From a virus, in the IMG/VR virus record IMGVR_UViG_3300032282_004853, positions 1 to 47,160 of that record: a stretch of DNA of 47,160 bases; one strand, given 5' to 3'. Positions within the stretch are counted from its first letter, which is position 1. The number at the start of each line of letters is the position of its first letter. The notes beneath the pieces were generated by a model that ran no database searches, was not told the DNA's origin, and saw nothing but the letters and a program-made list of their open reading frames with translations. The position numbers and the translations under genes are program-made. Positions 1-47,160 of this stretch are shown here, piece after piece.

Positions 1-69
1 GGGATGAAGGGGATGAAGGGGATGAAGGGGATGAAGGGGATGAAGGGGATGAAGGGGATGAAGGGGATG
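1..69. repeat. Tandem 9-bp repeat GGGATGAAG at window start
   Basis: Seven uninterrupted copies of GGGATGAAG run from position 1 to 63, followed by a partial copy that decays at GGGATGGGG. The array lies just beyond the stop codon of the 55-residue minus-strand gene at 74-241. It is therefore non-coding on that strand unless it is the 5' part of something outside the window. Each plus-strand unit contains ATG, but the plus-strand frame meets TAG soon after the array. The array is truncated by the window edge, so its full length is unknown. Confidence 0.95.
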
Positions 70-73
70 GGGT

Positions 74-241
74 TTAGGCTATAGGTTCCTCGCTTGGCTC
101 TTCCTTCTTGATCGCGGCGGCTAGGACTTCAATGGCGTTTTGGATTGCGATGAAGCCTTGCCTAGAGATGGCATGGATGTTGCGAGGCTCCAACGCCTCG
201 GAGATAAGTTGCAGTGCTTGCTCAGGTGTTATGTTGTTCAT
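74..241 (-). CDS. Small hypothetical protein (55 aa) after the tail fibre
   Basis: This short ORF runs from ATG at 241 to TAA at 74 and begins 6 nt after the tail-fibre stop codon, so it is very probably translated from the same message. The product starts MNNITPEQALQLISEALEP and ends in a charged, Glu/Lys-rich tail. Its middle looks helical with regularly spaced Ile, Leu and Ala, which would suit a small coiled coil. No family is recognised. Its position directly behind a fibre gene would fit a fibre-associated or chaperone-like protein, but nothing in the sequence proves that. The tandem repeat array follows its stop codon. Confidence 0.6.
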   Translation of the reverse strand: MNNITPEQALQLISEALEPRNIHAISRQGFIAIQNAIEVLAAAIKKEEPSEEPIA

Positions 242-247
242 AATAAA

Positions 248-2755
248 TTACGCGAGGGTGAGGGCAGCACTACGAGTCGTGCCGTCTGATCCGCGATAGC
301 GGATGGTCAGGGACGTGTTGCTAGTAGCTTCAAAGGCCAAGTCACCATTGGTCGCTAGAGTAACCGAGGAAGCAGCAATGAGGACGGGGGCCGTGAGCTT
401 GAGAAGGTTGCCCGTTGCTCCCGTGCCGTTTCCTGTGGCAGTGAGCGTCACAAGACCTGCTGTCGTGGTTGATATGCTCAGCCATCGGCCATTATTCACG
501 TCCGTCCATGTCCCGTAGACCCGTGATGTTTGTGCGTTTGTTCCATTTCGCAGGGCAAGAATGTTGGCGGCGTCGCGGAATAACGTAAGGTCGGAAGCGA
601 TAGCGGGGTTTGAGGAGCTGGACGACCAGCCAAGGCTACCGCCCGAGATGATTCTTGTCGCTCCTCCAGTTTCCGCTCTCAGAGAAGAGCCGAAAATCTG
701 GGTGCACGAAATCACGCCGGATGCGGTGATGCTCCCGGATTTTGTGATGCTGCATCGGCTTGCGCCGCCTACTCTAAGGTCGAGTAGCAGGGAGGATGCA
801 TTGCTGGCCGTGTCGGTGATGTTGAAAAGGATTCCGTTGGCAACGCCAGTGGTGTTCCAAACCCCAGACAAGTCAATAATCGCTGTCGTGTTCGCTCCCG
901 TGACGGAGTAGGAAGCAGTCAGGGCACTCGTGTTCGCCGCTGCCGTGATCGTCTGGCCGACGGTGAAGTTGTTGTTGAGGTCTCCTCTTGCCACTAGCGC
1001 GTTCAGTCGCGCAAGCGGAAGGGTGCCCGCGCTTAGATCGCTTGCCGATCCGCTGGTGGCGACTGCGGATAGGCTAGGAGCTCCTGTCAGGTCGGCGTAG
1101 CTCCCCGAGAAGGCGACGGCAGAAAAGGTAGGCTTGCCTGTAAGGGTAGCCCATGTGACAGCCGAAAGAGCCCTTGCTGATGTGAAGTATAGGTTGCTTG
1201 TTCCCTCAGTAAGTCCGTCCGTGGTCGATGGGATGAATGGTTTGCCAGTTAGGTCGCCGTATGCGCCAGAGAAGAGTGTCGGCTTATTCAATATCTGCGC
1301 GAGGCCGCTGGTCGCGTTCCAGTCGCTGTTGACTTGGGCGGGTGGGATTATGGGCAGGCCCGCCAGCGTCGAATAGTCATGGGTGTGCGAGGTCGGGGCC
1401 TTCCCGTCGAGGGCTGTCTGTGTGGCAGTGCTGATCGGCTTGTTTGCATCGCTCGTGTTATCGACGTTCCCAAGGCCGACATCACCCTTGACCAGCGTGA
1501 CGGCTCCCGTCTTCCCGGCCACCGAGGAGACCCCGGTGACAAGGGCTGAGATGGCAGAGGAGACGCCTGCTGTGGTGGCGAACCCCTGTGCCGTGACCCA
1601 TGCTTGGGAGGCGTAGAATGCCAAGGTGGAGGCTAGTGCCGATACCGCACGGGCGGCGGTGAAGTAGAGGTTGGTTGCGCCTTCAGGAACGGCGTCGGTC
1701 GAGCCGGGTGAAGAAGTCATCTCGACGTAGGAAGATCCCGACCAGCGATAGGTCCTGTTGGTTCCCGTCGAGACGTAGATCTTCCCCGTTTCGCCCATCG
1801 CTGGGAATGCCGCAAGCGTGGCAAATTCCAGCACGTCGTCCACATAGCTCGGAAGCTGGTAGGATGGTACCTTTCCCGTGCCGTCGAGCGCGGCATAGCT
1901 CCCCGCCGCTTGCTTGCCATCTAGTACCGCTTGCAAGCCGGTGACTTGGGAAATGGCGTGGTTATGCGAGAGGGGGGCCTTGCCATCAAGCGCGGCCTGC
2001 TGGGCTGTGGAGATCGGCTTGCCGGAGTCGGGGGTGTCGTCCACATTGCCGAGACCAACATCCCCCTTGTTGAGAGATACATTTCCCGTCTTGCCAGCGA
2101 CGCTTTGAACGGGCGCGGCCGCAGAGGCGGATTCGGAAAAATCGCTGATCGTAGAAGAGGGTTGCGTCCCGGTGTGAGTGGAGCGGCTCCTAGCGTCCAC
2201 GTTGGGCACGTTGCCGAGGCCGACCTGAGCCTTGGTGACCGCGTGGGGGTTGTCGGTGCGGGAAGTGTGAGCCGATAGCTCATTGTCCACCTCTTCCTGC
2301 GAATAGACTTCCAGATTGACCCGTGCTGATGCGGTATCGGTGATGCCTGAGAGGTTGCCGTCCTTGGTTAAGATCTTGTCGGAGAGAAGCTGCCACTCGT
2401 CATCAGCTTCATATTTCCACTCTAAATGCCCGCCGTTTTGCCTGATAACAACCGGAGTTCCATTATCTCCCTTTTGCCCTGAAACCGTTGAAATTAGCGT
2501 ATTGAGCCACTCCTCCTCGCTGCCCTCGAATCCTTTGTATACGGCCACTTGGTAGGCGCTAAGTCCTGGACTGAGTGTTTGGACATAAGAGGATCCCGTC
2601 CACCGATAGAAATATCCGGTATCTTGGATGAGGTAGATAACCGTGGATTCACCCGTGGACGGAAGGGCTGAGAATGACGGATATTGAAGGGCCTGAGGAA
2701 GGGGGAAGACGTTTCCCTTGCGCTCAATATTGAATGAGTTGGTTAGGGAATTCAT
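248..2755 (-). CDS. Tail fibre protein
   Basis: 835-residue phage tail fibre, probably a trimeric receptor-binding fibre on the virion. The evidence is repeated fibre motifs. VAGKTGNVSLNKGDVGLGNV with its partner PISTAQQAALDGKAPLSHNH is followed about 200 residues later by VAGKTGAVTLVKGDVGLGNV with PISTATQTALDGKAPTSHTH. A shorter relative, VTKAQVGLGNVPNVD, lies near residue 175. These GLGNVDNT-type repeats are typical of the Phage_fiber_2 family. NLYFTAARA and NLYFTSARA motifs, also common in fibres, occur twice. The C-terminal third is Ser/Thr/Ala-rich beta-type sequence with no visible S74 autoprotease. The start is supported by AGGAGG a few bases before ATG 2755. The gene has its own promoter at 2799-2828. 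Confidence 0.9.
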   Translation of the reverse strand: MNSLTNSFNIERKGNVFPLPQALQYPSFSALPSTGESTVIYLIQDTGYFYRWTGSSYVQTLSPGLSAYQVAVYKGFEGSEEEWLNTLISTVSGQKGDNGTPVVIRQNGGHLEWKYEADDEWQLLSDKILTKDGNLSGITDTASARVNLEVYSQEEVDNELSAHTSRTDNPHAVTKAQVGLGNVPNVDARSRSTHTGTQPSSTISDFSESASAAAPVQSVAGKTGNVSLNKGDVGLGNVDDTPDSGKPISTAQQAALDGKAPLSHNHAISQVTGLQAVLDGKQAAGSYAALDGTGKVPSYQLPSYVDDVLEFATLAAFPAMGETGKIYVSTGTNRTYRWSGSSYVEMTSSPGSTDAVPEGATNLYFTAARAVSALASTLAFYASQAWVTAQGFATTAGVSSAISALVTGVSSVAGKTGAVTLVKGDVGLGNVDNTSDANKPISTATQTALDGKAPTSHTHDYSTLAGLPIIPPAQVNSDWNATSGLAQILNKPTLFSGAYGDLTGKPFIPSTTDGLTEGTSNLYFTSARALSAVTWATLTGKPTFSAVAFSGSYADLTGAPSLSAVATSGSASDLSAGTLPLARLNALVARGDLNNNFTVGQTITAAANTSALTASYSVTGANTTAIIDLSGVWNTTGVANGILFNITDTASNASSLLLDLRVGGASRCSITKSGSITASGVISCTQIFGSSLRAETGGATRIISGGSLGWSSSSSNPAIASDLTLFRDAANILALRNGTNAQTSRVYGTWTDVNNGRWLSISTTTAGLVTLTATGNGTGATGNLLKLTAPVLIAASSVTLATNGDLAFEATSNTSLTIRYRGSDGTTRSAALTLA

Positions 2756-2798
2756 TGTGTCCTCCTGGGTCGGTAGTCTGGTGATGAATTGCTAGAAA

Positions 2799-2828
2799 TG
2801 CTAGTAAAAAGCAGCGGATCGCTGTCAA
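2799..2828 (-). promoter_or_regulatory. Phage promoter element E (tail fibre operon)
   Basis: The minus strand reads TTGACA followed directly by GCGATCCGC at 2828-2814. This is one of five copies in the window of TTGACAGCGNNNCGC. A possible -10 (CTAGCA, 18-bp spacing) lies at 2804-2799. The TGA stop codon of the upstream gene (2825) sits inside the TTGACA box, so the promoter starts where the previous gene ends. The tail fibre ATG is 44 nt beyond the possible -10. Confidence 0.65.
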
Positions 2829-3715
2829 AAACCCCACGGAGTTCCGACCCTTCCTCCCGTGACCGCAATATCCTGCGGCAGCTTCTTAATCCTGTTTGCA
2901 ATGACATAAGCGGCATTATTGCGAACATCCGCTCTTGCTTTTGTGTCACCCCAAAGAGGCGAGTAGCTTAGGGCGTCCTCGCATAGGGGGATCAACAGGG
3001 GGGCCCACGCGTCCGCAATGGGGAGAGCCCTTCCGGTGATGAGGTCTGCAGCCGTTACGGACGCTGCTGAAATCTCGGCCTCAAACCGGATAATGGTATC
3101 CACGGATGGCGCGGGGTAGATCCGCAGTAGCGCCACCGTATTTCCGCCAGAAACAATCGCGGTTGGCTCGATCCGGTAGTACCGTGAATCACGGCCATGA
3201 ATGCCATGCGGTTCTTTGAACCGATTCCATGTATGGGTCATTGCCTGATCCCGGTGCAGTAGCTTCCATTCTGGGAAATCATTGCTATATGCCCGCACGT
3301 CGCTTGTGATGCGCTCGATGGTTACGGGGATGGTCTGGCAGTCAAAGAACACTTGTGCATTTGCCTGTAGGGTGGGTTTGATCCACTCGTCCAAAAGGGC
3401 ATTCGGTGCGATGATCTCATTCCGCTGTGAGCATCCTTCGATATTTACTCCGCATCCGTACCAAGATTGGTCAAAGGGGTTTCCAACGACGATGTTAGAG
3501 TACTGGGCTGTGAATGTGAGAGATAGGCTTACTGGGGCACGAAATGTTGTTGAAAAGGTAGTTCTTTTCAGGACAGATGGGGCCTCGGTAAAGAAAAGCT
3601 GAAGGCCGCTGTTGATGGCGTTCACCACATCAAGCGCTGCGGCCGATGGAAGGTTGAAGGGGTCGGGCACATCAAGATGCCTGGCAATCCGTTGGGCTAG
3701 CTGGGAAATGTTCAT
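2825..3715 (-). CDS. Hypothetical virion protein (296 aa), head-tail region
   Basis: Unrecognised 296-residue protein between an adaptor-like gene and the tail fibre, so probably structural. It opens MNISQLAQRIARHLDVPDPF with a predicted helical N-terminus of about 45 residues. Beta-rich stretches follow, then a C-terminal helical part (residues about 240-285, near ADAWAPLLIPLCEDALSYSP). That order, a DNA-packaging-adaptor-like helical bundle with an inserted beta domain, resembles head-tail joining or tail-tube proteins of podovirus-like phages, but the match is by shape only. Its ATG overlaps the TGA of the preceding gene (ATGA), indicating coupled translation. Its stop codon lies inside promoter element E. 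Confidence 0.75.
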   Translation of the reverse strand: MNISQLAQRIARHLDVPDPFNLPSAAALDVVNAINSGLQLFFTEAPSVLKRTTFSTTFRAPVSLSLTFTAQYSNIVVGNPFDQSWYGCGVNIEGCSQRNEIIAPNALLDEWIKPTLQANAQVFFDCQTIPVTIERITSDVRAYSNDFPEWKLLHRDQAMTHTWNRFKEPHGIHGRDSRYYRIEPTAIVSGGNTVALLRIYPAPSVDTIIRFEAEISAASVTAADLITGRALPIADAWAPLLIPLCEDALSYSPLWGDTKARADVRNNAAYVIANRIKKLPQDIAVTGGRVGTPWGF

Positions 3716-4449
3716 TGTGCCGGTTTAGGTTGTGCCTGGGCCTTGAGCTCTTTATTCACGGTGTCAGGGTTATTTGGGCGAGGATCGGAAAGCCCAAGAA
3801 GTGTGAGGGCTTTCAGGTACGACTGCTCGATCATTGGGAATCCAGACCTGTTTCTTGCGTAGAGGTCACAGGTGGTCACATTCATCCGAACTATCGGCTG
3901 AAGCACGCTCTCATGGTATTTGTGTGGCACCGGCGGGGTAGGGGATTCGCCGCAAAGATCATCTGCCGTATAGACGGGAGGGTCGTTTATGACGTTGAGC
4001 ATCAACTCGACCGGTGTCGCCGGTGGCGGGGTGACGTGCATTTTGATTTGCGTGGCATCAGGCCCCGAGTCATCCCTTAGCGTCTCAATGAAATAAGCAA
4101 GCGGTTCCCCTGAAGGAGTGCTTCCATAAGAGCCGAGAAAGACCGGACCAAAATTATCCAGCTCGGAACGAGTTCTCAGCCCCATGAGTGATCGGCCCCC
4201 GGCAAGCCTTGCTGGCTCAAGAACCTGCTGCACCCTTTCCGGGAGGCTGTACACACTCACTCCCGCCTGAAGCCCGATGGGAAGCTCTTCTCTGGAATAG
4301 AAATCCTCGCCGGCCAACTGCATGATCTGCAGCGCTGACGTGATGTCATTGAGCACATGGTTGCGTGCCGTCTGTGGCGCATAATCGGGATTATAGATCC
4401 CGAGGAGAGCCATCCCGTCATTGTATAGATCTCTGATTGTTAGGCTCAT
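3712..4449 (-). CDS. Head-tail adaptor-like virion protein (245 aa)
   Basis: The protein starts MSLTIRDLYNDGMALLGIYN. I chose the ATG at 4449 rather than an upstream in-frame ATG because it overlaps the previous stop as ATGA. The N-terminal 60 residues look like a helix pair (NHVLNDITSALQIMQLAGED) followed by a beta domain (EELPIGLQAGVSVYSLPERV). A C-terminal helix (VRMNVTTCDLYARNR) then ends in a Pro/Gln-rich tail. This layout resembles gp6-like or T7 gp11-like adaptor proteins that sit under the portal. It is probably a connector component, inferred from shape and neighbourhood. It ends in another ATGA overlap with the next gene. Confidence 0.75.
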   Translation of the reverse strand: MSLTIRDLYNDGMALLGIYNPDYAPQTARNHVLNDITSALQIMQLAGEDFYSREELPIGLQAGVSVYSLPERVQQVLEPARLAGGRSLMGLRTRSELDNFGPVFLGSYGSTPSGEPLAYFIETLRDDSGPDATQIKMHVTPPPATPVELMLNVINDPPVYTADDLCGESPTPPVPHKYHESVLQPIVRMNVTTCDLYARNRSGFPMIEQSYLKALTLLGLSDPRPNNPDTVNKELKAQAQPKPAQ

Positions 4450-4985
4450 ACAGGGCAAGTTGGGAATGGGGTTGATGTTCCAAGTCCGCTGCGGATCGGA
4501 ACAGAGAAGGAAATCACCCCCCCGGCATCCTCGATGACGGTTGATGTGCTTGAATTGCTGTTACTTTTCAGGGAGCTATTGTTTCCGCTTTCGCTTCTGG
4601 AATCGCTCGTTGAGCCGGTTCGCGTTGACGAGTTCGTACCCGTCTCCGTTCGGTTTTCGTTTCTAGTTTCTGATCCGGACACATTCCTGGAGGATAAGTT
4701 TGTTCCCGTCTCGTTCCGATTCTCATTCCGATTCTCGTTGGAGTTTCGGCTTGAGTTCGTGTTGGAGTTTTCGTTTCTGTTTTCGTTCCGGTTTTCGTTA
4801 GAAATCCTGGTAGAGCTGGTATTGGAGCTCTCATTCCGGTTCTCATTCCGGTTCTCATTAGAATTGCGATTCTCGTTAGAGTTGGAATTTGAGTTCCGGT
4901 TAGAATTGGAATTGGAATTTGAATTCCTGTTGGAATTGGAATTCGTGTTCCCACTTGATCCAAGATTTAGCCACGTGTAGGACAT
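4446..4985 (-). CDS. Asn-alternating low-complexity virion protein (179 aa)
   Basis: After a short head (MSYTWLNLGSSG) about 110 residues are almost entirely Asn alternating with Ser, Arg, Glu or Thr, in patterns such as NSNSNRNSNSN and NENRNENRNE. A Thr/Ser/Gly-rich section follows, then a normal-looking C-terminus (VIEDAGGVISFSVPIRSGLG). The DNA repeat unit is a hexamer close to AATTCC. Strict every-second-residue periodicity favours an extended beta or beta-solenoid structure with Asn on one face. No family is recognised. It lies directly after a Ser/Gly-repeat protein (2 nt gap) and before adaptor-like genes (ATGA overlap), so it is probably a virion or tail component. The long plus-strand ORFs here are antisense shadows of the repeats. 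Confidence 0.75.
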   Translation of the reverse strand: MSYTWLNLGSSGNTNSNSNRNSNSNSNSNRNSNSNSNENRNSNENRNENRNESSNTSSTRISNENRNENRNENSNTNSSRNSNENRNENRNETGTNLSSRNVSGSETRNENRTETGTNSSTRTGSTSDSRSESGNNSSLKSNSNSSTSTVIEDAGGVISFSVPIRSGLGTSTPFPTCPV

Positions 4986-4987
4986 AA

Positions 4988-5611
4988 TTAGGTTGTATTG
5001 CGGTATTCCGCGTAGTTGTTTGATACGCTATGGCTTCCGGATTCACTACCAGATGAGGATTCTGAACTTGAATTACTCCCCGACTCTGAACTGGAAGAGC
5101 TTCCGGATCCGCTGGATGAGCTACTTCCCGAGGAAGACCCAGAAGAAGAGCTTGAGGATGATCCAGAAGAGGATTCGGAATTGCTTCCAGAGGATGAGCC
5201 AGAGGATGAGCCCGAGCTACTTCCTGAAGACGACTCTGAGGAGGATCCCGAGGAAGATCCACTGGATGATCCAGAACTGCTGCCGGAAGATGATTCTGTG
5301 CTGGAATTGCTTCCCGAGGAGGATCCTGAAGAGCTTCCGCTGTTGCTGCCGGAAGATGATTCAGAGTTGGTTCCACTGCTTGATGCGTTGGATGCCGAAT
5401 TGGATGACTCAGTGCCAAACTCGGTTGCCGCCGAAGTGGTCACTTGAGTCCTGGTGCTTCCGTCGATCACAACATCCAATTGGAAGTCCAGTTTCTCCGG
5501 CATTTCCACGACAACGCCTTGTTCAAATGCCGCCTCCAATCCTTGCCGAATCTTGAGCAATGAATTCTTGATGAAGTCAGGTACCTCAGACTGGAGAAGG
5601 CGTGTTGACAT
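4988..5611 (-). CDS. Ser/Gly tetrapeptide-repeat virion protein (207 aa)
   Basis: The first 60 residues form a compact, normal-composition domain (MSTRLLQSEVPDFIKNSLLK, then a helix and VEMPEKLDFQLDVVIDG). From about residue 70 the chain is built from SSSG-type tetrapeptides with occasional Asn, Glu or Thr, ending SVSNNYAEYRNTT. This is a folded anchor followed by a flexible or fibrous repeat arm. No family is recognised. Its place downstream of the major capsid gene and upstream of adaptor-like genes suggests a virion component, perhaps a head fibre or decoration. The Ser-rich arm is a plausible O-glycosylation target, given the glycosyltransferase-like genes elsewhere in the window; that is inference. 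Confidence 0.75.
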   Translation of the reverse strand: MSTRLLQSEVPDFIKNSLLKIRQGLEAAFEQGVVVEMPEKLDFQLDVVIDGSTRTQVTTSAATEFGTESSNSASNASSSGTNSESSSGSNSGSSSGSSSGSNSSTESSSGSSSGSSSGSSSGSSSESSSGSSSGSSSGSSSGSNSESSSGSSSSSSSGSSSGSSSSSGSGSSSSSESGSNSSSESSSGSESGSHSVSNNYAEYRNTT

Positions 5612-5617
5612 AGGGTG

Positions 5618-5971
5618 TTACGGAGTCGCCTGAAGGAGTTTGCGGGGACGCCCCCTCTTTCTGGATGTTGCTACCAAGGCAGGTTCGTCTGATTCAGAAG
5701 CGGGTTCCTGATGCCCATCGGAATCTTTGCCGTCTTGAAGGCTGACGTCGGCATCCGATTCATTCACGGCAAAGACCCTGACGATCAGGTCTATTTGGTC
5801 CATCACCTGTACAAGATTGAGTGCCGCATTGATCTCACTGGATAGCTCCGCGATGTCAGAGATTTCTTTTCCCTTCCAGACATGGCGCTGATGCTTGTCA
5901 GAATAATGGAATTCACCCACCGATGGGCGGGCATACCTGGATCGGAGATTTAGGGCGATGATGTACTTCAT
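5618..5971 (-). CDS. Small protein with C-terminal AT-hook (117 aa)
   Basis: Starts MKYIIALNLRSRYARPSVGE at ATG 5971. An in-frame TTG at 6004 would add 11 residues, but neither start has a convincing ribosome-binding site. The N-terminal 80 residues form a mixed alpha/beta domain with WKGKEISDIAELSSEINAAL. An acidic linker follows, then a C-terminal KRGRPRK, the minor-groove-binding core of an AT-hook. An AT-hook in a capsid-proximal gene suggests contact with packaged or incoming DNA. It sits just after the large hairpin that follows the major capsid gene. The globular domain is not assigned to a family. Confidence 0.7.
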   Translation of the reverse strand: MKYIIALNLRSRYARPSVGEFHYSDKHQRHVWKGKEISDIAELSSEINAALNLVQVMDQIDLIVRVFAVNESDADVSLQDGKDSDGHQEPASESDEPALVATSRKRGRPRKLLQATP

Positions 5972-6010
5972 GTTTTGAAAATGATTGGGGATCGAGATTT
6001 TCAATTCATT

Positions 6011-6059
6011 GGGACGAACGCCCCTGCCCCTCCGAAGAGAGACAGGGGGTTCTCGTCCC
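6011..6059 (-). terminator. Strong C(UUCG)G hairpin after the major capsid gene
   Basis: On the minus strand, 7 nt after the capsid stop codon, a 12-bp stem (CCCCTGTCTCTC with GAGGGGCAGGGG, two or three G-U pairs) closes on a UUCG tetraloop at 6033-6036. This is the exceptionally stable cUUCGg form. The stem is extended outward by GAAC/GTTC and GGGAC/GTCCC with small bulges, spanning 6011-6059. No U-tract follows, so partial termination or 3' end protection/processing of the capsid mRNA is more likely than classical termination. Confidence 0.7.
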
Positions 6060-6065
6060 CAAGAA

Positions 6066-7562
6066 TCAGACTACGGTCGGAAGCGGGATGCCGGCGTACT
6101 GGACGGCATGACGCAGGCGCATCACAGCGGGCACTCGTCCGAGGCGATCCTTGCGGAGAGCCTGGCCGAAGACCGAAGCGATGTAGCGCTGCATGAGGAA
6201 TCCGCCTTCAAGGTCCTGCTGCATGCGCTGGTTGCGGTACTTGCCGTATCCACGGTAGGCCGCACGCTTGCCGAGCATGAGGGTGTCGCCGAAGACCTGT
6301 CCCTTGGCATTGCAAGGAAGGATCGTGGCGCCGACATCATGCGAGGTCGTGTGGCGACCCTGCCAGACGCCGGTGTTCCAGGTCACCTGACCAAGGGTGG
6401 TCGAGGCGATTCCGGACGACGCGGAGGCAAGTCGGCCGGTGATGGTGATTCCGTTGCCATTGTTGCCAGTGGTGTAGGAATACATCCCGATGCCATTGGG
6501 CTTCGTGGAGTCGTTGGGCGCATTGACGATCAGGAAGTAGTGGGTCGCACTGTCCTGCTCAAGCGTGGTGATGCCGCCGGCCGTGGGATCGGTGTTGCCG
6601 ATGAAGCGGTAGGCGAAGTTCGGGAAGTACTTGAAGTACATGATCCGGGACTTGGCTGCAGCCGCGGGGTTCCCGCCGCCCTTGACGGTGATGGCCGCGG
6701 TTCCCGGGGTGATCGCAACGCCCAACTGGGCCTTGGGATTGAGCGGGGAGCCAATAGCGCCTTCGCCATCATGGTCGATGGGGGTGTACTCGGCGATGAG
6801 GTGGCCCTTCGGAGAAGCGTATCCACCGTCAAAAAGCAGGGAGGCCTGCGCTTCGACGCGGGTTTCGCGAAGGATCTGCTTGTAGTTGGGGTCCAGGTCG
6901 AGGCTGAACAGCGCATCGGTCGTCGCAATAACGGTATTGCGGAAGACCGGCTGGCCGTTCTTGGTGGTGCCAACCTTGGCAGGGAGGCCGCCCTTGCCCT
7001 TCATCTGGACGCCAAGGGTGATGATCTCATCCCAGTTGAGCGTGTTGGAGGAGTTGAGGGTATGCAAGCTGGCTCCGCCGGCATACACGACGTTTGCGGC
7101 AGGAAGCTGCTCGCGGAACATCATGAAGAGCTGCTCGGTCTTGAGGCGGCCGATCCAGGCACCCTGCTCGGTGTTGAAACCGCTCAGGATCTCTCCGCGC
7201 ATGCCCATCAGTTCCTCCATGCGCTCGTTGACGGAGACGCCATGGCGTGCCCAATCAACGTAGAGTTCATGGGACTTGATGAGGTAGTCCTCGAAGTCCT
7301 CCTGGCCCTCGAAAACCTCGTCCCCAACGTGGGGTTCGGCATAGAAACCGCTCCCAACGGTGAAGGTGATTTTCTGCCCCTTGCCCTTGGCGAGGTCAGT
7401 CTTCTCCCAAATCAGGGCGTCCTGGCCTCCCTCCATTTCGGCAAAGAAGTCATTCGACTGCTCGAAGACGTCAATGCCCTGCTGCCATATCTGGCGTACT
7501 GAAGCTGCATCCATGTTTGCCAGGGCTGTCCCGGTGATGGATGGCGTGATGTCATAGATCAT
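6066..7562 (-). CDS. Major capsid protein, N4-gp56 / DUF4043 type
   Basis: 498-residue protein with the signature of the N4-gp56/DUF4043 major capsid family (HK97-like fold). The diagnostic stretch is near residues 55-110: GKGQKITFTVGSGFYAEPHV, then VGDEVFEGQEDFEDYLIKSH and a segment with YVDWARHGVSV. It forms the icosahedral head shell. A scaffold-like protein is encoded just upstream and the portal gene is further up. ATG 7562 is preceded by AAAAGGACC, with AGGA about 9 nt from the start. That Shine-Dalgarno site is embedded in a 10-bp hairpin ending 2 nt before the ATG, and another strong hairpin follows the stop codon. Expression is therefore probably controlled at the RNA level. The long plus-strand ORF across this gene is an antisense shadow. 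Confidence 0.88.
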   Translation of the reverse strand: MIYDITPSITGTALANMDAASVRQIWQQGIDVFEQSNDFFAEMEGGQDALIWEKTDLAKGKGQKITFTVGSGFYAEPHVGDEVFEGQEDFEDYLIKSHELYVDWARHGVSVNERMEELMGMRGEILSGFNTEQGAWIGRLKTEQLFMMFREQLPAANVVYAGGASLHTLNSSNTLNWDEIITLGVQMKGKGGLPAKVGTTKNGQPVFRNTVIATTDALFSLDLDPNYKQILRETRVEAQASLLFDGGYASPKGHLIAEYTPIDHDGEGAIGSPLNPKAQLGVAITPGTAAITVKGGGNPAAAAKSRIMYFKYFPNFAYRFIGNTDPTAGGITTLEQDSATHYFLIVNAPNDSTKPNGIGMYSYTTGNNGNGITITGRLASASSGIASTTLGQVTWNTGVWQGRHTTSHDVGATILPCNAKGQVFGDTLMLGKRAAYRGYGKYRNQRMQQDLEGGFLMQRYIASVFGQALRKDRLGRVPAVMRLRHAVQYAGIPLPTVV

Positions 7563-7564
7563 GT

Positions 7565-7593
7565 GTAGTGGTCCTTTTCTGTGGACCGACTAC
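7565..7593 (-). promoter_or_regulatory. Hairpin sequestering the capsid ribosome-binding site
   Basis: The minus-strand RNA can pair GUAGU (7593-7589) with ACUAC (7569-7565) and GGUCC (7587-7583) with GGACC (7574-7570). One C is bulged and the loop is ACAGAAAA. The capsid Shine-Dalgarno core AGGA straddles the loop and the 3' arm, and the capsid ATG is only 2 nt beyond the stem. This could be a translational control element or an RNase processing site. Confidence 0.6.
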
Positions 7594-7607
7594 TTCCACT
7601 CGTTGCC

Positions 7608-7635
7608 GCCCGCGTCTGCGGGCATGACAATGCCC
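7608..7635 (-). promoter_or_regulatory. Two mutually exclusive hairpins between scaffold and capsid genes
   Basis: Two perfect 6-bp stems with 4-nt loops overlap. GGGCAT/ATGCCC occupies 7620-7635 and GCCCGC/GCGGGC occupies 7608-7623. They share bases 7620-7623, so only one can form at a time. They lie in the 75-nt gap between the scaffold stop and capsid start, upstream of the Shine-Dalgarno hairpin. The arrangement resembles an attenuator, but no ligand or leader peptide is evident. Confidence 0.5.
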
Positions 7636-7637
7636 GA

Positions 7638-8774
7638 TTACACGTTTGCGCCCATTTTGCGGGCTAGCTCGGTGTATTCGTGCGCATTGCGGATTTTCCC
7701 AATGAGAGGCGTCGTCGGTCCGGCTTGGGTTGTGCGTTCTCCCGCCGATGCGACGGGGGAAGCGGGGTTAGGACGACGAACTGCCGACTGAGGGACGGCC
7801 TGCGGCTTCGGGGTGGCTGATGTGGGTGATTTTGCGGGCGCTGGAGTTGCCTTGGCATGAGGGGGTATCCCGAGCTCATTGGCCGCCATCTGATAGACCT
7901 TGAATGGAGCATTCGGGTCATGGATCAGCGGATTGCCGGTTTCTTCCATGGATCGGAAAATCTCAGCGGCCTTGGCGTGCAGGGGGTGATCCTCCTGCGA
8001 TGCAACCGGATAGACTTCCAGCGCCTTGTGCCTTGAGCGCTCCACCTCCTGATGGAACTGAGCCTCGGCCTGGGTGGACCTGGCGGCTTGTTCCTGAATC
8101 AGGCGTGCCTTTTCCTCACGAAGAGCAAAGGCTTCGCGCTGCAGGGTAAGAGCGGTTTTGACATCAAGATCATCGCTGGCCTGATCGGCGGCGGCTTCCT
8201 TGGCCGCAATCTCTGCGTCGATTTGCTCGGGAGTCCTGACGGGGACTGCTTCTTGCTGCTCTCCGCTGGGGGCATCCTCGGTTATGCCGTACTTGGCATT
8301 CACTCGGCGCTCCGCTTCGGCTAGGGAGATTTCCTTGCCTTGCTCTTTGAGCTCCTTGGCGAGAAGAATGGCTTCCTGAGCCCTTGCGTCCAGGTTTGAG
8401 AGACGCGGGCGGAACTCCTTCTTGCTGGAAATGGAAGCCTGGGGCTCCTCTTCCGTGATGGCGGACTGCTCGGTCGCTTGCTCTGCGGGTTGCTGCCCTG
8501 CTGGAACCTCGGGATTCTCGGGCGGGTTGCCCCCGGCCTCTGGATCATTGCTTGGTTCAGGTGCAGGCTTTCTGGCTTCTGCCAGCAACTTTTCATAATC
8601 ACTCACACCAGACACCCTTCGGCCGCCTTCCGGTTGCTCAGTAGGGAGGTCCGTCGTCGATGATGTATCGGAAGCAGGAGCCCCTGGAGTCACCTCGGGG
8701 GTGATTGCAGGGGTCTCTTCCGCCGTCGCGGTGTTGTTTTGAATTTCGGCTTGCGCCTGATCTTCGTGGGACAT
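7638..8774 (-). CDS. Scaffold-like protein (378 aa)
   Basis: Starts MSHEDQAQAEIQNNTATAEE at ATG 8774. An upstream in-frame TTG at 8810 exists, but it lies within the promoter box and is rejected. The protein is acidic and Pro/Glu/Thr-rich for about 130 residues. A long charged helical region follows (including NLDARAQEAILLAKELKEQG and a KTALTLQREAFALREEKARL coiled coil). It ends in a basic C-terminal helix (IGKIRNAHEYTELARKMGANV). An acidic, mostly helical protein immediately upstream of the major capsid gene fits an internal scaffold that drives procapsid assembly, with the basic tail contacting the capsid protein. No protease domain is seen. Promoter element A lies about 20 nt upstream, giving an almost leaderless message. 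Confidence 0.75.
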   Translation of the reverse strand: MSHEDQAQAEIQNNTATAEETPAITPEVTPGAPASDTSSTTDLPTEQPEGGRRVSGVSDYEKLLAEARKPAPEPSNDPEAGGNPPENPEVPAGQQPAEQATEQSAITEEEPQASISSKKEFRPRLSNLDARAQEAILLAKELKEQGKEISLAEAERRVNAKYGITEDAPSGEQQEAVPVRTPEQIDAEIAAKEAAADQASDDLDVKTALTLQREAFALREEKARLIQEQAARSTQAEAQFHQEVERSRHKALEVYPVASQEDHPLHAKAAEIFRSMEETGNPLIHDPNAPFKVYQMAANELGIPPHAKATPAPAKSPTSATPKPQAVPQSAVRRPNPASPVASAGERTTQAGPTTPLIGKIRNAHEYTELARKMGANV

Positions 8775-8781
8775 GGCTTTG

Positions 8782-8810
8782 CCATTAACGTGTAGGCGAA
8801 ACGCTGTCAA
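8782..8810 (-). promoter_or_regulatory. Phage promoter element A (scaffold/capsid operon)
   Basis: The minus strand reads TTGACAGCGTTTCGC at 8810-8796, with a possible -10 TAATGG at 17-bp spacing (8787-8782). The scaffold ATG is at 8774, so the predicted transcript start falls within a few bases of it. A plus-strand TTGACA at 8818-8823 faces the other way, making this the divergent control region for the scaffold operon and the plus-strand cassette. Confidence 0.7.
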
Positions 8811-8853
8811 GAATGAATTGACAAAAATATTGGGAGGGTGGAAAAGAGGATCC

Positions 8854-9435
8854 GTGCTCAGCGACAGCCATAGAATCTCGGATCTGGAACGGAAGGTGGC
8901 CTCCGTGGCTCAACTCCTCAATGGGTGCACCCCGCAACGGGTCATGGATTACACGGGGTATATTTACTCCGTGCTCGGTGCGAGCGTTGGATATAGGGGT
9001 GTCTTGGCTTCTTCTGCCACCGCCGCACCGTGGGACGTGACTATGAAAGTTGATCCTGACAATCCGGACGGGTATCTGGCGACGGTAAATCCAGGTCTAA
9101 TTGGTGGCATCCTTCCGAGCAACTGGGATGCCGAATTCGAGGTCTCCGGCTCATCGATCCATTATGCCATCGCGGTGATCCAGACGGACGGGACGGCGAT
9201 CAATGGAGTCTCCATCGAGATCAGGACGACCGCCCCTCAGTCCCAGACGCCGGAGCTGTGGGCTACTCCCGCCTCGGTGGAATATCTTTTCGGGCTCATA
9301 AAAGAGGGTTCGGTGAAGCGGGTGATCGGCCCCGGCAATATCACGCTCATGCCGAAAGTCTGGCTCACGGTTGAGAAGGATGCTCCCGTAGGACCCGGTG
9401 AGCTGGCCTACGACCGCTACTACGCCCTGGCATGA
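8854..9435 (+). CDS. Hypothetical protein, first gene of plus-strand cassette (193 aa)
   Basis: I place the start at GTG 8854, preceded by AAGAGGA. The ATG at 8773 would run back through the divergent scaffold start. The N-terminus has a short coiled-coil-like helix (SHRISDLERKVASVAQLLNG). A beta-rich body follows (GASVGYRGVLASSATAAPWD; WDAEFEVSGSSIHYAIAVIQ). No family is recognised. It is the first of three plus-strand genes embedded in an otherwise minus-strand virion module. It overlaps the next gene by ATGA, so the two are co-translated. A trimerising helix plus beta body would suit a small spike or decoration protein; this is inference. Confidence 0.7.
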   Translation: MLSDSHRISDLERKVASVAQLLNGCTPQRVMDYTGYIYSVLGASVGYRGVLASSATAAPWDVTMKVDPDNPDGYLATVNPGLIGGILPSNWDAEFEVSGSSIHYAIAVIQTDGTAINGVSIEIRTTAPQSQTPELWATPASVEYLFGLIKEGSVKRVIGPGNITLMPKVWLTVEKDAPVGPGELAYDRYYALA

Positions 9436-11324
9436 TCGCATGGGAAATCTATGGGGGGGATTGGCCCATGGCGTCCTCATCGTCCTCATCGTCGCAATTA
9501 TGGACTGCGTGGAGCTGGTCTCCATCATATTCGACCACATACCTTCAGGATCAACCTTATGGAGGCGGAGGAGTGCCTCCTCCACCGATTACGAGCACAA
9601 GGACCGCGCGAGATTATATCACATACACTTCCAGCAGTAGCACCTCCACCTCCGTCAATGAGGTCCCTTACACTTGGAATGGAGCCCGTGCTACCTCATC
9701 GACCTGTCTCTCGACTGATACGGGGTGGGTTCCCTACACCTACGATTACGATGGAGAGACCTATGGGGATATGTCCTATGGGACGGTAAGCGAGTATCCC
9801 AAGACGGTTACCACGCTGGCCGAAGCCTCCGTCTCGTTCTGGACGACTTCCTCGAGCAGCGCATCCTCCGGCACCGCGACATCAACTTTCTTCACCACTT
9901 CCTCCTCCATGACTGAGAGAATGGTGACTGGCCTGACGATGACGACGAGATCGTCACTCTGCCTGACCACCTTCGAGGAGGTCATGTCGATGGGTTACTC
10001 TGACACCGTGGTCATGGCGGGCCCCGGCGAGGTGCTTTATGTCGTCGACTCTGGCGGCCTCGGCATTGTCCAGCCCAGTGCCGTCCCATTCCTGAGCGAT
10101 GTGGCGACCACCATGACAAGGATCACCATCTCTCATCGGGAGCTTTACACGCTGGTTGATCCGCTATTTCTGGGAGGATTGTGGTGGGGCGGAGATGGTG
10201 ATTTCACCTTCACGTGGAATTTGTGGGGCGCTTTCGGATTTACGGATACCTCTACTTATTCCTCGCTGGGTTATGACGTGAGTTGGGTTTCTACCACTAC
10301 CACCGCCTATCTGGCAGGGATTCCCACGCCCACCGGGACAACCGCAAGCTGGCTAAATTGGCGAACTGAGGTCGGCTCCTATATTGTCAGTTCGTTCCGA
10401 GACCTCTCGACGCTGTTGATCGGATCTACTGGGACTAACAGCGCTCCATCAGCGGTTGCTCACGTGACAGAGCCATTTCCTGTCTGGGGGAAGCGGGCGC
10501 GCGTTTATAACGGCACACTCACCTACGAGGAGATCGTCCAGACCGGAGTGGGCTCGACCGTTTACGATGAGGTCTATCAGGACTGGCGAGCTGAAAGAGG
10601 CTACGCTTCCTCAAGTGGCGAGGGGTTCGCTTGGTCACGCGCTTACAACAAGAGGGTGCCACTCTCTCAGAGCGTTTTCCCCGTCGCGTTATCCACCACG
10701 TCAATTTATTCATACGGCCAGTCGAATGGCTATGAGTTCACTAGCACGGGGCCATGGGTCTGTGACAACCCCGCCAGCATGGAGTGCGGCGTGGCCTACC
10801 CTGTCGGCGTGATGACCTCGCCCGAGAGCTATGCCGGTAGGCTGAGCCTGGCCAGCACGACGCTGACCTCTCCCACCTATGCCTACTTCCACCGCAGCGG
10901 AGGGGGGGTAGCCTTGATGCCGACCTCGGCCAGCTACACCGCCGACGTCAGCGCCGTCACCTACACGGGTTATCAAGGGTCCGAGAGTTCAACCTTCTCG
11001 GAGCTGCTTTCCACCATTGAGAGCGGAGCGACGGCCTATTCTGACCGAGCCGGATCATGGCCTCCACCGCCCAGGGAGTCTGTCAGGATGGGCGGCGCGG
11101 CAGGACACATGGAGACCATCCATTCCGGCGGAATCGGTCGGGTCAAGGTCAACGGGGATGAGACATACTTTTCTCCATTCCTCTCCTCGGCGACGGAATC
11201 AACCGGCACCGCTTCCCATGTGGCGTATCCCGCCCCGGCATTGACCTGTCCGGGCGACTATGCCGTTGCCGGGCCTTTTTTCGTGCTCGGAGGCTACCAG
11301 CCTCAAGAATTCCTGACCGACTAA
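9432..11324 (+). CDS. Ser/Thr/Tyr-rich hypothetical protein (630 aa)
   Basis: Large protein very rich in Ser, Thr, Tyr and Gly, with runs such as MASSSSSSSQ and ITYTSSSSTSTSVNEV and very little Lys. The composition suggests a beta-rich extracellular or virion-surface protein. Hydrophobic aromatic patches recur (for example SWSPSYSTTYLQDQPYGGGG and LFLGGLWWGGDGDFTFTWNL). No family is recognised and there is no signal peptide. It begins in an ATGA overlap with the preceding gene and is followed 4 nt later by a glycosyltransferase-like gene. One idea is that its many Ser/Thr side chains are modified by that enzyme. The composition is unlike its neighbours, which may indicate that the cassette was acquired separately. 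Confidence 0.75.
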   Translation: MIAWEIYGGDWPMASSSSSSSQLWTAWSWSPSYSTTYLQDQPYGGGGVPPPPITSTRTARDYITYTSSSSTSTSVNEVPYTWNGARATSSTCLSTDTGWVPYTYDYDGETYGDMSYGTVSEYPKTVTTLAEASVSFWTTSSSSASSGTATSTFFTTSSSMTERMVTGLTMTTRSSLCLTTFEEVMSMGYSDTVVMAGPGEVLYVVDSGGLGIVQPSAVPFLSDVATTMTRITISHRELYTLVDPLFLGGLWWGGDGDFTFTWNLWGAFGFTDTSTYSSLGYDVSWVSTTTTAYLAGIPTPTGTTASWLNWRTEVGSYIVSSFRDLSTLLIGSTGTNSAPSAVAHVTEPFPVWGKRARVYNGTLTYEEIVQTGVGSTVYDEVYQDWRAERGYASSSGEGFAWSRAYNKRVPLSQSVFPVALSTTSIYSYGQSNGYEFTSTGPWVCDNPASMECGVAYPVGVMTSPESYAGRLSLASTTLTSPTYAYFHRSGGGVALMPTSASYTADVSAVTYTGYQGSESSTFSELLSTIESGATAYSDRAGSWPPPPRESVRMGGAAGHMETIHSGGIGRVKVNGDETYFSPFLSSATESTGTASHVAYPAPALTCPGDYAVAGPFFVLGGYQPQEFLTD

Positions 11325-11328
11325 CAGT

Positions 11329-12387
11329 ATGCTCGCCATCACCGTCTCCGCCACCCGTGGATATCTCCACGCATGGCCGCAATGTATCCGCGCGATTGCC
11401 GCCGCCGCCGCTCATCACGACGAGGCCCATTTCATCTTCTCGACGGATGAGAGCCGCGAAGCTGAAGCCGCCGCTGAGCTTGCCAAGAGGGAACTGCCCG
11501 AAGGGTGGAAAGTCTCCGTGCTGAAGCATCCATTTAAGGATGATCCCAAGGACTACAAGGAGGCCGCCCAACTCCGAATTGCCGCCTTGCAGGGGGCAGG
11601 ATTCGCCTTCGCTCGGAAGATCCGCGCCGACCAATGCTGGGTCGTTGAGAGTGATACCATCGTTCCGGCGCACGGCCTCCGTGTTCTCGAATGGACGCTT
11701 GCCATGCCACAGGCCGATGGCCGTCCCTATTACGACATTGCAGCAGCAACCTACCCGAATGGCCTCTTCCTTGGAGGGTTCGGATCACCCCAGCGCCAGA
11801 TCGCGGAGGATTTTCTTCCAGAAGAGAGGAATCTCAAGCCCCGCCTCAAGGTCCTCCTTGAGAAATGCGAGGAACGACTGAAGGCGATCAAGCCACCAAC
11901 CAATGCCAAGGAAGCTGAATCGGCTCAGAAGATCGGTGAGAAGGAAGGCAAGCGCATGGGAAGACTTCGGGAATGGGTCAAGAAGTCCCCGCCTACAGGC
12001 AACGTCTTTGAACTCAACGCCAAAGGCTATCGCAGGAGGGGATGGATGGATTTCGCTTATCCTGGGATTGGCCTCGGGGCAGTCGTCCCGTCCGATTGGT
12101 GCGGACTAGGTTGCACCCTGCTCTCGAAGTCCGCGCTCGCCCATGCCGACTTCACCGGATACGAGGGCAGGGGGACTCAGGATCTTTTCCTTTGCTGGGA
12201 GCGCTGGCATCCGGCAGGGCTAAAAATTGCCTGCGTCCCCCATGTCGCCTGTGACCATATTAAGCGGAAACCCGCCGACGCGCCCAAGGAAATGCCAGAG
12301 ATTGTTCATTACAGGGCCTTCCATGAGCAGGAGGGCGAGTGTCGCGGGCATTTACGGGTGCGCCAACAGGCGTTTGTTTCAGTATGA
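11329..12387 (+). CDS. Glycosyltransferase-like protein (352 aa)
   Basis: The N-terminal half reads like a GT-A-fold glycosyltransferase. A beta strand opens the protein (MLAITVSATRGYLHAWPQCI) and a second strand, HFIFSTDES, follows. A conserved-looking acidic turn, WVVESDTIVP, sits near residue 103, where nucleotide-sugar enzymes carry their DxD-type metal site; here it is ESD, so catalysis is not certain. A helical insertion (residues about 160-225) precedes the C-terminal part (GLGCTLLSKSALAHADFTGY), which resembles acceptor-side sequence of GT2-like enzymes. It is the third gene of the plus-strand cassette behind two unusual proteins and ends 8 bp before a convergent minus-strand gene. 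Confidence 0.65.
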   Translation: MLAITVSATRGYLHAWPQCIRAIAAAAAHHDEAHFIFSTDESREAEAAAELAKRELPEGWKVSVLKHPFKDDPKDYKEAAQLRIAALQGAGFAFARKIRADQCWVVESDTIVPAHGLRVLEWTLAMPQADGRPYYDIAAATYPNGLFLGGFGSPQRQIAEDFLPEERNLKPRLKVLLEKCEERLKAIKPPTNAKEAESAQKIGEKEGKRMGRLREWVKKSPPTGNVFELNAKGYRRRGWMDFAYPGIGLGAVVPSDWCGLGCTLLSKSALAHADFTGYEGRGTQDLFLCWERWHPAGLKIACVPHVACDHIKRKPADAPKEMPEIVHYRAFHEQEGECRGHLRVRQQAFVSV

Positions 12388-12395
12388 ACTTTTAC

Positions 12396-12713
12396 CTAAG
12401 CCGGGAACTCATCCTTCCCGAGCCCAATAATACTACGGCACCCCACGGCATCCTCATCAATGGTGCGCTCTACATCCTTCAGCGCTGCCAGTGCCGCACG
12501 ATGCTTGGAAATCTCGGAATCAGGAGTGTTGCCATCAAGGATCTTGTCCTGAATGACGGCAATCTTTTCGCGAAGCCTTCGCATAAAATAAACCTGGAAT
12601 GCCCTGGAGGTCTTTAGCTGCTGGATAAATTCCAGGTCGACCCTGGCTCTGGCAATGCATTCCTGATTCTCATCAGGTTCTTCGACCGGAATTCCTTGGG
12701 ACGATGTGCTCAT
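12396..12713 (-). CDS. Small helical hypothetical protein after portal (105 aa)
   Basis: Starts 3 nt after the portal stop codon, so it is translated from the portal message. The sequence is almost wholly helical and charged: ARVDLEFIQQLKTSRAFQVY, then a RRLREKIAVIQDKI helix. It ends SIIGLGKDEFPA. No family is recognised. Small helical proteins immediately behind the portal are often head or packaging accessory proteins; that is inference from position. It converges with the plus-strand glycosyltransferase-like gene with only 8 bp between the two stop codons and no obvious terminator. Confidence 0.7.
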   Translation of the reverse strand: MSTSSQGIPVEEPDENQECIARARVDLEFIQQLKTSRAFQVYFMRRLREKIAVIQDKILDGNTPDSEISKHRAALAALKDVERTIDEDAVGCRSIIGLGKDEFPA

Positions 12714-12716
12714 TTT

Positions 12717-14963
12717 TTATTGTGGCTGGACGGATTGTTGGGATGGTTGGCCTTGGGGCAGTGGGCTTTGCTGAAGCTGGCCCTGCTGCTCTCCCCCGGG
12801 CCCCGCAATTGCCCTTGGATCAAGCGGCTCAATGATGGAGTCAGGTTGGGGAACCCTCAGGGATTTGAGTCTCGTCCTGGCGTATGATTTGGTGCGCTCC
12901 TGCAGTGGGAATGAACGGGCATAGAATCCGTCAATCACTGCATCGGCCGTGTTTCCGGCCTGCAGGACTTGCCTGTCCCGCTGCTGGGTGATGGAGAGGC
13001 TGACATGAAGGGCAAGATCGCGCACGTCGTCAGGGGTCAGCTCGATGATTTCATGGGCATCCCCGTTGAAGTAGGTAAAGACCTGACGGGTATCCATCTT
13101 TGAGAAAATGGTGTCGACGACCGCTGAGAGGGCCGCCTGGACTCCGGGGAAGAGACGCAACAGGAACATCGCAAAGAGCTCTTGGCCCGATTCACTCACT
13201 TCATTGATGCCGGTTGCCGTATTGGCGGAAGGCAGGCCTGAGATCTGCTGGTCGGCTCCGTTGACCACACCGCTTTTGATCTGCATGAGCTGCATGAAGA
13301 GGTTGATTTGCTCTTTGAGTTCCCCGGTGTCATCGGGAAGGGTGACGTAGGAAAGCGCCTGTTCCGGCTTGTATCCCTCACGGAGCGTGTAGGTTTTCCC
13401 GTTATTGAGGGCAAGGGATGGATCGCGCTGGCCTTCCATGGTTGCCCACGGGCTCCAGAACGTGACGCGACCACTGCCTCCATCACGGAAGTTCCTGCGA
13501 TTGATCTGGAGGTCGATGAATTCCTGCTCCGGATCGAAGTACTCCATGGCCCCCATCCCGTACCAGCGGCCATCGACCGCCATGGGACGGATCACCTCAA
13601 AGGGACGGAGTCCGCGAAGGGTCACGTTGGCCGTGTACTCATAGAATATGGGGACTTTGTTCCTGCGATCCAGAACGAGCATGATTTCCTCTTGGATTCC
13701 GTCACCGTCGGCATCGTAGGTAAGCCAGCATTCGGCAATCTGGCAGGTGGGATTATTGGGAGAGCCTTCGGTATTCTGCTCGTAGAAATCGACCCGTGGC
13801 TGCCCTTCGCTGCTTTTACGCAAGGCCGACTCGGAAATCATATTTCTGAGAAGCTCCACGGCGGCTTGCAGGTCGGCGGCCCCCTCGTCGCCCTCGCCCA
13901 TCTGATTGGCGAACATCTGGGCGATTTCCATCACGCTCTTGTCGTAAAGGTGCGCGATCAGGTCGGCTTCTCCGGGCTGGATTCCAGGGGCGTCAATCGG
14001 GCATAGGAAATCCTTGTAGTAGCACACTCTGGAATCAGGTCCTTCCCATGTCACGAGTCGTCGTGAAATGACATCGGTCTTCCAGATTGGGTTGGGGGGC
14101 AGAACCGTCACCCCGTCTCGCTTGAGGATCTGGTTTCCGGTGGGAACCATGGGCACATCATCGGCATCGTTGTCTGGCTCTTGGCCGGAATCATTGTCCG
14201 TATCCTGCGGCATTTCCTGACTTCTTGGCGTTTGCTGTGCAGGAACAAGTTCAGGCACCCAAACATCAGACTGGAGGATGTAATCTCCGTGGGCGTCCAA
14301 GATTGGCTCCCCCCGCTCGTCGACCAGAAAGGTGGCCGTCCTCTTGTAGATCTGAAAGCGCTCTTGATGGGTGGTCTTTACAACTGATTCTCCCCGGACC
14401 CAGCTGAATTCGACCGCCTGACAGTGGCGCTCCTTTACCTTGCATTGCTTGGAAATGTACCGAGCGTATTTCTTCACCTTGTCGGCCAATTCGGCATCCT
14501 CGACGCCGATCCCTTCAGCATTGAACCATTCATCGTCGTCCGGTTGCCCATAGAAGTAAGAGCAACTCTTTGCAATCATTTGGGCCGTAATCCGCTGGGA
14601 AAGGCTTGCCGTCAGATTGGAGTGCTCGTAGACGGTGCCCTTAACCGCCCTGTCTGAAACGTGATTGTAGTATCTGGCGGTGTATTTCTCCCTTTTCCCA
14701 AAGAACGAATAGGGGTCGCAGGTGAGGATGAATTGCTGTGTGCCGATATTCCTCGGGGTTTGATTGGGTTGCCGCTTGCCAAGCTGTTGCTCGATTTGCT
14801 CAAGCCTCATGAGTGCGTGATCGACCAGGGCGGTTTCTTGATCCACAGTCAGCTTGTAGGCTGTCCTGAATGGCATTTTCGGTGCATTCGGATCAGGGGG
14901 AAGCGACGGCAGCTTGCTCGATAAGTTATCGACCTGTGAATTGGCAGTTCCTGAAGTATTCAT
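12717..14963 (-). CDS. Portal protein
   Basis: 748-residue portal, the dodecameric ring through which DNA enters and leaves the capsid. The evidence is length, position and characteristic regions. An early segment with the CDPYSFFGKREKYTARYYN motif is followed by a metal-like DADGDGIQEE beta hairpin (residues about 410-425), then NVTLRGLRPFEVIRPM. The crown-like part holds FDPEQEFIDLQINRRNF and GLPSANTATGINEVSESGQE. The long C-terminal helical part ends in a Gln/Pro-rich tail (QQGQLQQSPLPQGQPSQQS). Promoter element B precedes it. No good Shine-Dalgarno sequence precedes ATG 14963. The gene lies directly behind the giant polyvalent gene. Confidence 0.88.
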   Translation of the reverse strand: MNTSGTANSQVDNLSSKLPSLPPDPNAPKMPFRTAYKLTVDQETALVDHALMRLEQIEQQLGKRQPNQTPRNIGTQQFILTCDPYSFFGKREKYTARYYNHVSDRAVKGTVYEHSNLTASLSQRITAQMIAKSCSYFYGQPDDDEWFNAEGIGVEDAELADKVKKYARYISKQCKVKERHCQAVEFSWVRGESVVKTTHQERFQIYKRTATFLVDERGEPILDAHGDYILQSDVWVPELVPAQQTPRSQEMPQDTDNDSGQEPDNDADDVPMVPTGNQILKRDGVTVLPPNPIWKTDVISRRLVTWEGPDSRVCYYKDFLCPIDAPGIQPGEADLIAHLYDKSVMEIAQMFANQMGEGDEGAADLQAAVELLRNMISESALRKSSEGQPRVDFYEQNTEGSPNNPTCQIAECWLTYDADGDGIQEEIMLVLDRRNKVPIFYEYTANVTLRGLRPFEVIRPMAVDGRWYGMGAMEYFDPEQEFIDLQINRRNFRDGGSGRVTFWSPWATMEGQRDPSLALNNGKTYTLREGYKPEQALSYVTLPDDTGELKEQINLFMQLMQIKSGVVNGADQQISGLPSANTATGINEVSESGQELFAMFLLRLFPGVQAALSAVVDTIFSKMDTRQVFTYFNGDAHEIIELTPDDVRDLALHVSLSITQQRDRQVLQAGNTADAVIDGFYARSFPLQERTKSYARTRLKSLRVPQPDSIIEPLDPRAIAGPGGEQQGQLQQSPLPQGQPSQQSVQPQ

Positions 14964-14981
14964 GCTGTTCGCCCGTGGCTC

Positions 14982-15010
14982 TCGTTATAGTGTAAGCGTT
15001 TCGCTGTCAA
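14982..15010 (-). promoter_or_regulatory. Phage promoter element B (portal operon)
   Basis: The minus strand reads TTGACAGCGAAACGC at 15010-14996. The possible -10 is TAACGA at 17-bp spacing, or TATAAC at 15 bp. The TGA stop codon of the 17-kb gene (15009-15007) is part of the TTGACA box. The central triplet is AAA here instead of TTT, which keeps the GCG-N3-CGC symmetry. Confidence 0.65.
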
Positions 15011-18000
15011 TTATGATCCGGAAAAAGCTGTTTTCTTTTTGCGAGATAACTCGGGGAGAAAATCCTCTGTTTTGCCTCGTGAGTTGCCGACTCAAAGGCG
15101 TTTTTCACCTTTTTGACGTCGTCCATGGTTGGATTGGCGGCATTTCTTGCGTTCACGATGCCGCGAAGTTTCACCGAGGCGAGTCGACCGGCCGCGATCC
15201 TGAATTTTTTGGTCTCCTCGGCGGTCATTTCCACGTTTTTACCCTTGGAATCCTTGAAGGTTGCCAAGGGCGCCTGCGGGGCCCATGCCTCCGTCGGGTT
15301 TGCCCTGTTCCAGTTCAGGAGAAGCTTGTCACTTGCACGAAGCGTCTCATCGGAAGCAATCGGTGTGCTGAAGAAGAGCCTTGTGATTGGATTGCCGGTT
15401 TTCTTGATTGGTTCGCCATAGGGGTTGATCTGCTCTTCGGCCATGCTTTGCGCCGGCAGCATGGTGTAGAGTGGCGAGGCGTGCTTGGAGTCCCGCACAT
15501 AATCATCCAGGGATCGGAGGGGGGAGCGGATGATGTTGGGCACGATGGCTTGGAGCACGCTCTTCTTAATCGCTTCAATGCGACCGGATTTACCCTGCAT
15601 CACATCGCTGATGGTGGAAGCGCCATTCAAGAAGGTTTTTCCATTGGCTTGGGCCAATATGTATCCAATAAAGGCGTCGGCGTTTTCAGATGTAGTGCCG
15701 TTTCTTTTGATTGCCCTGATCATGTCGATCGTGGTTCCGAGAACGGTTGCAATCGGCTCAATGCGCCCAAACGGAATTGTCACCCCGTTCCTGCCTCCGA
15801 TCCGGATCACGTATTCCCCGCCGAAAGCCCGATCATTAAGTCCACGAATACCGGCGCTTTCTTTGTTCCACGGGTGGCTGCCGGTGATGAGAAGCTGCTT
15901 GTCGTCGTCATCCTCATCTCCTTGGGCTGCTCCCCATAGAAGGGCTCCGACTCCCCAGGCAATCGCTTGCTCGGCAAGGTCTCGAACGGCTTCGGGATGC
16001 CCCTCCAAGTATGCCTTTCCGTTCTTCATGGAGTAGAGGCCCTTGGCGGCTTGGGCGGCCAAGTTAATAGCTCCAAGAGGGGATTTTCTGATCCCGATGC
16101 GGAAAATGTTGTAGGGGGTGCGAACGAACGGGAAGAAGACCCCGAGCAATTTATTGCTGTCGCGGGCGTCCTGAAGTTTGGCGGCCATGTCCTCAATCAT
16201 GTTCCCCCCATCGTCTCCTCTCTTGAGATCCTGCTGGAAGGTCATTTCACGGGCGCTATCAACTGCCCGCTGCCACGCTTCCTCGGTCCAGCCCGAAGCC
16301 TTGGCTGCTTCGTAAGCGGCCTGCTCACGGGCCATTTGCCATGCCTCGCTTCCCCGGTCTTCAATAAGCTCGTCCGGATCAAGGCTTTCATCCCTTCCGG
16401 CCAGTCTTTCTGCGAACCAGCGCACCGATTCCTTGGTAACGGCCACTCTGGACAGATTTTCGGCCACGACTTCCCCTCTTGTCTTGGAAAGGGTCTCGAT
16501 CCGGTCGCTTAGCGCTTTTCCAGAGAGTCCTTCAGCCTTGGCGATCCGGTAGGCCATGGCTCCCGCTTCCATCTGACCAAGCGCCCCTTTGAACATGGAA
16601 TCGGCAAAGGCGAGAGATCTCAGCGGAATGCGGATGAATTTCCCCTTTGCTCCGGAAATTGCCTGTCGGGTATTCGCTACTTTATCGAATTGAGCAAGCT
16701 CTAATGGGGTTCCGAGTACCGAGTTTTCAAAGAAATCATGCTCGGCGCTCCATGCTTTTGCTGCCAAGGCGTAGCCCCTTGCCAGCCCTGGCATGAGGCC
16801 CTTGGCGAACCATTGAAATTCACCAAAGCTAGCGGACTTCTTGTCACCGATTGCCAAGTTGACGAACGCCTCCATGCCGCGCTGCAGCGTGAGATTGAGT
16901 GCGGCGCTTCCAAGGTTTCCCGTGATGTTTGCCACATGGGTCAGTGGCCCCGAGAGAATTCCGGCAATCCATGCCTCGTATGCCTTATCAAAGAATCCTG
17001 CCTCTCCCTTGGCTTCTTTAATTGCCTTGGCAAGGCGCATGACGTGGACAGGATCCTCGACATTGAACTTCGGCTTGCCCTGCTTCTCATTGGAGACGAA
17101 TCCCAAGTTGGAGAGCCATTTCTGGAATTCTTCCTCGGCTGCCGTATCGCTCACCTTTTTCCCTGTGACCAAGGATGTTTTGTCAGCCTTTGCTCCGGCT
17201 TGGAATTTCGCAAAGTGATCCCTCCTGAGCTTGGCGATGGAGTCGTCTTTGATCTTCCGGATCTCGTCTACTTTAAGTCCTGTCGTTTTGGAGATGGCGT
17301 CCAGGGACTTGTTTTTCAAGATCATGTCGAAGGCCGTCCTCCGGAGATCCTGCGCCGAGGTCGCGGCCCTAGAGAGGAGCGAGCGGAGTTCGCTGATGAT
17401 CTTTTTGTCGGCAAGGCGCATTGTCACCCTTTCGGCCAGAATGTCTTCCGGGGTGATTCCGGCAGCCTTGAGCTTTTCCATGACGCGGCGCGTTTCCTCG
17501 TCGATGAGGGCGGATTGCTTAACCGGATCCCGCTCGGCTTTGATGGCTCTCTCGGCCTTCTTGCTCGGCTTGTACATCATGTCGATGAGGAAGTCACGGT
17601 GACGCTGGGCCGGGGTCATGAAGGGGTCGTATCCTGCTGCCAGCACTCTCCCGGCAGTGGATCTCAGTTCCCTATAGGCGTACTGAAACACATTGAAAGC
17701 CTTTATGTTCTCGTCGGTGGGCTCCTGGATCATCTTTTTGCTGAGCTTGTCGGCAATGATGCCAGCGGCCACGGTCTCCTCCGCTGTCAGGGAGCCTCCA
17801 GCGAGTCCCTTGCCTTGGATGTCAGCGCGAACGCGATCTGCATCCTTTCGGAGCATTCCTTGGGCAGCGTCCTCCCATTGGGCGCGGGTCTCTTTAGTTG
17901 TTGTATCGGTGTAGTATTGATCGACGGCGCGGGTCTCCGGGTTGCGCGCTCCGTAGGCAAGATCGGGTCGTCCGATCTGTTTCGGCTTTCCGCTACCTTC

Positions 18001-21000
18001 TTCACTAATGGCCTGATCCCTGAGACCACCAATCACGTCATGGTCAATCTCTTGATTGAGACCCCTCATGATGGAATCAATGTCATCATCTCCAGCGTCT
18101 TCCCTGAGTGCCCTTCTGGTAAGAAGCTCGTTGGTTGAGCTGATTCCGCGCTCTCCAAGTTTTCCTTGGAGCCGTCGCATTGCTGCTTTCTGGATGTTGT
18201 CGACCGCCTGTCTGGTGATTCCCATGCGGTTGGCAATTTCCTGTCCATTTTCCCCGCGAAGCATTCCCGTGAGCACATCGCTCATGCGCTCGGGAAGCTC
18301 CAAGATTGCCGACTCCAGAAGGCGACTTGATTCGTTTAGGGCCGCCTGATCCGGGGGGAGGGGAGTGTTTGCGTCGGCGAGCTGATCCTTGCGGGTGACT
18401 TCATTCCCTTGGGAATCGCTCCCGATTGGCTCATCCATGGTGGTCTGGTATCGCTCGGCATACCTGGACTCGACTCGATAGAGGTCGCGCAGGGCGTTTT
18501 TGGCCGCTACTCCAGCATAGGCCTCAAAGGGAACACCTTTGGTGGGATCAAAGTTTTTGGCCGCATTGGCAATGGCGATTCTGACCTTCTGGCGTGCGTC
18601 ATCGGCATTGTAGTTGGGCATTTCCGAGAATTGGGACGCTATCTTGTTGATGAGATCCTGTGATTCGCGGAGCCGTTGGGCGGGGCTCTTCAGCCCATCC
18701 TCGCGAGCCTTGTCAAAGTCCAGCGGGAGCTGATTTTCATCATCGGCGCGACGTGAATTCAACGCATCACCCTCATAGACTGAATCATGAGGCGTTGGCG
18801 ATGTGCTGATAATCCCTCTGCTGCTATGGGACGGAATATCGGAGGTGGCAACATCTAGGAGATAGACTCCGGCATTTGCAATTTCCCGGGTGGCACTGTC
18901 CTTGATGTATCGGGCGTCTTTGCTGTCTAACCCGGAAATGTCCAGGGCGATTCCAAATGGCGCTTCCCTTCCAATCCCGTCCATCAGGGCTTTCTTGAGA
19001 TTCGCCCAATCCGTTCCCTTGGGGACGCGCTCGACGGCCGTAATCCCATTCTTTGTTGTGAGATAAATGATGTGGGCGGTATCGGAGTCTACCCCTTGGC
19101 GAAGTTGGGAGACATAGGTTCCCAAATCATCGGATGTGATCTTCTGGAGCTTGTCCCTGGAGATGTTTTCCCAAGCGGCGATATCCTCTTTTGGCAGCGG
19201 GAGCGTTTCGTTTTTTTCAAACGAGTGGTAGGTTTGCCCATTGGTGATCACGTGATCCTTCAGGGAAATCCCCGCTGATGCCATGACCTCTCTTATAATT
19301 TTGGTCAGCTTCTTGTCGGCGCCGCTTGGCTCAGGGTTACCGCTGGGGTGGTTGTGCGCGATGAGTGCCGAAACCACATCAGGATTCTTTTGACGGGCAT
19401 CCTTTAGGGAAATCAGGATGTCCCTGCGGTTGGCATAGGAACTATCCAGCGTGCCTGCGGTGAGGATTTGGCTATGGATGACGTTATTGTCCTTATCAAG
19501 GAAGGCGACTTTTAGGCTCTCAAAGTAAGGAGAGCGAAGCGGCATCATCAGGGAGGCAAAATCTGCCGGCCCATTCAGGGTCTTTCCGTCGATATTGAAA
19601 GAGGGGATTTCCCTGGAAATCAGGGAGTGGACCAGCGAGGAGACCACGTTTCCCCGCCCGAAGGCTTTTTCGGGGTCTTGTGGAAGTCGAAGAATGTCTG
19701 TGTTCTTTTCCCCCGGTAGGCGTTCAATTTCATCCGATCCTCCTCCTGTCTTTCCAGGCTCCTCTGTCTCTGCTGGATTTCCCATATCTCCTCTGTCGAG
19801 GGATAGGGTTTCCCCTTTATTCCATGAGAAGAGGTCTCCGTACGCTGATCCCTCTTCTTGGAGTCGGCTGATTTCTTGGAGTTGCCTGGTGATTTCATGG
19901 GATACCTCTACAACCCTAGTACGATCCACCCCCCGTTCCGTCAGGTAGTTTTTTACCGAATCCTCATCGGGAATCGCTCTCCTGGATTGCAGGGAAACAC
20001 CTTTCTCTGTCGGCTCGGATTTGATTGTGCTGAAAAAGTCATCAAAGGCCTTGTTGATAGCCTCCCTTTCTGCGCCCTCGGGGAATGGTTTGACATTCCA
20101 CATCCGGTATCCTGGAAGCGTATTGTCGGCTCCGAAAGATAGGAAATCGCTCTTATCTCCATGTGCTGCGATCCTGTCCTCAACATAGGCCGAGAAGGCG
20201 CGGGCAGCCAATTCATGGGGTAGAGACCAGTAATCAGAGGCCGTGCCCTGATCCATCTTGGTAGCCTCCATCTTGTATCCGGTCGGCGTGTACTTGGTCT
20301 TGGATTCCCCGGCATTTGCCTGATTGAGGATATTGATCCTCTGATCGTAGCGCTTGAGGTATCCGGCCAGGTCATTTCCGATTCCGTTTTGCTGGGCATT
20401 GAATCCGCTGCGTCCGCGAATTTCCTTGTAGAGGTCGGAAATGGCATCAAGCGTGTCATTGCTCCAGCGCTGCCCGGGGAAGGTGAAGGATCGCGGCCTG
20501 ACCTTGGCATCCTTGTCGTACCGGAATTCGGTCTTTACGTCTCCGTCCAGGAGCTTGTCGGCAAGGGCGTCAAATCGGGCAAGTTGCGCCTCACTGGCCG
20601 GCTTGTTGTTGCGCTTGGCCCAAGTCAGCTCTTGAGTGAGCCCGTTTCGGATCTGTTGAAGCTTTTCGGAAAGCTGATCACGGGTGGATTTGACGAATTT
20701 CTCGGCCTGCTGCGTGTCCTCCTTGTACTCGACTGCCTTTTTGTCGATGGTCTGCATCAGTGAGCTAAATGCCTTCCTGAGCTCCTCCCTGACATTGCTG
20801 TTCACGCCGAATCCATGGGAGACAAAGGTTTTGTCGGCGCTGTTGACTCCGGTGAAGATCTTGGTGCCGTCCGGATTGACGGTCATCTCCCTCTTGGCCT
20901 TGCCGTCAAGGCGTCCCATGTAGTGATCAAGGGCATGGAACCATTCATGGGCCAGTGATCCGGCCCCCTTCATCTTGGTGAGGTTGATGACCGCGTAATC

Positions 21001-24000
21001 GGCCTCGTAATGGGCCTTGGCTCCGACAAGGCCTTGCCCGCGTGCTCCGAAAGCAAGGGCCAGCTCGCCGTTGAGACTCAAGGCCTGCGGGGGAACATTC
21101 AGAACCTCCGCTAGGTCATGGAGTCCATCGTAGGCGTGATTAAGAACCTCTTGGCGCTCCCTGTCGTCATTGCCTTGGCGCATCCAGTTGCCAAACTCCA
21201 CGCCACGGAATCCGAATGACTTCTGGAACATCTCGGGGGTTGCAGGCCCCTCGCGGCGGGGTGCTCCGGTGCGGACGGCATTTTCTGGTTTGGCAATGAG
21301 TTCTTCACGCCATCCAGTTTTTGTCTCGAGGATCTGGGCCGCGTGCTCGGCCATGTAGCGCATGGCGTCGTCGCGGGACGGGAAGCTCTCTTTGACAACC
21401 TGGACGCGCTTGCGGTCGGTAACATTTCTCCAGATGGAGAAGGTTCCGGTGCCTTTGCCATCTTCACCACGGGTCTCGTAGACGTTGTGATTGCGACTGA
21501 CGGCGATAAGAGGAATGGCTTTCTTGGCCTCCTCCTCGGTGGCAAAGCTGTTGCCGATCTGGCGATGACCCCAACGGCTCTCCTGCCTCAGGTCATAGAT
21601 GACATAGCGGCCATTTTCCCCCTCACGCATGCTGCGCTCGACCTTGGCAATCTGATAGCGGCGCTCCCATGCCGGACGCTCATCCACTGGTCGGGATACT
21701 GAAGATCCCGTCTTGATCGCCATATCCTTACGGGCCCCGCCGATCTTTTCACCAAAGTCGGTGATGCCTCCCTTGGCGGGAGGGGCCTTGATGGAATCCA
21801 AGGCCTTGGAAAGCAGCTCGGGCTGGGTATTTGCCAGGATGCTGTCTTTAGTGGCTGTGAGGGGTCTCTGACCGGCCTCAATGGCAAGCTGAGCCACTGC
21901 AGCCTCAGGGAGGGCGTCAAGGCGCTCCTGATTCTCATCTACTAATTTCGTACCAATTTGTGACGGATTAGTAGTTGGCACCTCTGAATCGCCTGCTGCG
22001 GCCGGTGCCTCAATCGGCCCTTCTGGAAGGGGTTTGCTCTCTGTTGTCGGCTCCTGCTTGCGGATGACCTGCCCCTCAAGGTTGAAAGGCATTTCCTCGG
22101 GCGGGAAGAGCTCAAGGGCCTGATTGGCTGTGAGTCCCAAATCCTGAATGGCTGCCTCCTGCTTGGCATGGGGGTCGGTTATCCCTTCGCTATCGAGCGC
22201 CTTACTGTATTTCTCCACCTCAGGCTTGGCTTCACTGAAAAGATCAAGCTGGGAGTCATCCTTGGTGGCGCGACGAGAGAACAGGGATTGCCCGCCCTCA
22301 ACAGCTTGCTGAAGCTCCGGCGTGATATTGATTTTCCAGACGGGGGTTTGGCCCCTTGCCATACCATCCCTTGCGTTATCGGCGGAAATATAATCAGGGA
22401 ATGGGCCAGCAACCCTTTCGCCAAAATGGCCTTTGGATAACCAAAACTCTTTTCCATCACCACTTACAGATAATCCTTTAATGGCTTCATCAGGGTTAGA
22501 AACAGCACTCTGCTCAACCTTTGCCCCCCACTTCTTGACATACTTGCCGATCTCTTTGGGAAGAATCTCGTCGTAGAAGCCCTTCATTCCCTCGCCACCA
22601 ACATCAAGGTTGGTTCCGCGAAGGTCGGTAGCTCCGGAAAAGCTATCTTTTCCACCCTCTCCATCAATGATCTTTTGGGCGACTTCCTTGCCGACATTAT
22701 CTGCCAATTCGGATTCAGGAATGGATGCGCCGAGCGTCTTCCATTCATCCCTGGCCCCCTTCCCGATGTACTTGATCAGATAGGTTCCATCATCTCTCTT
22801 GGCGTAGCGGAGCGCATCGACCTTTGTGGAAAGCTTGTAGCGTTCGGCCTGCGTGGATCCGCTGGTCCATCCGATCCATCCTTTTCCGCTGGAGACTGCA
22901 TCGCGCAAGGCCCTCTTGAACATTTGGAGCGGCCAGTCCTTGCGGAAGGGGGCATCAGGGATGGCGTTTTCCATTCCAAGCCAATTTAGATTTGCGCTTT
23001 TCTGGATTTCTTCTCGCTTTGCAAGCAGGACGGTTCTTTCTGCCTGTTCTTCTGGAGTTGCCTCTCTATTGGTGTATTTTTGATTAAGTTCAGCTATGCG
23101 AGGTTGAATCTCCTTTAGTAGCTCTTCCGCTTTCTTTCTGGATTCTGAAAAATCGCTATCACCAACATACCCCTTCTCTCGCCCCTGCTGATGCCTGTCA
23201 GACTGAATCTCCTCAATGAATAGGCCAGGTGTTCCCGACGAGTCAGTGCGCTCATTAAGGCGCATGTGGGCAACGTAATTGGGTGTTTCCGCAAAATGGG
23301 AGGAGCGATAAACCGGCTGGCTCGGAGTTGTGAGCATCTCGTCTTGTGAGGCTTTCCCAAGGAGTTCTTCTTTCGTTCCTGATCCCTCGCGGTAAACCCA
23401 TCCATTCCTGTCCCAGATATTCCAGGATCCATCTTCCATCTGGCGAGCCTCCATCCCTCTCTTTAAGGAAAGATCGCTGGAACCGGGCATCGTTAGAACT
23501 ACTTCCCTGTAGTTCTCGCCTCCGGGGATGGTGTACTGAGAATATTTTGCGGGGATCGGCTGACCGTAGTCCGCAAATTGCTTGGTTGGGTCACCTGCCT
23601 GTGTGGAGACCTCTTTGAACTGAACTTTACCGGCCCCTTGGAGATAATCCATGAGCGCCTGCTTGGGCACCTTTCCGCCGTTTCCTGACGCAAGCGTGTC
23701 GATTATGTCAGAAATCCCGCTCCATTTGATCTCCTCGGCCTTGATTCCGCTATCTGGCTTATTGATAAGGGCTTTGATCTGCTCTGGAGTTGCCGATTTC
23801 CCTTGGATCTTGGACGCAAGAACGTCTTCCAGCCTGGAATAGAAGCCTTGATCGTCTGTGGCTGCGCGTCGAGATTGCAGGGTATTTTCATCCCCACTGT
23901 TGACGGAGCCCATCTCCCTTCGTAAATTTTCAATTGAGGACGCAACCACTTGTCGGCGGATATAAGAGTCGGCCGGTGCGTAGCGATCGGGGTTTCTGGA

Positions 24001-27000
24001 TACCCCTTTCGCACCGCCCTCTTTAATTTCATATCCCGTCAGCACCCACGCTTTTTCGTTTCCGTGGTGCGTCAGCGAAAGAATCGCACGGTATCCGTTG
24101 TAATCGATGGATGCGCGTTCGTGTCCTTTGGGCCCGTAGATCCGGTTCATTTTCCCAAGGGCTGCGGCATTGATTGACCCCACGATGGCTGCAACAGGAT
24201 CTTCTCCGGCGATCATCCGTTTGGTGATGATGCCGTTGATTCCGCTTCCATTCTCGTAATCAAATTCTCTCGTTCCGTCCGATCCCATCGGGATGTAAAC
24301 GGTTCCGATATCAGGCCTGGTGAATGATCCCTCGGATCCATTGGTCAAGGCATCAATTGTAGATTGAAGCGCTTTCCGGTGTTCTTCCCCCCCGGGGCTC
24401 TGAATGGCCTCATTTTTTTCATTTTCCGATGCCATCCAGGGACGGAGCCTTGCGCGAAGCTCCTCGGCTGCCTGTTTGCTGGGGCTCTTTTCAGCCCTTC
24501 GGGAAAGCAGGGAAAGCTGGTTTGCTGGAGATGTGGGCGCGACCGGCTTGGCTTCCTCTTGGCTTTCCAGCGAGAAGGGGGCCTTGGTCTCGTCAAAGAA
24601 GCCCATGAAGTGCTGCCCTTGCGCTTTCTCAAGATTGGTGAGCTCATCGGTTTCGTAGCGATTGAGTCCCTCCTCTTGGCGCTTGCGGATGAGCTGGCGC
24701 ATCCGCTTGACGGGATCTCCTGCGCGACGGGATTGAACGTCTCTGGGATCCTGCGGCGTATTTTTCCTGAAGTGGGATTCAATTCCTGCTTTCAGGGTGT
24801 CACCCATCGTCCTGGCCCCTCCGAACATATCGGGCTCATCGGAGTGTTTTTTGATTGAGGTGGTAATGTCCCTCATCAGGTCTTCAAATCCCGCCACCGT
24901 GTCCTCGGCGTTGACCGGCTTGATGCCCTTCTTGTTCTGGGCATGGTATTCGACCTTTTTATCAAGGGCGGCTGCCAGCGCATTGATCGTGTCGCCGTCG
25001 GCACCCATTTCCGTCTGCTCTGCGGCCCTTCGGATTGCTTGGCCGATCCTGTCGCCGTTTTTGACGTACTCGACGACATTCTCGAGCATCCTCCCGATAG
25101 CCTCGGCAATATTCCCATGGCCGGCTTCACGCAGATGCAGGGCGGCGGATGTGGATGCCTTAATCAATCCCGTCACAGTTGCGTGACCGCTGGAAAGCTG
25201 GGACGAGGTAAAGAATTCGCCAAGCGCCTTGGATCGGAATGCCGCCGCAAGAAGGAGACGCTGCATGTAGAATTGCGCCTGGGTCGGGTTTTTGACGAGC
25301 CCCGCCATCAGATTGCGGTCCAGTCCCAGTTTCTCGCTGTCTTTTACCAGCCCGAGAAGCTCCGTGCGGGCCTGTTCGGCGCTCATGGTCAGCGGAAGGT
25401 TCACCAGCCTTTCGGCGGGGATCTTCAGGGCGGCATCAATATCTGCCCTGGAGGCCGTATCTTGGACGACCCCCTGATTCGGGTTGAGCTTGTCCACCAA
25501 TTGCAGGTAGGAGCGGTTTTGGGCCTCGTCGCGGAGATCGTAGACGCCAAGGAAGCGATAACCCCTCCATCCGTCCGGCATATCATGCAGTCCGTAGTGG
25601 GAGGCATTGTTTTTCCATGCTTGGGAAAGTCGCTCCTGATCTTCCGGGGAGGAGAGATTGATTCCCTGCTCCCTCCCGTTTCCTCCAGCCGTCTGAAGTT
25701 TTACCTGAAGCTTTCCGTTGGCATCGTTGAAGATCGTCATCACCACTTGGGGAGCCCCATCCGAGGCGCTCTTGGAATCGGTCACAATCGAGTCCTCATC
25801 CAGCGCTCCGGGGAGTGCCATCTGGCGCACTTTGTTCTGCTCCGTCTCGTCGTTGTGGTAAGAGCGGGTGTTTTCCCCGCCGTAGTTGGGATTCTTGTGG
25901 AAATCCTCTCCGGCGTGGGAGGTCTCCACTTCGCCCGGTGGTACGGCAATCATGACGGCCGAAATGCGCTCCCGGTTGGCACCAAGCACATAGGTTGTCT
26001 TCCCCATCTGGACTTTCTGAAGAAGCTCCTGGGCCTGCCCTTTGGCCTCTTCAGGAACCTTGGCGACTAACTGTTCTTTGTCGGCTGTGTTTTCCGCCCT
26101 CTTCTGAACGGCCTGATTGCGCCGTTCTTGGGCACGTTCTTGGGCGGCTTCACGCTCTGCCTTCTCGGACCGGAGCCGCTCCAGCTCGGCAATTAATTCT
26201 GGGGATTGGGCAGTGGCGGCTGGTTGTCCTTTTCCATCTCCAGAAGGCACTTCTGAAGGTGCTCCTCCCAGTCCTTTTGCTTCAGCGATCCCTGCGCCGC
26301 TTCCTGCATTTGCCTCCAGATTTCCGGAGTCGGCTTTCTGCATCGCAGGATTCCAACTTGCCTCCGTCGCGCCGACGCGGCCCTCTCCATCAATTCTTCC
26401 GCTGATAGCTCCTCCAGCGTTGCCGGTCTTGCTATCCGTCCGATTCCGATTGGCACGAATCCCATATCCCTCCTCATACGAACGCCGTAAGTTTTCGTCA
26501 ACCTGTGTTTGGAGGGATTTGATTGCCTCCTTGATTTGGGATCGAACCTCTTCGACTTGGGCAATATCGGAGTCTTTTGCGCCTCCGGCTTTGAGGTTTT
26601 CGGAGAGTTTGGAAAAATAGGAGAAAAGCTTGGAAAGGTGTTCCCTGATTGTCCTGACAATGTGCTGCCCAAGCGTCTGCTCGGTAATGATTTTGCCCCC
26701 AGCTACAGCATTTCCATCTTTATCAATCGCAAGATCGTGCTGGGCGAGCATCCGAAAAAATTCATGGCCCAGCTTCCAGGAAGGGGTGACTCCGGGTTTT
26801 TCACTGTAAATCCCATCAACATGATCGCGAAGTTCCTTGGGGAGTGAGTTGAAAATGTCGGCGGCGGACGAATCGGCGTGGTCATTCGTATCGGGAGTCT
26901 CCGGAATGTTGAGTTGTCGAGAAGGGTCATCCGCAAAGCTCTGAAGAATCCGGTCGCGCGTTTTCCCCTCAGCCATAGAGCGATCTGCAAGAATCTTTCT

Positions 27001-30000
27001 TCCGATGGCATGGATGCCCTCCTCGCTGAGCATGGACTCAGCCCGCTCTGGGTGATCAATCAGAACCTGGATGTTTTCCGTGGCAGGATCCAAAAGATCT
27101 CCAAGGCTGATACGCAGTTTATTGTCTGCGGTCAGTTCGGCTCCGCCCGAGCGTCGTTGCCCGTCATTGAAGGCGATTCCCTCAAAGGCATCATTCCACC
27201 TTGCGATTGCGGGGGCCAATTTATTGAGTGCTCTGGCGACATTCCTTCGCTGGATGGCGTTGAGGGGCTTTTTGCCAACTTTCACATTGGCTACATCCAT
27301 CTGACTGATCAGATTTTTCAGATTCTGGCCCTTGAGCTGCTCCGCGACATGGATGGGGGCGGTGATTTCATCCTGCTTTTCGGATCCACCCGCCTCATTC
27401 CATGATTTCAGGATGTCGGCCGGAGGTTTCCCATCACGGACATACTGACGGGCAAATGCCATGGAGTTGGCTGGCGTTGCCCCGGCCTCATTGCGAAGCC
27501 TTCTTGAAAGGATAATCGCCTGCTTGGTTTCCTTTGCCGACAAATCCCTGGTATCGGGCATGTCTGGGATGGAGTCGGCAGAAGAGGTTTCGGCATTGCT
27601 GTCCTGCGTCGGCTCTTGGGTTTCCCCTTCGGGCCTGATTCCAAGAATCTTTTGATTCTGCTTCAGGGCATCGGATTGGCGCTTGGCGTTGTTGGCTGCC
27701 GCCTGATCGGCGTATTGCTGGTGATTCTCGGGAGACTCATCAGGGAAGTTTGATTTCCAATAATCAGGACTCTCGTTTTCTGCTTGAAGCTGCTTGGGGA
27801 AAACTCCTCCATCCTTCTCAAAATCACCCGTGATTCTCTGGCGAAGCTCCTCATTGGTGATGTTGTCTGGATATGCCCCCTCTCTCAGGCCGGCGTAATG
27901 TTCGGCAACCGTTGAGTCCACCCCTTGGGCCTGCAGGATCTTGGAAATCATCTTCCCTCTCTTGGAAGACGGGGAAAGCGGGGGTTGGGGCTCAGGGGAG
28001 GGGATCTTGGCGGCGGCACCTCCGCCTTGGCTGCCAGGAGGCGTCAATGGTTCGCTGGGGCCTGTTGTCGCGGCAGGGGGTTCTTCATCATCGCTCCTCT
28101 TTTCGGAAATATCCCCTCCATCTTTGACGCGAACCATTTCTTGCCCGAATAGCAGGCCGTTTTCTTTGGTGAGACTTTCGGGATCCTTGTCGATCTGAAT
28201 GTTTTCAACCAACTGCCCTCGCGGGGTGAGAATTTCCCCATAACGGGTTCCGTCCCGATTCTTTTTGATGGTGATCGTGTAGTTCTCGCCAAAGGCATCA
28301 GGGGAAGTGAAAACATCCCCTTCTTTTGCATTGCTCCAAAGCGTTGATGCCCGCCGCTTCCTTTGCGCCATGGGCGCGTCATCGCTTAGTGGGGCTGGGT
28401 CTCCGGATGCTTCAGAGGAAGTTTCAATCGTTTGGCGATTCTCTCCACCTGGAGCTTGGTTTTCCCTCGCTGGATTTGACGTATCCCCAAGTTGTTGTGA
28501 TGTCGGCGGGTTTTCATTGGATGCTTCTCCAAAAATTCCATCGGCAGCGCTCTTGGCCTCTTTTCCCGTGATCCCGATCAGGTCAGCGGCGTGGGGGGCA
28601 ACTCCGGAGAGCCATTCTTTTGCCGTATCGGTAATGATCGTGTTCCCGTTGTGATCTTCGATAAAAGTCACTCCGGAGCTGGTTTTGGCTTTCCCGAGGG
28701 TCGCCCGCTCCGTCTCGGAGAGATCTTGGAATTTCACCCCTTGGGCTATTTTCACCAAGGCGCCCGCGAGGTCGGCCCTGCTTTCGGCCGGCACATTAAG
28801 CGGGTCGGCCTTGATGGCCGCATTGATCATCCCGATCTGCGCCTCAAGAATTTTCACCTGATCCCCGGGAGCGTTGGTGAGTTGGCTCATCAGCTCCGTG
28901 CGCCGTTTTACGAGATCCTTGGCCGTCGGCTGGGTATGGAGCGATGAAATCTGAGAGTCTGCCTGGGCAAGATCCTCCACTTTTCCGCTCCAGTCCTTGG
29001 GGATGTTGTATTTCTGCTTCAGTCTGGCGAGCTTGGCACCTCCTGCGGCGGCGGAGATCAATCCAAGGATGGCTCCGGAAATAGCCCCCGATTCGCTGGA
29101 TTCAGCGATTCCTGCAAAGAGGTCGCGATTCTCGTCATAGAAACGCTTGGCAATTGTGTTGTTGGCAATGGTTGTGGCGTCGTTAAGTGCGGTGAATGCA
29201 ACGGCTTCGCTGGCGGCTTTGACAAGGCCCTTGAGCACGGCGTTTTTGACCGGCTCGGCAAAGGTATTGAGGTAATGGCTGACCGGGATAACCACACCGG
29301 CCCCGACGACGCCACTCAGGAGGAAGGGAAGGAATGCTTCCTTTTCGGATTTTCCCATCTCGCGAGCCTCGGTGTATACAGAAGCTGCATTTTGGGCTGC
29401 TCCGACGGCTCCCGTGGCAGCTTGAGACAGAAAAGAGGCCACTTCGGCACTCATTCCTGCGGCCTTGGCTGCTTTTCCAACAATCGCTCCAGGGATAAGG
29501 AATCCAGCCAGCCCTCCGGCGTGTGCGGCGATATTGCCTGGGGTCGATTCGGCAAGTCGCGGGTCCATGGACTGCTCCTTGAGCGCATTGACTCCAAGCC
29601 CGATATCCTGCAGCCAATTACCCACGGCGTTGTCGGCATATCCGCCCGCATTGGCAAGAACGCCTGCGGTGGTTGCGAGGCTTCCTACGGTTGATGGAAC
29701 AAGCTCGTAGACAAACTTGGATGCGACATCCCCGATTTTCTCAATCATGGAGGGATCGGATTTCAGGAAGTCCAATGCCCTTGAGCGAAGTTCTTTGAGA
29801 TCCTCAGGATTGGAGGGGTTGAGTTCCGGGATGTATCCCGGAGTTTCAAAGTCCTTTTGCGTGATTTCGGGAGAAACCTTTTTCAGGAAATCGGGATCAT
29901 TTCGCATGATCCACCCCTTGAAGGAGTCGTTGATCAAGGTCTTGTCGATGATCCCTTCCTGAACAATCTGCGCCTGAGAGGCCATGCGCTTTGTCATGGC

Positions 30001-32193
30001 ATCCGCCTGCTCTTGGGTCAGCTTGCCGTCTGCTTGGGCCTTCTTGATCTGATCCTCCCATGACGGCATTCCCTTGGGCCTGAGACCCTCGGGGCGCATG
30101 GAGATGGGATTGATGGCAACGCTGCCATTGTGAAGAACTGCGTATCCGCTGCCGTCCTTGAAGGTCAGCTTCTTGTCGTCATCTTTAAGCTGCGCCTGCC
30201 TTTCCTTGATGGATTCCGCATTCGGGGATGCATCCAGTGCGGCCAACTTGGTTTTGGCCTCTTCCACTGCGGTGTTTTTCTCCTTGGAAGCCGCAATCTG
30301 CATTCCCGGGGATGCCATTGCTTGGAATCTCGCTTGGGCTTCAGTTCCATCTGCGATCTGACGCTCCAGATCTTCCCTCTGACGTGCCTTTTCAGTCAGG
30401 TCAGAGTCCGCCTTTTGCTTTTTGTCGAAATCTTCTTTTTTTGCCGTCTGGATACTTGAGGCAATAGCGTCCCGTTTTGCCTGAAGGTCGGCCTCGAGCA
30501 AGTCGCTGGCATTTTGTCTTTCCGTCGGATCGGTGATGGATTGCAGCTTGTTCCTGCGCTCGTTTGCATCCTGATCGAGCTGATCCAACTGATCTGCCAT
30601 GGGGGCGATTACGGGGTCTTTCCGCATCTGATCCCGCTGTTCCTGAACCTTCTGTTGCTGATTCCTGTTGAAGGCCTCAACGCCGGTCGTTAACTGCTGC
30701 GCCCGGGTATCGCGTTCGGCAATCTTTCGCTGTAGTTCTTGGCCGTCTGCTTGGATGGCTGCCGCTTCCTTGTCCCATTCGGCAATATCTGCGGCCGTTC
30801 CGCCTTTCTGGCGTTTTTCCGTGAGATCATTGATCCGCTGAGTGAGATCGGCATTGGCTGACAGGATGTCGACATTGGCCTGGCCGACCTGCTTGCCGGC
30901 CTCCTTGATGGCATCTTGGGCATCTTCGGGAGGAAGCGAAGCAATTGAATTGCGATACTCCTCTCGCTTGCGCTTGAGGTATCCGGCGGGACCTTCTTTT
31001 TTAAGCCCCTGATGCTTGATCGAAAGATCGAGCATTTCACTCCGCGCATCCTTGATCTGATCATCCGTTGCCAAAAGTCGCTCGGTGTCGGCAAGGCTCT
31101 TCTTGCGTTTTCCCTCGGATACTGCCCAGTCTGCCTGCGCCTTGGCGGTTGCCTCCTGATTGACGACGCCAAACATGTTGGTGACGGCTTTCGGGCGAGG
31201 GGTTGGAATACTAAGGCCCTCCTTTTTTTCTTCCTGCTTGGCTCTGGCAACGGCTGAAAGCCCGCCCGAAGGGATGGTGGCTGCTGGCGTGGTTGGTCCG
31301 CCCTCATCCGGCGAGTCGGAAATCTGGCTATTTTGCGCCGAATCTTGATCCGATGCCGGCAAATCCCTGCGTAGCTGCTGGATCTTGATCCCAAGATCCG
31401 CGTGCTGATTGGAAATCCCGCGCATTTCAAGCTGGTAAAGGTGCTTGGCACTGGCGATGGCAAGGCGATTATCCGAGCTAACCAAGCCCCCCTGTGCGTC
31501 AATTGTCTCCCAGGGAGTCAGCTTGGTTTTGCGATAGAGATTGGGGTCATTCGGATCATCGGGATTTGCTCCGTACTCGGCATCCTCATCGGGGTTCTTG
31601 ATTTTCTTGGAAAGAACGGTGGATGTCGTTCCGTCTGGATTGGTGATGGTCTTCGGGGCCTCGCCTCCCTCGTTGTAGACAACCTGATAAGGGCGTCCCT
31701 GAGCATCATACTGGACGGGGTGCTTGCGCTCTTTGACGGCCTGCTGGCCCGTCACGGGGTCGATCATGGGCGCGGCTACACCCTGCTCATTAAGCTCATA
31801 CTGGCGTCCTGTTTCCTGATTGTCGGCGCTGGCAGCCCGATTGATGGCCTTGCGCTGTGCCGTAAACGCCTCGCGGGCTTTTTGTCTCTCAAGGTTCCTG
31901 TTGTAGGCCTCTAACTGGCTGTTGTAGTGAATGTACTGTCGGACGGTTGCATCATCGTCATCCGGATTACTTGAGTAGTCAGGCTCTACCGGGGGAGTGA
32001 GTCTTTGCGGCGCTTGGATGTCTGGCTGATCCAGAGGCCTTGGCTGTGCGGCCAGATTTCCTGTATTGATTTTTGGAGATGGGCGAGGGGATGGAGAGTC
32101 ATTCCCGGGACTTTGGGATGAATTTTCGGAAGAATAATTGTCTTCCGTGGAACCGGGGGCGCCGTAGTCCTCCTCGTCGTCGTTAAGAGCCAT
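15007..32193 (-). CDS. Giant polyvalent virion protein (5728 aa) with embedded sigma-70 domain
   Basis: The largest gene in the window. Residues 1-860 are low-complexity and coiled-coil. About 870-1060 is Gly/Ala-rich and membrane-like (GGLAGFLIPGAIVGKAAKAA; LLSGVVGAGVVIPVSHYL). Near 1722 there is a degenerate zincin-like motif, SEEGIHAI. About 2070-2230 resembles the ddrB-ParB domain. About 2615-2725 resembles PBECR nucleases. The 2780-3230 segment carries the phage motif FIEEIQSDRHQ. LPD1 plus HEWFH lies at about 3650-3770, RadC/JAB at about 4205-4332 and a sigma-70 unit at about 4498-4685. The C-terminus (GILSGPLTHVANITGN; FFPFVRTPYNIF) is typical of phage polyvalent proteins. Such proteins are thought to be delivered with phage DNA. 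Seven SRRA/TRRA linkers separate the later domains and may be cleavage sites. Confidence 0.9.
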   Translation of the reverse strand: MALNDDEEDYGAPGSTEDNYSSENSSQSPGNDSPSPRPSPKINTGNLAAQPRPLDQPDIQAPQRLTPPVEPDYSSNPDDDDATVRQYIHYNSQLEAYNRNLERQKAREAFTAQRKAINRAASADNQETGRQYELNEQGVAAPMIDPVTGQQAVKERKHPVQYDAQGRPYQVVYNEGGEAPKTITNPDGTTSTVLSKKIKNPDEDAEYGANPDDPNDPNLYRKTKLTPWETIDAQGGLVSSDNRLAIASAKHLYQLEMRGISNQHADLGIKIQQLRRDLPASDQDSAQNSQISDSPDEGGPTTPAATIPSGGLSAVARAKQEEKKEGLSIPTPRPKAVTNMFGVVNQEATAKAQADWAVSEGKRKKSLADTERLLATDDQIKDARSEMLDLSIKHQGLKKEGPAGYLKRKREEYRNSIASLPPEDAQDAIKEAGKQVGQANVDILSANADLTQRINDLTEKRQKGGTAADIAEWDKEAAAIQADGQELQRKIAERDTRAQQLTTGVEAFNRNQQQKVQEQRDQMRKDPVIAPMADQLDQLDQDANERRNKLQSITDPTERQNASDLLEADLQAKRDAIASSIQTAKKEDFDKKQKADSDLTEKARQREDLERQIADGTEAQARFQAMASPGMQIAASKEKNTAVEEAKTKLAALDASPNAESIKERQAQLKDDDKKLTFKDGSGYAVLHNGSVAINPISMRPEGLRPKGMPSWEDQIKKAQADGKLTQEQADAMTKRMASQAQIVQEGIIDKTLINDSFKGWIMRNDPDFLKKVSPEITQKDFETPGYIPELNPSNPEDLKELRSRALDFLKSDPSMIEKIGDVASKFVYELVPSTVGSLATTAGVLANAGGYADNAVGNWLQDIGLGVNALKEQSMDPRLAESTPGNIAAHAGGLAGFLIPGAIVGKAAKAAGMSAEVASFLSQAATGAVGAAQNAASVYTEAREMGKSEKEAFLPFLLSGVVGAGVVIPVSHYLNTFAEPVKNAVLKGLVKAASEAVAFTALNDATTIANNTIAKRFYDENRDLFAGIAESSESGAISGAILGLISAAAGGAKLARLKQKYNIPKDWSGKVEDLAQADSQISSLHTQPTAKDLVKRRTELMSQLTNAPGDQVKILEAQIGMINAAIKADPLNVPAESRADLAGALVKIAQGVKFQDLSETERATLGKAKTSSGVTFIEDHNGNTIITDTAKEWLSGVAPHAADLIGITGKEAKSAADGIFGEASNENPPTSQQLGDTSNPARENQAPGGENRQTIETSSEASGDPAPLSDDAPMAQRKRRASTLWSNAKEGDVFTSPDAFGENYTITIKKNRDGTRYGEILTPRGQLVENIQIDKDPESLTKENGLLFGQEMVRVKDGGDISEKRSDDEEPPAATTGPSEPLTPPGSQGGGAAAKIPSPEPQPPLSPSSKRGKMISKILQAQGVDSTVAEHYAGLREGAYPDNITNEELRQRITGDFEKDGGVFPKQLQAENESPDYWKSNFPDESPENHQQYADQAAANNAKRQSDALKQNQKILGIRPEGETQEPTQDSNAETSSADSIPDMPDTRDLSAKETKQAIILSRRLRNEAGATPANSMAFARQYVRDGKPPADILKSWNEAGGSEKQDEITAPIHVAEQLKGQNLKNLISQMDVANVKVGKKPLNAIQRRNVARALNKLAPAIARWNDAFEGIAFNDGQRRSGGAELTADNKLRISLGDLLDPATENIQVLIDHPERAESMLSEEGIHAIGRKILADRSMAEGKTRDRILQSFADDPSRQLNIPETPDTNDHADSSAADIFNSLPKELRDHVDGIYSEKPGVTPSWKLGHEFFRMLAQHDLAIDKDGNAVAGGKIITEQTLGQHIVRTIREHLSKLFSYFSKLSENLKAGGAKDSDIAQVEEVRSQIKEAIKSLQTQVDENLRRSYEEGYGIRANRNRTDSKTGNAGGAISGRIDGEGRVGATEASWNPAMQKADSGNLEANAGSGAGIAEAKGLGGAPSEVPSGDGKGQPAATAQSPELIAELERLRSEKAEREAAQERAQERRNQAVQKRAENTADKEQLVAKVPEEAKGQAQELLQKVQMGKTTYVLGANRERISAVMIAVPPGEVETSHAGEDFHKNPNYGGENTRSYHNDETEQNKVRQMALPGALDEDSIVTDSKSASDGAPQVVMTIFNDANGKLQVKLQTAGGNGREQGINLSSPEDQERLSQAWKNNASHYGLHDMPDGWRGYRFLGVYDLRDEAQNRSYLQLVDKLNPNQGVVQDTASRADIDAALKIPAERLVNLPLTMSAEQARTELLGLVKDSEKLGLDRNLMAGLVKNPTQAQFYMQRLLLAAAFRSKALGEFFTSSQLSSGHATVTGLIKASTSAALHLREAGHGNIAEAIGRMLENVVEYVKNGDRIGQAIRRAAEQTEMGADGDTINALAAALDKKVEYHAQNKKGIKPVNAEDTVAGFEDLMRDITTSIKKHSDEPDMFGGARTMGDTLKAGIESHFRKNTPQDPRDVQSRRAGDPVKRMRQLIRKRQEEGLNRYETDELTNLEKAQGQHFMGFFDETKAPFSLESQEEAKPVAPTSPANQLSLLSRRAEKSPSKQAAEELRARLRPWMASENEKNEAIQSPGGEEHRKALQSTIDALTNGSEGSFTRPDIGTVYIPMGSDGTREFDYENGSGINGIITKRMIAGEDPVAAIVGSINAAALGKMNRIYGPKGHERASIDYNGYRAILSLTHHGNEKAWVLTGYEIKEGGAKGVSRNPDRYAPADSYIRRQVVASSIENLRREMGSVNSGDENTLQSRRAATDDQGFYSRLEDVLASKIQGKSATPEQIKALINKPDSGIKAEEIKWSGISDIIDTLASGNGGKVPKQALMDYLQGAGKVQFKEVSTQAGDPTKQFADYGQPIPAKYSQYTIPGGENYREVVLTMPGSSDLSLKRGMEARQMEDGSWNIWDRNGWVYREGSGTKEELLGKASQDEMLTTPSQPVYRSSHFAETPNYVAHMRLNERTDSSGTPGLFIEEIQSDRHQQGREKGYVGDSDFSESRKKAEELLKEIQPRIAELNQKYTNREATPEEQAERTVLLAKREEIQKSANLNWLGMENAIPDAPFRKDWPLQMFKRALRDAVSSGKGWIGWTSGSTQAERYKLSTKVDALRYAKRDDGTYLIKYIGKGARDEWKTLGASIPESELADNVGKEVAQKIIDGEGGKDSFSGATDLRGTNLDVGGEGMKGFYDEILPKEIGKYVKKWGAKVEQSAVSNPDEAIKGLSVSGDGKEFWLSKGHFGERVAGPFPDYISADNARDGMARGQTPVWKINITPELQQAVEGGQSLFSRRATKDDSQLDLFSEAKPEVEKYSKALDSEGITDPHAKQEAAIQDLGLTANQALELFPPEEMPFNLEGQVIRKQEPTTESKPLPEGPIEAPAAAGDSEVPTTNPSQIGTKLVDENQERLDALPEAAVAQLAIEAGQRPLTATKDSILANTQPELLSKALDSIKAPPAKGGITDFGEKIGGARKDMAIKTGSSVSRPVDERPAWERRYQIAKVERSMREGENGRYVIYDLRQESRWGHRQIGNSFATEEEAKKAIPLIAVSRNHNVYETRGEDGKGTGTFSIWRNVTDRKRVQVVKESFPSRDDAMRYMAEHAAQILETKTGWREELIAKPENAVRTGAPRREGPATPEMFQKSFGFRGVEFGNWMRQGNDDRERQEVLNHAYDGLHDLAEVLNVPPQALSLNGELALAFGARGQGLVGAKAHYEADYAVINLTKMKGAGSLAHEWFHALDHYMGRLDGKAKREMTVNPDGTKIFTGVNSADKTFVSHGFGVNSNVREELRKAFSSLMQTIDKKAVEYKEDTQQAEKFVKSTRDQLSEKLQQIRNGLTQELTWAKRNNKPASEAQLARFDALADKLLDGDVKTEFRYDKDAKVRPRSFTFPGQRWSNDTLDAISDLYKEIRGRSGFNAQQNGIGNDLAGYLKRYDQRINILNQANAGESKTKYTPTGYKMEATKMDQGTASDYWSLPHELAARAFSAYVEDRIAAHGDKSDFLSFGADNTLPGYRMWNVKPFPEGAEREAINKAFDDFFSTIKSEPTEKGVSLQSRRAIPDEDSVKNYLTERGVDRTRVVEVSHEITRQLQEISRLQEEGSAYGDLFSWNKGETLSLDRGDMGNPAETEEPGKTGGGSDEIERLPGEKNTDILRLPQDPEKAFGRGNVVSSLVHSLISREIPSFNIDGKTLNGPADFASLMMPLRSPYFESLKVAFLDKDNNVIHSQILTAGTLDSSYANRRDILISLKDARQKNPDVVSALIAHNHPSGNPEPSGADKKLTKIIREVMASAGISLKDHVITNGQTYHSFEKNETLPLPKEDIAAWENISRDKLQKITSDDLGTYVSQLRQGVDSDTAHIIYLTTKNGITAVERVPKGTDWANLKKALMDGIGREAPFGIALDISGLDSKDARYIKDSATREIANAGVYLLDVATSDIPSHSSRGIISTSPTPHDSVYEGDALNSRRADDENQLPLDFDKAREDGLKSPAQRLRESQDLINKIASQFSEMPNYNADDARQKVRIAIANAAKNFDPTKGVPFEAYAGVAAKNALRDLYRVESRYAERYQTTMDEPIGSDSQGNEVTRKDQLADANTPLPPDQAALNESSRLLESAILELPERMSDVLTGMLRGENGQEIANRMGITRQAVDNIQKAAMRRLQGKLGERGISSTNELLTRRALREDAGDDDIDSIMRGLNQEIDHDVIGGLRDQAISEEGSGKPKQIGRPDLAYGARNPETRAVDQYYTDTTTKETRAQWEDAAQGMLRKDADRVRADIQGKGLAGGSLTAEETVAAGIIADKLSKKMIQEPTDENIKAFNVFQYAYRELRSTAGRVLAAGYDPFMTPAQRHRDFLIDMMYKPSKKAERAIKAERDPVKQSALIDEETRRVMEKLKAAGITPEDILAERVTMRLADKKIISELRSLLSRAATSAQDLRRTAFDMILKNKSLDAISKTTGLKVDEIRKIKDDSIAKLRRDHFAKFQAGAKADKTSLVTGKKVSDTAAEEEFQKWLSNLGFVSNEKQGKPKFNVEDPVHVMRLAKAIKEAKGEAGFFDKAYEAWIAGILSGPLTHVANITGNLGSAALNLTLQRGMEAFVNLAIGDKKSASFGEFQWFAKGLMPGLARGYALAAKAWSAEHDFFENSVLGTPLELAQFDKVANTRQAISGAKGKFIRIPLRSLAFADSMFKGALGQMEAGAMAYRIAKAEGLSGKALSDRIETLSKTRGEVVAENLSRVAVTKESVRWFAERLAGRDESLDPDELIEDRGSEAWQMAREQAAYEAAKASGWTEEAWQRAVDSAREMTFQQDLKRGDDGGNMIEDMAAKLQDARDSNKLLGVFFPFVRTPYNIFRIGIRKSPLGAINLAAQAAKGLYSMKNGKAYLEGHPEAVRDLAEQAIAWGVGALLWGAAQGDEDDDDKQLLITGSHPWNKESAGIRGLNDRAFGGEYVIRIGGRNGVTIPFGRIEPIATVLGTTIDMIRAIKRNGTTSENADAFIGYILAQANGKTFLNGASTISDVMQGKSGRIEAIKKSVLQAIVPNIIRSPLRSLDDYVRDSKHASPLYTMLPAQSMAEEQINPYGEPIKKTGNPITRLFFSTPIASDETLRASDKLLLNWNRANPTEAWAPQAPLATFKDSKGKNVEMTAEETKKFRIAAGRLASVKLRGIVNARNAANPTMDDVKKVKNAFESATHEAKQRIFSPSYLAKRKQLFPDHN
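17224..17376 (-). other. Second HTH-like segment in the giant protein (residues ~4940-4990)
   Basis: The segment FDMILKNKSLDAISKTTGLK continues into VDEIRKIKDDSIAKLRR. It has the helix-turn-helix rhythm and the basic recognition-helix end seen in sigma region 4 and related activators. It lies about 250 residues after the sigma-70 unit, in the C-terminal segment. It could be a second DNA-binding element or a diverged duplicate. The evidence is pattern only. Confidence 0.4.
18139..18702 (-). other. Sigma-70 family domain within the giant protein (residues ~4498-4685)
   Basis: Region 2 is recognised in IASQFSEMPNYNADDARQKV followed by AAKNFDPTKGVPFEAYAG (FDPTKG at residue 4548) and AAKNALRDLYR. 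This matches the core-binding and -10 reading helix of sigma factors, compare the FDPxRGxxFxTYA signature. Region 4 begins LPERMSDVLTGMLRGENGQE (residue 4633) and continues IANRMGITRQAVDNIQKAAM, then RRLQGKLG, a classic -35-binding helix-turn-helix. The unit is bounded by NSRRA at 4480 and LTRRA at 4692. Region 3 is reduced to a linker of about 50 residues, as in ECF-like or minimal sigma factors. Confidence 0.85.
19198..19581 (-). other. RadC/JAB metalloprotease-like domain within the giant protein
   Basis: Residues ~4205-4332 contain the JAB/RadC zinc motif HNHPSGNPEPSGADKKLT, with HNHPSG at 4280-4285. Before it come the usual strand FLDKDNNVIHSQILTAGTLD and the helix containing IAHNHP; after it comes MASAGISLKDHVITNG. 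The H-x-H-P-S-G and downstream D are those of RadC-type JAB domains, which are known components of phage and plasmid polyvalent proteins. It lies between linkers at 4070 and 4480. Confidence 0.85.
20884..21246 (-). other. LPD1 plus HExxH zincin-like domain within the giant protein
   Basis: Residues ~3650-3770 include FGFRGVEFGNWMRQ (starting near 3660), the hallmark of the large polyvalent protein-associated domain LPD1. About 75 residues later comes AHEWFHALDHYMG, whose HEWFH (3749-3753) is a zinc-metallopeptidase HExxH motif. Upstream is DFGEKIGGARKDMA, also typical of these proteins. It is a candidate for self-processing of the polyprotein, which is untested. Confidence 0.75.
24019..24351 (-). 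other. PBECR-type nuclease-like domain within the giant protein
   Basis: Residues ~2615-2725 have the order seen in phage Barnase-EndoU-ColicinE5/D-RelE-like (PBECR) domains. A strand GTVYIPMG is followed by a GINGIITKRM helix, then a segment ending in ERASIDYNGYRAILSLTHHG and KAWVLTGYEIKE. It lies between SRRA linkers at 2564 and 2774. Catalytic residues cannot be fixed by eye. Confidence 0.55.
25504..25986 (-). other. ddrB-ParB-like domain within the giant protein
   Basis: Residues ~2070-2230 contain VMIAVPPGEVETSHAGEDFH followed by KNPNYGGENTRSYHND and, further on, ALDEDSIVTDSKSASDGAPQ. This spacing (ETSH, NPxY, then SxSADGAP) corresponds to the ParB-superfamily domain named after P1 DdrB and common in polyvalent proteins. 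It may act on DNA during entry. The assignment is by motif memory. Confidence 0.6.
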
Positions 32194-32217
32194 TGCCGTG
32201 AGATCGGGGATTGATTT

Positions 32218-33348
32218 CTAGGCGCCAGCTAATGGCTTTTTATTGGGGCCCGTGGGCTTTTGAGGCTTGGGGGAAACGGCTCCGATCAATGGACTTGATC
32301 CGCCGACATAAGCGGCCTGCTTCACCTGCTGCGGGGGAGTTGACGAAGTAATGGCGCTTTTATTCCCACCTTCCTGGGAGGGCGTTACTGCCGCCATGGC
32401 TGCAGGCGCATTGGACGCTTTGGCGGCGTTTTGAACCGATGGCGTCGCCATGAGTCGCTCTAGTCCACCAGTGCCGAGATTTCCCCGGCTTGTGGCAATG
32501 ACCCCATAGGGGGTCATCGTGACACTGTTGGTGTTGTTGGAAGTCCTGGCGTCAGTGGAAGTGGACCGATTCGCGGCGTTTGCCGCTGGCTGCATGGATA
32601 ATGCTCCGCTCATGTCTCCGTTTTTTACGGATGAAGAAATTCGCGAATTCAGTTCATCTCTCCGACCGGCGCTGTTAGATGCGCTTTGATCCAAGTCACC
32701 CGTTACTGATCCGGTAATGTCGATAGCGTCACTTGGCTCAATATACTCGTTGGTAGCTGGGTTGATGCCTTGAGCAAGCTTGGTGTCTTTAACGTTCTGG
32801 ACGGCTTGGGCGATCTTTTCGGCCCTAGCCGCATTCTGCGGATTATCAGCATCCCATGAATGGCCCCCGGTTCCTGCTGCGATGCCGTTGAGCTTTTCGT
32901 TGGCCGTCTGGGTCTTCTGGCTTGCCCTAAAGGCGTCCAGGCGGCTTGGAGTAACCGCTTCGGCCATTGCGGTAGATCCCTGTGGGGCAGAAGCGGATGA
33001 TGCGGTGGAATCAGACTGGGCATCAGGAGAGAACGGTCCATTCTGCGTGTAGGTGCCATCACTGTTACGGCGATAGCTGCTTCCCATTGGAAGATACCTG
33101 GAGGCCATTTCGGTGGCCTTTGCCGCTGTAGCCTGCTTGATCGCGGCTGTATTGGCTTTTTGATACTCAAGATCAGCATCCTTCTCGGCCTTCGTCCGAT
33201 CAGATTTTCTACGAAATGCCGCGAGCCCATTGGGATTCCCGGACGGGCTCTGTTTTTCTTTAACTATCAACGGGGCCTTGCCTTCAATGACGTTATCGTT
33301 GCCTTCTTCAGTTTCGCTGCCGTCTCCGTCTTCTTGCGAGGTAGTCAT
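32218..33348 (-). CDS. Low-complexity internal virion-type protein (376 aa)
   Basis: Encoded 24 nt upstream of the giant gene and probably on the same message from promoter element C. It is rich in Ala, Ser, Thr, Asn and Gly with few hydrophobic residues. It has a charged N-terminus (MTTSQEDGDGSETEEGNDNV), a short helical stretch near residues 50-90 (KADLEYQKANTAAIKQ-like) and a Pro/Lys-rich tail (SPKPQKPTGPNKKPLAGA). It is largely disordered by composition. No family is recognised. Position suggests an internal or ejected virion protein working with the giant protein. Confidence 0.75.
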   Translation of the reverse strand: MTTSQEDGDGSETEEGNDNVIEGKAPLIVKEKQSPSGNPNGLAAFRRKSDRTKAEKDADLEYQKANTAAIKQATAAKATEMASRYLPMGSSYRRNSDGTYTQNGPFSPDAQSDSTASSASAPQGSTAMAEAVTPSRLDAFRASQKTQTANEKLNGIAAGTGGHSWDADNPQNAARAEKIAQAVQNVKDTKLAQGINPATNEYIEPSDAIDITGSVTGDLDQSASNSAGRRDELNSRISSSVKNGDMSGALSMQPAANAANRSTSTDARTSNNTNSVTMTPYGVIATSRGNLGTGGLERLMATPSVQNAAKASNAPAAMAAVTPSQEGGNKSAITSSTPPQQVKQAAYVGGSSPLIGAVSPKPQKPTGPNKKPLAGA

Positions 33349-33370
33349 ATTTGGGAAAGTGGGTTGCTCC

Positions 33371-33400
33371 GCAATAGACCCGCAAGCGAAACGCTGTCAA
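33371..33400 (-). promoter_or_regulatory. Phage promoter element C (ejection/giant-protein operon)
   Basis: The minus strand reads TTGACAGCGTTTCGC at 33400-33386, with a possible -10 TATTGC at 18-bp spacing (33376-33371). The next gene starts at ATG 33348. The intergenic stretch 33349-33456 also separates the divergent plus-strand secreted-protein gene. No comparable plus-strand promoter is obvious. Confidence 0.65.
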
Positions 33401-33456
33401 GCAAGATCCCTAAAAAACTGCCTGACGAATTCAATCATGCGCCGTATTGATCTGGT

Positions 33457-33915
33457 GTGAAGACATCATCCATCTCAATTATCTCTGTAATAACCTTTGG
33501 CGCCTCCTCTTTTGCCCAGCTGGATCCGGGAATTGAGGCAAATCTCTTGCGTCAACAGATTCAAAACCAAAAGCAGTACACTCCCGTTGATCTCTCAACG
33601 GATGCAGGCCGAAAGGTGTACCTTTTAGAGCATTTTCCCACACGCTTTCGGGGAACTGATCGGGACAGAACGCTGCAAGTGGCCGCTGATGAGTTGGCCG
33701 CCCGCGATTCCTCATCCAAATCGTCGCCCTCCTCAGGCGGATCCCTTTATGATTCCCTGAAGCCGTCCAATCCATCTCTTACCAAAGACGAATTGAGTGT
33801 GATGTGCGAAGCTGAAATCAGGCGCCTTTTTTACAACAAGTACCGCCAAGAAGGCAAAAACATGGGGGAAGCCAGAGAGCTTTCCTCCAAAGTAGCGATT
33901 CCATCCACAAGATAG
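33457..33915 (+). CDS. Secreted protein with signal peptide (152 aa)
   Basis: Starts at GTG 33457. The first 20 residues, MKTSSISIISVITFGASSFA, form a textbook Sec signal peptide with a probable cleavage after SFA. The mature part is hydrophilic: GIEANLLRQQIQNQKQYTPV, a Ser/Gly-rich linker SSSKSSPSSGGS, and a C-terminal helical region (KDELSVMCEAEIRRLFYNKY). There is no lipobox cysteine and no second membrane segment. It is a single plus-strand gene between minus-strand virion genes. It could act in the periplasm during lysis or infection, or alter the lysogen surface (a 'moron'); no family is recognised. It converges with terL, 5 bp from stop to stop. Confidence 0.75.
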   Translation: MKTSSISIISVITFGASSFAQLDPGIEANLLRQQIQNQKQYTPVDLSTDAGRKVYLLEHFPTRFRGTDRDRTLQVAADELAARDSSSKSSPSSGGSLYDSLKPSNPSLTKDELSVMCEAEIRRLFYNKYRQEGKNMGEARELSSKVAIPSTR

Positions 33916-33920
33916 GCGGG

Positions 33921-35795
33921 TCACCACTTCATTGCCAGTCCATCGGTATGCTCCGATAGCTTCTCCAGGGCAGCAATCTCGGGAGGAACCACCCTTGGCA
34001 ATTGTGCCAGCGCGTAGGTCGTCGCGCTCCCTATGTTGTAGACGCCGATGCACCCGCTCATCACGTCGTCGTCATGGCCGCTGCCGGCCTCCATGCGCCC
34101 TTTCTTGTCCACAAAGGATGCCAGCTCGCTGTGATAATTCGGGCAGCATATCTCCACTCTCTTATTCCGGATCATCTCATGGAAATGCCAGATGATCGTT
34201 GATCGTATTCCTCCGTATTCGGCTCGATCTGTCGTTCTCCAGCCATCCCATGCCCGCTCAATACCGCTGTGGGGATCACGCTCCTTGCGCTGCCAGATAG
34301 GAGGGCAAGGCTTGTCCGTCATGGCCCGAAGCGCCGTGATGAAAGCCATGCCGGAATTGTTCATCTCGGGGATGATCATGCAATTCCCGTAGTAATGCGA
34401 AAGCGCCCGGGCCAACCGTGCAAACGGTATCATCGGCATCCGGTTCCCATACCGGATCCGAGCCGCCAGCTTGATTGGCCACAAGACCTGATTGTGATCC
34501 AGGTACTCATCGCGCCAGACAAGGGCGGAATGCCTGTCGGGATCCTCTCCCTTGGTCTGATCCTCACCCTCGGCCAAGTCGACACTCATCAGGTAGCGGC
34601 AACCAACCTTGGGAATTTCCCATCGGTGAACCGTCGCCGCATCATGTCCCGTAGGCACCCAGATTGTCCGCTCCTTGCTGTCGTCGACATTCCCCGTATC
34701 CACGGGTTTCCTGCATAAAAGCTGGATGTGAGTCAGCGCATCATCGTCAAAGACCTGCCGGCCGCTGGAGGTAAAGCAACTATGGGGATCATCGGGATGC
34801 TCCTCCTGAAAGATGCGTACGCTGGCTCGGCACTTCGTCTTGATCGTGACCCTTCGCCAAGCAAGCTGCTCCCAGACATCGCAGTTCTCCACCTCATCCC
34901 CGAGTCGCGGGCCCTTGGGCCCCTCGCTCATGTACAGCTCCATGAGCTTCTTCTCCCCCGCATACCAGCTCTCGGCGTCCAAGGTGCGCTCGATCTCCTG
35001 TTTCTGCTCGGGGTTTAGCCTGATGTGCGAATCCTCGAACTCGTACCAAGCCGCAAAGATCCGAACGAAATACGATTCGGAGAGCCCGCTGGCATCAGGC
35101 GGCTGGTCAGGGCAAAGCGATTCCCACTTCTTCCAGTAAAGCTTTCCGCCAGGGCATTCATCAATCCTAGGCCAGCGCCCGCCCTTCCATGTGTTGTAGA
35201 ACGGACCCTCGGCACCGAAGGGTGTTGACTCCAGGAGAACCACATTGAATCCCGTATCCGGAATGGCGTTGAGCGCTGCATCCATGGTCTCCTCGGGATT
35301 TTCCCAGTGGGCGGCCTCCGTTCCGTGAATGAATTGCGGCGTCAATCCGCGAACCGTTGCCTTTCCTCGAGCCGTCGCCTGCCGAAGTACGCTGCCGTGC
35401 CCCCACTTCATTTCCTCTGTCGTCGAAGCATAGGCACTGCCCCATTGCCCCCTGTATCCGTCCGTCTCGGCGTAGTTCTGCATCATGCGGAACACGATGT
35501 CGCTGGTGTCCAACTTGTCCCCGATGATGACCCCTTCATGCCGGAAATTCATGAGCTGGTGATAATGCGCCCCTCCGACAATCGTGGACGCCCCCCTCTT
35601 TCTTGGTTTCACCAGGATCCCCCGCAATGGTTTTCCGGCCAAGAAACGCGAAACATACAGGGCATTGAATCGCCGCTGCAGGATATTCATCACCGGCTTG
35701 ACGTTCTTCCCTTTGACATCCCGGATCTTCCCGAATGTCTCAAGCCATATCCCCGGATTGCTCCGGATTAACTGCTCTGGCGTGATGGCAAGCAT
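33921..35795 (-). CDS. terL: Terminase large subunit
   Basis: 624-residue ATP-driven DNA packaging motor with nuclease. The ATPase part has a variant Walker A, KPRKRGAST, at about 63-71. A later IHGTEAAHWENPEETMDAAL stretch is consistent with Walker B/motif III, ending NVVLLESTPFGAEGPFYNTW. The C-terminal RNase H-like nuclease carries SVDLAEGEDQTKGEDPDRHS near residue 405, with its metal-binding aspartate. It docks on the portal and cuts concatemers. ATG 35795 overlaps the 3' end of the upstream gene by 28 bp. No small terminase was confidently identified nearby. Confidence 0.88.
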   Translation of the reverse strand: MLAITPEQLIRSNPGIWLETFGKIRDVKGKNVKPVMNILQRRFNALYVSRFLAGKPLRGILVKPRKRGASTIVGGAHYHQLMNFRHEGVIIGDKLDTSDIVFRMMQNYAETDGYRGQWGSAYASTTEEMKWGHGSVLRQATARGKATVRGLTPQFIHGTEAAHWENPEETMDAALNAIPDTGFNVVLLESTPFGAEGPFYNTWKGGRWPRIDECPGGKLYWKKWESLCPDQPPDASGLSESYFVRIFAAWYEFEDSHIRLNPEQKQEIERTLDAESWYAGEKKLMELYMSEGPKGPRLGDEVENCDVWEQLAWRRVTIKTKCRASVRIFQEEHPDDPHSCFTSSGRQVFDDDALTHIQLLCRKPVDTGNVDDSKERTIWVPTGHDAATVHRWEIPKVGCRYLMSVDLAEGEDQTKGEDPDRHSALVWRDEYLDHNQVLWPIKLAARIRYGNRMPMIPFARLARALSHYYGNCMIIPEMNNSGMAFITALRAMTDKPCPPIWQRKERDPHSGIERAWDGWRTTDRAEYGGIRSTIIWHFHEMIRNKRVEICCPNYHSELASFVDKKGRMEAGSGHDDDVMSGCIGVYNIGSATTYALAQLPRVVPPEIAALEKLSEHTDGLAMKW

Positions 35796-36103
35796 TTGTG
35801 CAGTAACTCCCGAAGATCGGCGATGTGACTGTCCTTGGCCTTGATGACTTCCGGATTGGTTGCGATCTCACCTTGCGCCGGCCTGAATCCAGCATTCCAA
35901 AGGTCATCAAAGAGGGCTTGGGCCTCGTCGTTGGCAATGTGCGCGGCATGAGGCAGCTTTGCCCCCACCTTAACCTCTTCCTTTGCAAAGGTAATTGGTC
36001 GCGCCCCATAAAGGCTGTCCCCCTTGCGCTCCTGATTGAAGATAAAGATGGCAACCCCTCCCTCGGGGGATTGATTGACTTGTGCTCGGATCTTGGTCGG
36101 CAT
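35768..36103 (-). CDS. Hypothetical phage protein upstream of terL (111 aa)
   Basis: The product contains ANDEAQALFDDLWNAGFRPA preceded by GARPITFAKEEVKVGAKLPH, and ends in a helix (DSHIADLRELLHKCL). This arrangement is a widespread but unnamed phage protein commonly found near terminase genes. The ANDEAQALFDDLW helix followed by GFRP is the recognisable core. It could be a packaging accessory or DNA-binding protein; there is no functional evidence. It overlaps terL by 28 bp and begins 5 nt after the DUF3431-like gene, so it belongs to the promoter D operon. Confidence 0.75.
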   Translation of the reverse strand: MPTKIRAQVNQSPEGGVAIFIFNQERKGDSLYGARPITFAKEEVKVGAKLPHAAHIANDEAQALFDDLWNAGFRPAQGEIATNPEVIKAKDSHIADLRELLHKCLPSRQSS

Positions 36104-36108
36104 GGCTT

Positions 36109-36717
36109 TTAGTTGGTGAATTTTTTCCAGTCAAAGACCGCTCCCCAGTTGCCCTCCATCATGTGGGCAAATCCAGGCTGGGTATCAGGGTCAAAGCACG
36201 CCTGAAGCAAGCGCCGGTAATACTCCTGCGGGTAGGCGTGGACGACTTCGCGCCTGACATAGAACTGAGCGCCGACGCTGAAAGGGATCACGTCCCCGAT
36301 CTCTTCCTTGCCTATCACCTCGCATCCCTTCCGAAGGATTGCCTTGGCCTGATCAAAGTGGGGCTTGTGCATCGGACCCATCGGCGGGTTTGCCCCGAGA
36401 TAGCAGATGGGGTGGGGGAAGCTTTCATTGAGAAGCATCTTCACCACTGCCGGCGCTTCGTGATCAAATGGGAAGCCCTGAAGGAAAAGCGTCACGTCGG
36501 CCAGCTCGTCGTATCGCTCGGCCAGATGGTGGAGGTACTGGCCGGCCTCGCGGGCCACGTTGGGCAGAATGACGGCTGCCCCGGGAAGGTCAGTCCTTCC
36601 TTCTTTGGTGCAATAGACAAAGCGCCTCCAGGATTGTGGAAGCCAGGACATCCAGCGGAGGTCTTCCGCGTACGAGGCTATAACGACATCGGTAGACAGG
36701 GATTCACTTGGGGACAT
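36109..36717 (-). CDS. DUF3431-like protein, possibly glycosyltransferase-related (202 aa)
   Basis: The protein begins MSPSESLSTDVVIASYAEDL, followed by a SWLPQSWRRFVYCTKEG strand-helix. It then shows NVAREAGQYLHHLAERYDEL and VTLFLQGFPFDHE. The order 'V-ASY-EDL ... N-xRExGxYLxH ... LFLQGxxxDH' matches DUF3431, a family with a glycosyltransferase-like fold and uncharacterised chemistry. The C-terminus contains GAQFYVRREVVHAYPQEYYR. It is the first gene behind promoter element D, ahead of terL, and starts almost at the predicted transcription start. The substrate is unknown. Together with two other sugar-transfer-like genes it suggests virion or host-surface glycan modification. Confidence 0.7.
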   Translation of the reverse strand: MSPSESLSTDVVIASYAEDLRWMSWLPQSWRRFVYCTKEGRTDLPGAAVILPNVAREAGQYLHHLAERYDELADVTLFLQGFPFDHEAPAVVKMLLNESFPHPICYLGANPPMGPMHKPHFDQAKAILRKGCEVIGKEEIGDVIPFSVGAQFYVRREVVHAYPQEYYRRLLQACFDPDTQPGFAHMMEGNWGAVFDWKKFTN

Positions 36718-36724
36718 GGCCGAA

Positions 36725-36753
36725 GTCCTAACCAGTCAGCGAAACGCTGTCAA
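36725..36753 (-). promoter_or_regulatory. Phage promoter element D (terminase operon)
   Basis: The minus strand reads TTGACAGCGTTTCGC at 36753-36739, with a possible -10 TAGGAC at 17-bp spacing (36730-36725). The DUF3431-like gene starts at 36717, so the message would be nearly leaderless, as at element A. Confidence 0.7.
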
Positions 36754-36760
36754 GAGATTG

Positions 36761-36789
36761 TTGACTTCCCTGGTTGCCGGCGGTATCGG
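36761..36789 (+). promoter_or_regulatory. Putative promoter of the CAU tRNA
   Basis: TTGACT at 36761-36766 and TATCGG at 36784-36789 are separated by exactly 17 bp. The tRNA begins 12 nt beyond the -10. It lacks the GCG-N3-CGC extension of the virion promoters, so an ordinary host promoter is likely. It lies back-to-back with element D. Confidence 0.45.
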
Positions 36790-36801
36790 TCAACCTACTG
36801 C

Positions 36802-36876
36802 CGCAGGGTGGAGAAGTGGTATCTCGTCGCGCTCATAACGCGAAGACCGTGGGTTCAATCCCCACCCCTGCCACCA
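36802..36876 (+). tRNA. tRNA with CAU anticodon (Met, or Ile2 if modified)
   Basis: The sequence folds into a full cloverleaf. The D stem is GAGA/TCTC. The anticodon stem is TCGCG/CGCGA with loop CTCATAA, giving anticodon CAT. The T stem is GTGGG/CCCAC with loop TTCAATC. The acceptor is CGCAGGG against CCCTGCC, followed by A and an encoded CCA. Position 1 is C opposite C, an unpaired end also characteristic of initiator tRNAs, but the anticodon stem lacks the three G:C pairs of an initiator. It may be elongator Met or a lysidine-modified Ile tRNA. The rest of the gap 36877-37030 holds no gene; a small hairpin GGACG/CGTCC is the only structure noticed. Confidence 0.9.
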
Positions 36877-37030
36877 TTTACTGCAACTCGGGCGGAACCC
36901 ACCAGTATCTACGTCCGCAGGGGAAAACCCTCTGAGAGTGGAAACCAGTATGCGGAGGAATTCGACATGGCGGGACGCGCATCCGTCCGGGTTGCAGCCT
37001 TGGGACTTGGGACACTGCCAAGCTAGATCC

Positions 37031-37336
37031 CTAGCCAATCTGTGATTTCAGCTCCCGAAGTTCACGCTCAAGCTCCTGCACGCCACAACGGCAGCGGTAT
37101 TTCCCCTCCTCATAGGTGCAATGGGAGGCATGGCCGTTTGCCAGCGCCTCGTCGGCGATACGGATGGCGCGATCACGCTGGAGCCTGAGCAAGTGGCTTT
37201 CCCTGATGGCGACTCCCGCGACATCCATGTAGCGCAGGGCGTCAAGGCGTAGTCTCTCCTTTTCGTGGTCGGTTAGCTTATCGCAGGCCCGACGCGCCTC
37301 TTCGGATGCTTCTTGTCCTGGGGTCTTGTCGCTCAT
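37031..37336 (-). CDS. Hypothetical protein with C-terminal cysteine cluster (101 aa)
   Basis: Mostly helical and charged: SEEARRACDKLTDHEKERLR, then IRESHLLRLQRDRAIRIADE. A small Cys/His-rich patch, ASHCTYEEGKYRCRCGVQEL, could bind zinc. A final coiled-coil-like helix reads ERELRELKSQIG. No family is recognised. It is encoded 15 nt after the stop of the next gene upstream in the early module. The combination of a helical body, CxC patch and leucine-rich end is common among small phage regulators, but the role is unknown. Confidence 0.65.
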   Translation of the reverse strand: MSDKTPGQEASEEARRACDKLTDHEKERLRLDALRYMDVAGVAIRESHLLRLQRDRAIRIADEALANGHASHCTYEEGKYRCRCGVQELERELRELKSQIG

Positions 37337-37351
37337 GGGGTAGATTTGAAT

Positions 37352-37606
37352 TTAGCCCTCGTTAAAGGAGGAGCAAACAACTCCTTGGGGTCGATCAGAT
37401 GCAGCCTGTCCGATCAGCTCAACTTCAACAAAGTCGGGAGATGATGCCCAAGACCTGAAAACACTCTCCCAGTCACGCTTTTCCATTATTTTGCCGTTAC
37501 TGGGGTTCATGCGACGGGCGGTTTCTTCGTCGGGAGCAATCATGACGGCGGAATCGAACGTGTTGTAGCCGGTGCGCTCGCGTTGGCTGATTAGGTATAT
37601 GTTCAT
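37352..37606 (-). CDS. Small phage protein of the MNIYLISQ type (84 aa)
   Basis: Begins MNIYLISQRERTGYNTFDSA followed by VMIAPDEETARRMNP, then a Trp-containing middle (DWESVFRSWASSPDFVEVEL) and an ending with VVCSSFNEG. This order is a frequent small phage protein (xLYLISQxxNxxYDTYDSAVVxAPxxxxAR... SFNxG). It is conserved across unrelated tailed phages and has no assigned function. It lies in the early module between the recombinase and a Cys-rich small protein. Confidence 0.75.
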   Translation of the reverse strand: MNIYLISQRERTGYNTFDSAVMIAPDEETARRMNPSNGKIMEKRDWESVFRSWASSPDFVEVELIGQAASDRPQGVVCSSFNEG

Positions 37607-37635
37607 GTGTTGAATAGGGGGGGTGCTTGGTGAAA

Positions 37636-38229
37636 TTAAAGTACCTTCGCCCCGTGCAGCTCCATGTCAGAAATGGCGCTGGCTCCTGAGGCTCGGATGT
37701 AATGCTCGGCGGTCTTGATGGATGACCAGCCAAAGTGTGCTTGCAGGCCGGTAATAGAGAATCCCGCCGAAGCCATGAGAGTTGCTCCTGTTGCCCGGAG
37801 GCCGTGAGGGGTGACGGGGTGGGTGATGCCGGCCCTGGAGGCCATTCCCTTCACGCGATTCCAGACGGCAATGCGTGATAGCCCGACTCCATCCTCCATG
37901 CAGAAGAAGGCCCGGAGGACATCGGCCACCATGTTGACGTTCTTAAACGGCACGATGCGAGGCTTCCGATTCTTGGTTAGGGTTCCGGGGATGCGGATCG
38001 TCCTGGTCGAGAGGTCTACCCAGTCGGAGGAGCAAGCGCCGATCTCGGCAGCACGAAGGCCTATGAGTCCAAGGCAGAGGATGGCCTTGTCCTTGGCATC
38101 CTTGCCGGCCTTGAGCATGGACTCAAATTCCTGACGGGTGAGGATGGCATCAAGCGCCTTGGTTCTGGAAAGCGGAGGGCTTATCAGAGAAGAAACAGAG
38201 TCTGACATGAGGGATCTGAGGTTTTTCAT
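37636..38229 (-). CDS. Minimal tyrosine recombinase (catalytic domain only, 197 aa)
   Basis: All six active-site positions are visible: R59 in GLIGLRAAEIG, K86 in LTKNRKPRIVPF, H142 and R145 in TPHGLRATGATLMASAG, H165 (with W168) in LQAHFGW, and the nucleophile Y177 in IKTAEHYIRAS. It should cut and rejoin DNA through a 3'-phosphotyrosine. Typical phage integrases and Xer proteins are about 300 residues or longer. Here the N-terminal core-binding domain is missing and only about 30 residues precede the catalytic fold. It may be a degenerate integrase or a deliberately minimal recombinase. No attachment core is identified; the palindrome region at 39.2-39.4 kb is a candidate substrate. The start at ATG 38229 could alternatively be ATG 38208. 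Confidence 0.85.
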   Translation of the reverse strand: MKNLRSLMSDSVSSLISPPLSRTKALDAILTRQEFESMLKAGKDAKDKAILCLGLIGLRAAEIGACSSDWVDLSTRTIRIPGTLTKNRKPRIVPFKNVNMVADVLRAFFCMEDGVGLSRIAVWNRVKGMASRAGITHPVTPHGLRATGATLMASAGFSITGLQAHFGWSSIKTAEHYIRASGASAISDMELHGAKVL

Positions 38230-38350
38230 GGGGATGGGATGAGTTTTAAGGCCCTAGGAATCGTTTTGGGTGGCGTTCCGCTGTGGAGGTATTGCCGCAA
38301 CAAGAAACGAAGTGCTGGGTATTTTTTTGATTTATTGGAGAGGGCTCTGG

Positions 38351-38551
38351 TTAGTCGATCACGATAGGTGATCCGGTTGATCTCGGAATGCACATCACGG
38401 GAAACTCATGCCCGTGTCGGATTTTCCACTCCCTCAGCGCCTCCGGTTTCTCGGGATCGTTGTAGCTGATGAGTCGCCGCAGGGAGTCGGCTCCAAGGCA
38501 GCGAAGTGGTCGGATGGGGTTTTCTGATGAGGTGGGTGTGGTTGTATTCAC
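38351..38551 (-). CDS. Small hypothetical protein, possible excisionase-like (66 aa)
   Basis: Starts at GTG 38551 after AAGGGG. No in-frame ATG is available near the start. The sequence PIRPLRCLGADSLRRLISYN continues into EALREWKIRHGHEFPVMCIP and ends PIVID. A short helix-turn-helix-like beginning followed by a basic W-K-I-R segment resembles the small winged-helix excisionases. Its position next to the tyrosine recombinase would suit such a role. The match is weak and the gene could equally be an unrelated regulator. The 121-bp gap downstream (38230-38350) has no other gene. Confidence 0.5.
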   Translation of the reverse strand: MNTTTPTSSENPIRPLRCLGADSLRRLISYNDPEKPEALREWKIRHGHEFPVMCIPRSTGSPIVID

Positions 38552-38561
38552 CCCACCCCTT

Positions 38562-38597
38562 ACGAATCGGCCGCAAGATTCGTCAACGGGTTTTTTT
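38562..38597 (+). terminator. Possible rho-independent terminator
   Basis: A perfect 7-bp stem ACGAATC/GATTCGT with an 8-nt loop (38562-38583) is followed after 7 nt by a run of seven T residues (38591-38597) on the plus strand. The T-run is further from the stem than usual, so termination may be weak. No plus-strand gene upstream is evident, so the hairpin may instead belong to the control region of the GTG-start gene on the minus strand. Confidence 0.35.
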
Positions 38598-38635
38598 AAC
38601 TATTTCTCCATAATGTTTCCGATCTTAACAGAATT

Positions 38636-39163
38636 TCATCCATCCGCCTCTGTAGGCACCTCGTCATTATTAACAGTTTCAGGTATTGTGTTAATGATTT
38701 CCCCGTCTGCCTCTAGGGTCAATCCAAGTCCAGATAGAGCGGCCAAGGCTCGAGAAGCTTCAGGCGACGACTGGATGGCCCTGACAACCTCATCAGCGCT
38801 GTGGAAGTCGCTGGCGATCGTCACGGATCGCTTCACCGGCGTTCCCTCGTCGTAGGCGAGGCGGAGCGTGGCAGCTGCCAGCCTGGTCTTGTGGTCCGGG
38901 ACCTCAACCAAGTCTTTCTTTTCTTTAGAGTAAATCCGCATGGTGGCGTTGGCAGCCTCACGGATCACACGGGCGTTTTCCTCGCGATCCTCCTGCGTGA
39001 TGAAGTCGGCCAGTCGTGCGGATGCTCGAACCACCTTTCGGACGGCAGGTTCCTCCTTGATGACCTTCTGAAGCTTTTTTTCCGCGTGCGCGACGGCCCC
39101 TTGGTCCATTAATTGGCCCCCCTCGATTTCTTCCGTCTTCATAATGTCTCGGAGATTTTTCAT
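38636..39163 (-). CDS. Hypothetical DNA-associated protein (175 aa)
   Basis: The N-terminus is helical and charged (MDQGAVAHAEKKLQKVIKEE), followed by VVRASARLADFITQEDREEN. The middle, DHKTRLAAATLRLAYDEGTP, then VKRSV, resembles the helix found in some phage terminase small subunits and ParB-like helpers. The C-terminus is acidic. No firm family is recognised. A small-terminase role is possible because none was found beside terL, but the distance from terL argues against it. The gene follows the palindrome/repeat region, which would serve as its promoter-operator or as an adjacent replication origin. Its first residues MKNLRDIM echo MKNLRSLM of the recombinase. Confidence 0.65.
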   Translation of the reverse strand: MKNLRDIMKTEEIEGGQLMDQGAVAHAEKKLQKVIKEEPAVRKVVRASARLADFITQEDREENARVIREAANATMRIYSKEKKDLVEVPDHKTRLAAATLRLAYDEGTPVKRSVTIASDFHSADEVVRAIQSSPEASRALAALSGLGLTLEADGEIINTIPETVNNDEVPTEADG

Positions 39164-39202
39164 ATTGGTTAGTGAGTTGGTCTTTATTTTTTCAATTACT
39201 CT

Positions 39203-39356
39203 CTCTCATGGCCCCTCGGAGTTGGATGGTACGCGGTGGCGAGTTCTACTCGTACTCTCATGGGGGGTAGTATACGTAGTATACCCCCATGAGAGTAGTA
39301 CGCCGCTACCACTCCTACGGCCTTGGTAGTATCATGGATATAGAGCCGTGAGAGTG
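39203..39356. repeat. Inverted and direct repeat cluster (iteron-like region)
   Basis: A 14-bp perfect inverted repeat, TACTCTCATGGGGG at 39253-39266 and CCCCCATGAGAGTA at 39284-39297, surrounds two tandem copies of GTAGTATAC (39267-39284). Further CATGAGAG-type units occur at 39203-39211 (inverted) and 39346-39356 (CCGTGAGAGTG). Additional GTAGTA units occur at about 39295 and 39326. The cluster fills the gap between two minus-strand genes. It could be an iteron origin, a multi-site operator, or arm-type sites for the nearby tyrosine recombinase. Confidence 0.85.
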
Positions 39357-39361
39357 ATTTC

Positions 39362-39397
39362 ATATTAGAAATATTAAGTATTTTTATTTCTGAATAT
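39362..39397. repeat. AT-rich inverted repeat beside the iteron-like cluster
   Basis: Arms ATATTAGAAATA (39362-39373) and TATTTCTGAATAT (39385-39397) pair with one bulged G in an almost G/C-free stretch. This is conspicuous in an otherwise G/C-rich genome. Next to the repeats it could be a DNA-unwinding element, or simply a terminator-like end for the glycosyltransferase gene that stops at 39405. Confidence 0.7.
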
Positions 39398-39404
39398 ATT
39401 GTAA

Positions 39405-40181
39405 TTATCCCAAAACCCGCTTTTTGAATGCCTCGTACTCGTTGATGGGTTCGGTTGCTGCCCTCTGCCAGATAGTCTCATTGCGCTCCAAATTGGCTGC
39501 CTCAACGCGGAGATTGTGCCAGACATTGGACTGCCTGCTGTGCCGGACTGTAGGGCCTCGGAGATTGAAGCATTTGCCGTCTGTGTAGGCTTTGCGTTGC
39601 CATAGGAATCCTTGCCAGATGTCATCAAAACGCTCCACGTCGATGAACTGACACCAAGGCCATTCCTCTACCCTGAAGGCGAGATTCATTCCGCATAGTG
39701 GGAAATAACGGCCATGAATGACCTTCTGGGAAAAGATCATGGGGTGGAGTTGCCCCCGGACCAGCTGTGCCGGAGCGTCGTAATCGCCGACGTGTTCCCA
39801 GAATCCCATGGAGGCGGCGACTTCCATAACGCAAGTGTGCTGGAAATAGGGTGTCCCTCTGGATGGTGGATCGGTGACGGCCTCGAAAAGCGGAAGGCTT
39901 TGGGGCTCGAGTGCTGCCTCATGCTCCTCTGCAAATTCCCTGAGCGTTTCGTCAAAGCATGGGAAACAATCGTCATCGAGGATGATGATGATCTCGGCAC
40001 CCTTTTTCATGGCTGCCCTGATGCCGGCGTTTTTGGTCTTGGCGCACCCCTGCTTGGTCTTGTCCTGCTGTAGGTGCAGAAAGTCTGGGGGCTGCTTGGG
40101 ATCAATTCCCCACGCTTTCAGGAAAAGGGAAAGCTGATCGGGGTTGTGCCAAGGGGTGACAATGATGGTCTTCGGGTTCAT
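39405..40181 (-). CDS. GT75-like glycosyltransferase / reversibly glycosylated polypeptide family (258 aa)
   Basis: A GT-A-type enzyme. The opening strand MNPKTIIVTPWHNPDQL is followed by CAKTKNAGIRAAMKKGAEII and a triple-Asp metal/nucleotide-sugar site, ILDDDCFP (D69-D71). Later motifs are the ones that point to GT75 (UDP-arabinopyranose mutase/RGP-like) proteins: PLCGMNLAFR near residue 162, then FDDIWQGFLWQRKAY, and a histidine-containing RHSRQSNVWHNLRVEA close to the C-terminus. It may transfer or interconvert a sugar for phage glycan or DNA-base modification; the substrate is unknown. It starts in an ATGA overlap with the preceding gene. Confidence 0.7.
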   Translation of the reverse strand: MNPKTIIVTPWHNPDQLSLFLKAWGIDPKQPPDFLHLQQDKTKQGCAKTKNAGIRAAMKKGAEIIIILDDDCFPCFDETLREFAEEHEAALEPQSLPLFEAVTDPPSRGTPYFQHTCVMEVAASMGFWEHVGDYDAPAQLVRGQLHPMIFSQKVIHGRYFPLCGMNLAFRVEEWPWCQFIDVERFDDIWQGFLWQRKAYTDGKCFNLRGPTVRHSRQSNVWHNLRVEAANLERNETIWQRAATEPINEYEAFKKRVLG

Positions 40182-40465
40182 TTCTGGTTGGGGTTGAGGT
40201 ATCCGCTGAGTTGCTTGCTGTCGTGGAACATGGCGACGTAGAACGGGATCCCATCTTCCTGCTGGTAGGTGAGGAGGGTGGAATTCATCCAGTTGGCTAT
40301 CTGATTCGACTTGGCGCGATCCTTGGGTGACTCCTCCTTGGGAACATCAATTCGGGCAGAAACAAGGCTGTCGCTTTTCCTGATGGTGATGGTGACGCGG
40401 CCATACTCGTCGACATCCAGGATGTGAGTCTCATGGACTGGGGCATCGTGAATGAAAGTGATCAT
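40178..40465 (-). CDS. Small hypothetical protein (95 aa)
   Basis: Begins MITFIHDAPVHETHILDVDE with alternating hydrophobic residues (GRVTITIRKSDSLVSARIDV) that suggest a beta sandwich. It ends in a helix with KSNQIANWMNSTLL and a tail HDSKQLSGYLNPNQK. No family is recognised. It is linked by ATGA overlaps to the DUF2934-like gene before it and the GT75-like gene after it, so all three are probably made together. Confidence 0.7.
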   Translation of the reverse strand: MITFIHDAPVHETHILDVDEYGRVTITIRKSDSLVSARIDVPKEESPKDRAKSNQIANWMNSTLLTYQQEDGIPFYVAMFHDSKQLSGYLNPNQK

Positions 40466-40692
40466 ATCGGGATAGGGATATGCCCGCGGCGGTTTTCTCT
40501 GGGCATTCTGACGATGTTGACGATGGCTGATTTGCCGGACATTGGCTGCACCGTGAAATCACAGGACGGATAGGCATCGACAATGGCCGCTGCCTGAAAC
40601 CAATTGGCTTGGGCGTCGTCGCGTCCAGTGATTTGGAAGATCTGGTAAGCCAAGGCTCTGATGCGGTGCTCTCTGGGTGATTGGGTGTTCAT
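40462..40692 (-). CDS. DUF2934-like small protein (76 aa)
   Basis: I start at ATG 40692, 4 nt after the previous stop codon, rather than at the longer upstream frame. The N-terminus REHRIRALAYQIFQITGRDD followed by AQANWFQAA matches the DUF2934 pattern (REHxIRxxAYxIW...GRPxG...DWxxAE), a short helical hairpin of unknown function. The remaining part (DFTVQPMSGKSAIVNIVRMP) is unassigned. It overlaps the next gene as ATGA. Confidence 0.7.
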   Translation of the reverse strand: MNTQSPREHRIRALAYQIFQITGRDDAQANWFQAAAIVDAYPSCDFTVQPMSGKSAIVNIVRMPRENRRGHIPIPI

Positions 40693-40696
40693 GGGA

Positions 40697-40915
40697 TTAA
40701 GCAGGGCTGACAAAGAAAACTCTCTCAACGCTGAGAGATCCGCGATGGATGGATCTTGAGACGGCAGCAATGAGAATGATGCGTCCGTACCTGTCCCTGG
40801 CACTGGCGTAGTGATGGCCAGCTAACCCATGGTAGAGGCAATGGATGTGGCATTTGATGAATGCCTTGATGATTTGGAAGGCCCGCCGTGAAGCGGTGAG
40901 GGGTCTAGGGTTCAT
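40697..40915 (-). CDS. Small basic hypothetical protein (72 aa)
   Basis: A His/Arg-rich protein (MNPRPLTASRRAFQIIKAFI; then CHIHCLYHGLAGHHYASARD) with an Ile-rich stretch. No family is recognised. Its ATG overlaps the previous stop as ATGA, and it ends 4 nt before the next start. This packing is the main evidence that it is real. Confidence 0.55.
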   Translation of the reverse strand: MNPRPLTASRRAFQIIKAFIKCHIHCLYHGLAGHHYASARDRYGRIILIAAVSRSIHRGSLSVERVFFVSPA

Positions 40916-41280
40916 TTTTGGGGTGTTGTTGGGGGTTGGGTGCTTGGAAGCGATTCGCTGTCGCTCTGGGCCTGATTTTGGGGCATGATCTGATCGCGGT
41001 ACAGGTCGGTTGCGAAGTCCACTAGCAAGCCGAGACGGGCATAGTATTTCTCAGCAACCAGCCATTGATCGTCATGGTTCTTTGGGTTCCGTGCGATCAT
41101 GTCACCTACCTTTGGTGATCCGTTCTTTAGGTCGGCCTCAGAGATACTTACGCATGGCGGTAACACCTCCCCTTGAATATATGGGCGCATTTCGCTTGGT
41201 CCCTTTCGTTTGTATTGTTTCCAGCTCATTTGCTTTTTATTGGCTTTTGCGGCGACCTCGTTGTTGTTGTCGGGGTTCAT
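40912..41280 (-). CDS. Conserved phage hypothetical protein, RPYIQGE type (122 aa)
   Basis: Starts at ATG 41280, which overlaps the previous stop as ATGA. The opening MNPDNNNEVA is encoded by a 29-bp sequence that recurs exactly at 42435-42463. The core EMRPYIQGEVLPPCVSISEA is followed by SPKVGDMIARNPKNHDDQWL and VAEKYYARLG. This order is widespread in tailed phages with no known role (RPYxxGExLxxVSVS... GxMIARNPKNHxDQWxVA). The tail is Ser/Gln/Pro-rich. Confidence 0.8.
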   Translation of the reverse strand: MNPDNNNEVAAKANKKQMSWKQYKRKGPSEMRPYIQGEVLPPCVSISEADLKNGSPKVGDMIARNPKNHDDQWLVAEKYYARLGLLVDFATDLYRDQIMPQNQAQSDSESLPSTQPPTTPQK

Positions 41281-41612
41281 TTGTTTAGGAGGTTGTAGTA
41301 GCGATCCATGATTTCTCGGACTTCGGCCTCGGTTGGGTAGTCTCGGCGTGACCACTCGTAGAACTCTTGAATGATCTCTTGCAGGCAGATGTTTTCGGAC
41401 TTCAGTTTCTCTAGTTCGGTGTTTGATTTCTCAATCACTCTCTGGGCATTCTCACAGGTTTTGCGGTGGGCTTCCCGCTCGCGGCAGTATCCTGTTCTAT
41501 GAGGAGAACCAACTCGTCCTTGGCACTTGTAAAATCGAGGGGTTGTTCCTCTTAAAGGAACAGACAATTCAGTCCCGCAGTGAGGGCAGTTGGTTGAGTT
41601 GAGAGGGGTCAT
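41277..41612 (-). CDS. Zinc-ribbon plus coiled-coil protein (111 aa)
   Basis: The N-terminus has CPHCGTELSVPLRGTTPRFY, then KCQGRV and CREREAH, giving cysteines suitable for one small zinc ribbon. A coiled coil follows (AQRVIEKSNTELEKLKSENI). It ends in an acidic helix. It may be a nucleic-acid-binding adaptor or an early regulator; no family is certain. Both ends are ATGA overlaps with neighbouring genes. Confidence 0.7.
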   Translation of the reverse strand: MTPLNSTNCPHCGTELSVPLRGTTPRFYKCQGRVGSPHRTGYCREREAHRKTCENAQRVIEKSNTELEKLKSENICLQEIIQEFYEWSRRDYPTEAEVREIMDRYYNLLNK

Positions 41613-41947
41613 ATTCTGATGGCTAGTGGGTTCACGATTCGTTTCATTGCATTCAGCAACGAGCAGAATTTGTCGCTGTCGTTTTCGTTGTCAAAATTGG
41701 CCTCCATCGACCAGTCCGCCGTGTTTCCAAGACTGTTATCCACGAAGTCGATGAACTCGCGCATGAGTTCAGTCGCTTCGGGTATTTGCCAACTTCCAAA
41801 GGGCTTCCCCTCCACTAAACGTCGAGCCGCACCACAATCGGAGCACCAATGCCAATGTGCGCCAAGGAGCATGAGTTTGGGGGGTTCGTGCTTGCAGGCT
41901 TCCTCTGGCTGGTCTCCGTTATTTGAGGTATTGTCGTGTGTGTTCAT
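41609..41947 (-). CDS. Small protein with Cys/His cluster (112 aa)
   Basis: A CKHEPPKLMLLGAHWHWCSD segment followed by CGAARR could form a zinc site (C, H and the CSDCG knuckle). A helix (PEATELMREFIDFVDNSLGN) and an acidic stretch follow. No family is recognised. It shares an ATGA overlap with the downstream zinc-ribbon gene. Confidence 0.65.
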   Translation of the reverse strand: MNTHDNTSNNGDQPEEACKHEPPKLMLLGAHWHWCSDCGAARRLVEGKPFGSWQIPEATELMREFIDFVDNSLGNTADWSMEANFDNENDSDKFCSLLNAMKRIVNPLAIRI

Positions 41948-41967
41948 TTGATTTCTCGTTTACATGG

Positions 41968-42171
41968 TTAGTTGAGTTGTTCCGTTAGGTATTCTACTTC
42001 GCGTTCCAGTTCTTTGATCCGCCCTGTCATGCAATCGCATGGTTCAACGGTTATTTGATCTGCCCCGCGTCTATGGCTTTTTCTAGTATCTGCTTTATTA
42101 CAGATTCCTTTTCCGCAATTTCCGCAGAAAACCTCAAAGTCTATTTCAACTTCGGTTGTAAAAGATGGCAT
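41968..42171 (-). CDS. Small zinc-knuckle/coiled-coil protein (67 aa)
   Basis: The sequence EVFCGNCGKGICNKAD has the CxxC spacing of a zinc knuckle, with a later CDCM pair. The C-terminus GRIKELEREVEYLTEQL is a short leucine-zipper-like helix. This format is frequent in phage early regions, function unknown. A 25-codon ORF ends 3 nt before its start. Confidence 0.7.
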   Translation of the reverse strand: MPSFTTEVEIDFEVFCGNCGKGICNKADTRKSHRRGADQITVEPCDCMTGRIKELEREVEYLTEQLN

Positions 42172-42174
42172 AAC

Positions 42175-42252
42175 TTAGTGGGTTTTGATTTCTTGTGGTG
42201 TCATAGTTGTAGGGGTCGTGGCGACCTCGTTGGTTTGTGTCTGTGGTTTCAT
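42175..42252 (-). CDS. Possible micro-ORF / leader peptide (25 aa)
   Basis: ATG 42252 to TAA 42175 encodes MKPQTQTNEVATTPTTMTPQ plus five more residues. The NEVA stretch and its DNA resemble the duplicated gene starts at 41252 and 42435. It lies immediately upstream of the zinc-knuckle gene. There is no strong ribosome-binding site, so it may be a leader or a decayed gene start. Confidence 0.35.
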   Translation of the reverse strand: MKPQTQTNEVATTPTTMTPQEIKTH

Positions 42253-42286
42253 TTAATTGTGATGCTTATGTGATTTAGTATTTCTA

Positions 42287-42463
42287 TTAGTTTTTGGTTG
42301 GTTCCTCTGGCGCGGGGGCGTCGCTCCGATGGCAAGAACAGTTTTCAGGGTCGAAGCAAGTGCATGGTTCCACTAGCGCGGGGTGGAAAGTGTTTAGTTC
42401 ATCTCCGTTTCGGTTCAGCAGTTCCCTGAGCCTTGCGACCTCGTTGTTGTTGTCGGGGTTCAT
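42287..42463 (-). CDS. Small Cys-rich protein (58 aa)
   Basis: ATG 42463 is preceded by AGGAGGG at ideal spacing and overlaps the previous stop as ATGA. The product opens MNPDNNNEVARLRELLNRNG, identical over 10 residues to the start of the gene at 41280. It then has CTCFDPENCSC, two CxC pairs that could bind a metal. No family is recognised. It is too short for many gene finders, but both start signals are strong. Confidence 0.7.
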   Translation of the reverse strand: MNPDNNNEVARLRELLNRNGDELNTFHPALVEPCTCFDPENCSCHRSDAPAPEEPTKN

Positions 42464-42726
42464 TTGGCCCTCCTAGTGATGAAAGTCACACTTCCGAGTA
42501 GCCAAAATAGATTCCAGTATCGGTCAATTCCCGGCGCGCCTCCGCCCATAACGGTGAAGGGCCTCCAGCTCCCTCTGTAAATATCAACGCACAGTCTGCT
42601 GATTCGGAAACGCATTAGCCGCTTCCCCAAAAAACACACATTGAAAAGCGACCACCCGTAAGTATGACGATCCATTTCGGCAGAACATGGGTTGAGTATG
42701 GCGTCTATTGTTGTTTTTCCGTTCAT
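42460..42726 (-). CDS. Small hypothetical protein with hydrophobic C-terminus (88 aa)
   Basis: The product MNGKTTIDAILNPCSAEMDR continues through a basic middle and ends in RYWNLFWLLGSVTFITRRAK. This is one possible membrane segment of about 14-17 residues with a positive end. It could be a small membrane protein or antiholin-like factor; there is no family evidence. ATGA overlaps link it to its neighbours on both sides. Confidence 0.55.
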   Translation of the reverse strand: MNGKTTIDAILNPCSAEMDRHTYGWSLFNVCFLGKRLMRFRISRLCVDIYRGSWRPFTVMGGGAPGIDRYWNLFWLLGSVTFITRRAK

Positions 42727-42761
42727 GGTTTTAGGTTAGTTGGTGATATGTCGGTGTTCAT
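42723..42761 (-). CDS. Possible 12-codon micro-ORF in an ATGA chain
   Basis: ATG 42761 to TGA 42723 encodes MNTDISPTNLKP. Its start overlaps a preceding TGA and its stop overlaps the next ATG, both as ATGA. It is too short for a claim of function; it may only pass ribosomes along the chain. Confidence 0.3.
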   Translation of the reverse strand: MNTDISPTNLKP

Positions 42762-42844
42762 TTTGTTATTTGGGCTATGGATTTAAGCTCGGCAGATGCT
42801 TTTGATAAGTAGCAGTCAAATTCACATTCTCCTGATCCCAACAC
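42758..42844 (-). CDS. Possible 28-residue micro-protein
   Basis: An open frame from GTG 42844 to TGA 42758 encodes VLGSGECEFDCYLSKASAEL and eight more residues. It overlaps the 3' end of the 100-residue gene and ends in an ATGA junction. The composition looks protein-like, but the start codon is uncertain. Confidence 0.3.
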   Translation of the reverse strand: MLGSGECEFDCYLSKASAELKSIAQITK

Positions 42845-43124
42845 AGTGTCGCAAAAAATGACTGTGCTCTAACTTGCTTATTAACCTAGCGGACAGCTCG
42901 CGGAGCACCTTGTTCTCGGCTTCTAAAGCTAAAGTCCTTGCGTCAACCCTCGTGGACATGACATCAACTTGCATTCGCAAGTCAGCACTTTCTTCCTTCG
43001 CTTCATTGACTTGAGTGACAAGGCGCTTGACCACATTGATGTGGGCAACTGGTTCATCTGGCTGCCAGGAACTTGCCTTCATGCATTGTTCCTCGGCGAT
43101 AATTCCGCTGTAGTTGATTTTCAT
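42822..43124 (-). CDS. Coiled-coil hypothetical protein (100 aa)
   Basis: The start MKINYSGIIAEEQCMKASSW is followed by a long heptad-like helix (HINVVKRLVTQVNEAKEESA; RTLALEAENKVLRELSARLI). It is probably a dimeric or trimeric coiled coil. No family is recognised; such proteins are common in phage early regions. Its ATG overlaps the previous stop as ATGA. Confidence 0.65.
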   Translation of the reverse strand: MKINYSGIIAEEQCMKASSWQPDEPVAHINVVKRLVTQVNEAKEESADLRMQVDVMSTRVDARTLALEAENKVLRELSARLISKLEHSHFLRHCVGIRRM

Positions 43125-43339
43125 ACTTTCTGCTTAGTTTTTTTCTTACTTTTTGCGTGTTCTCTCCTGACTTTCTTCAGGAGACGCAAATCCCATATGG
43201 CCAACTTTCCCCAATATTTGGTTCTCTCCTGTGCGTCTTGAAACTTCTCCGGAGACAGCCACCCCTCGGCGCCCTTGATGTAGCCCCAGAATTGTTTCGT
43301 GCGGCCTGCATTCCAGTCTCCGCGGCGGTGCTTTTTCAT
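43121..43339 (-). CDS. Small basic protein (72 aa)
   Basis: A strongly basic product (MKKHRRGDWNAGRTKQFWGY; end AKSKKKTKQKV) with several Trp residues, consistent with nucleic-acid binding. It directly follows the helicase gene with an ATGA overlap, so an accessory role in replication is possible. No family is recognised. Confidence 0.6.
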   Translation of the reverse strand: MKKHRRGDWNAGRTKQFWGYIKGAEGWLSPEKFQDAQERTKYWGKLAIWDLRLLKKVRREHAKSKKKTKQKV

Positions 43340-44922
43340 TTTGAGGCGTTGTTGACGTGGCAGAATCGGCCCTTCTCTGCTCGCACGATGAAGGGGGATT
43401 GCTTGGTCTCTTTCCAGAGTCGCCAGAATGTCGAAGGGGCGATGCCAAGCTGCTCTTTCAGGTAGTTGAGTAGCTCGCTGGGCTTCCTAGCTGATCCAAG
43501 TTCATCAAGCGCCATGATGACATCATCGACCTTGTACTGTTGCTGGAACTTACCGTCCTTGTCTGACTTGGGGCCTTTCGGCTGCTTGAGCTCCTTGGGA
43601 TCCAAGGCTTCATCACGCTGGAAGAGCGGCCATTCCCATTTCACGACAAAAGGCTCTTGAGGGGGGAAATTGCGAAGGGTGGCGTCGATGGTGAAATGCT
43701 CCTCCAAGGCGTGAGGGGTCATGGTCAGAATCGCATCTGGATCTCGGGCAAAGACTCCGGATCCCCCGATTCGGTCCATGCTATCCTTGGCTGCTTGGTT
43801 GCCCTTGGAATAGTGAGCGCCAAAGGCGATGGCGGCCCCCGTCTTGACGGCAATAGCCTCCAGCTCGTTGAGCATGGATGCGACATCCCCGGCCTTATTC
43901 TCGTCTCGGTTTCCTAGGGCCTTGTAGATTGGATCAAAGATGATCAGGACGTAGTTTTCCTCAAGGAGGCGCTTGATGATGTCATCAGCCATCTTTTCGA
44001 TGCCGTCGACAAGCCCCCGGAGAGTCCAGCACATGAACATGCCCGGAGATGGAGTTGCTCCCTTTTTCTTGCAAATGTCTTCAAATCGTTTTGCGAAGAA
44101 CGGTTTTTGAATCTCGAAATTGATGTAGCAAACCTTTCCCTGAATGGTTTGGCATCCCCACCATTTCGTTCCGGTGGCGACCGAAATTCCTAGATCCATG
44201 AGGGAGAATGTCTTTCTGCCCTTGGATGTCCCTCCGATGATGAGCTTGGATCCCCGGTGAAGGATTCCCTCCACCAGCTCGGTGGGTGGTTTTGGAAGGC
44301 TATCTCCGATGAGTGATGACATGTCATCCAAAGGAGGAAGCGCTCCGGCTTTCGATCCCGCTTGGATGGTCTTGAGCTGCTTTGTTACCGAGTCCAGAAG
44401 GCCGGCAAGATCGGCCTTGGGTGCGCTTGCCTCGTCTTTAATCAGCGATGAAATCTCTAGCAAACGTCGCGCCGCATATTTTTCTTTTAGGATGTCGAGG
44501 TAGTACTCGATATTACTGGCTGTCGGAACAAAGGTCTGAAGCTCTGCAAGGGCTCCAGCTCCTCCGGCATTGTCCAGGCATTTCCTTTCCAGTAGCTCGG
44601 TGGTGAGCGTCACGAGATCAACCGGCTTGTTGTGATTCCACAAGCGGAAGAGCGTCGAGAAGATCAGTGCATGGGATGGGTGGACGAAGTGCGGAACGTC
44701 AATCACCGATGCCGCAAGCGCAAGCGAGTACTTGGGATTGATGAGGATTGATGAGAGAACCGCCTTTTCAGCGTCCAGGCTTTGCGGAATCGTGTCATCG
44801 TTGCGCTGAGTGCCGCGCAACGGCGGGCGCCTGAAATCAGCGGGTTCTTTCCGTAGTTCTACAGGAGGCTCATCTTCCTGTGGCATCGGTTCGATGCCCA
44901 TTGCTGAACGAAGTCCTCTCAT
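43336..44922 (-). CDS. DnaB-N / RepA-like AAA helicase fusion (528 aa)
   Basis: Residues ~45-160 form a DnaB N-terminal domain (SLDAEKAVLSSILINPKYSL; VIDVPHFVHPSHALIFSTLF; GGAGALAELQTFVPTASNIE). The ATPase that follows is not DnaB-like but resembles RepA/AAA_25 proteins. It has a Walker A variant GGTSKGRKTF near 227-236, a Walker B IIFDPIYKALG near 328, then GAHYSKGNQAAKDSMDRIGG and SGVFARDPDAIL. A C-terminal winged-helix-like tail ends the protein. It is probably the replicative helicase or loader of the phage. It overlaps its neighbours as ATGA on both sides. Confidence 0.8.
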   Translation of the reverse strand: MRGLRSAMGIEPMPQEDEPPVELRKEPADFRRPPLRGTQRNDDTIPQSLDAEKAVLSSILINPKYSLALAASVIDVPHFVHPSHALIFSTLFRLWNHNKPVDLVTLTTELLERKCLDNAGGAGALAELQTFVPTASNIEYYLDILKEKYAARRLLEISSLIKDEASAPKADLAGLLDSVTKQLKTIQAGSKAGALPPLDDMSSLIGDSLPKPPTELVEGILHRGSKLIIGGTSKGRKTFSLMDLGISVATGTKWWGCQTIQGKVCYINFEIQKPFFAKRFEDICKKKGATPSPGMFMCWTLRGLVDGIEKMADDIIKRLLEENYVLIIFDPIYKALGNRDENKAGDVASMLNELEAIAVKTGAAIAFGAHYSKGNQAAKDSMDRIGGSGVFARDPDAILTMTPHALEEHFTIDATLRNFPPQEPFVVKWEWPLFQRDEALDPKELKQPKGPKSDKDGKFQQQYKVDDVIMALDELGSARKPSELLNYLKEQLGIAPSTFWRLWKETKQSPFIVRAEKGRFCHVNNASK

Positions 44923-45119
44923 TGCTTCTTGAAGCGAGGAATGACGTGCTTGTTGACGTAGTTCTGGAGCAACTCCTTGGCTCTTTCGGCCTCATCTCGC
45001 CCCTCCGGTGTATCAGGAAACGAAAACTTGGTAATTGGGAGCGGAACGGAGCGCTCCAGCCTATGGCCCGCAGGACCATGAGGGGTGCAGAGGGTGAGTT
45101 CTATGTGGATAGGGATCAT
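44919..45119 (-). CDS. Small hypothetical protein between helicases (66 aa)
   Basis: The product MIPIHIELTLCTPHGPAGHR, a SVPLPITKFSFPDTPEG segment and a C-terminal helix (AERAKELLQNYVNKHVIPRF) form a beta-then-helix layout. No family is recognised. It starts 5 nt after the SF2 helicase stop and ends in an ATGA overlap with the replicative helicase, so it may be a helper of one of them. Confidence 0.65.
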   Translation of the reverse strand: MIPIHIELTLCTPHGPAGHRLERSVPLPITKFSFPDTPEGRDEAERAKELLQNYVNKHVIPRFKKQ

Positions 45120-45124
45120 GGGGA

Positions 45125-46276
45125 TTAGACGGCTGTTATTTGGTAACCGAGGGAGCGATAGACAGCGATTCGCCTACGAGATTGCGCCGCCAAGAAGTAG
45201 TGATGAAGATCGGAAAAGTCATGGATAATCCCTTCTTTTTTCTCTTTTCCTGTGTGGGCGTCGTGAAAGGCCCTCAGGACGCGGCCTGTTCTCTGTTCAG
45301 CCTTGGCTGCGGAGCGCCCTGCGGATACTTGGATCAGGACATTGGCACGGGGGACGTCCAGCCCCTCATCAGCCAAAGATGTTGCGATCATGCAGCGGCA
45401 TTCTCCCGACCCAAATGCCGCGATCGCTTCGCGGCGCTTCTTGGCTCCCATCTTGGAAAAGACCATGACGGATCCTGGGATCAGGGCTCCAAGGGCATTA
45501 CCGTGCTCAATTTTCCCGACCAGGATCAGCACCGAATCCCCGTTTTGGAGGTGCTCTTTTGCCAACTGGATCACCCTTGAATTCTTTTTCTGGTTGTTTT
45601 CGACTCCGGCATCCAAGGCCGCTTGCCAGAGGATGCGTTTGATCTGCTCTTCTGCACCCTTGGGGCTGCTGAAAAGGTACGGCCATTTCTGCCGGCGAAC
45701 GGCCACAATTGGGGCGGCAATGTCGGCAATCTCTTTCTCCATTTCACCCTTTGCGTTTGGGGAGTGGATGAAGACCTTGGCCTCGGTGATTTGGCCGGCT
45801 GCGACAAGCGGGGCACGGTCAACCGTGTGGACGATAGGCCCGATCAGCTCATAGACATCATTCTTGAGGTCATCGGCTCGGTCTGGAGTCGCTGATAGAC
45901 CCCACCTGGATCCCTCGTGAAAGTTGAGAATCTTGCGATATTCTGGGGCGGCGATGTGGTGGCATTCGTCTAGGATGACCAGCTCATAAAGCGCGAGTGA
46001 CGGGCATCCTGCGTAGCAATAGAAGTCGATCCGGTCGGTTGACGGGATTGGGAAACGCTCTATGGCTGATTTTCCTTGGGCGATCTGGTCGGTGGTATTG
46101 GCAATCCAGGCAATCTTGAATTGATAATTTTCTGCCCTGTACATCTGCAGGGCGACTTTCTGGAGCGCTGCGGCACCGATGATGGTCTTTCCTGATCCCG
46201 CTGGGCTTTTAATGATTCCTCTTCGGGTTTTTGCAAGGGCCTCTACGGCCGGAATTTGATAATCTCTGAGCTGCAT
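45125..46276 (-). CDS. SF2 DNA/RNA helicase, DECH-box (383 aa)
   Basis: Superfamily 2 translocase with the usual motifs: Q-like MQLRDYQIPAVEAL, Walker A SPAGSGKT (24-31), Walker B ILDECHH (~99-105), motif III GLSATPDR (~124-131), and motif VI QRTGRVLRAFHD (~326-337). The compact size and lack of extra domains resemble phage UvsW-like or type III restriction-type helicases that act on branched DNA or R-loops during replication. It lies upstream of the replicative helicase in the early operon. Confidence 0.88.
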   Translation of the reverse strand: MQLRDYQIPAVEALAKTRRGIIKSPAGSGKTIIGAAALQKVALQMYRAENYQFKIAWIANTTDQIAQGKSAIERFPIPSTDRIDFYCYAGCPSLALYELVILDECHHIAAPEYRKILNFHEGSRWGLSATPDRADDLKNDVYELIGPIVHTVDRAPLVAAGQITEAKVFIHSPNAKGEMEKEIADIAAPIVAVRRQKWPYLFSSPKGAEEQIKRILWQAALDAGVENNQKKNSRVIQLAKEHLQNGDSVLILVGKIEHGNALGALIPGSVMVFSKMGAKKRREAIAAFGSGECRCMIATSLADEGLDVPRANVLIQVSAGRSAAKAEQRTGRVLRAFHDAHTGKEKKEGIIHDFSDLHHYFLAAQSRRRIAVYRSLGYQITAV

Positions 46277-46372
46277 GGTCTTGGGGATTGATTGGGTGGA
46301 AATAGGTGGCCGCTACTTTCCCGGCCTGGTCGGCCCATTTATTCAATGCTCATGGGGCGTAGAGCATCCCGA

Positions 46373-46624
46373 TTAGAGTTTCAGACCGTCGGCGCAGGGC
46401 TCGACGATCGTGTTGCTGGGGTTGTAGCTCTCGGGGTAGCAGGTGCGGCCGTCATTGAGCCTTTTCAGGTCCATACCAAACCACATGACCGCTTCTTGGA
46501 GCTTGGTAATCCCAAGGCTTCGCTCCCTGCTTTGGGGAAGGCCTTTTGCTTTCTGGATCAGCTCGTCGATTCCGACGCGGAGCTCCTTGTTGGCAATGAT
46601 GCCTGCTGAGGTGTTTTTTTCCAT
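46373..46624 (-). CDS. Acb2/Tad1-hairpin-like small protein (83 aa)
   Basis: The C-terminal two thirds reads SRERSLGITKLQEAVMWFGM, then DLKRLNDGRTCYPESYNPSN and VEPCADGLKL. The pattern 'SRExSLxxTKLQEAxMW' is the helix seen in the Acb2/Tad1 hairpin family, phage proteins that sequester cyclic nucleotides and block CBASS or Thoeris immunity. The family call is from motif memory, and many related phage proteins are uncharacterised. The first 30 residues are an ordinary helix. It is encoded 4 nt after the preceding gene. The 96-bp gap to the SF2 helicase gene (46277-46372) shows no gene. Confidence 0.6.
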   Translation of the reverse strand: MEKNTSAGIIANKELRVGIDELIQKAKGLPQSRERSLGITKLQEAVMWFGMDLKRLNDGRTCYPESYNPSNTIVEPCADGLKL

Positions 46625-46627
46625 GAC

Positions 46628-46915
46628 TCAGGCCTTTTTCAGGAGGAGGCCGGCAAGCTCAGTGATGAGCGCCCTTGCCTCATGGGCCACGGCGTAGGGG
46701 CTTCCTTCGACCTGCTTGATGAAGGCATCAGCCTTATCCAGCGCCGTCTTGACGGGATCGGCGTCGAATTTCTCGCATCCCTCGGCAACGTGCTCGTTGT
46801 CGGTAGGAGGTTGCTGTTGCTCGGGGGCCTGATCGGCATGAGCCTTGGGGGCTACGTCCGTGGCGGGGGTTTCTTCAGGGGTTTCGTTCAGTGTGTCGTT
46901 CTCACTCATGATCAT
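46628..46915 (-). CDS. Acidic hypothetical protein (95 aa)
   Basis: ATG 46915 or ATG 46909 may start the protein (the latter gives MSENDTLNETPEETPATDVA). An acidic, Pro/Gln-rich, probably disordered N-terminal half is followed by helices (ADPVKTALDKADAFIKQVEG; HEARALITELAGLLLKKA). No family is recognised. The 224 bp between this gene and the tRNA (46916-47139) contain no gene; a CCGC-ATAA-GCGG hairpin near 47107-47118 is the only structure seen. Confidence 0.65.
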   Translation of the reverse strand: MIMSENDTLNETPEETPATDVAPKAHADQAPEQQQPPTDNEHVAEGCEKFDADPVKTALDKADAFIKQVEGSPYAVAHEARALITELAGLLLKKA

Positions 46916-47139
46916 GGTGTGTTTGTTGGCCGTTGGTTGGTCACGATCAGATTGGCCGGTTCTGGTCGTGAAGCGTGTGTAATGGGCTAGGCAGTATCCA
47001 CATCAGAATCCTCAAATTTCGGTTTGCCCTGTCGTAACTCTTTCGGCATCCTGCTGGAATGATTCAGCCGCTACACCGCCCCATTTGTGGGGGCCATGTG
47101 GGAAAACCGCATAAGCGGCTTAAAATCAGAAGGATACAC

Positions 47140-47160
47140 TGCCCTGTGGTGTAACGGTAA
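47140..47160 (+). tRNA. 5' part of a tRNA cut by the window end
   Basis: The last 21 bases, TGCCCTGTGGTGTAACGGTAA, have the acceptor strand, T8-G9, and the start of the D arm with GGTAA of a standard tRNA. They resemble the 5' half of tRNA-Gln or tRNA-Glu types. The anticodon is outside the window, so the amino acid cannot be assigned. Confidence 0.7.

Follow-up and report, generated by a model that had tools for sequence, protein, structure and literature searches.

A sigma-70 unit embedded in a giant, cysteine-free polyvalent protein of metagenomic phages

The embedded sigma-70 unit and its predicted fold

A giant open reading frame (ORF) in a metagenomic phage record contains a genuine sigma-70 unit (residues 4512 to 4676), comprised of sigma region 2, a linker resembling region 3.2, and sigma region 4, without region 3.1. 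The record is an IMG/VR entry of 47,160 bp, the whole of which was analyzed and is here called the window; the ORF runs on the minus strand from position 32193 to position 15007 and is free of stop codons for 5728 codons (Table 1). The first-pass annotation had called a sigma-70 factor at residues 4498 to 4685. This stretch corresponds exactly to positions 18702 to 18139, both of the motifs cited for it are present, and Pfam and NCBIfam models score over their cut-offs within it. An embedded sigma unit also was found inside a giant ORF in six further IMG/VR contigs, at 25 to 69% identity to that of the window.

Table 1. Features of the giant ORF and its surroundings in the window
Feature	Residues	Positions	Strand	Basis or remark
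Giant ORF, 5728 aa, cysteine-free; polyvalent cargo arms and ejection-type C-terminal module		15007..32193	-	
376-aa gene, cysteine-free, immediately upstream of giant		32218..33348	-	
Sole strongly hydrophobic segment of giant	951-975	29269..29343	-	Kyte-Doolittle scan
S/TRRA motifs	2488, 2564, 2774, 3306, 4070, 4480, 4692	within 15007-32193	-	
CLCA_X-like stretch with HEWFH zincin motif	3642-3761	20911..21270	-	NCBIfam E 1.2e-35, under the model's cut-off
RadC-like JAB domain, module preceding sigma unit	4209-4328	19210..19569	-	Pfam E 1.7e-24
SRRA just ahead of sigma unit	4480	18745..18756	-	
Sigma region 2	4512-4577	18463..18660	-	Pfam PF04542 over cut-off; structure match
Linker like sigma region 3.2 ('DEPIG...'), 51 residues, without region 3.1	4578-4628	18310..18462	-	phmmer
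Sigma region 4 with helix-turn-helix	4629-4676	18166..18309	-	Pfam PF04545 over cut-off; family-only model
TRRA just past sigma unit	4692	18109..18120	-	SRSA in L001/L002
Second, weak sigma4-like helix-turn-helix, ~260 residues past sigma unit	~4943-5003	17185..17367	-	
Conserved C-terminal module, homologous to CRP-361 gp38	5055-5532	15598..17031	-	blastp, family profile
TTGACAGCGNNNCGC before tail gene		2814..2828	-	
TTGACAGCGNNNCGC before scaffold/capsid operon		8796..8810	-	
TTGACAGCGNNNCGC before portal gene		14996..15010	-	overlaps giant's stop codon
TTGACAGCGNNNCGC before 376-aa gene and giant operon		33386..33400	-	
TTGACAGCGNNNCGC before gene 36109-36717 (DUF3431)		36739..36753	-	upstream of terminase

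The profile search that had been proposed as a check recovered Sigma70_r2, Sigma70_r4, and TIGR02937, all over their curated cut-offs. Sigma70_r2 (PF04542) matched with an E value of 1.6e-7 (31.4 bits against a cut-off of 24) and Sigma70_r4 (PF04545) with an E value of 1.1e-6 (28.5 bits against 24.1), and the NCBIfam sigma70-ECF model TIGR02937 scored 68.3 bits (cut-off, 42.9). The unit also was matched by PHROG 351, "RNA polymerase sigma factor" (E of 1.7e-20), and by the PDB sequences of FliA, WhiG, RpoS, and SigA (best E of 1e-6). TIGR02937 exceeded its cut-off in each of the four lineages that carry the unit (54.0, 48.4, 67.7, and 50.4 bits), with the same domain order and spacing, and PF04542 did so in contigs L001, L002, L151, L152, and L153; for region 4 of L153, support came only from TIGR02937 and the family profile. 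The PDB, Pfam, PHROG, and NCBIfam scores, together with the recurrence in four lineages, rule out a chance or low-complexity match.

The unit has an ECF-like two-domain layout of regions 2 and 4 only, with no region 1.1, 3.0, or 3.1, and TIGR02937 spans its full length. Region 3 gave no match in the own-record search, and the TIGR02980 match skips it. The linker was aligned by phmmer with residues 225 to 318 of SigA, the region 3.2 stretch that precedes region 4; although two-domain, the embedded unit is, judged by this linker, no typical ECF sigma factor. The second sigma4-like helix-turn-helix farther along the protein drew no Pfam match in the window, and the equivalent stretches of L150 to L152 matched the sigma profile with E values of 5e-5 to 2e-4.

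Structure prediction of the sigma region, another check that had been proposed, returned a fold with both sigma2 and sigma4. The alignment behind the first model (mean pLDDT of 75) included bacterial sigma factors. Its sigma2 domain superposed with an rmsd of 1.2 to 1.3 Å over 74 to 75 residues on the N-terminal domain of SigE and on the sigma70 fragment 1sig, and its sigma4 domain resembled SigL. As a guard against circularity arising from the sigma factors in that alignment, a second model was built from the window, L001, and L002 only. The confidence of this family-only model was lower (mean pLDDT of 65, with region 4 at about 80 to 86). Its best 50 PDB rows in VIA-align were all sigma factors or sigma-RNA polymerase complexes, and region 4 matched region 4 of SigL, SigE, SigR, and BldN. 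Z values reached 10.9, a size that is not decisive alone for helical proteins, and the case rests on the uniformity of the list together with the sequence evidence. The second prediction argues against the fold being an artefact of bacterial sigma factors in the alignment.

The giant protein and its relatives

The giant ORF is flanked by the 376-aa gene on one side and the portal gene on the other; the terminase lies upstream and the tail and capsid genes farther downstream. A short gene occupies a comparable place in records G001 and G004 and does not align with the 376-aa gene. Pfam and NCBIfam analysis revealed RadC, LPD1, sigma, LPD5-like, and CLCA_X-like zincin domains in the window giant, a combination that classes it as a polyvalent protein. 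The giants of the relatives contain ddrB-ParB (L002), helicase parts (L151 and L152), or MuF_C and ART (L153). The HEWFH-bearing CLCA_X-like stretch is a candidate processing peptidase, and the hydrophobic segment is a candidate for membrane contact. No RNA polymerase was matched in the giant by Pfam, PHROGs, or NCBIfam, nor in the 20 other ORFs scanned, which makes host core RNA polymerase the obvious partner of the sigma unit.

Several other features of the window were recorded. An inverted-orientation gene cassette lies between portal and scaffold, alike in both phages, in the window (8773 to 12387, plus strand) and in L001 (8948 to 11735, minus strand). The record opens with a 9-bp perfect tandem repeat, GGGATGAAG (positions 1 to 78), and a 32-bp direct repeat occurs in the right-hand gene block as two identical copies with 1.2 kb between them (41252 to 41283 and 42435 to 42466). 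Beside the virion genes, a predicted protein starting with a long Asn-Ser repeat is encoded on the minus strand at 4446 to 4985, adjoined by acidic repeats at 5130 to 5276.

The C-terminal module of the giant matched gp38 of Roseobacter phage CRP-361 (blastp E of 5e-15; family profile E of 2e-16). In the T7-like genome of that phage, the gene for gp38 comes after the one for tail tubular protein B, and gp38 matches PHROG 6651, "internal virion protein," with an E value of 6e-54. The window protein itself had no direct match to PHROG 6651 at an E value of 0.01 in a single-sequence scan; the link runs via its relatives. The podovirus MW202801 also has a similar relative. The sigma unit is absent from gp38, from the MW202801 relative, and from the distant L160, and because these smaller relatives have the ejection module without it, the unit looks like acquired cargo.

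Cysteine is missing from all 5728 residues of the window giant, where about 64 would be expected from the other genes (Poisson probability of about 1e-28). The giants of the other lineages contain none in 4860, 4234, and 4396 residues, giving about 19,200 residues over four lineages; cysteine in other genes is near 1% or above. The giant fragments of L001 and L002 have one and two cysteines, respectively. Cysteine is likewise lacking in gp38 and in the polyvalent giants encoded by phages Y3 and Y11. Across different phages, cysteine is wholly absent from giant or internal proteins at 15007 to 32193 of the window, 6396 to 16661 of L009, 9282 to 19400 of L028, 10051 to 13980 of L161, and 13225 to 16590 of L162. 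The N4-like virion RNA polymerases (vRNAPs), of about 3400 aa, are cysteine-free, a property tied to their passage through the tail and periplasm (PMC3715699, PMC3915230). The homology to a T7-type internal virion protein and the zero cysteine count support a virion role for the giant, and we infer that it is packaged and ejected. Cysteine absence appears to mark ejected proteins in general, and a cysteine-free sequence combined with an ejection module and cargo offers a practical rule for spotting injected proteins in metagenomic phages.

With the sigma unit as the query, only two close relatives were found, L001 and L002 (71% identity); with the C-terminal module as the query, four more contigs were found (L150 to L153; 36 to 41% identity). 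Open frames on the latter reach 4239 to 4928 aa, and each giant ORF holds an embedded sigma unit (profile E values of 1e-37, 1e-37, 1e-33, and 1e-16), in agreement with a whole-record search. All six contigs with a strong C-terminal-module match carry the unit in the same giant ORF. We counted four lineages: the window with L001 and L002; L150 with L151, whose sigma units are identical and were counted once; L152; and L153. The records G001 and G002 belong to the L150/L151 lineage, G003 to that of L152, and G004 to that of L153. All relatives are metagenomic contigs, some of them fragmentary.

In a tree with sigma genes of bacteria and phages, the six embedded units group as one clade (support, 89/88). 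Matches to the unit on bacterial genome contigs (41 to 76% identity across short segments) are stand-alone sigma factors, which, with the separate clade of the embedded units, rules out bacterial contamination or a prophage sigma gene. An alignment-based scan of genome contigs for the unit gave no lead, and a plasmid scan returned one host SigE.

The unit precedes the conserved module by about 400 to 620 residues in three lineages and by about 1000 in L153, and this difference in distance points to a movable module. The RadC module upstream of sigma has been swapped in L001 for a HEWGH-bearing module, with sigma retained; in a comparison of L001 1 to 2500 with L002 6000 to 7500, RadC is present in L002, as in the window, and the rest is near-identical. 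Between the sigma unit of the window and those of L001 and L002, pN is about 0.18 and pS about 0.78 (saturated), values by which the unit is under purifying selection. The low pN against a saturated pS, with retention in four lineages, rules out a decayed passenger.

Putative delivery and mode of action

Taken as a whole, the data make it somewhat probable, in our view, that the giant is ejected, with a sigma module through which host core RNA polymerase is engaged and brought to the incoming genome. In this reading, the 5728-aa protein would serve as an ejection (internal) protein of the virion, with polyvalent cargo domains strung along its extended N-terminal part; the cargo domain adjoining the ejection module would be a compact sigma factor made up of sigma2, the 3.2-like linker, and sigma4. 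The giant would enter the cell with the DNA upon infection, and the sigma module, either attached or freed at SRRA-type linkers, would engage the clamp and flap of the polymerase. The enzyme would thereby be guided to the incoming genome and, most likely, to early promoters of the phage whose specificity differs from the housekeeping type. A more tentative proposal, which we place just short of probable, is that the sigma factor is delivered by the virion and reprograms host core RNA polymerase as soon as infection begins. Together with their DNA, the phages may bring in a transcription switch of their own.

Release of the sigma module is only a suggestion. S/TRRA motifs occur seven times in the giant, versus 0.27 expected on shuffling, and are found at the joints of recognized domains. 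Cleavage at the two that flank the unit would free a sigma factor of about 210 residues; this pair is suggestive in the window only, and release is uncertain because the upstream SRRA is missing in L001 and L002. Zincin-type peptidases have been proposed to process polyvalent proteins (Iyer et al. 2017, PMC5512222). Polyvalent giants of three other phages (Y3, Y11, and Dfl-JY45) have LFSR-like variants. S/TRRA-type motifs possibly are a common processing or boundary signal.

Contact residues were mapped on segments of RpoD, in which D403 and Q406 contact core, W433/W434 act in -10 melting, and E585, R588, and Q589 read the -35 element. By this mapping, which serves as a lead, D403 is kept in six of six embedded units and Q406 in five of six, and E407, W433/W434, and three of the four -35-reading residues are changed. 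The -10-melting and -35-reading residues also differ among lineages, and a recognition stretch in region 4, [TSP][RK]Q[AG]V, is common to the units. Since D403 and Q406 are kept while promoter-contact residues are changed, the pattern suggests core binding with an altered promoter preference; given how changed and variable those residues are, promoter-specific action could be lost.

Other roles for the unit were weighed against these observations. Conservation is higher at D403 and Q406 than at the promoter-contact residues, and the unit adjoins the ejection module in three of the four lineages; on these grounds it might hold host core RNA polymerase at the ejecting DNA end, for example, in transcription-aided genome entry, without choosing promoters. 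However, both DNA-binding domains, and not sigma2 alone, are kept in all four lineages, and region 4 shares its recognition stretch; we regard such tethering as unlikely, if the likeliest of the alternatives. A purely structural or DNA-binding role, in which the sigma fold now serves to retain DNA or protein inside the capsid and contact with RNA polymerase is lost, would agree with the loss of two sigma70 features, the WW dyad and the acidic residue E407, and with the nearby second helix-turn-helix, which fits a DNA-binding string. It is less likely again, since the 3.2-like linker and D403/Q406 are kept and the best 50 structural rows are all sigma factors. A sigma fold with altered promoter-contact residues might instead compete, once injected, with host sigma for core RNA polymerase and shut down host transcription, and polyvalent proteins have been proposed to target host functions (PMC5512222). 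Internal virion proteins, however, are few per particle (N4 injects four vRNAP molecules [PMC4496689]), too few to titrate the RNA polymerase pool; such numbers would be enough for a specificity factor and insufficient for a stoichiometric inhibitor. We therefore consider a decoy more doubtful than either of the preceding roles.

The minus strand has five perfect TTGACAGCGNNNCGC elements, one each ahead of the tail, scaffold, portal, and 376-aa/giant genes and the gene at 36.7 kb. A TAA lies near a 17-bp spacing beside most of them, and a MAFFT alignment of their flanks revealed no conserved -10 beyond this TAA. They also precede portal and scaffold in L001 and L002 (L001 6205 and 12319; L002 11873) and occur in G002 and in G001 (18543, 19266, 19819, 30175, and 55249), where one precedes the giant-bearing operon. 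In G001 the elements form a full dyad, TGACAGCG-N3-CGCTGTCA, which overlaps a consensus host -35. None was found in the G003 and G004 records, whose lineages have kept the sigma unit. That the sigma unit acts on the five virion promoters named in the first-pass annotation is not supported, given the dyad symmetry, the position over a host -35, and the absence from two unit-bearing lineages. The elements look like operators of a dimeric regulator on host-type promoters, which fits them better than does a site for the embedded sigma; the dyad symmetry and absence from two lineages favor this reading, and the dyad conserved in two divergent lineages probably marks the regulon of a dimeric phage regulator.

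These elements bear on a further alternative, in which the giant is synthesized after infection and its unit directs late phage genes inside the cell, with packaging incidental or absent. Repeated TTGACA-type elements do precede the virion operons, the giant's own included. Their operator-like dyads and their absence in two unit-bearing lineages speak against it, as do the cysteine avoidance and ejection module, which argue for delivery, and we consider a late-acting sigma factor the least likely of the roles weighed. No promoter set fitting the sigma unit was found: a scan for consensus sigma70 promoters in the right half of the window gave results below those of shuffles, and a viral-contig scan with the element plus TAA gave at least 119 single, chance-like matches.

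Comparison with known systems

Early transcription in phages relies on the unchanged host holoenzyme or on a whole polymerase carried by the phage itself (N4 and phiKZ), and T4 Alt is a covalent modifier carried in the particle. If the proposed delivery is true, the embedded unit would add a third route by which a particle supplies transcription specificity, next to whole virion polymerases and covalent modification of the kind done by T4 Alt. With a sigma domain placed in an ejection-type protein, such phages would take a middle course and bring the specificity subunit alone.

The family shares RadC, LPD1, LPD5, ddrB-ParB, zincin, ART, and MuF_C domains in giant ORFs with the polyvalent proteins known from phages and conjugative elements (Iyer et al. 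2017, PMC5512222). That catalogue covers 131 polyvalent-protein domains, and the word "sigma" occurs nowhere in its text. The first-pass annotation had named no described case of an embedded sigma unit, and in the open-access PMC text (without figures or supplements), we likewise found none in polyvalent or ejected phage proteins. The sigma unit extends the polyvalent repertoire with a domain that would be aimed directly at host RNA polymerase. gp38 of CRP-361, a T7-type internal virion protein (PHROG 6651), has the homologous C-terminal module, is cysteine-free, and lies in a virion gene context; gp38, however, has 1309 aa and no sigma unit, whereas the cargo of the window protein adds about 4500 residues.

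Stand-alone phage sigma factors (SPO1-like, those of Rhizobium phages, and PHROG 351/1740) and ECF-type factors share the sigma2-sigma4 order of the embedded unit, which itself exceeds the TIGR02937 cut-off. Unlike the unit described here, which lies inside a giant protein and has a 3.2-like linker, they are separate genes of about 200 to 250 aa, some reaching about 600 aa. MzaA of the MZA anti-phage system (NF041931, a 726-position model) likewise has a sigma-70 domain as one part of a larger multidomain protein. The L152 unit matched NF041931 weakly (E of 4.7e-9; cut-off, 800 bits), with the sigma2 part alone matching, and MzaA is a host defense protein rather than a virion component.

The N4-like vRNAPs of the Schitoviridae are likewise giant, cysteine-free, and of polyvalent type; they exceed 3000 aa, are carried in the virion, and are tied to early transcription (PMC3715699, PMC3915230, PMC4496689). 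Their single-subunit RNA polymerase domain had no match in the window giant. Unlike the vRNAPs, each of which is a whole polymerase, the giant would contribute only a specificity-type subunit that needs the host enzyme.

Follow-up and report, generated by a model that had tools for sequence, protein, structure and literature searches.

Gene neighbourhood and the repeat site

We analysed a 47160-base phage record without a terminal repeat, hereafter the window. A 241-bp gap (39164-39404) separates the gene of a 175-aa protein, probably a terminase small subunit (38636-39163, minus strand), from a glycosyltransferase-like (RGP-like) gene (39405-40181, minus; PF03214, E 9.2e-11), and this gap holds a repeat site that an initial annotation had put forward as a candidate replication origin or recombination site. 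The 175-aa gene, with its start at 39163, points away from the site, and the gene of a catalytic-domain-only tyrosine recombinase (37636-38229, minus; PF00589, E 1.3e-19) begins 0.97 kb away, so that the left-hand gene starting from the site and the recombinase at about 1 kb had both been described correctly. Also on the minus strand are a DUF3431 gene (36109-36717) and the terminase large subunit (TerL) gene (33921-35795), and a DnaB-type helicase whose protein starts MRGLRSAM is encoded at 43336-44922. The assignment of the site to the early module was inexact; the site marks the boundary of the replication genes and the packaging genes.

Other features of the window were recorded in passing. 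The DUF3431 and RGP-like glycosyltransferase genes flank the recombinase and the element, and one or both have relatives in L003, L004 and L006 (L numbers denote related contigs). A tRNA-Met(CAT) gene lies at 36802-36876 on the plus strand, opposite to the phage genes and about 0.8 kb from the recombinase gene; a scan of 16 related loci found none. A single open frame of 5728 codons spans 15007-32193 (minus), and other phages of the group hold relatives of it with 30-73% identity in the matched parts. Two adjoining Ser-rich low-complexity open frames occupy 4446-5611 (minus), one with Asn, Glu and Arg in addition and the other with Gly. The record start falls inside a GGGGATGAA tandem repeat (1-60).

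The 14-bp perfect inverted repeat was present as annotated, with 100% complementary arms at 39253-39266 and 39284-39297 set 17 nt apart, and with the tandem GTAGTATAC pair between them (copies at 39267 and 39276). An AT-rich stretch was likewise found in the gap of about 240 bp. Extra copies had been claimed on both sides, which held in part: GTAGTA occurs at 39295 and 39326, both to the right and none to the left, and further CTCTCATGG copies do exist, at 39203 (plus), 39255 (plus) and 39287 (minus), with a one-base variant at 39346 (minus). A 14-bp perfect repeat with a spacer of at most 40 occurred once in the window, compared with 2 of 100 first-order Markov simulated windows. This repeat is the core of a larger element before the 175-aa gene.

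As RNA, the stretch 39197-39360 was predicted to fold at -77.5 kcal/mol on the plus strand and -67.0 kcal/mol on the minus strand (z -6.0 and -5.4). On neither strand did any of 200 dinucleotide shuffles reach such stability, and the element ranked first among all 160-nt stretches of the window after correction for GC. Read on the minus strand, in the sense of the 175-aa gene, the element begins with an AT-rich lead-in (39357-39416; 83% A+T in 60 nt versus 45% for the record) and the first, forward repeat unit, ACTCTCACGG (39346-39355). A flanking helix (P3/P4), whose 5′ strand (39298-39325) pairs with 39203-39252 and outdoes about 99% of shuffles in doing so (p 0.011), encloses the central hairpin (P5, 39253-39297), which has 14-bp perfect arms and a tandem GTATACTAC at its tip and was kept in nine lineages with altered letters. 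The 5′ arm of this hairpin carries the unit ACTCTCATGG (39287-39296, minus) and the 3′ arm carries it inverted (39254-39263, plus). The 3′ strand of the flanking helix (39203-39252, minus) also contains a small hairpin (P6, 39240-39252, CGAGTAGAACTCG), and an inverted unit CTCTCATGG (39203-39211, plus) lies at the 3′ end of the element. A short open frame of 55 codons (MKSLSRLYIHD...; 39196-39363, minus) crosses the element, and its role as a leader peptide is doubtful.

The element and its fold in related phages

When searched with the 175-aa protein and its alignments, IMG/VR gave 15 records with a relative, 14 of which show upstream DNA since L004 starts inside the 175-aa gene. Thirteen of the 14 have an element of the same build immediately ahead of the 175-aa gene. 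The remaining record, L044, holds the most distant 175-aa relative and showed neither the element nor a strong fold in the upstream stretch inspected. The element is identical in L005 and L006, and likewise in L012, L013 and L014. We analysed 11 non-identical elements, the window included, which represent nine lineages when L018/L019 and L041/L042 are counted once each; the L018 element lacks its 5′ end at the contig start. A terminase search of genome contigs turned up one close relative, on the Spartobacteria MAG contig L039, and this is the only hint at a host.

The repeat unit is a 10-mer of the form (A/G)(C/G)T-NNNN-(C/T)GG whose core is common within a lineage. The core is mostly CTCA in the window, L009 and L012, ATCA in L003 and L006, CCAC (with the variant CCAG and overlapping GGAG matches) in L016, L019, L041 and L042, and GCAT or GCAG in L024; CTCA and ATCA copies are both present in L006 and in L009. 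The general pattern also catches unrelated sites, and single copies deviate from it. Counted with the lineage's own 9-mer at up to two mismatches, complete elements carried 5-11 copies compared with shuffle means of 0.4-1.2, and the 5′-cut L018 element carried 2 compared with 0.5. Exact units were nearly confined to the element in the loci examined; the window has two more single CTCTCATGG copies, at 3908 and 37773. The leading direct copies are spaced by 11 and 14 in L003 and L006, by 10 and 14 in L012 and by 25 in L009. The 60 nt before the first unit contain 53-85% A+T versus 41-48% for the sequence examined, the value being higher in 10 of 10 elements (L018 excluded). An ATG lies 7-39 nt ahead of the first unit in nine of ten elements, and the frames and their products are not conserved.

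The tip of the hairpin is unlike even between the near relatives L041 and L042. Exact matches to a 22-nt hairpin tip were found only in the two records bearing the L006 element, and a phage database search gave one weak match, within the AT-rich part. No description of this element was recognised in the open-access literature, as judged on titles, the starts of abstracts and some passages.

The fold was kept while its letters changed. Across the relatives and the window, the central hairpin measures 38-47 nt and its arms contain units. In 10 of 10 elements all unpaired bases of this hairpin lie on the 3′ arm and none on the 5′ arm, in the strand sense of the 175-aa gene. The flanking helix has the same layout in all ten elements tested. 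Its letters vary by lineage, and its pairing beat 95% of shuffles in nine of ten elements (p 0.059 in L024), with the reservation that related elements are not independent. Among the five alignable sequences of the CTCCAC group, 5 of 34 predicted pairs had changed at both partners and none at just one; 10 of 170 cells were broken, spread over six pairs. A small side hairpin after the central one is clear in the window and L009, and weak or absent in others.

The element was the most stable GC-corrected 160-nt stretch in nine of the ten element-bearing sequences scanned and ranked fifth in L019. Sense-strand folds gave z-scores of -3.9 to -8.4, and 0 of 100 shuffles was as good for any of the 11 elements. 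Both strands fold; the antisense strand was lower in energy in 11 of 11, whereas z-scores favoured the sense strand in 10 of 11, indicating that composition explains the energy difference. As pointers to the strand of a possible RNA, the mismatches in a strand-symmetric fold of ten elements (without L018) were too few and too biased by base composition: five A-C, one G-T, three C-T and three others. The Rfam 15 covariance models gave no match up to E 1 in four loci and just a tRNA in the window, and a known RNA family was rejected on this basis. No intrinsic terminator, in the sense of a GC-rich hairpin followed by a T run, was found at the element.

The 175-aa protein and the neighbouring recombinases

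The 175-aa protein had no Pfam match, and its best PHROG match (E 0.015) was not convincing. In the related contig L036, the gene immediately ahead of TerL encodes a 160-aa HTH-bearing, TerS-like protein, and the profile of the 175-aa protein matched its last third (E 4.6e-5; hhalign E 1.2e-4, probability 54.5); this L036 protein has an HTH_23 match and a sub-threshold Sf6_terminase match. Structure models of the 175-aa protein were poor (mean pLDDT 62 and 61). Foldseek of these models against the PDB gave nothing below E 0.5, and viral fold matches gave none below E 0.001, several of the latter being named terminase small subunit. A search of solved structures with the profile returned two fimbrial chains only, which we read as chance, and a solved-structure search with TerL returned no match. 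TerL lies 0.8-2.8 kb beyond the 175-aa gene wherever both were seen. Taken together, the L036 match, the weak fold matches and the place before TerL make a terminase small subunit (TerS) the likeliest identity of the 175-aa protein. An N-terminal peptide resembling MKNLRxIM is common to the 175-aa protein and the tyrosine recombinase in the window, L003, L006 and L009; it is possibly a common targeting or partner-binding tag (compare MRGLRSAM in the helicase).

Between the 175-aa gene and TerL, the window, L003, L004, L006, L009 and L024 carry the catalytic-domain-only tyrosine recombinase, and L012, L016, L018, L019 and L041 carry a serine resolvase at that position. The element occurs with both types and so is not tied to a single recombinase as its site. 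A recombinase about 1 kb away and inverted repeats with a short spacer would suit an attP or another site of the adjacent tyrosine recombinase, but the element also lies beside the serine resolvases, its hairpin tip differs between L041 and L042, and L006 has a full-length 395-aa integrase-like protein of its own. This separate protein lies 8 kb away, is a tblastn match of the small recombinase and adjoins a stretch that resembles, by eye, the 3′ part of a tRNA-Gly gene, for which ARAGORN reports no complete tRNA; this stretch is the more likely attachment site. We rejected an integrase attachment site on the recombinase swap and the L006 integrase, and consider a role as the site of the adjacent tyrosine recombinase highly improbable. 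The recombination half of the earlier proposal is thus disfavoured, while the origin half keeps the repeats and the AT-rich flank in its favour.

Further observations concern the same loci. The serine resolvases at the swap locus carry an HTH. In L009, the tyrosine enzyme has an orphan HTH-like protein (9159-9347) for a neighbour, which matches the resolvase in the latter's C-terminal part (44% over 41 aa, E 5e-9 in a single comparison). A gene next to the tyrosine recombinase of L003 (3480-3800) weakly resembles RpoA-CTD (E 0.087), and the large terminase gene of L012 (8069-11116) has an apparent in-frame intein-like insert, seen by eye.

Possible readings: packaging-initiation site, leader RNA or origin

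We tentatively favour a packaging-initiation (pac-like) site of this phage group as the reading of the element. Its place, its direct repeats and the way the unit core changes throughout a lineage suggest recognition by a protein that varies from phage to phage; TerS is the likeliest reader, which points to a pac-like site. In 13 of 14 records with upstream DNA the element occupies the position of a headful-phage pac, at the small terminase gene or immediately ahead of it, on the premise, itself no more than probable, that the 175-aa protein is the TerS; and the 5-11 units of each complete element could serve as terminase-binding sites. The element is also independent of the recombinase type, which is in favour of this reading, as is the shape retained while the letters change. 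The 175-aa protein, acting as TerS, would bind the 10-mer units, the direct copies first, together with the inverted copies in the hairpin arms. Bound TerS would position the large subunit, and the first concatemer cut would be made at or near the dyad, with the hairpin perhaps used as extruded or single-stranded DNA.

Some results count against a pac-like site. No such element was seen upstream in L044, and the 175-aa protein is poorly modelled, without a fold match below E 0.5 in the PDB or below E 0.001 among viral proteins. Passages on the SF6 DNA-binding domain, from an SPP1-type TerS, describe little specificity for the repeats (PMC4737164); a specificity this low would not explain the concerted change of the units. 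A double-stranded TerS site has no use for long paired flanks, for a bulge confined to one side or for compensatory changes, all of which suit a single-stranded fold better. The kept single-strand fold fits a hairpin used as DNA in packaging, or an RNA leader. It is conceivable, if improbable, that these TerS/TerL phages use a packaging signal read as a folded single strand, either an extruded DNA hairpin or a packaging RNA, with a recognition core rewritten in each lineage; such rewriting of the 10-mer core might perhaps be an escape from competing terminases or satellites. The ends of the window and of 10 records of at least 17 kb (eight bearing the element) never fell at the element and showed no terminal repeat, several lying near the helicase or a tail-end gene; two short contigs do begin there or close by, L018 within the element and L004 within the adjoining 175-aa gene. 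As weak evidence, contig ends away from the element argue against fixed ends there, and they say little on headful packaging.

A rather unlikely alternative to the pac-like site is that the packaging operon has a structured RNA leader, which would be co-transcribed with the 175-aa gene, fold into a bulged rod and control late gene expression. The strong sense-strand z-scores of all 11 elements, the lineage-specific letters of the flanking helix, the five compensatory double changes in the CTCCAC group, the one-sided unpaired bases on the sense 3′ arm and the ATG ahead of the first unit in nine of ten elements all agree with it. However, both strands fold, no G-U intermediates occur among the varying pairs of the CTCCAC group, sense-strand G-U pairs are few (22 of 592 over 11 elements), the element has neither a terminator-like site nor an Rfam match, and a leader leaves the direct repeats spaced by 10-11 and 14 unexplained. 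The repeats would permit alternative pairings, in which an inverted unit joins a forward unit on either its upstream or its downstream side and which the short leader frame might steer; we hold this form of the leader to be rather unlikely too. In a phage replication origin, also unlikely in our assessment, an initiator would bind the units as iterons next to an AT-rich unwinding stretch, and the hairpin would serve priming. Direct repeats of iteron type and the AT-rich 60 nt before the units (10 of 10 elements) are indeed present, and in those relatives that show both, a DnaB-type helicase gene lies 0.3-4 kb upstream; in the window the distance is about 4 kb. Against an origin, no initiator gene was recognised beside the site among 10 proteins scanned, and a location before terminase genes is less usual. 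The GC-skew check suggested for an origin revealed the same sign on both sides of the site, which is weak evidence since the genes are co-oriented. A chance or decaying repeat without function is hardly credible: the element keeps its place in 13 of 14 records with upstream DNA and its arms stay paired through letter changes. Altogether, the evidence favours a packaging-initiation site or a structured leader at least as well as an origin.

We compared the element with known phage systems. The packaging RNA of phi29 is of similar length and keeps a junction-type fold while its letters change, and phi29 packages without a TerS/TerL pair. Unlike it, the present element lies in a group with a probable TerS/TerL pair and has no Rfam match, and nothing here points to a separate RNA. 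In the SPP1 pac, a precedent for the pac-like reading, as passages of one paper describe it, three sets of direct repeats span promoters and the start of the small terminase gene (PMC4737164). The pacL-pacC-pacR arrangement is alike in having repeats before or at the start of this gene, where SPP1 has late promoters (PMC4737164, PMC6316719). It differs in that the SPP1 repeats are direct and these passages mention no long bulged hairpin, whereas here the unit is also inverted and drifts in concert. In T7, a DNA hairpin is described in part of another source as arising during infection at the region processed for packaging (PMC4281155), which resembles the hairpin here; the T7 hairpin, however, is part of terminal-repeat duplication, and the records here bear no terminal repeats. 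SPP1 oriL and oriR, in the relevant passages, share with the element direct repeats adjoining an AT-rich stretch (PMC6316719), but the element has no recognised initiator, carries a long hairpin and stands before terminase genes.

With these results, the idea of an att site is largely ruled out. It is poorly understood how a small terminase recognises its own genome, and few phages have a known pac site. The role of TerS is called elusive in a passage of one review (PMC10893049). A group-wide element that combines a drifting unit with a kept shape, before a divergent TerS-like protein, offers natural pairs for testing which protein reads which letters, such as the window and L003, whose TerL proteins are 93% alike and whose unit cores are different.
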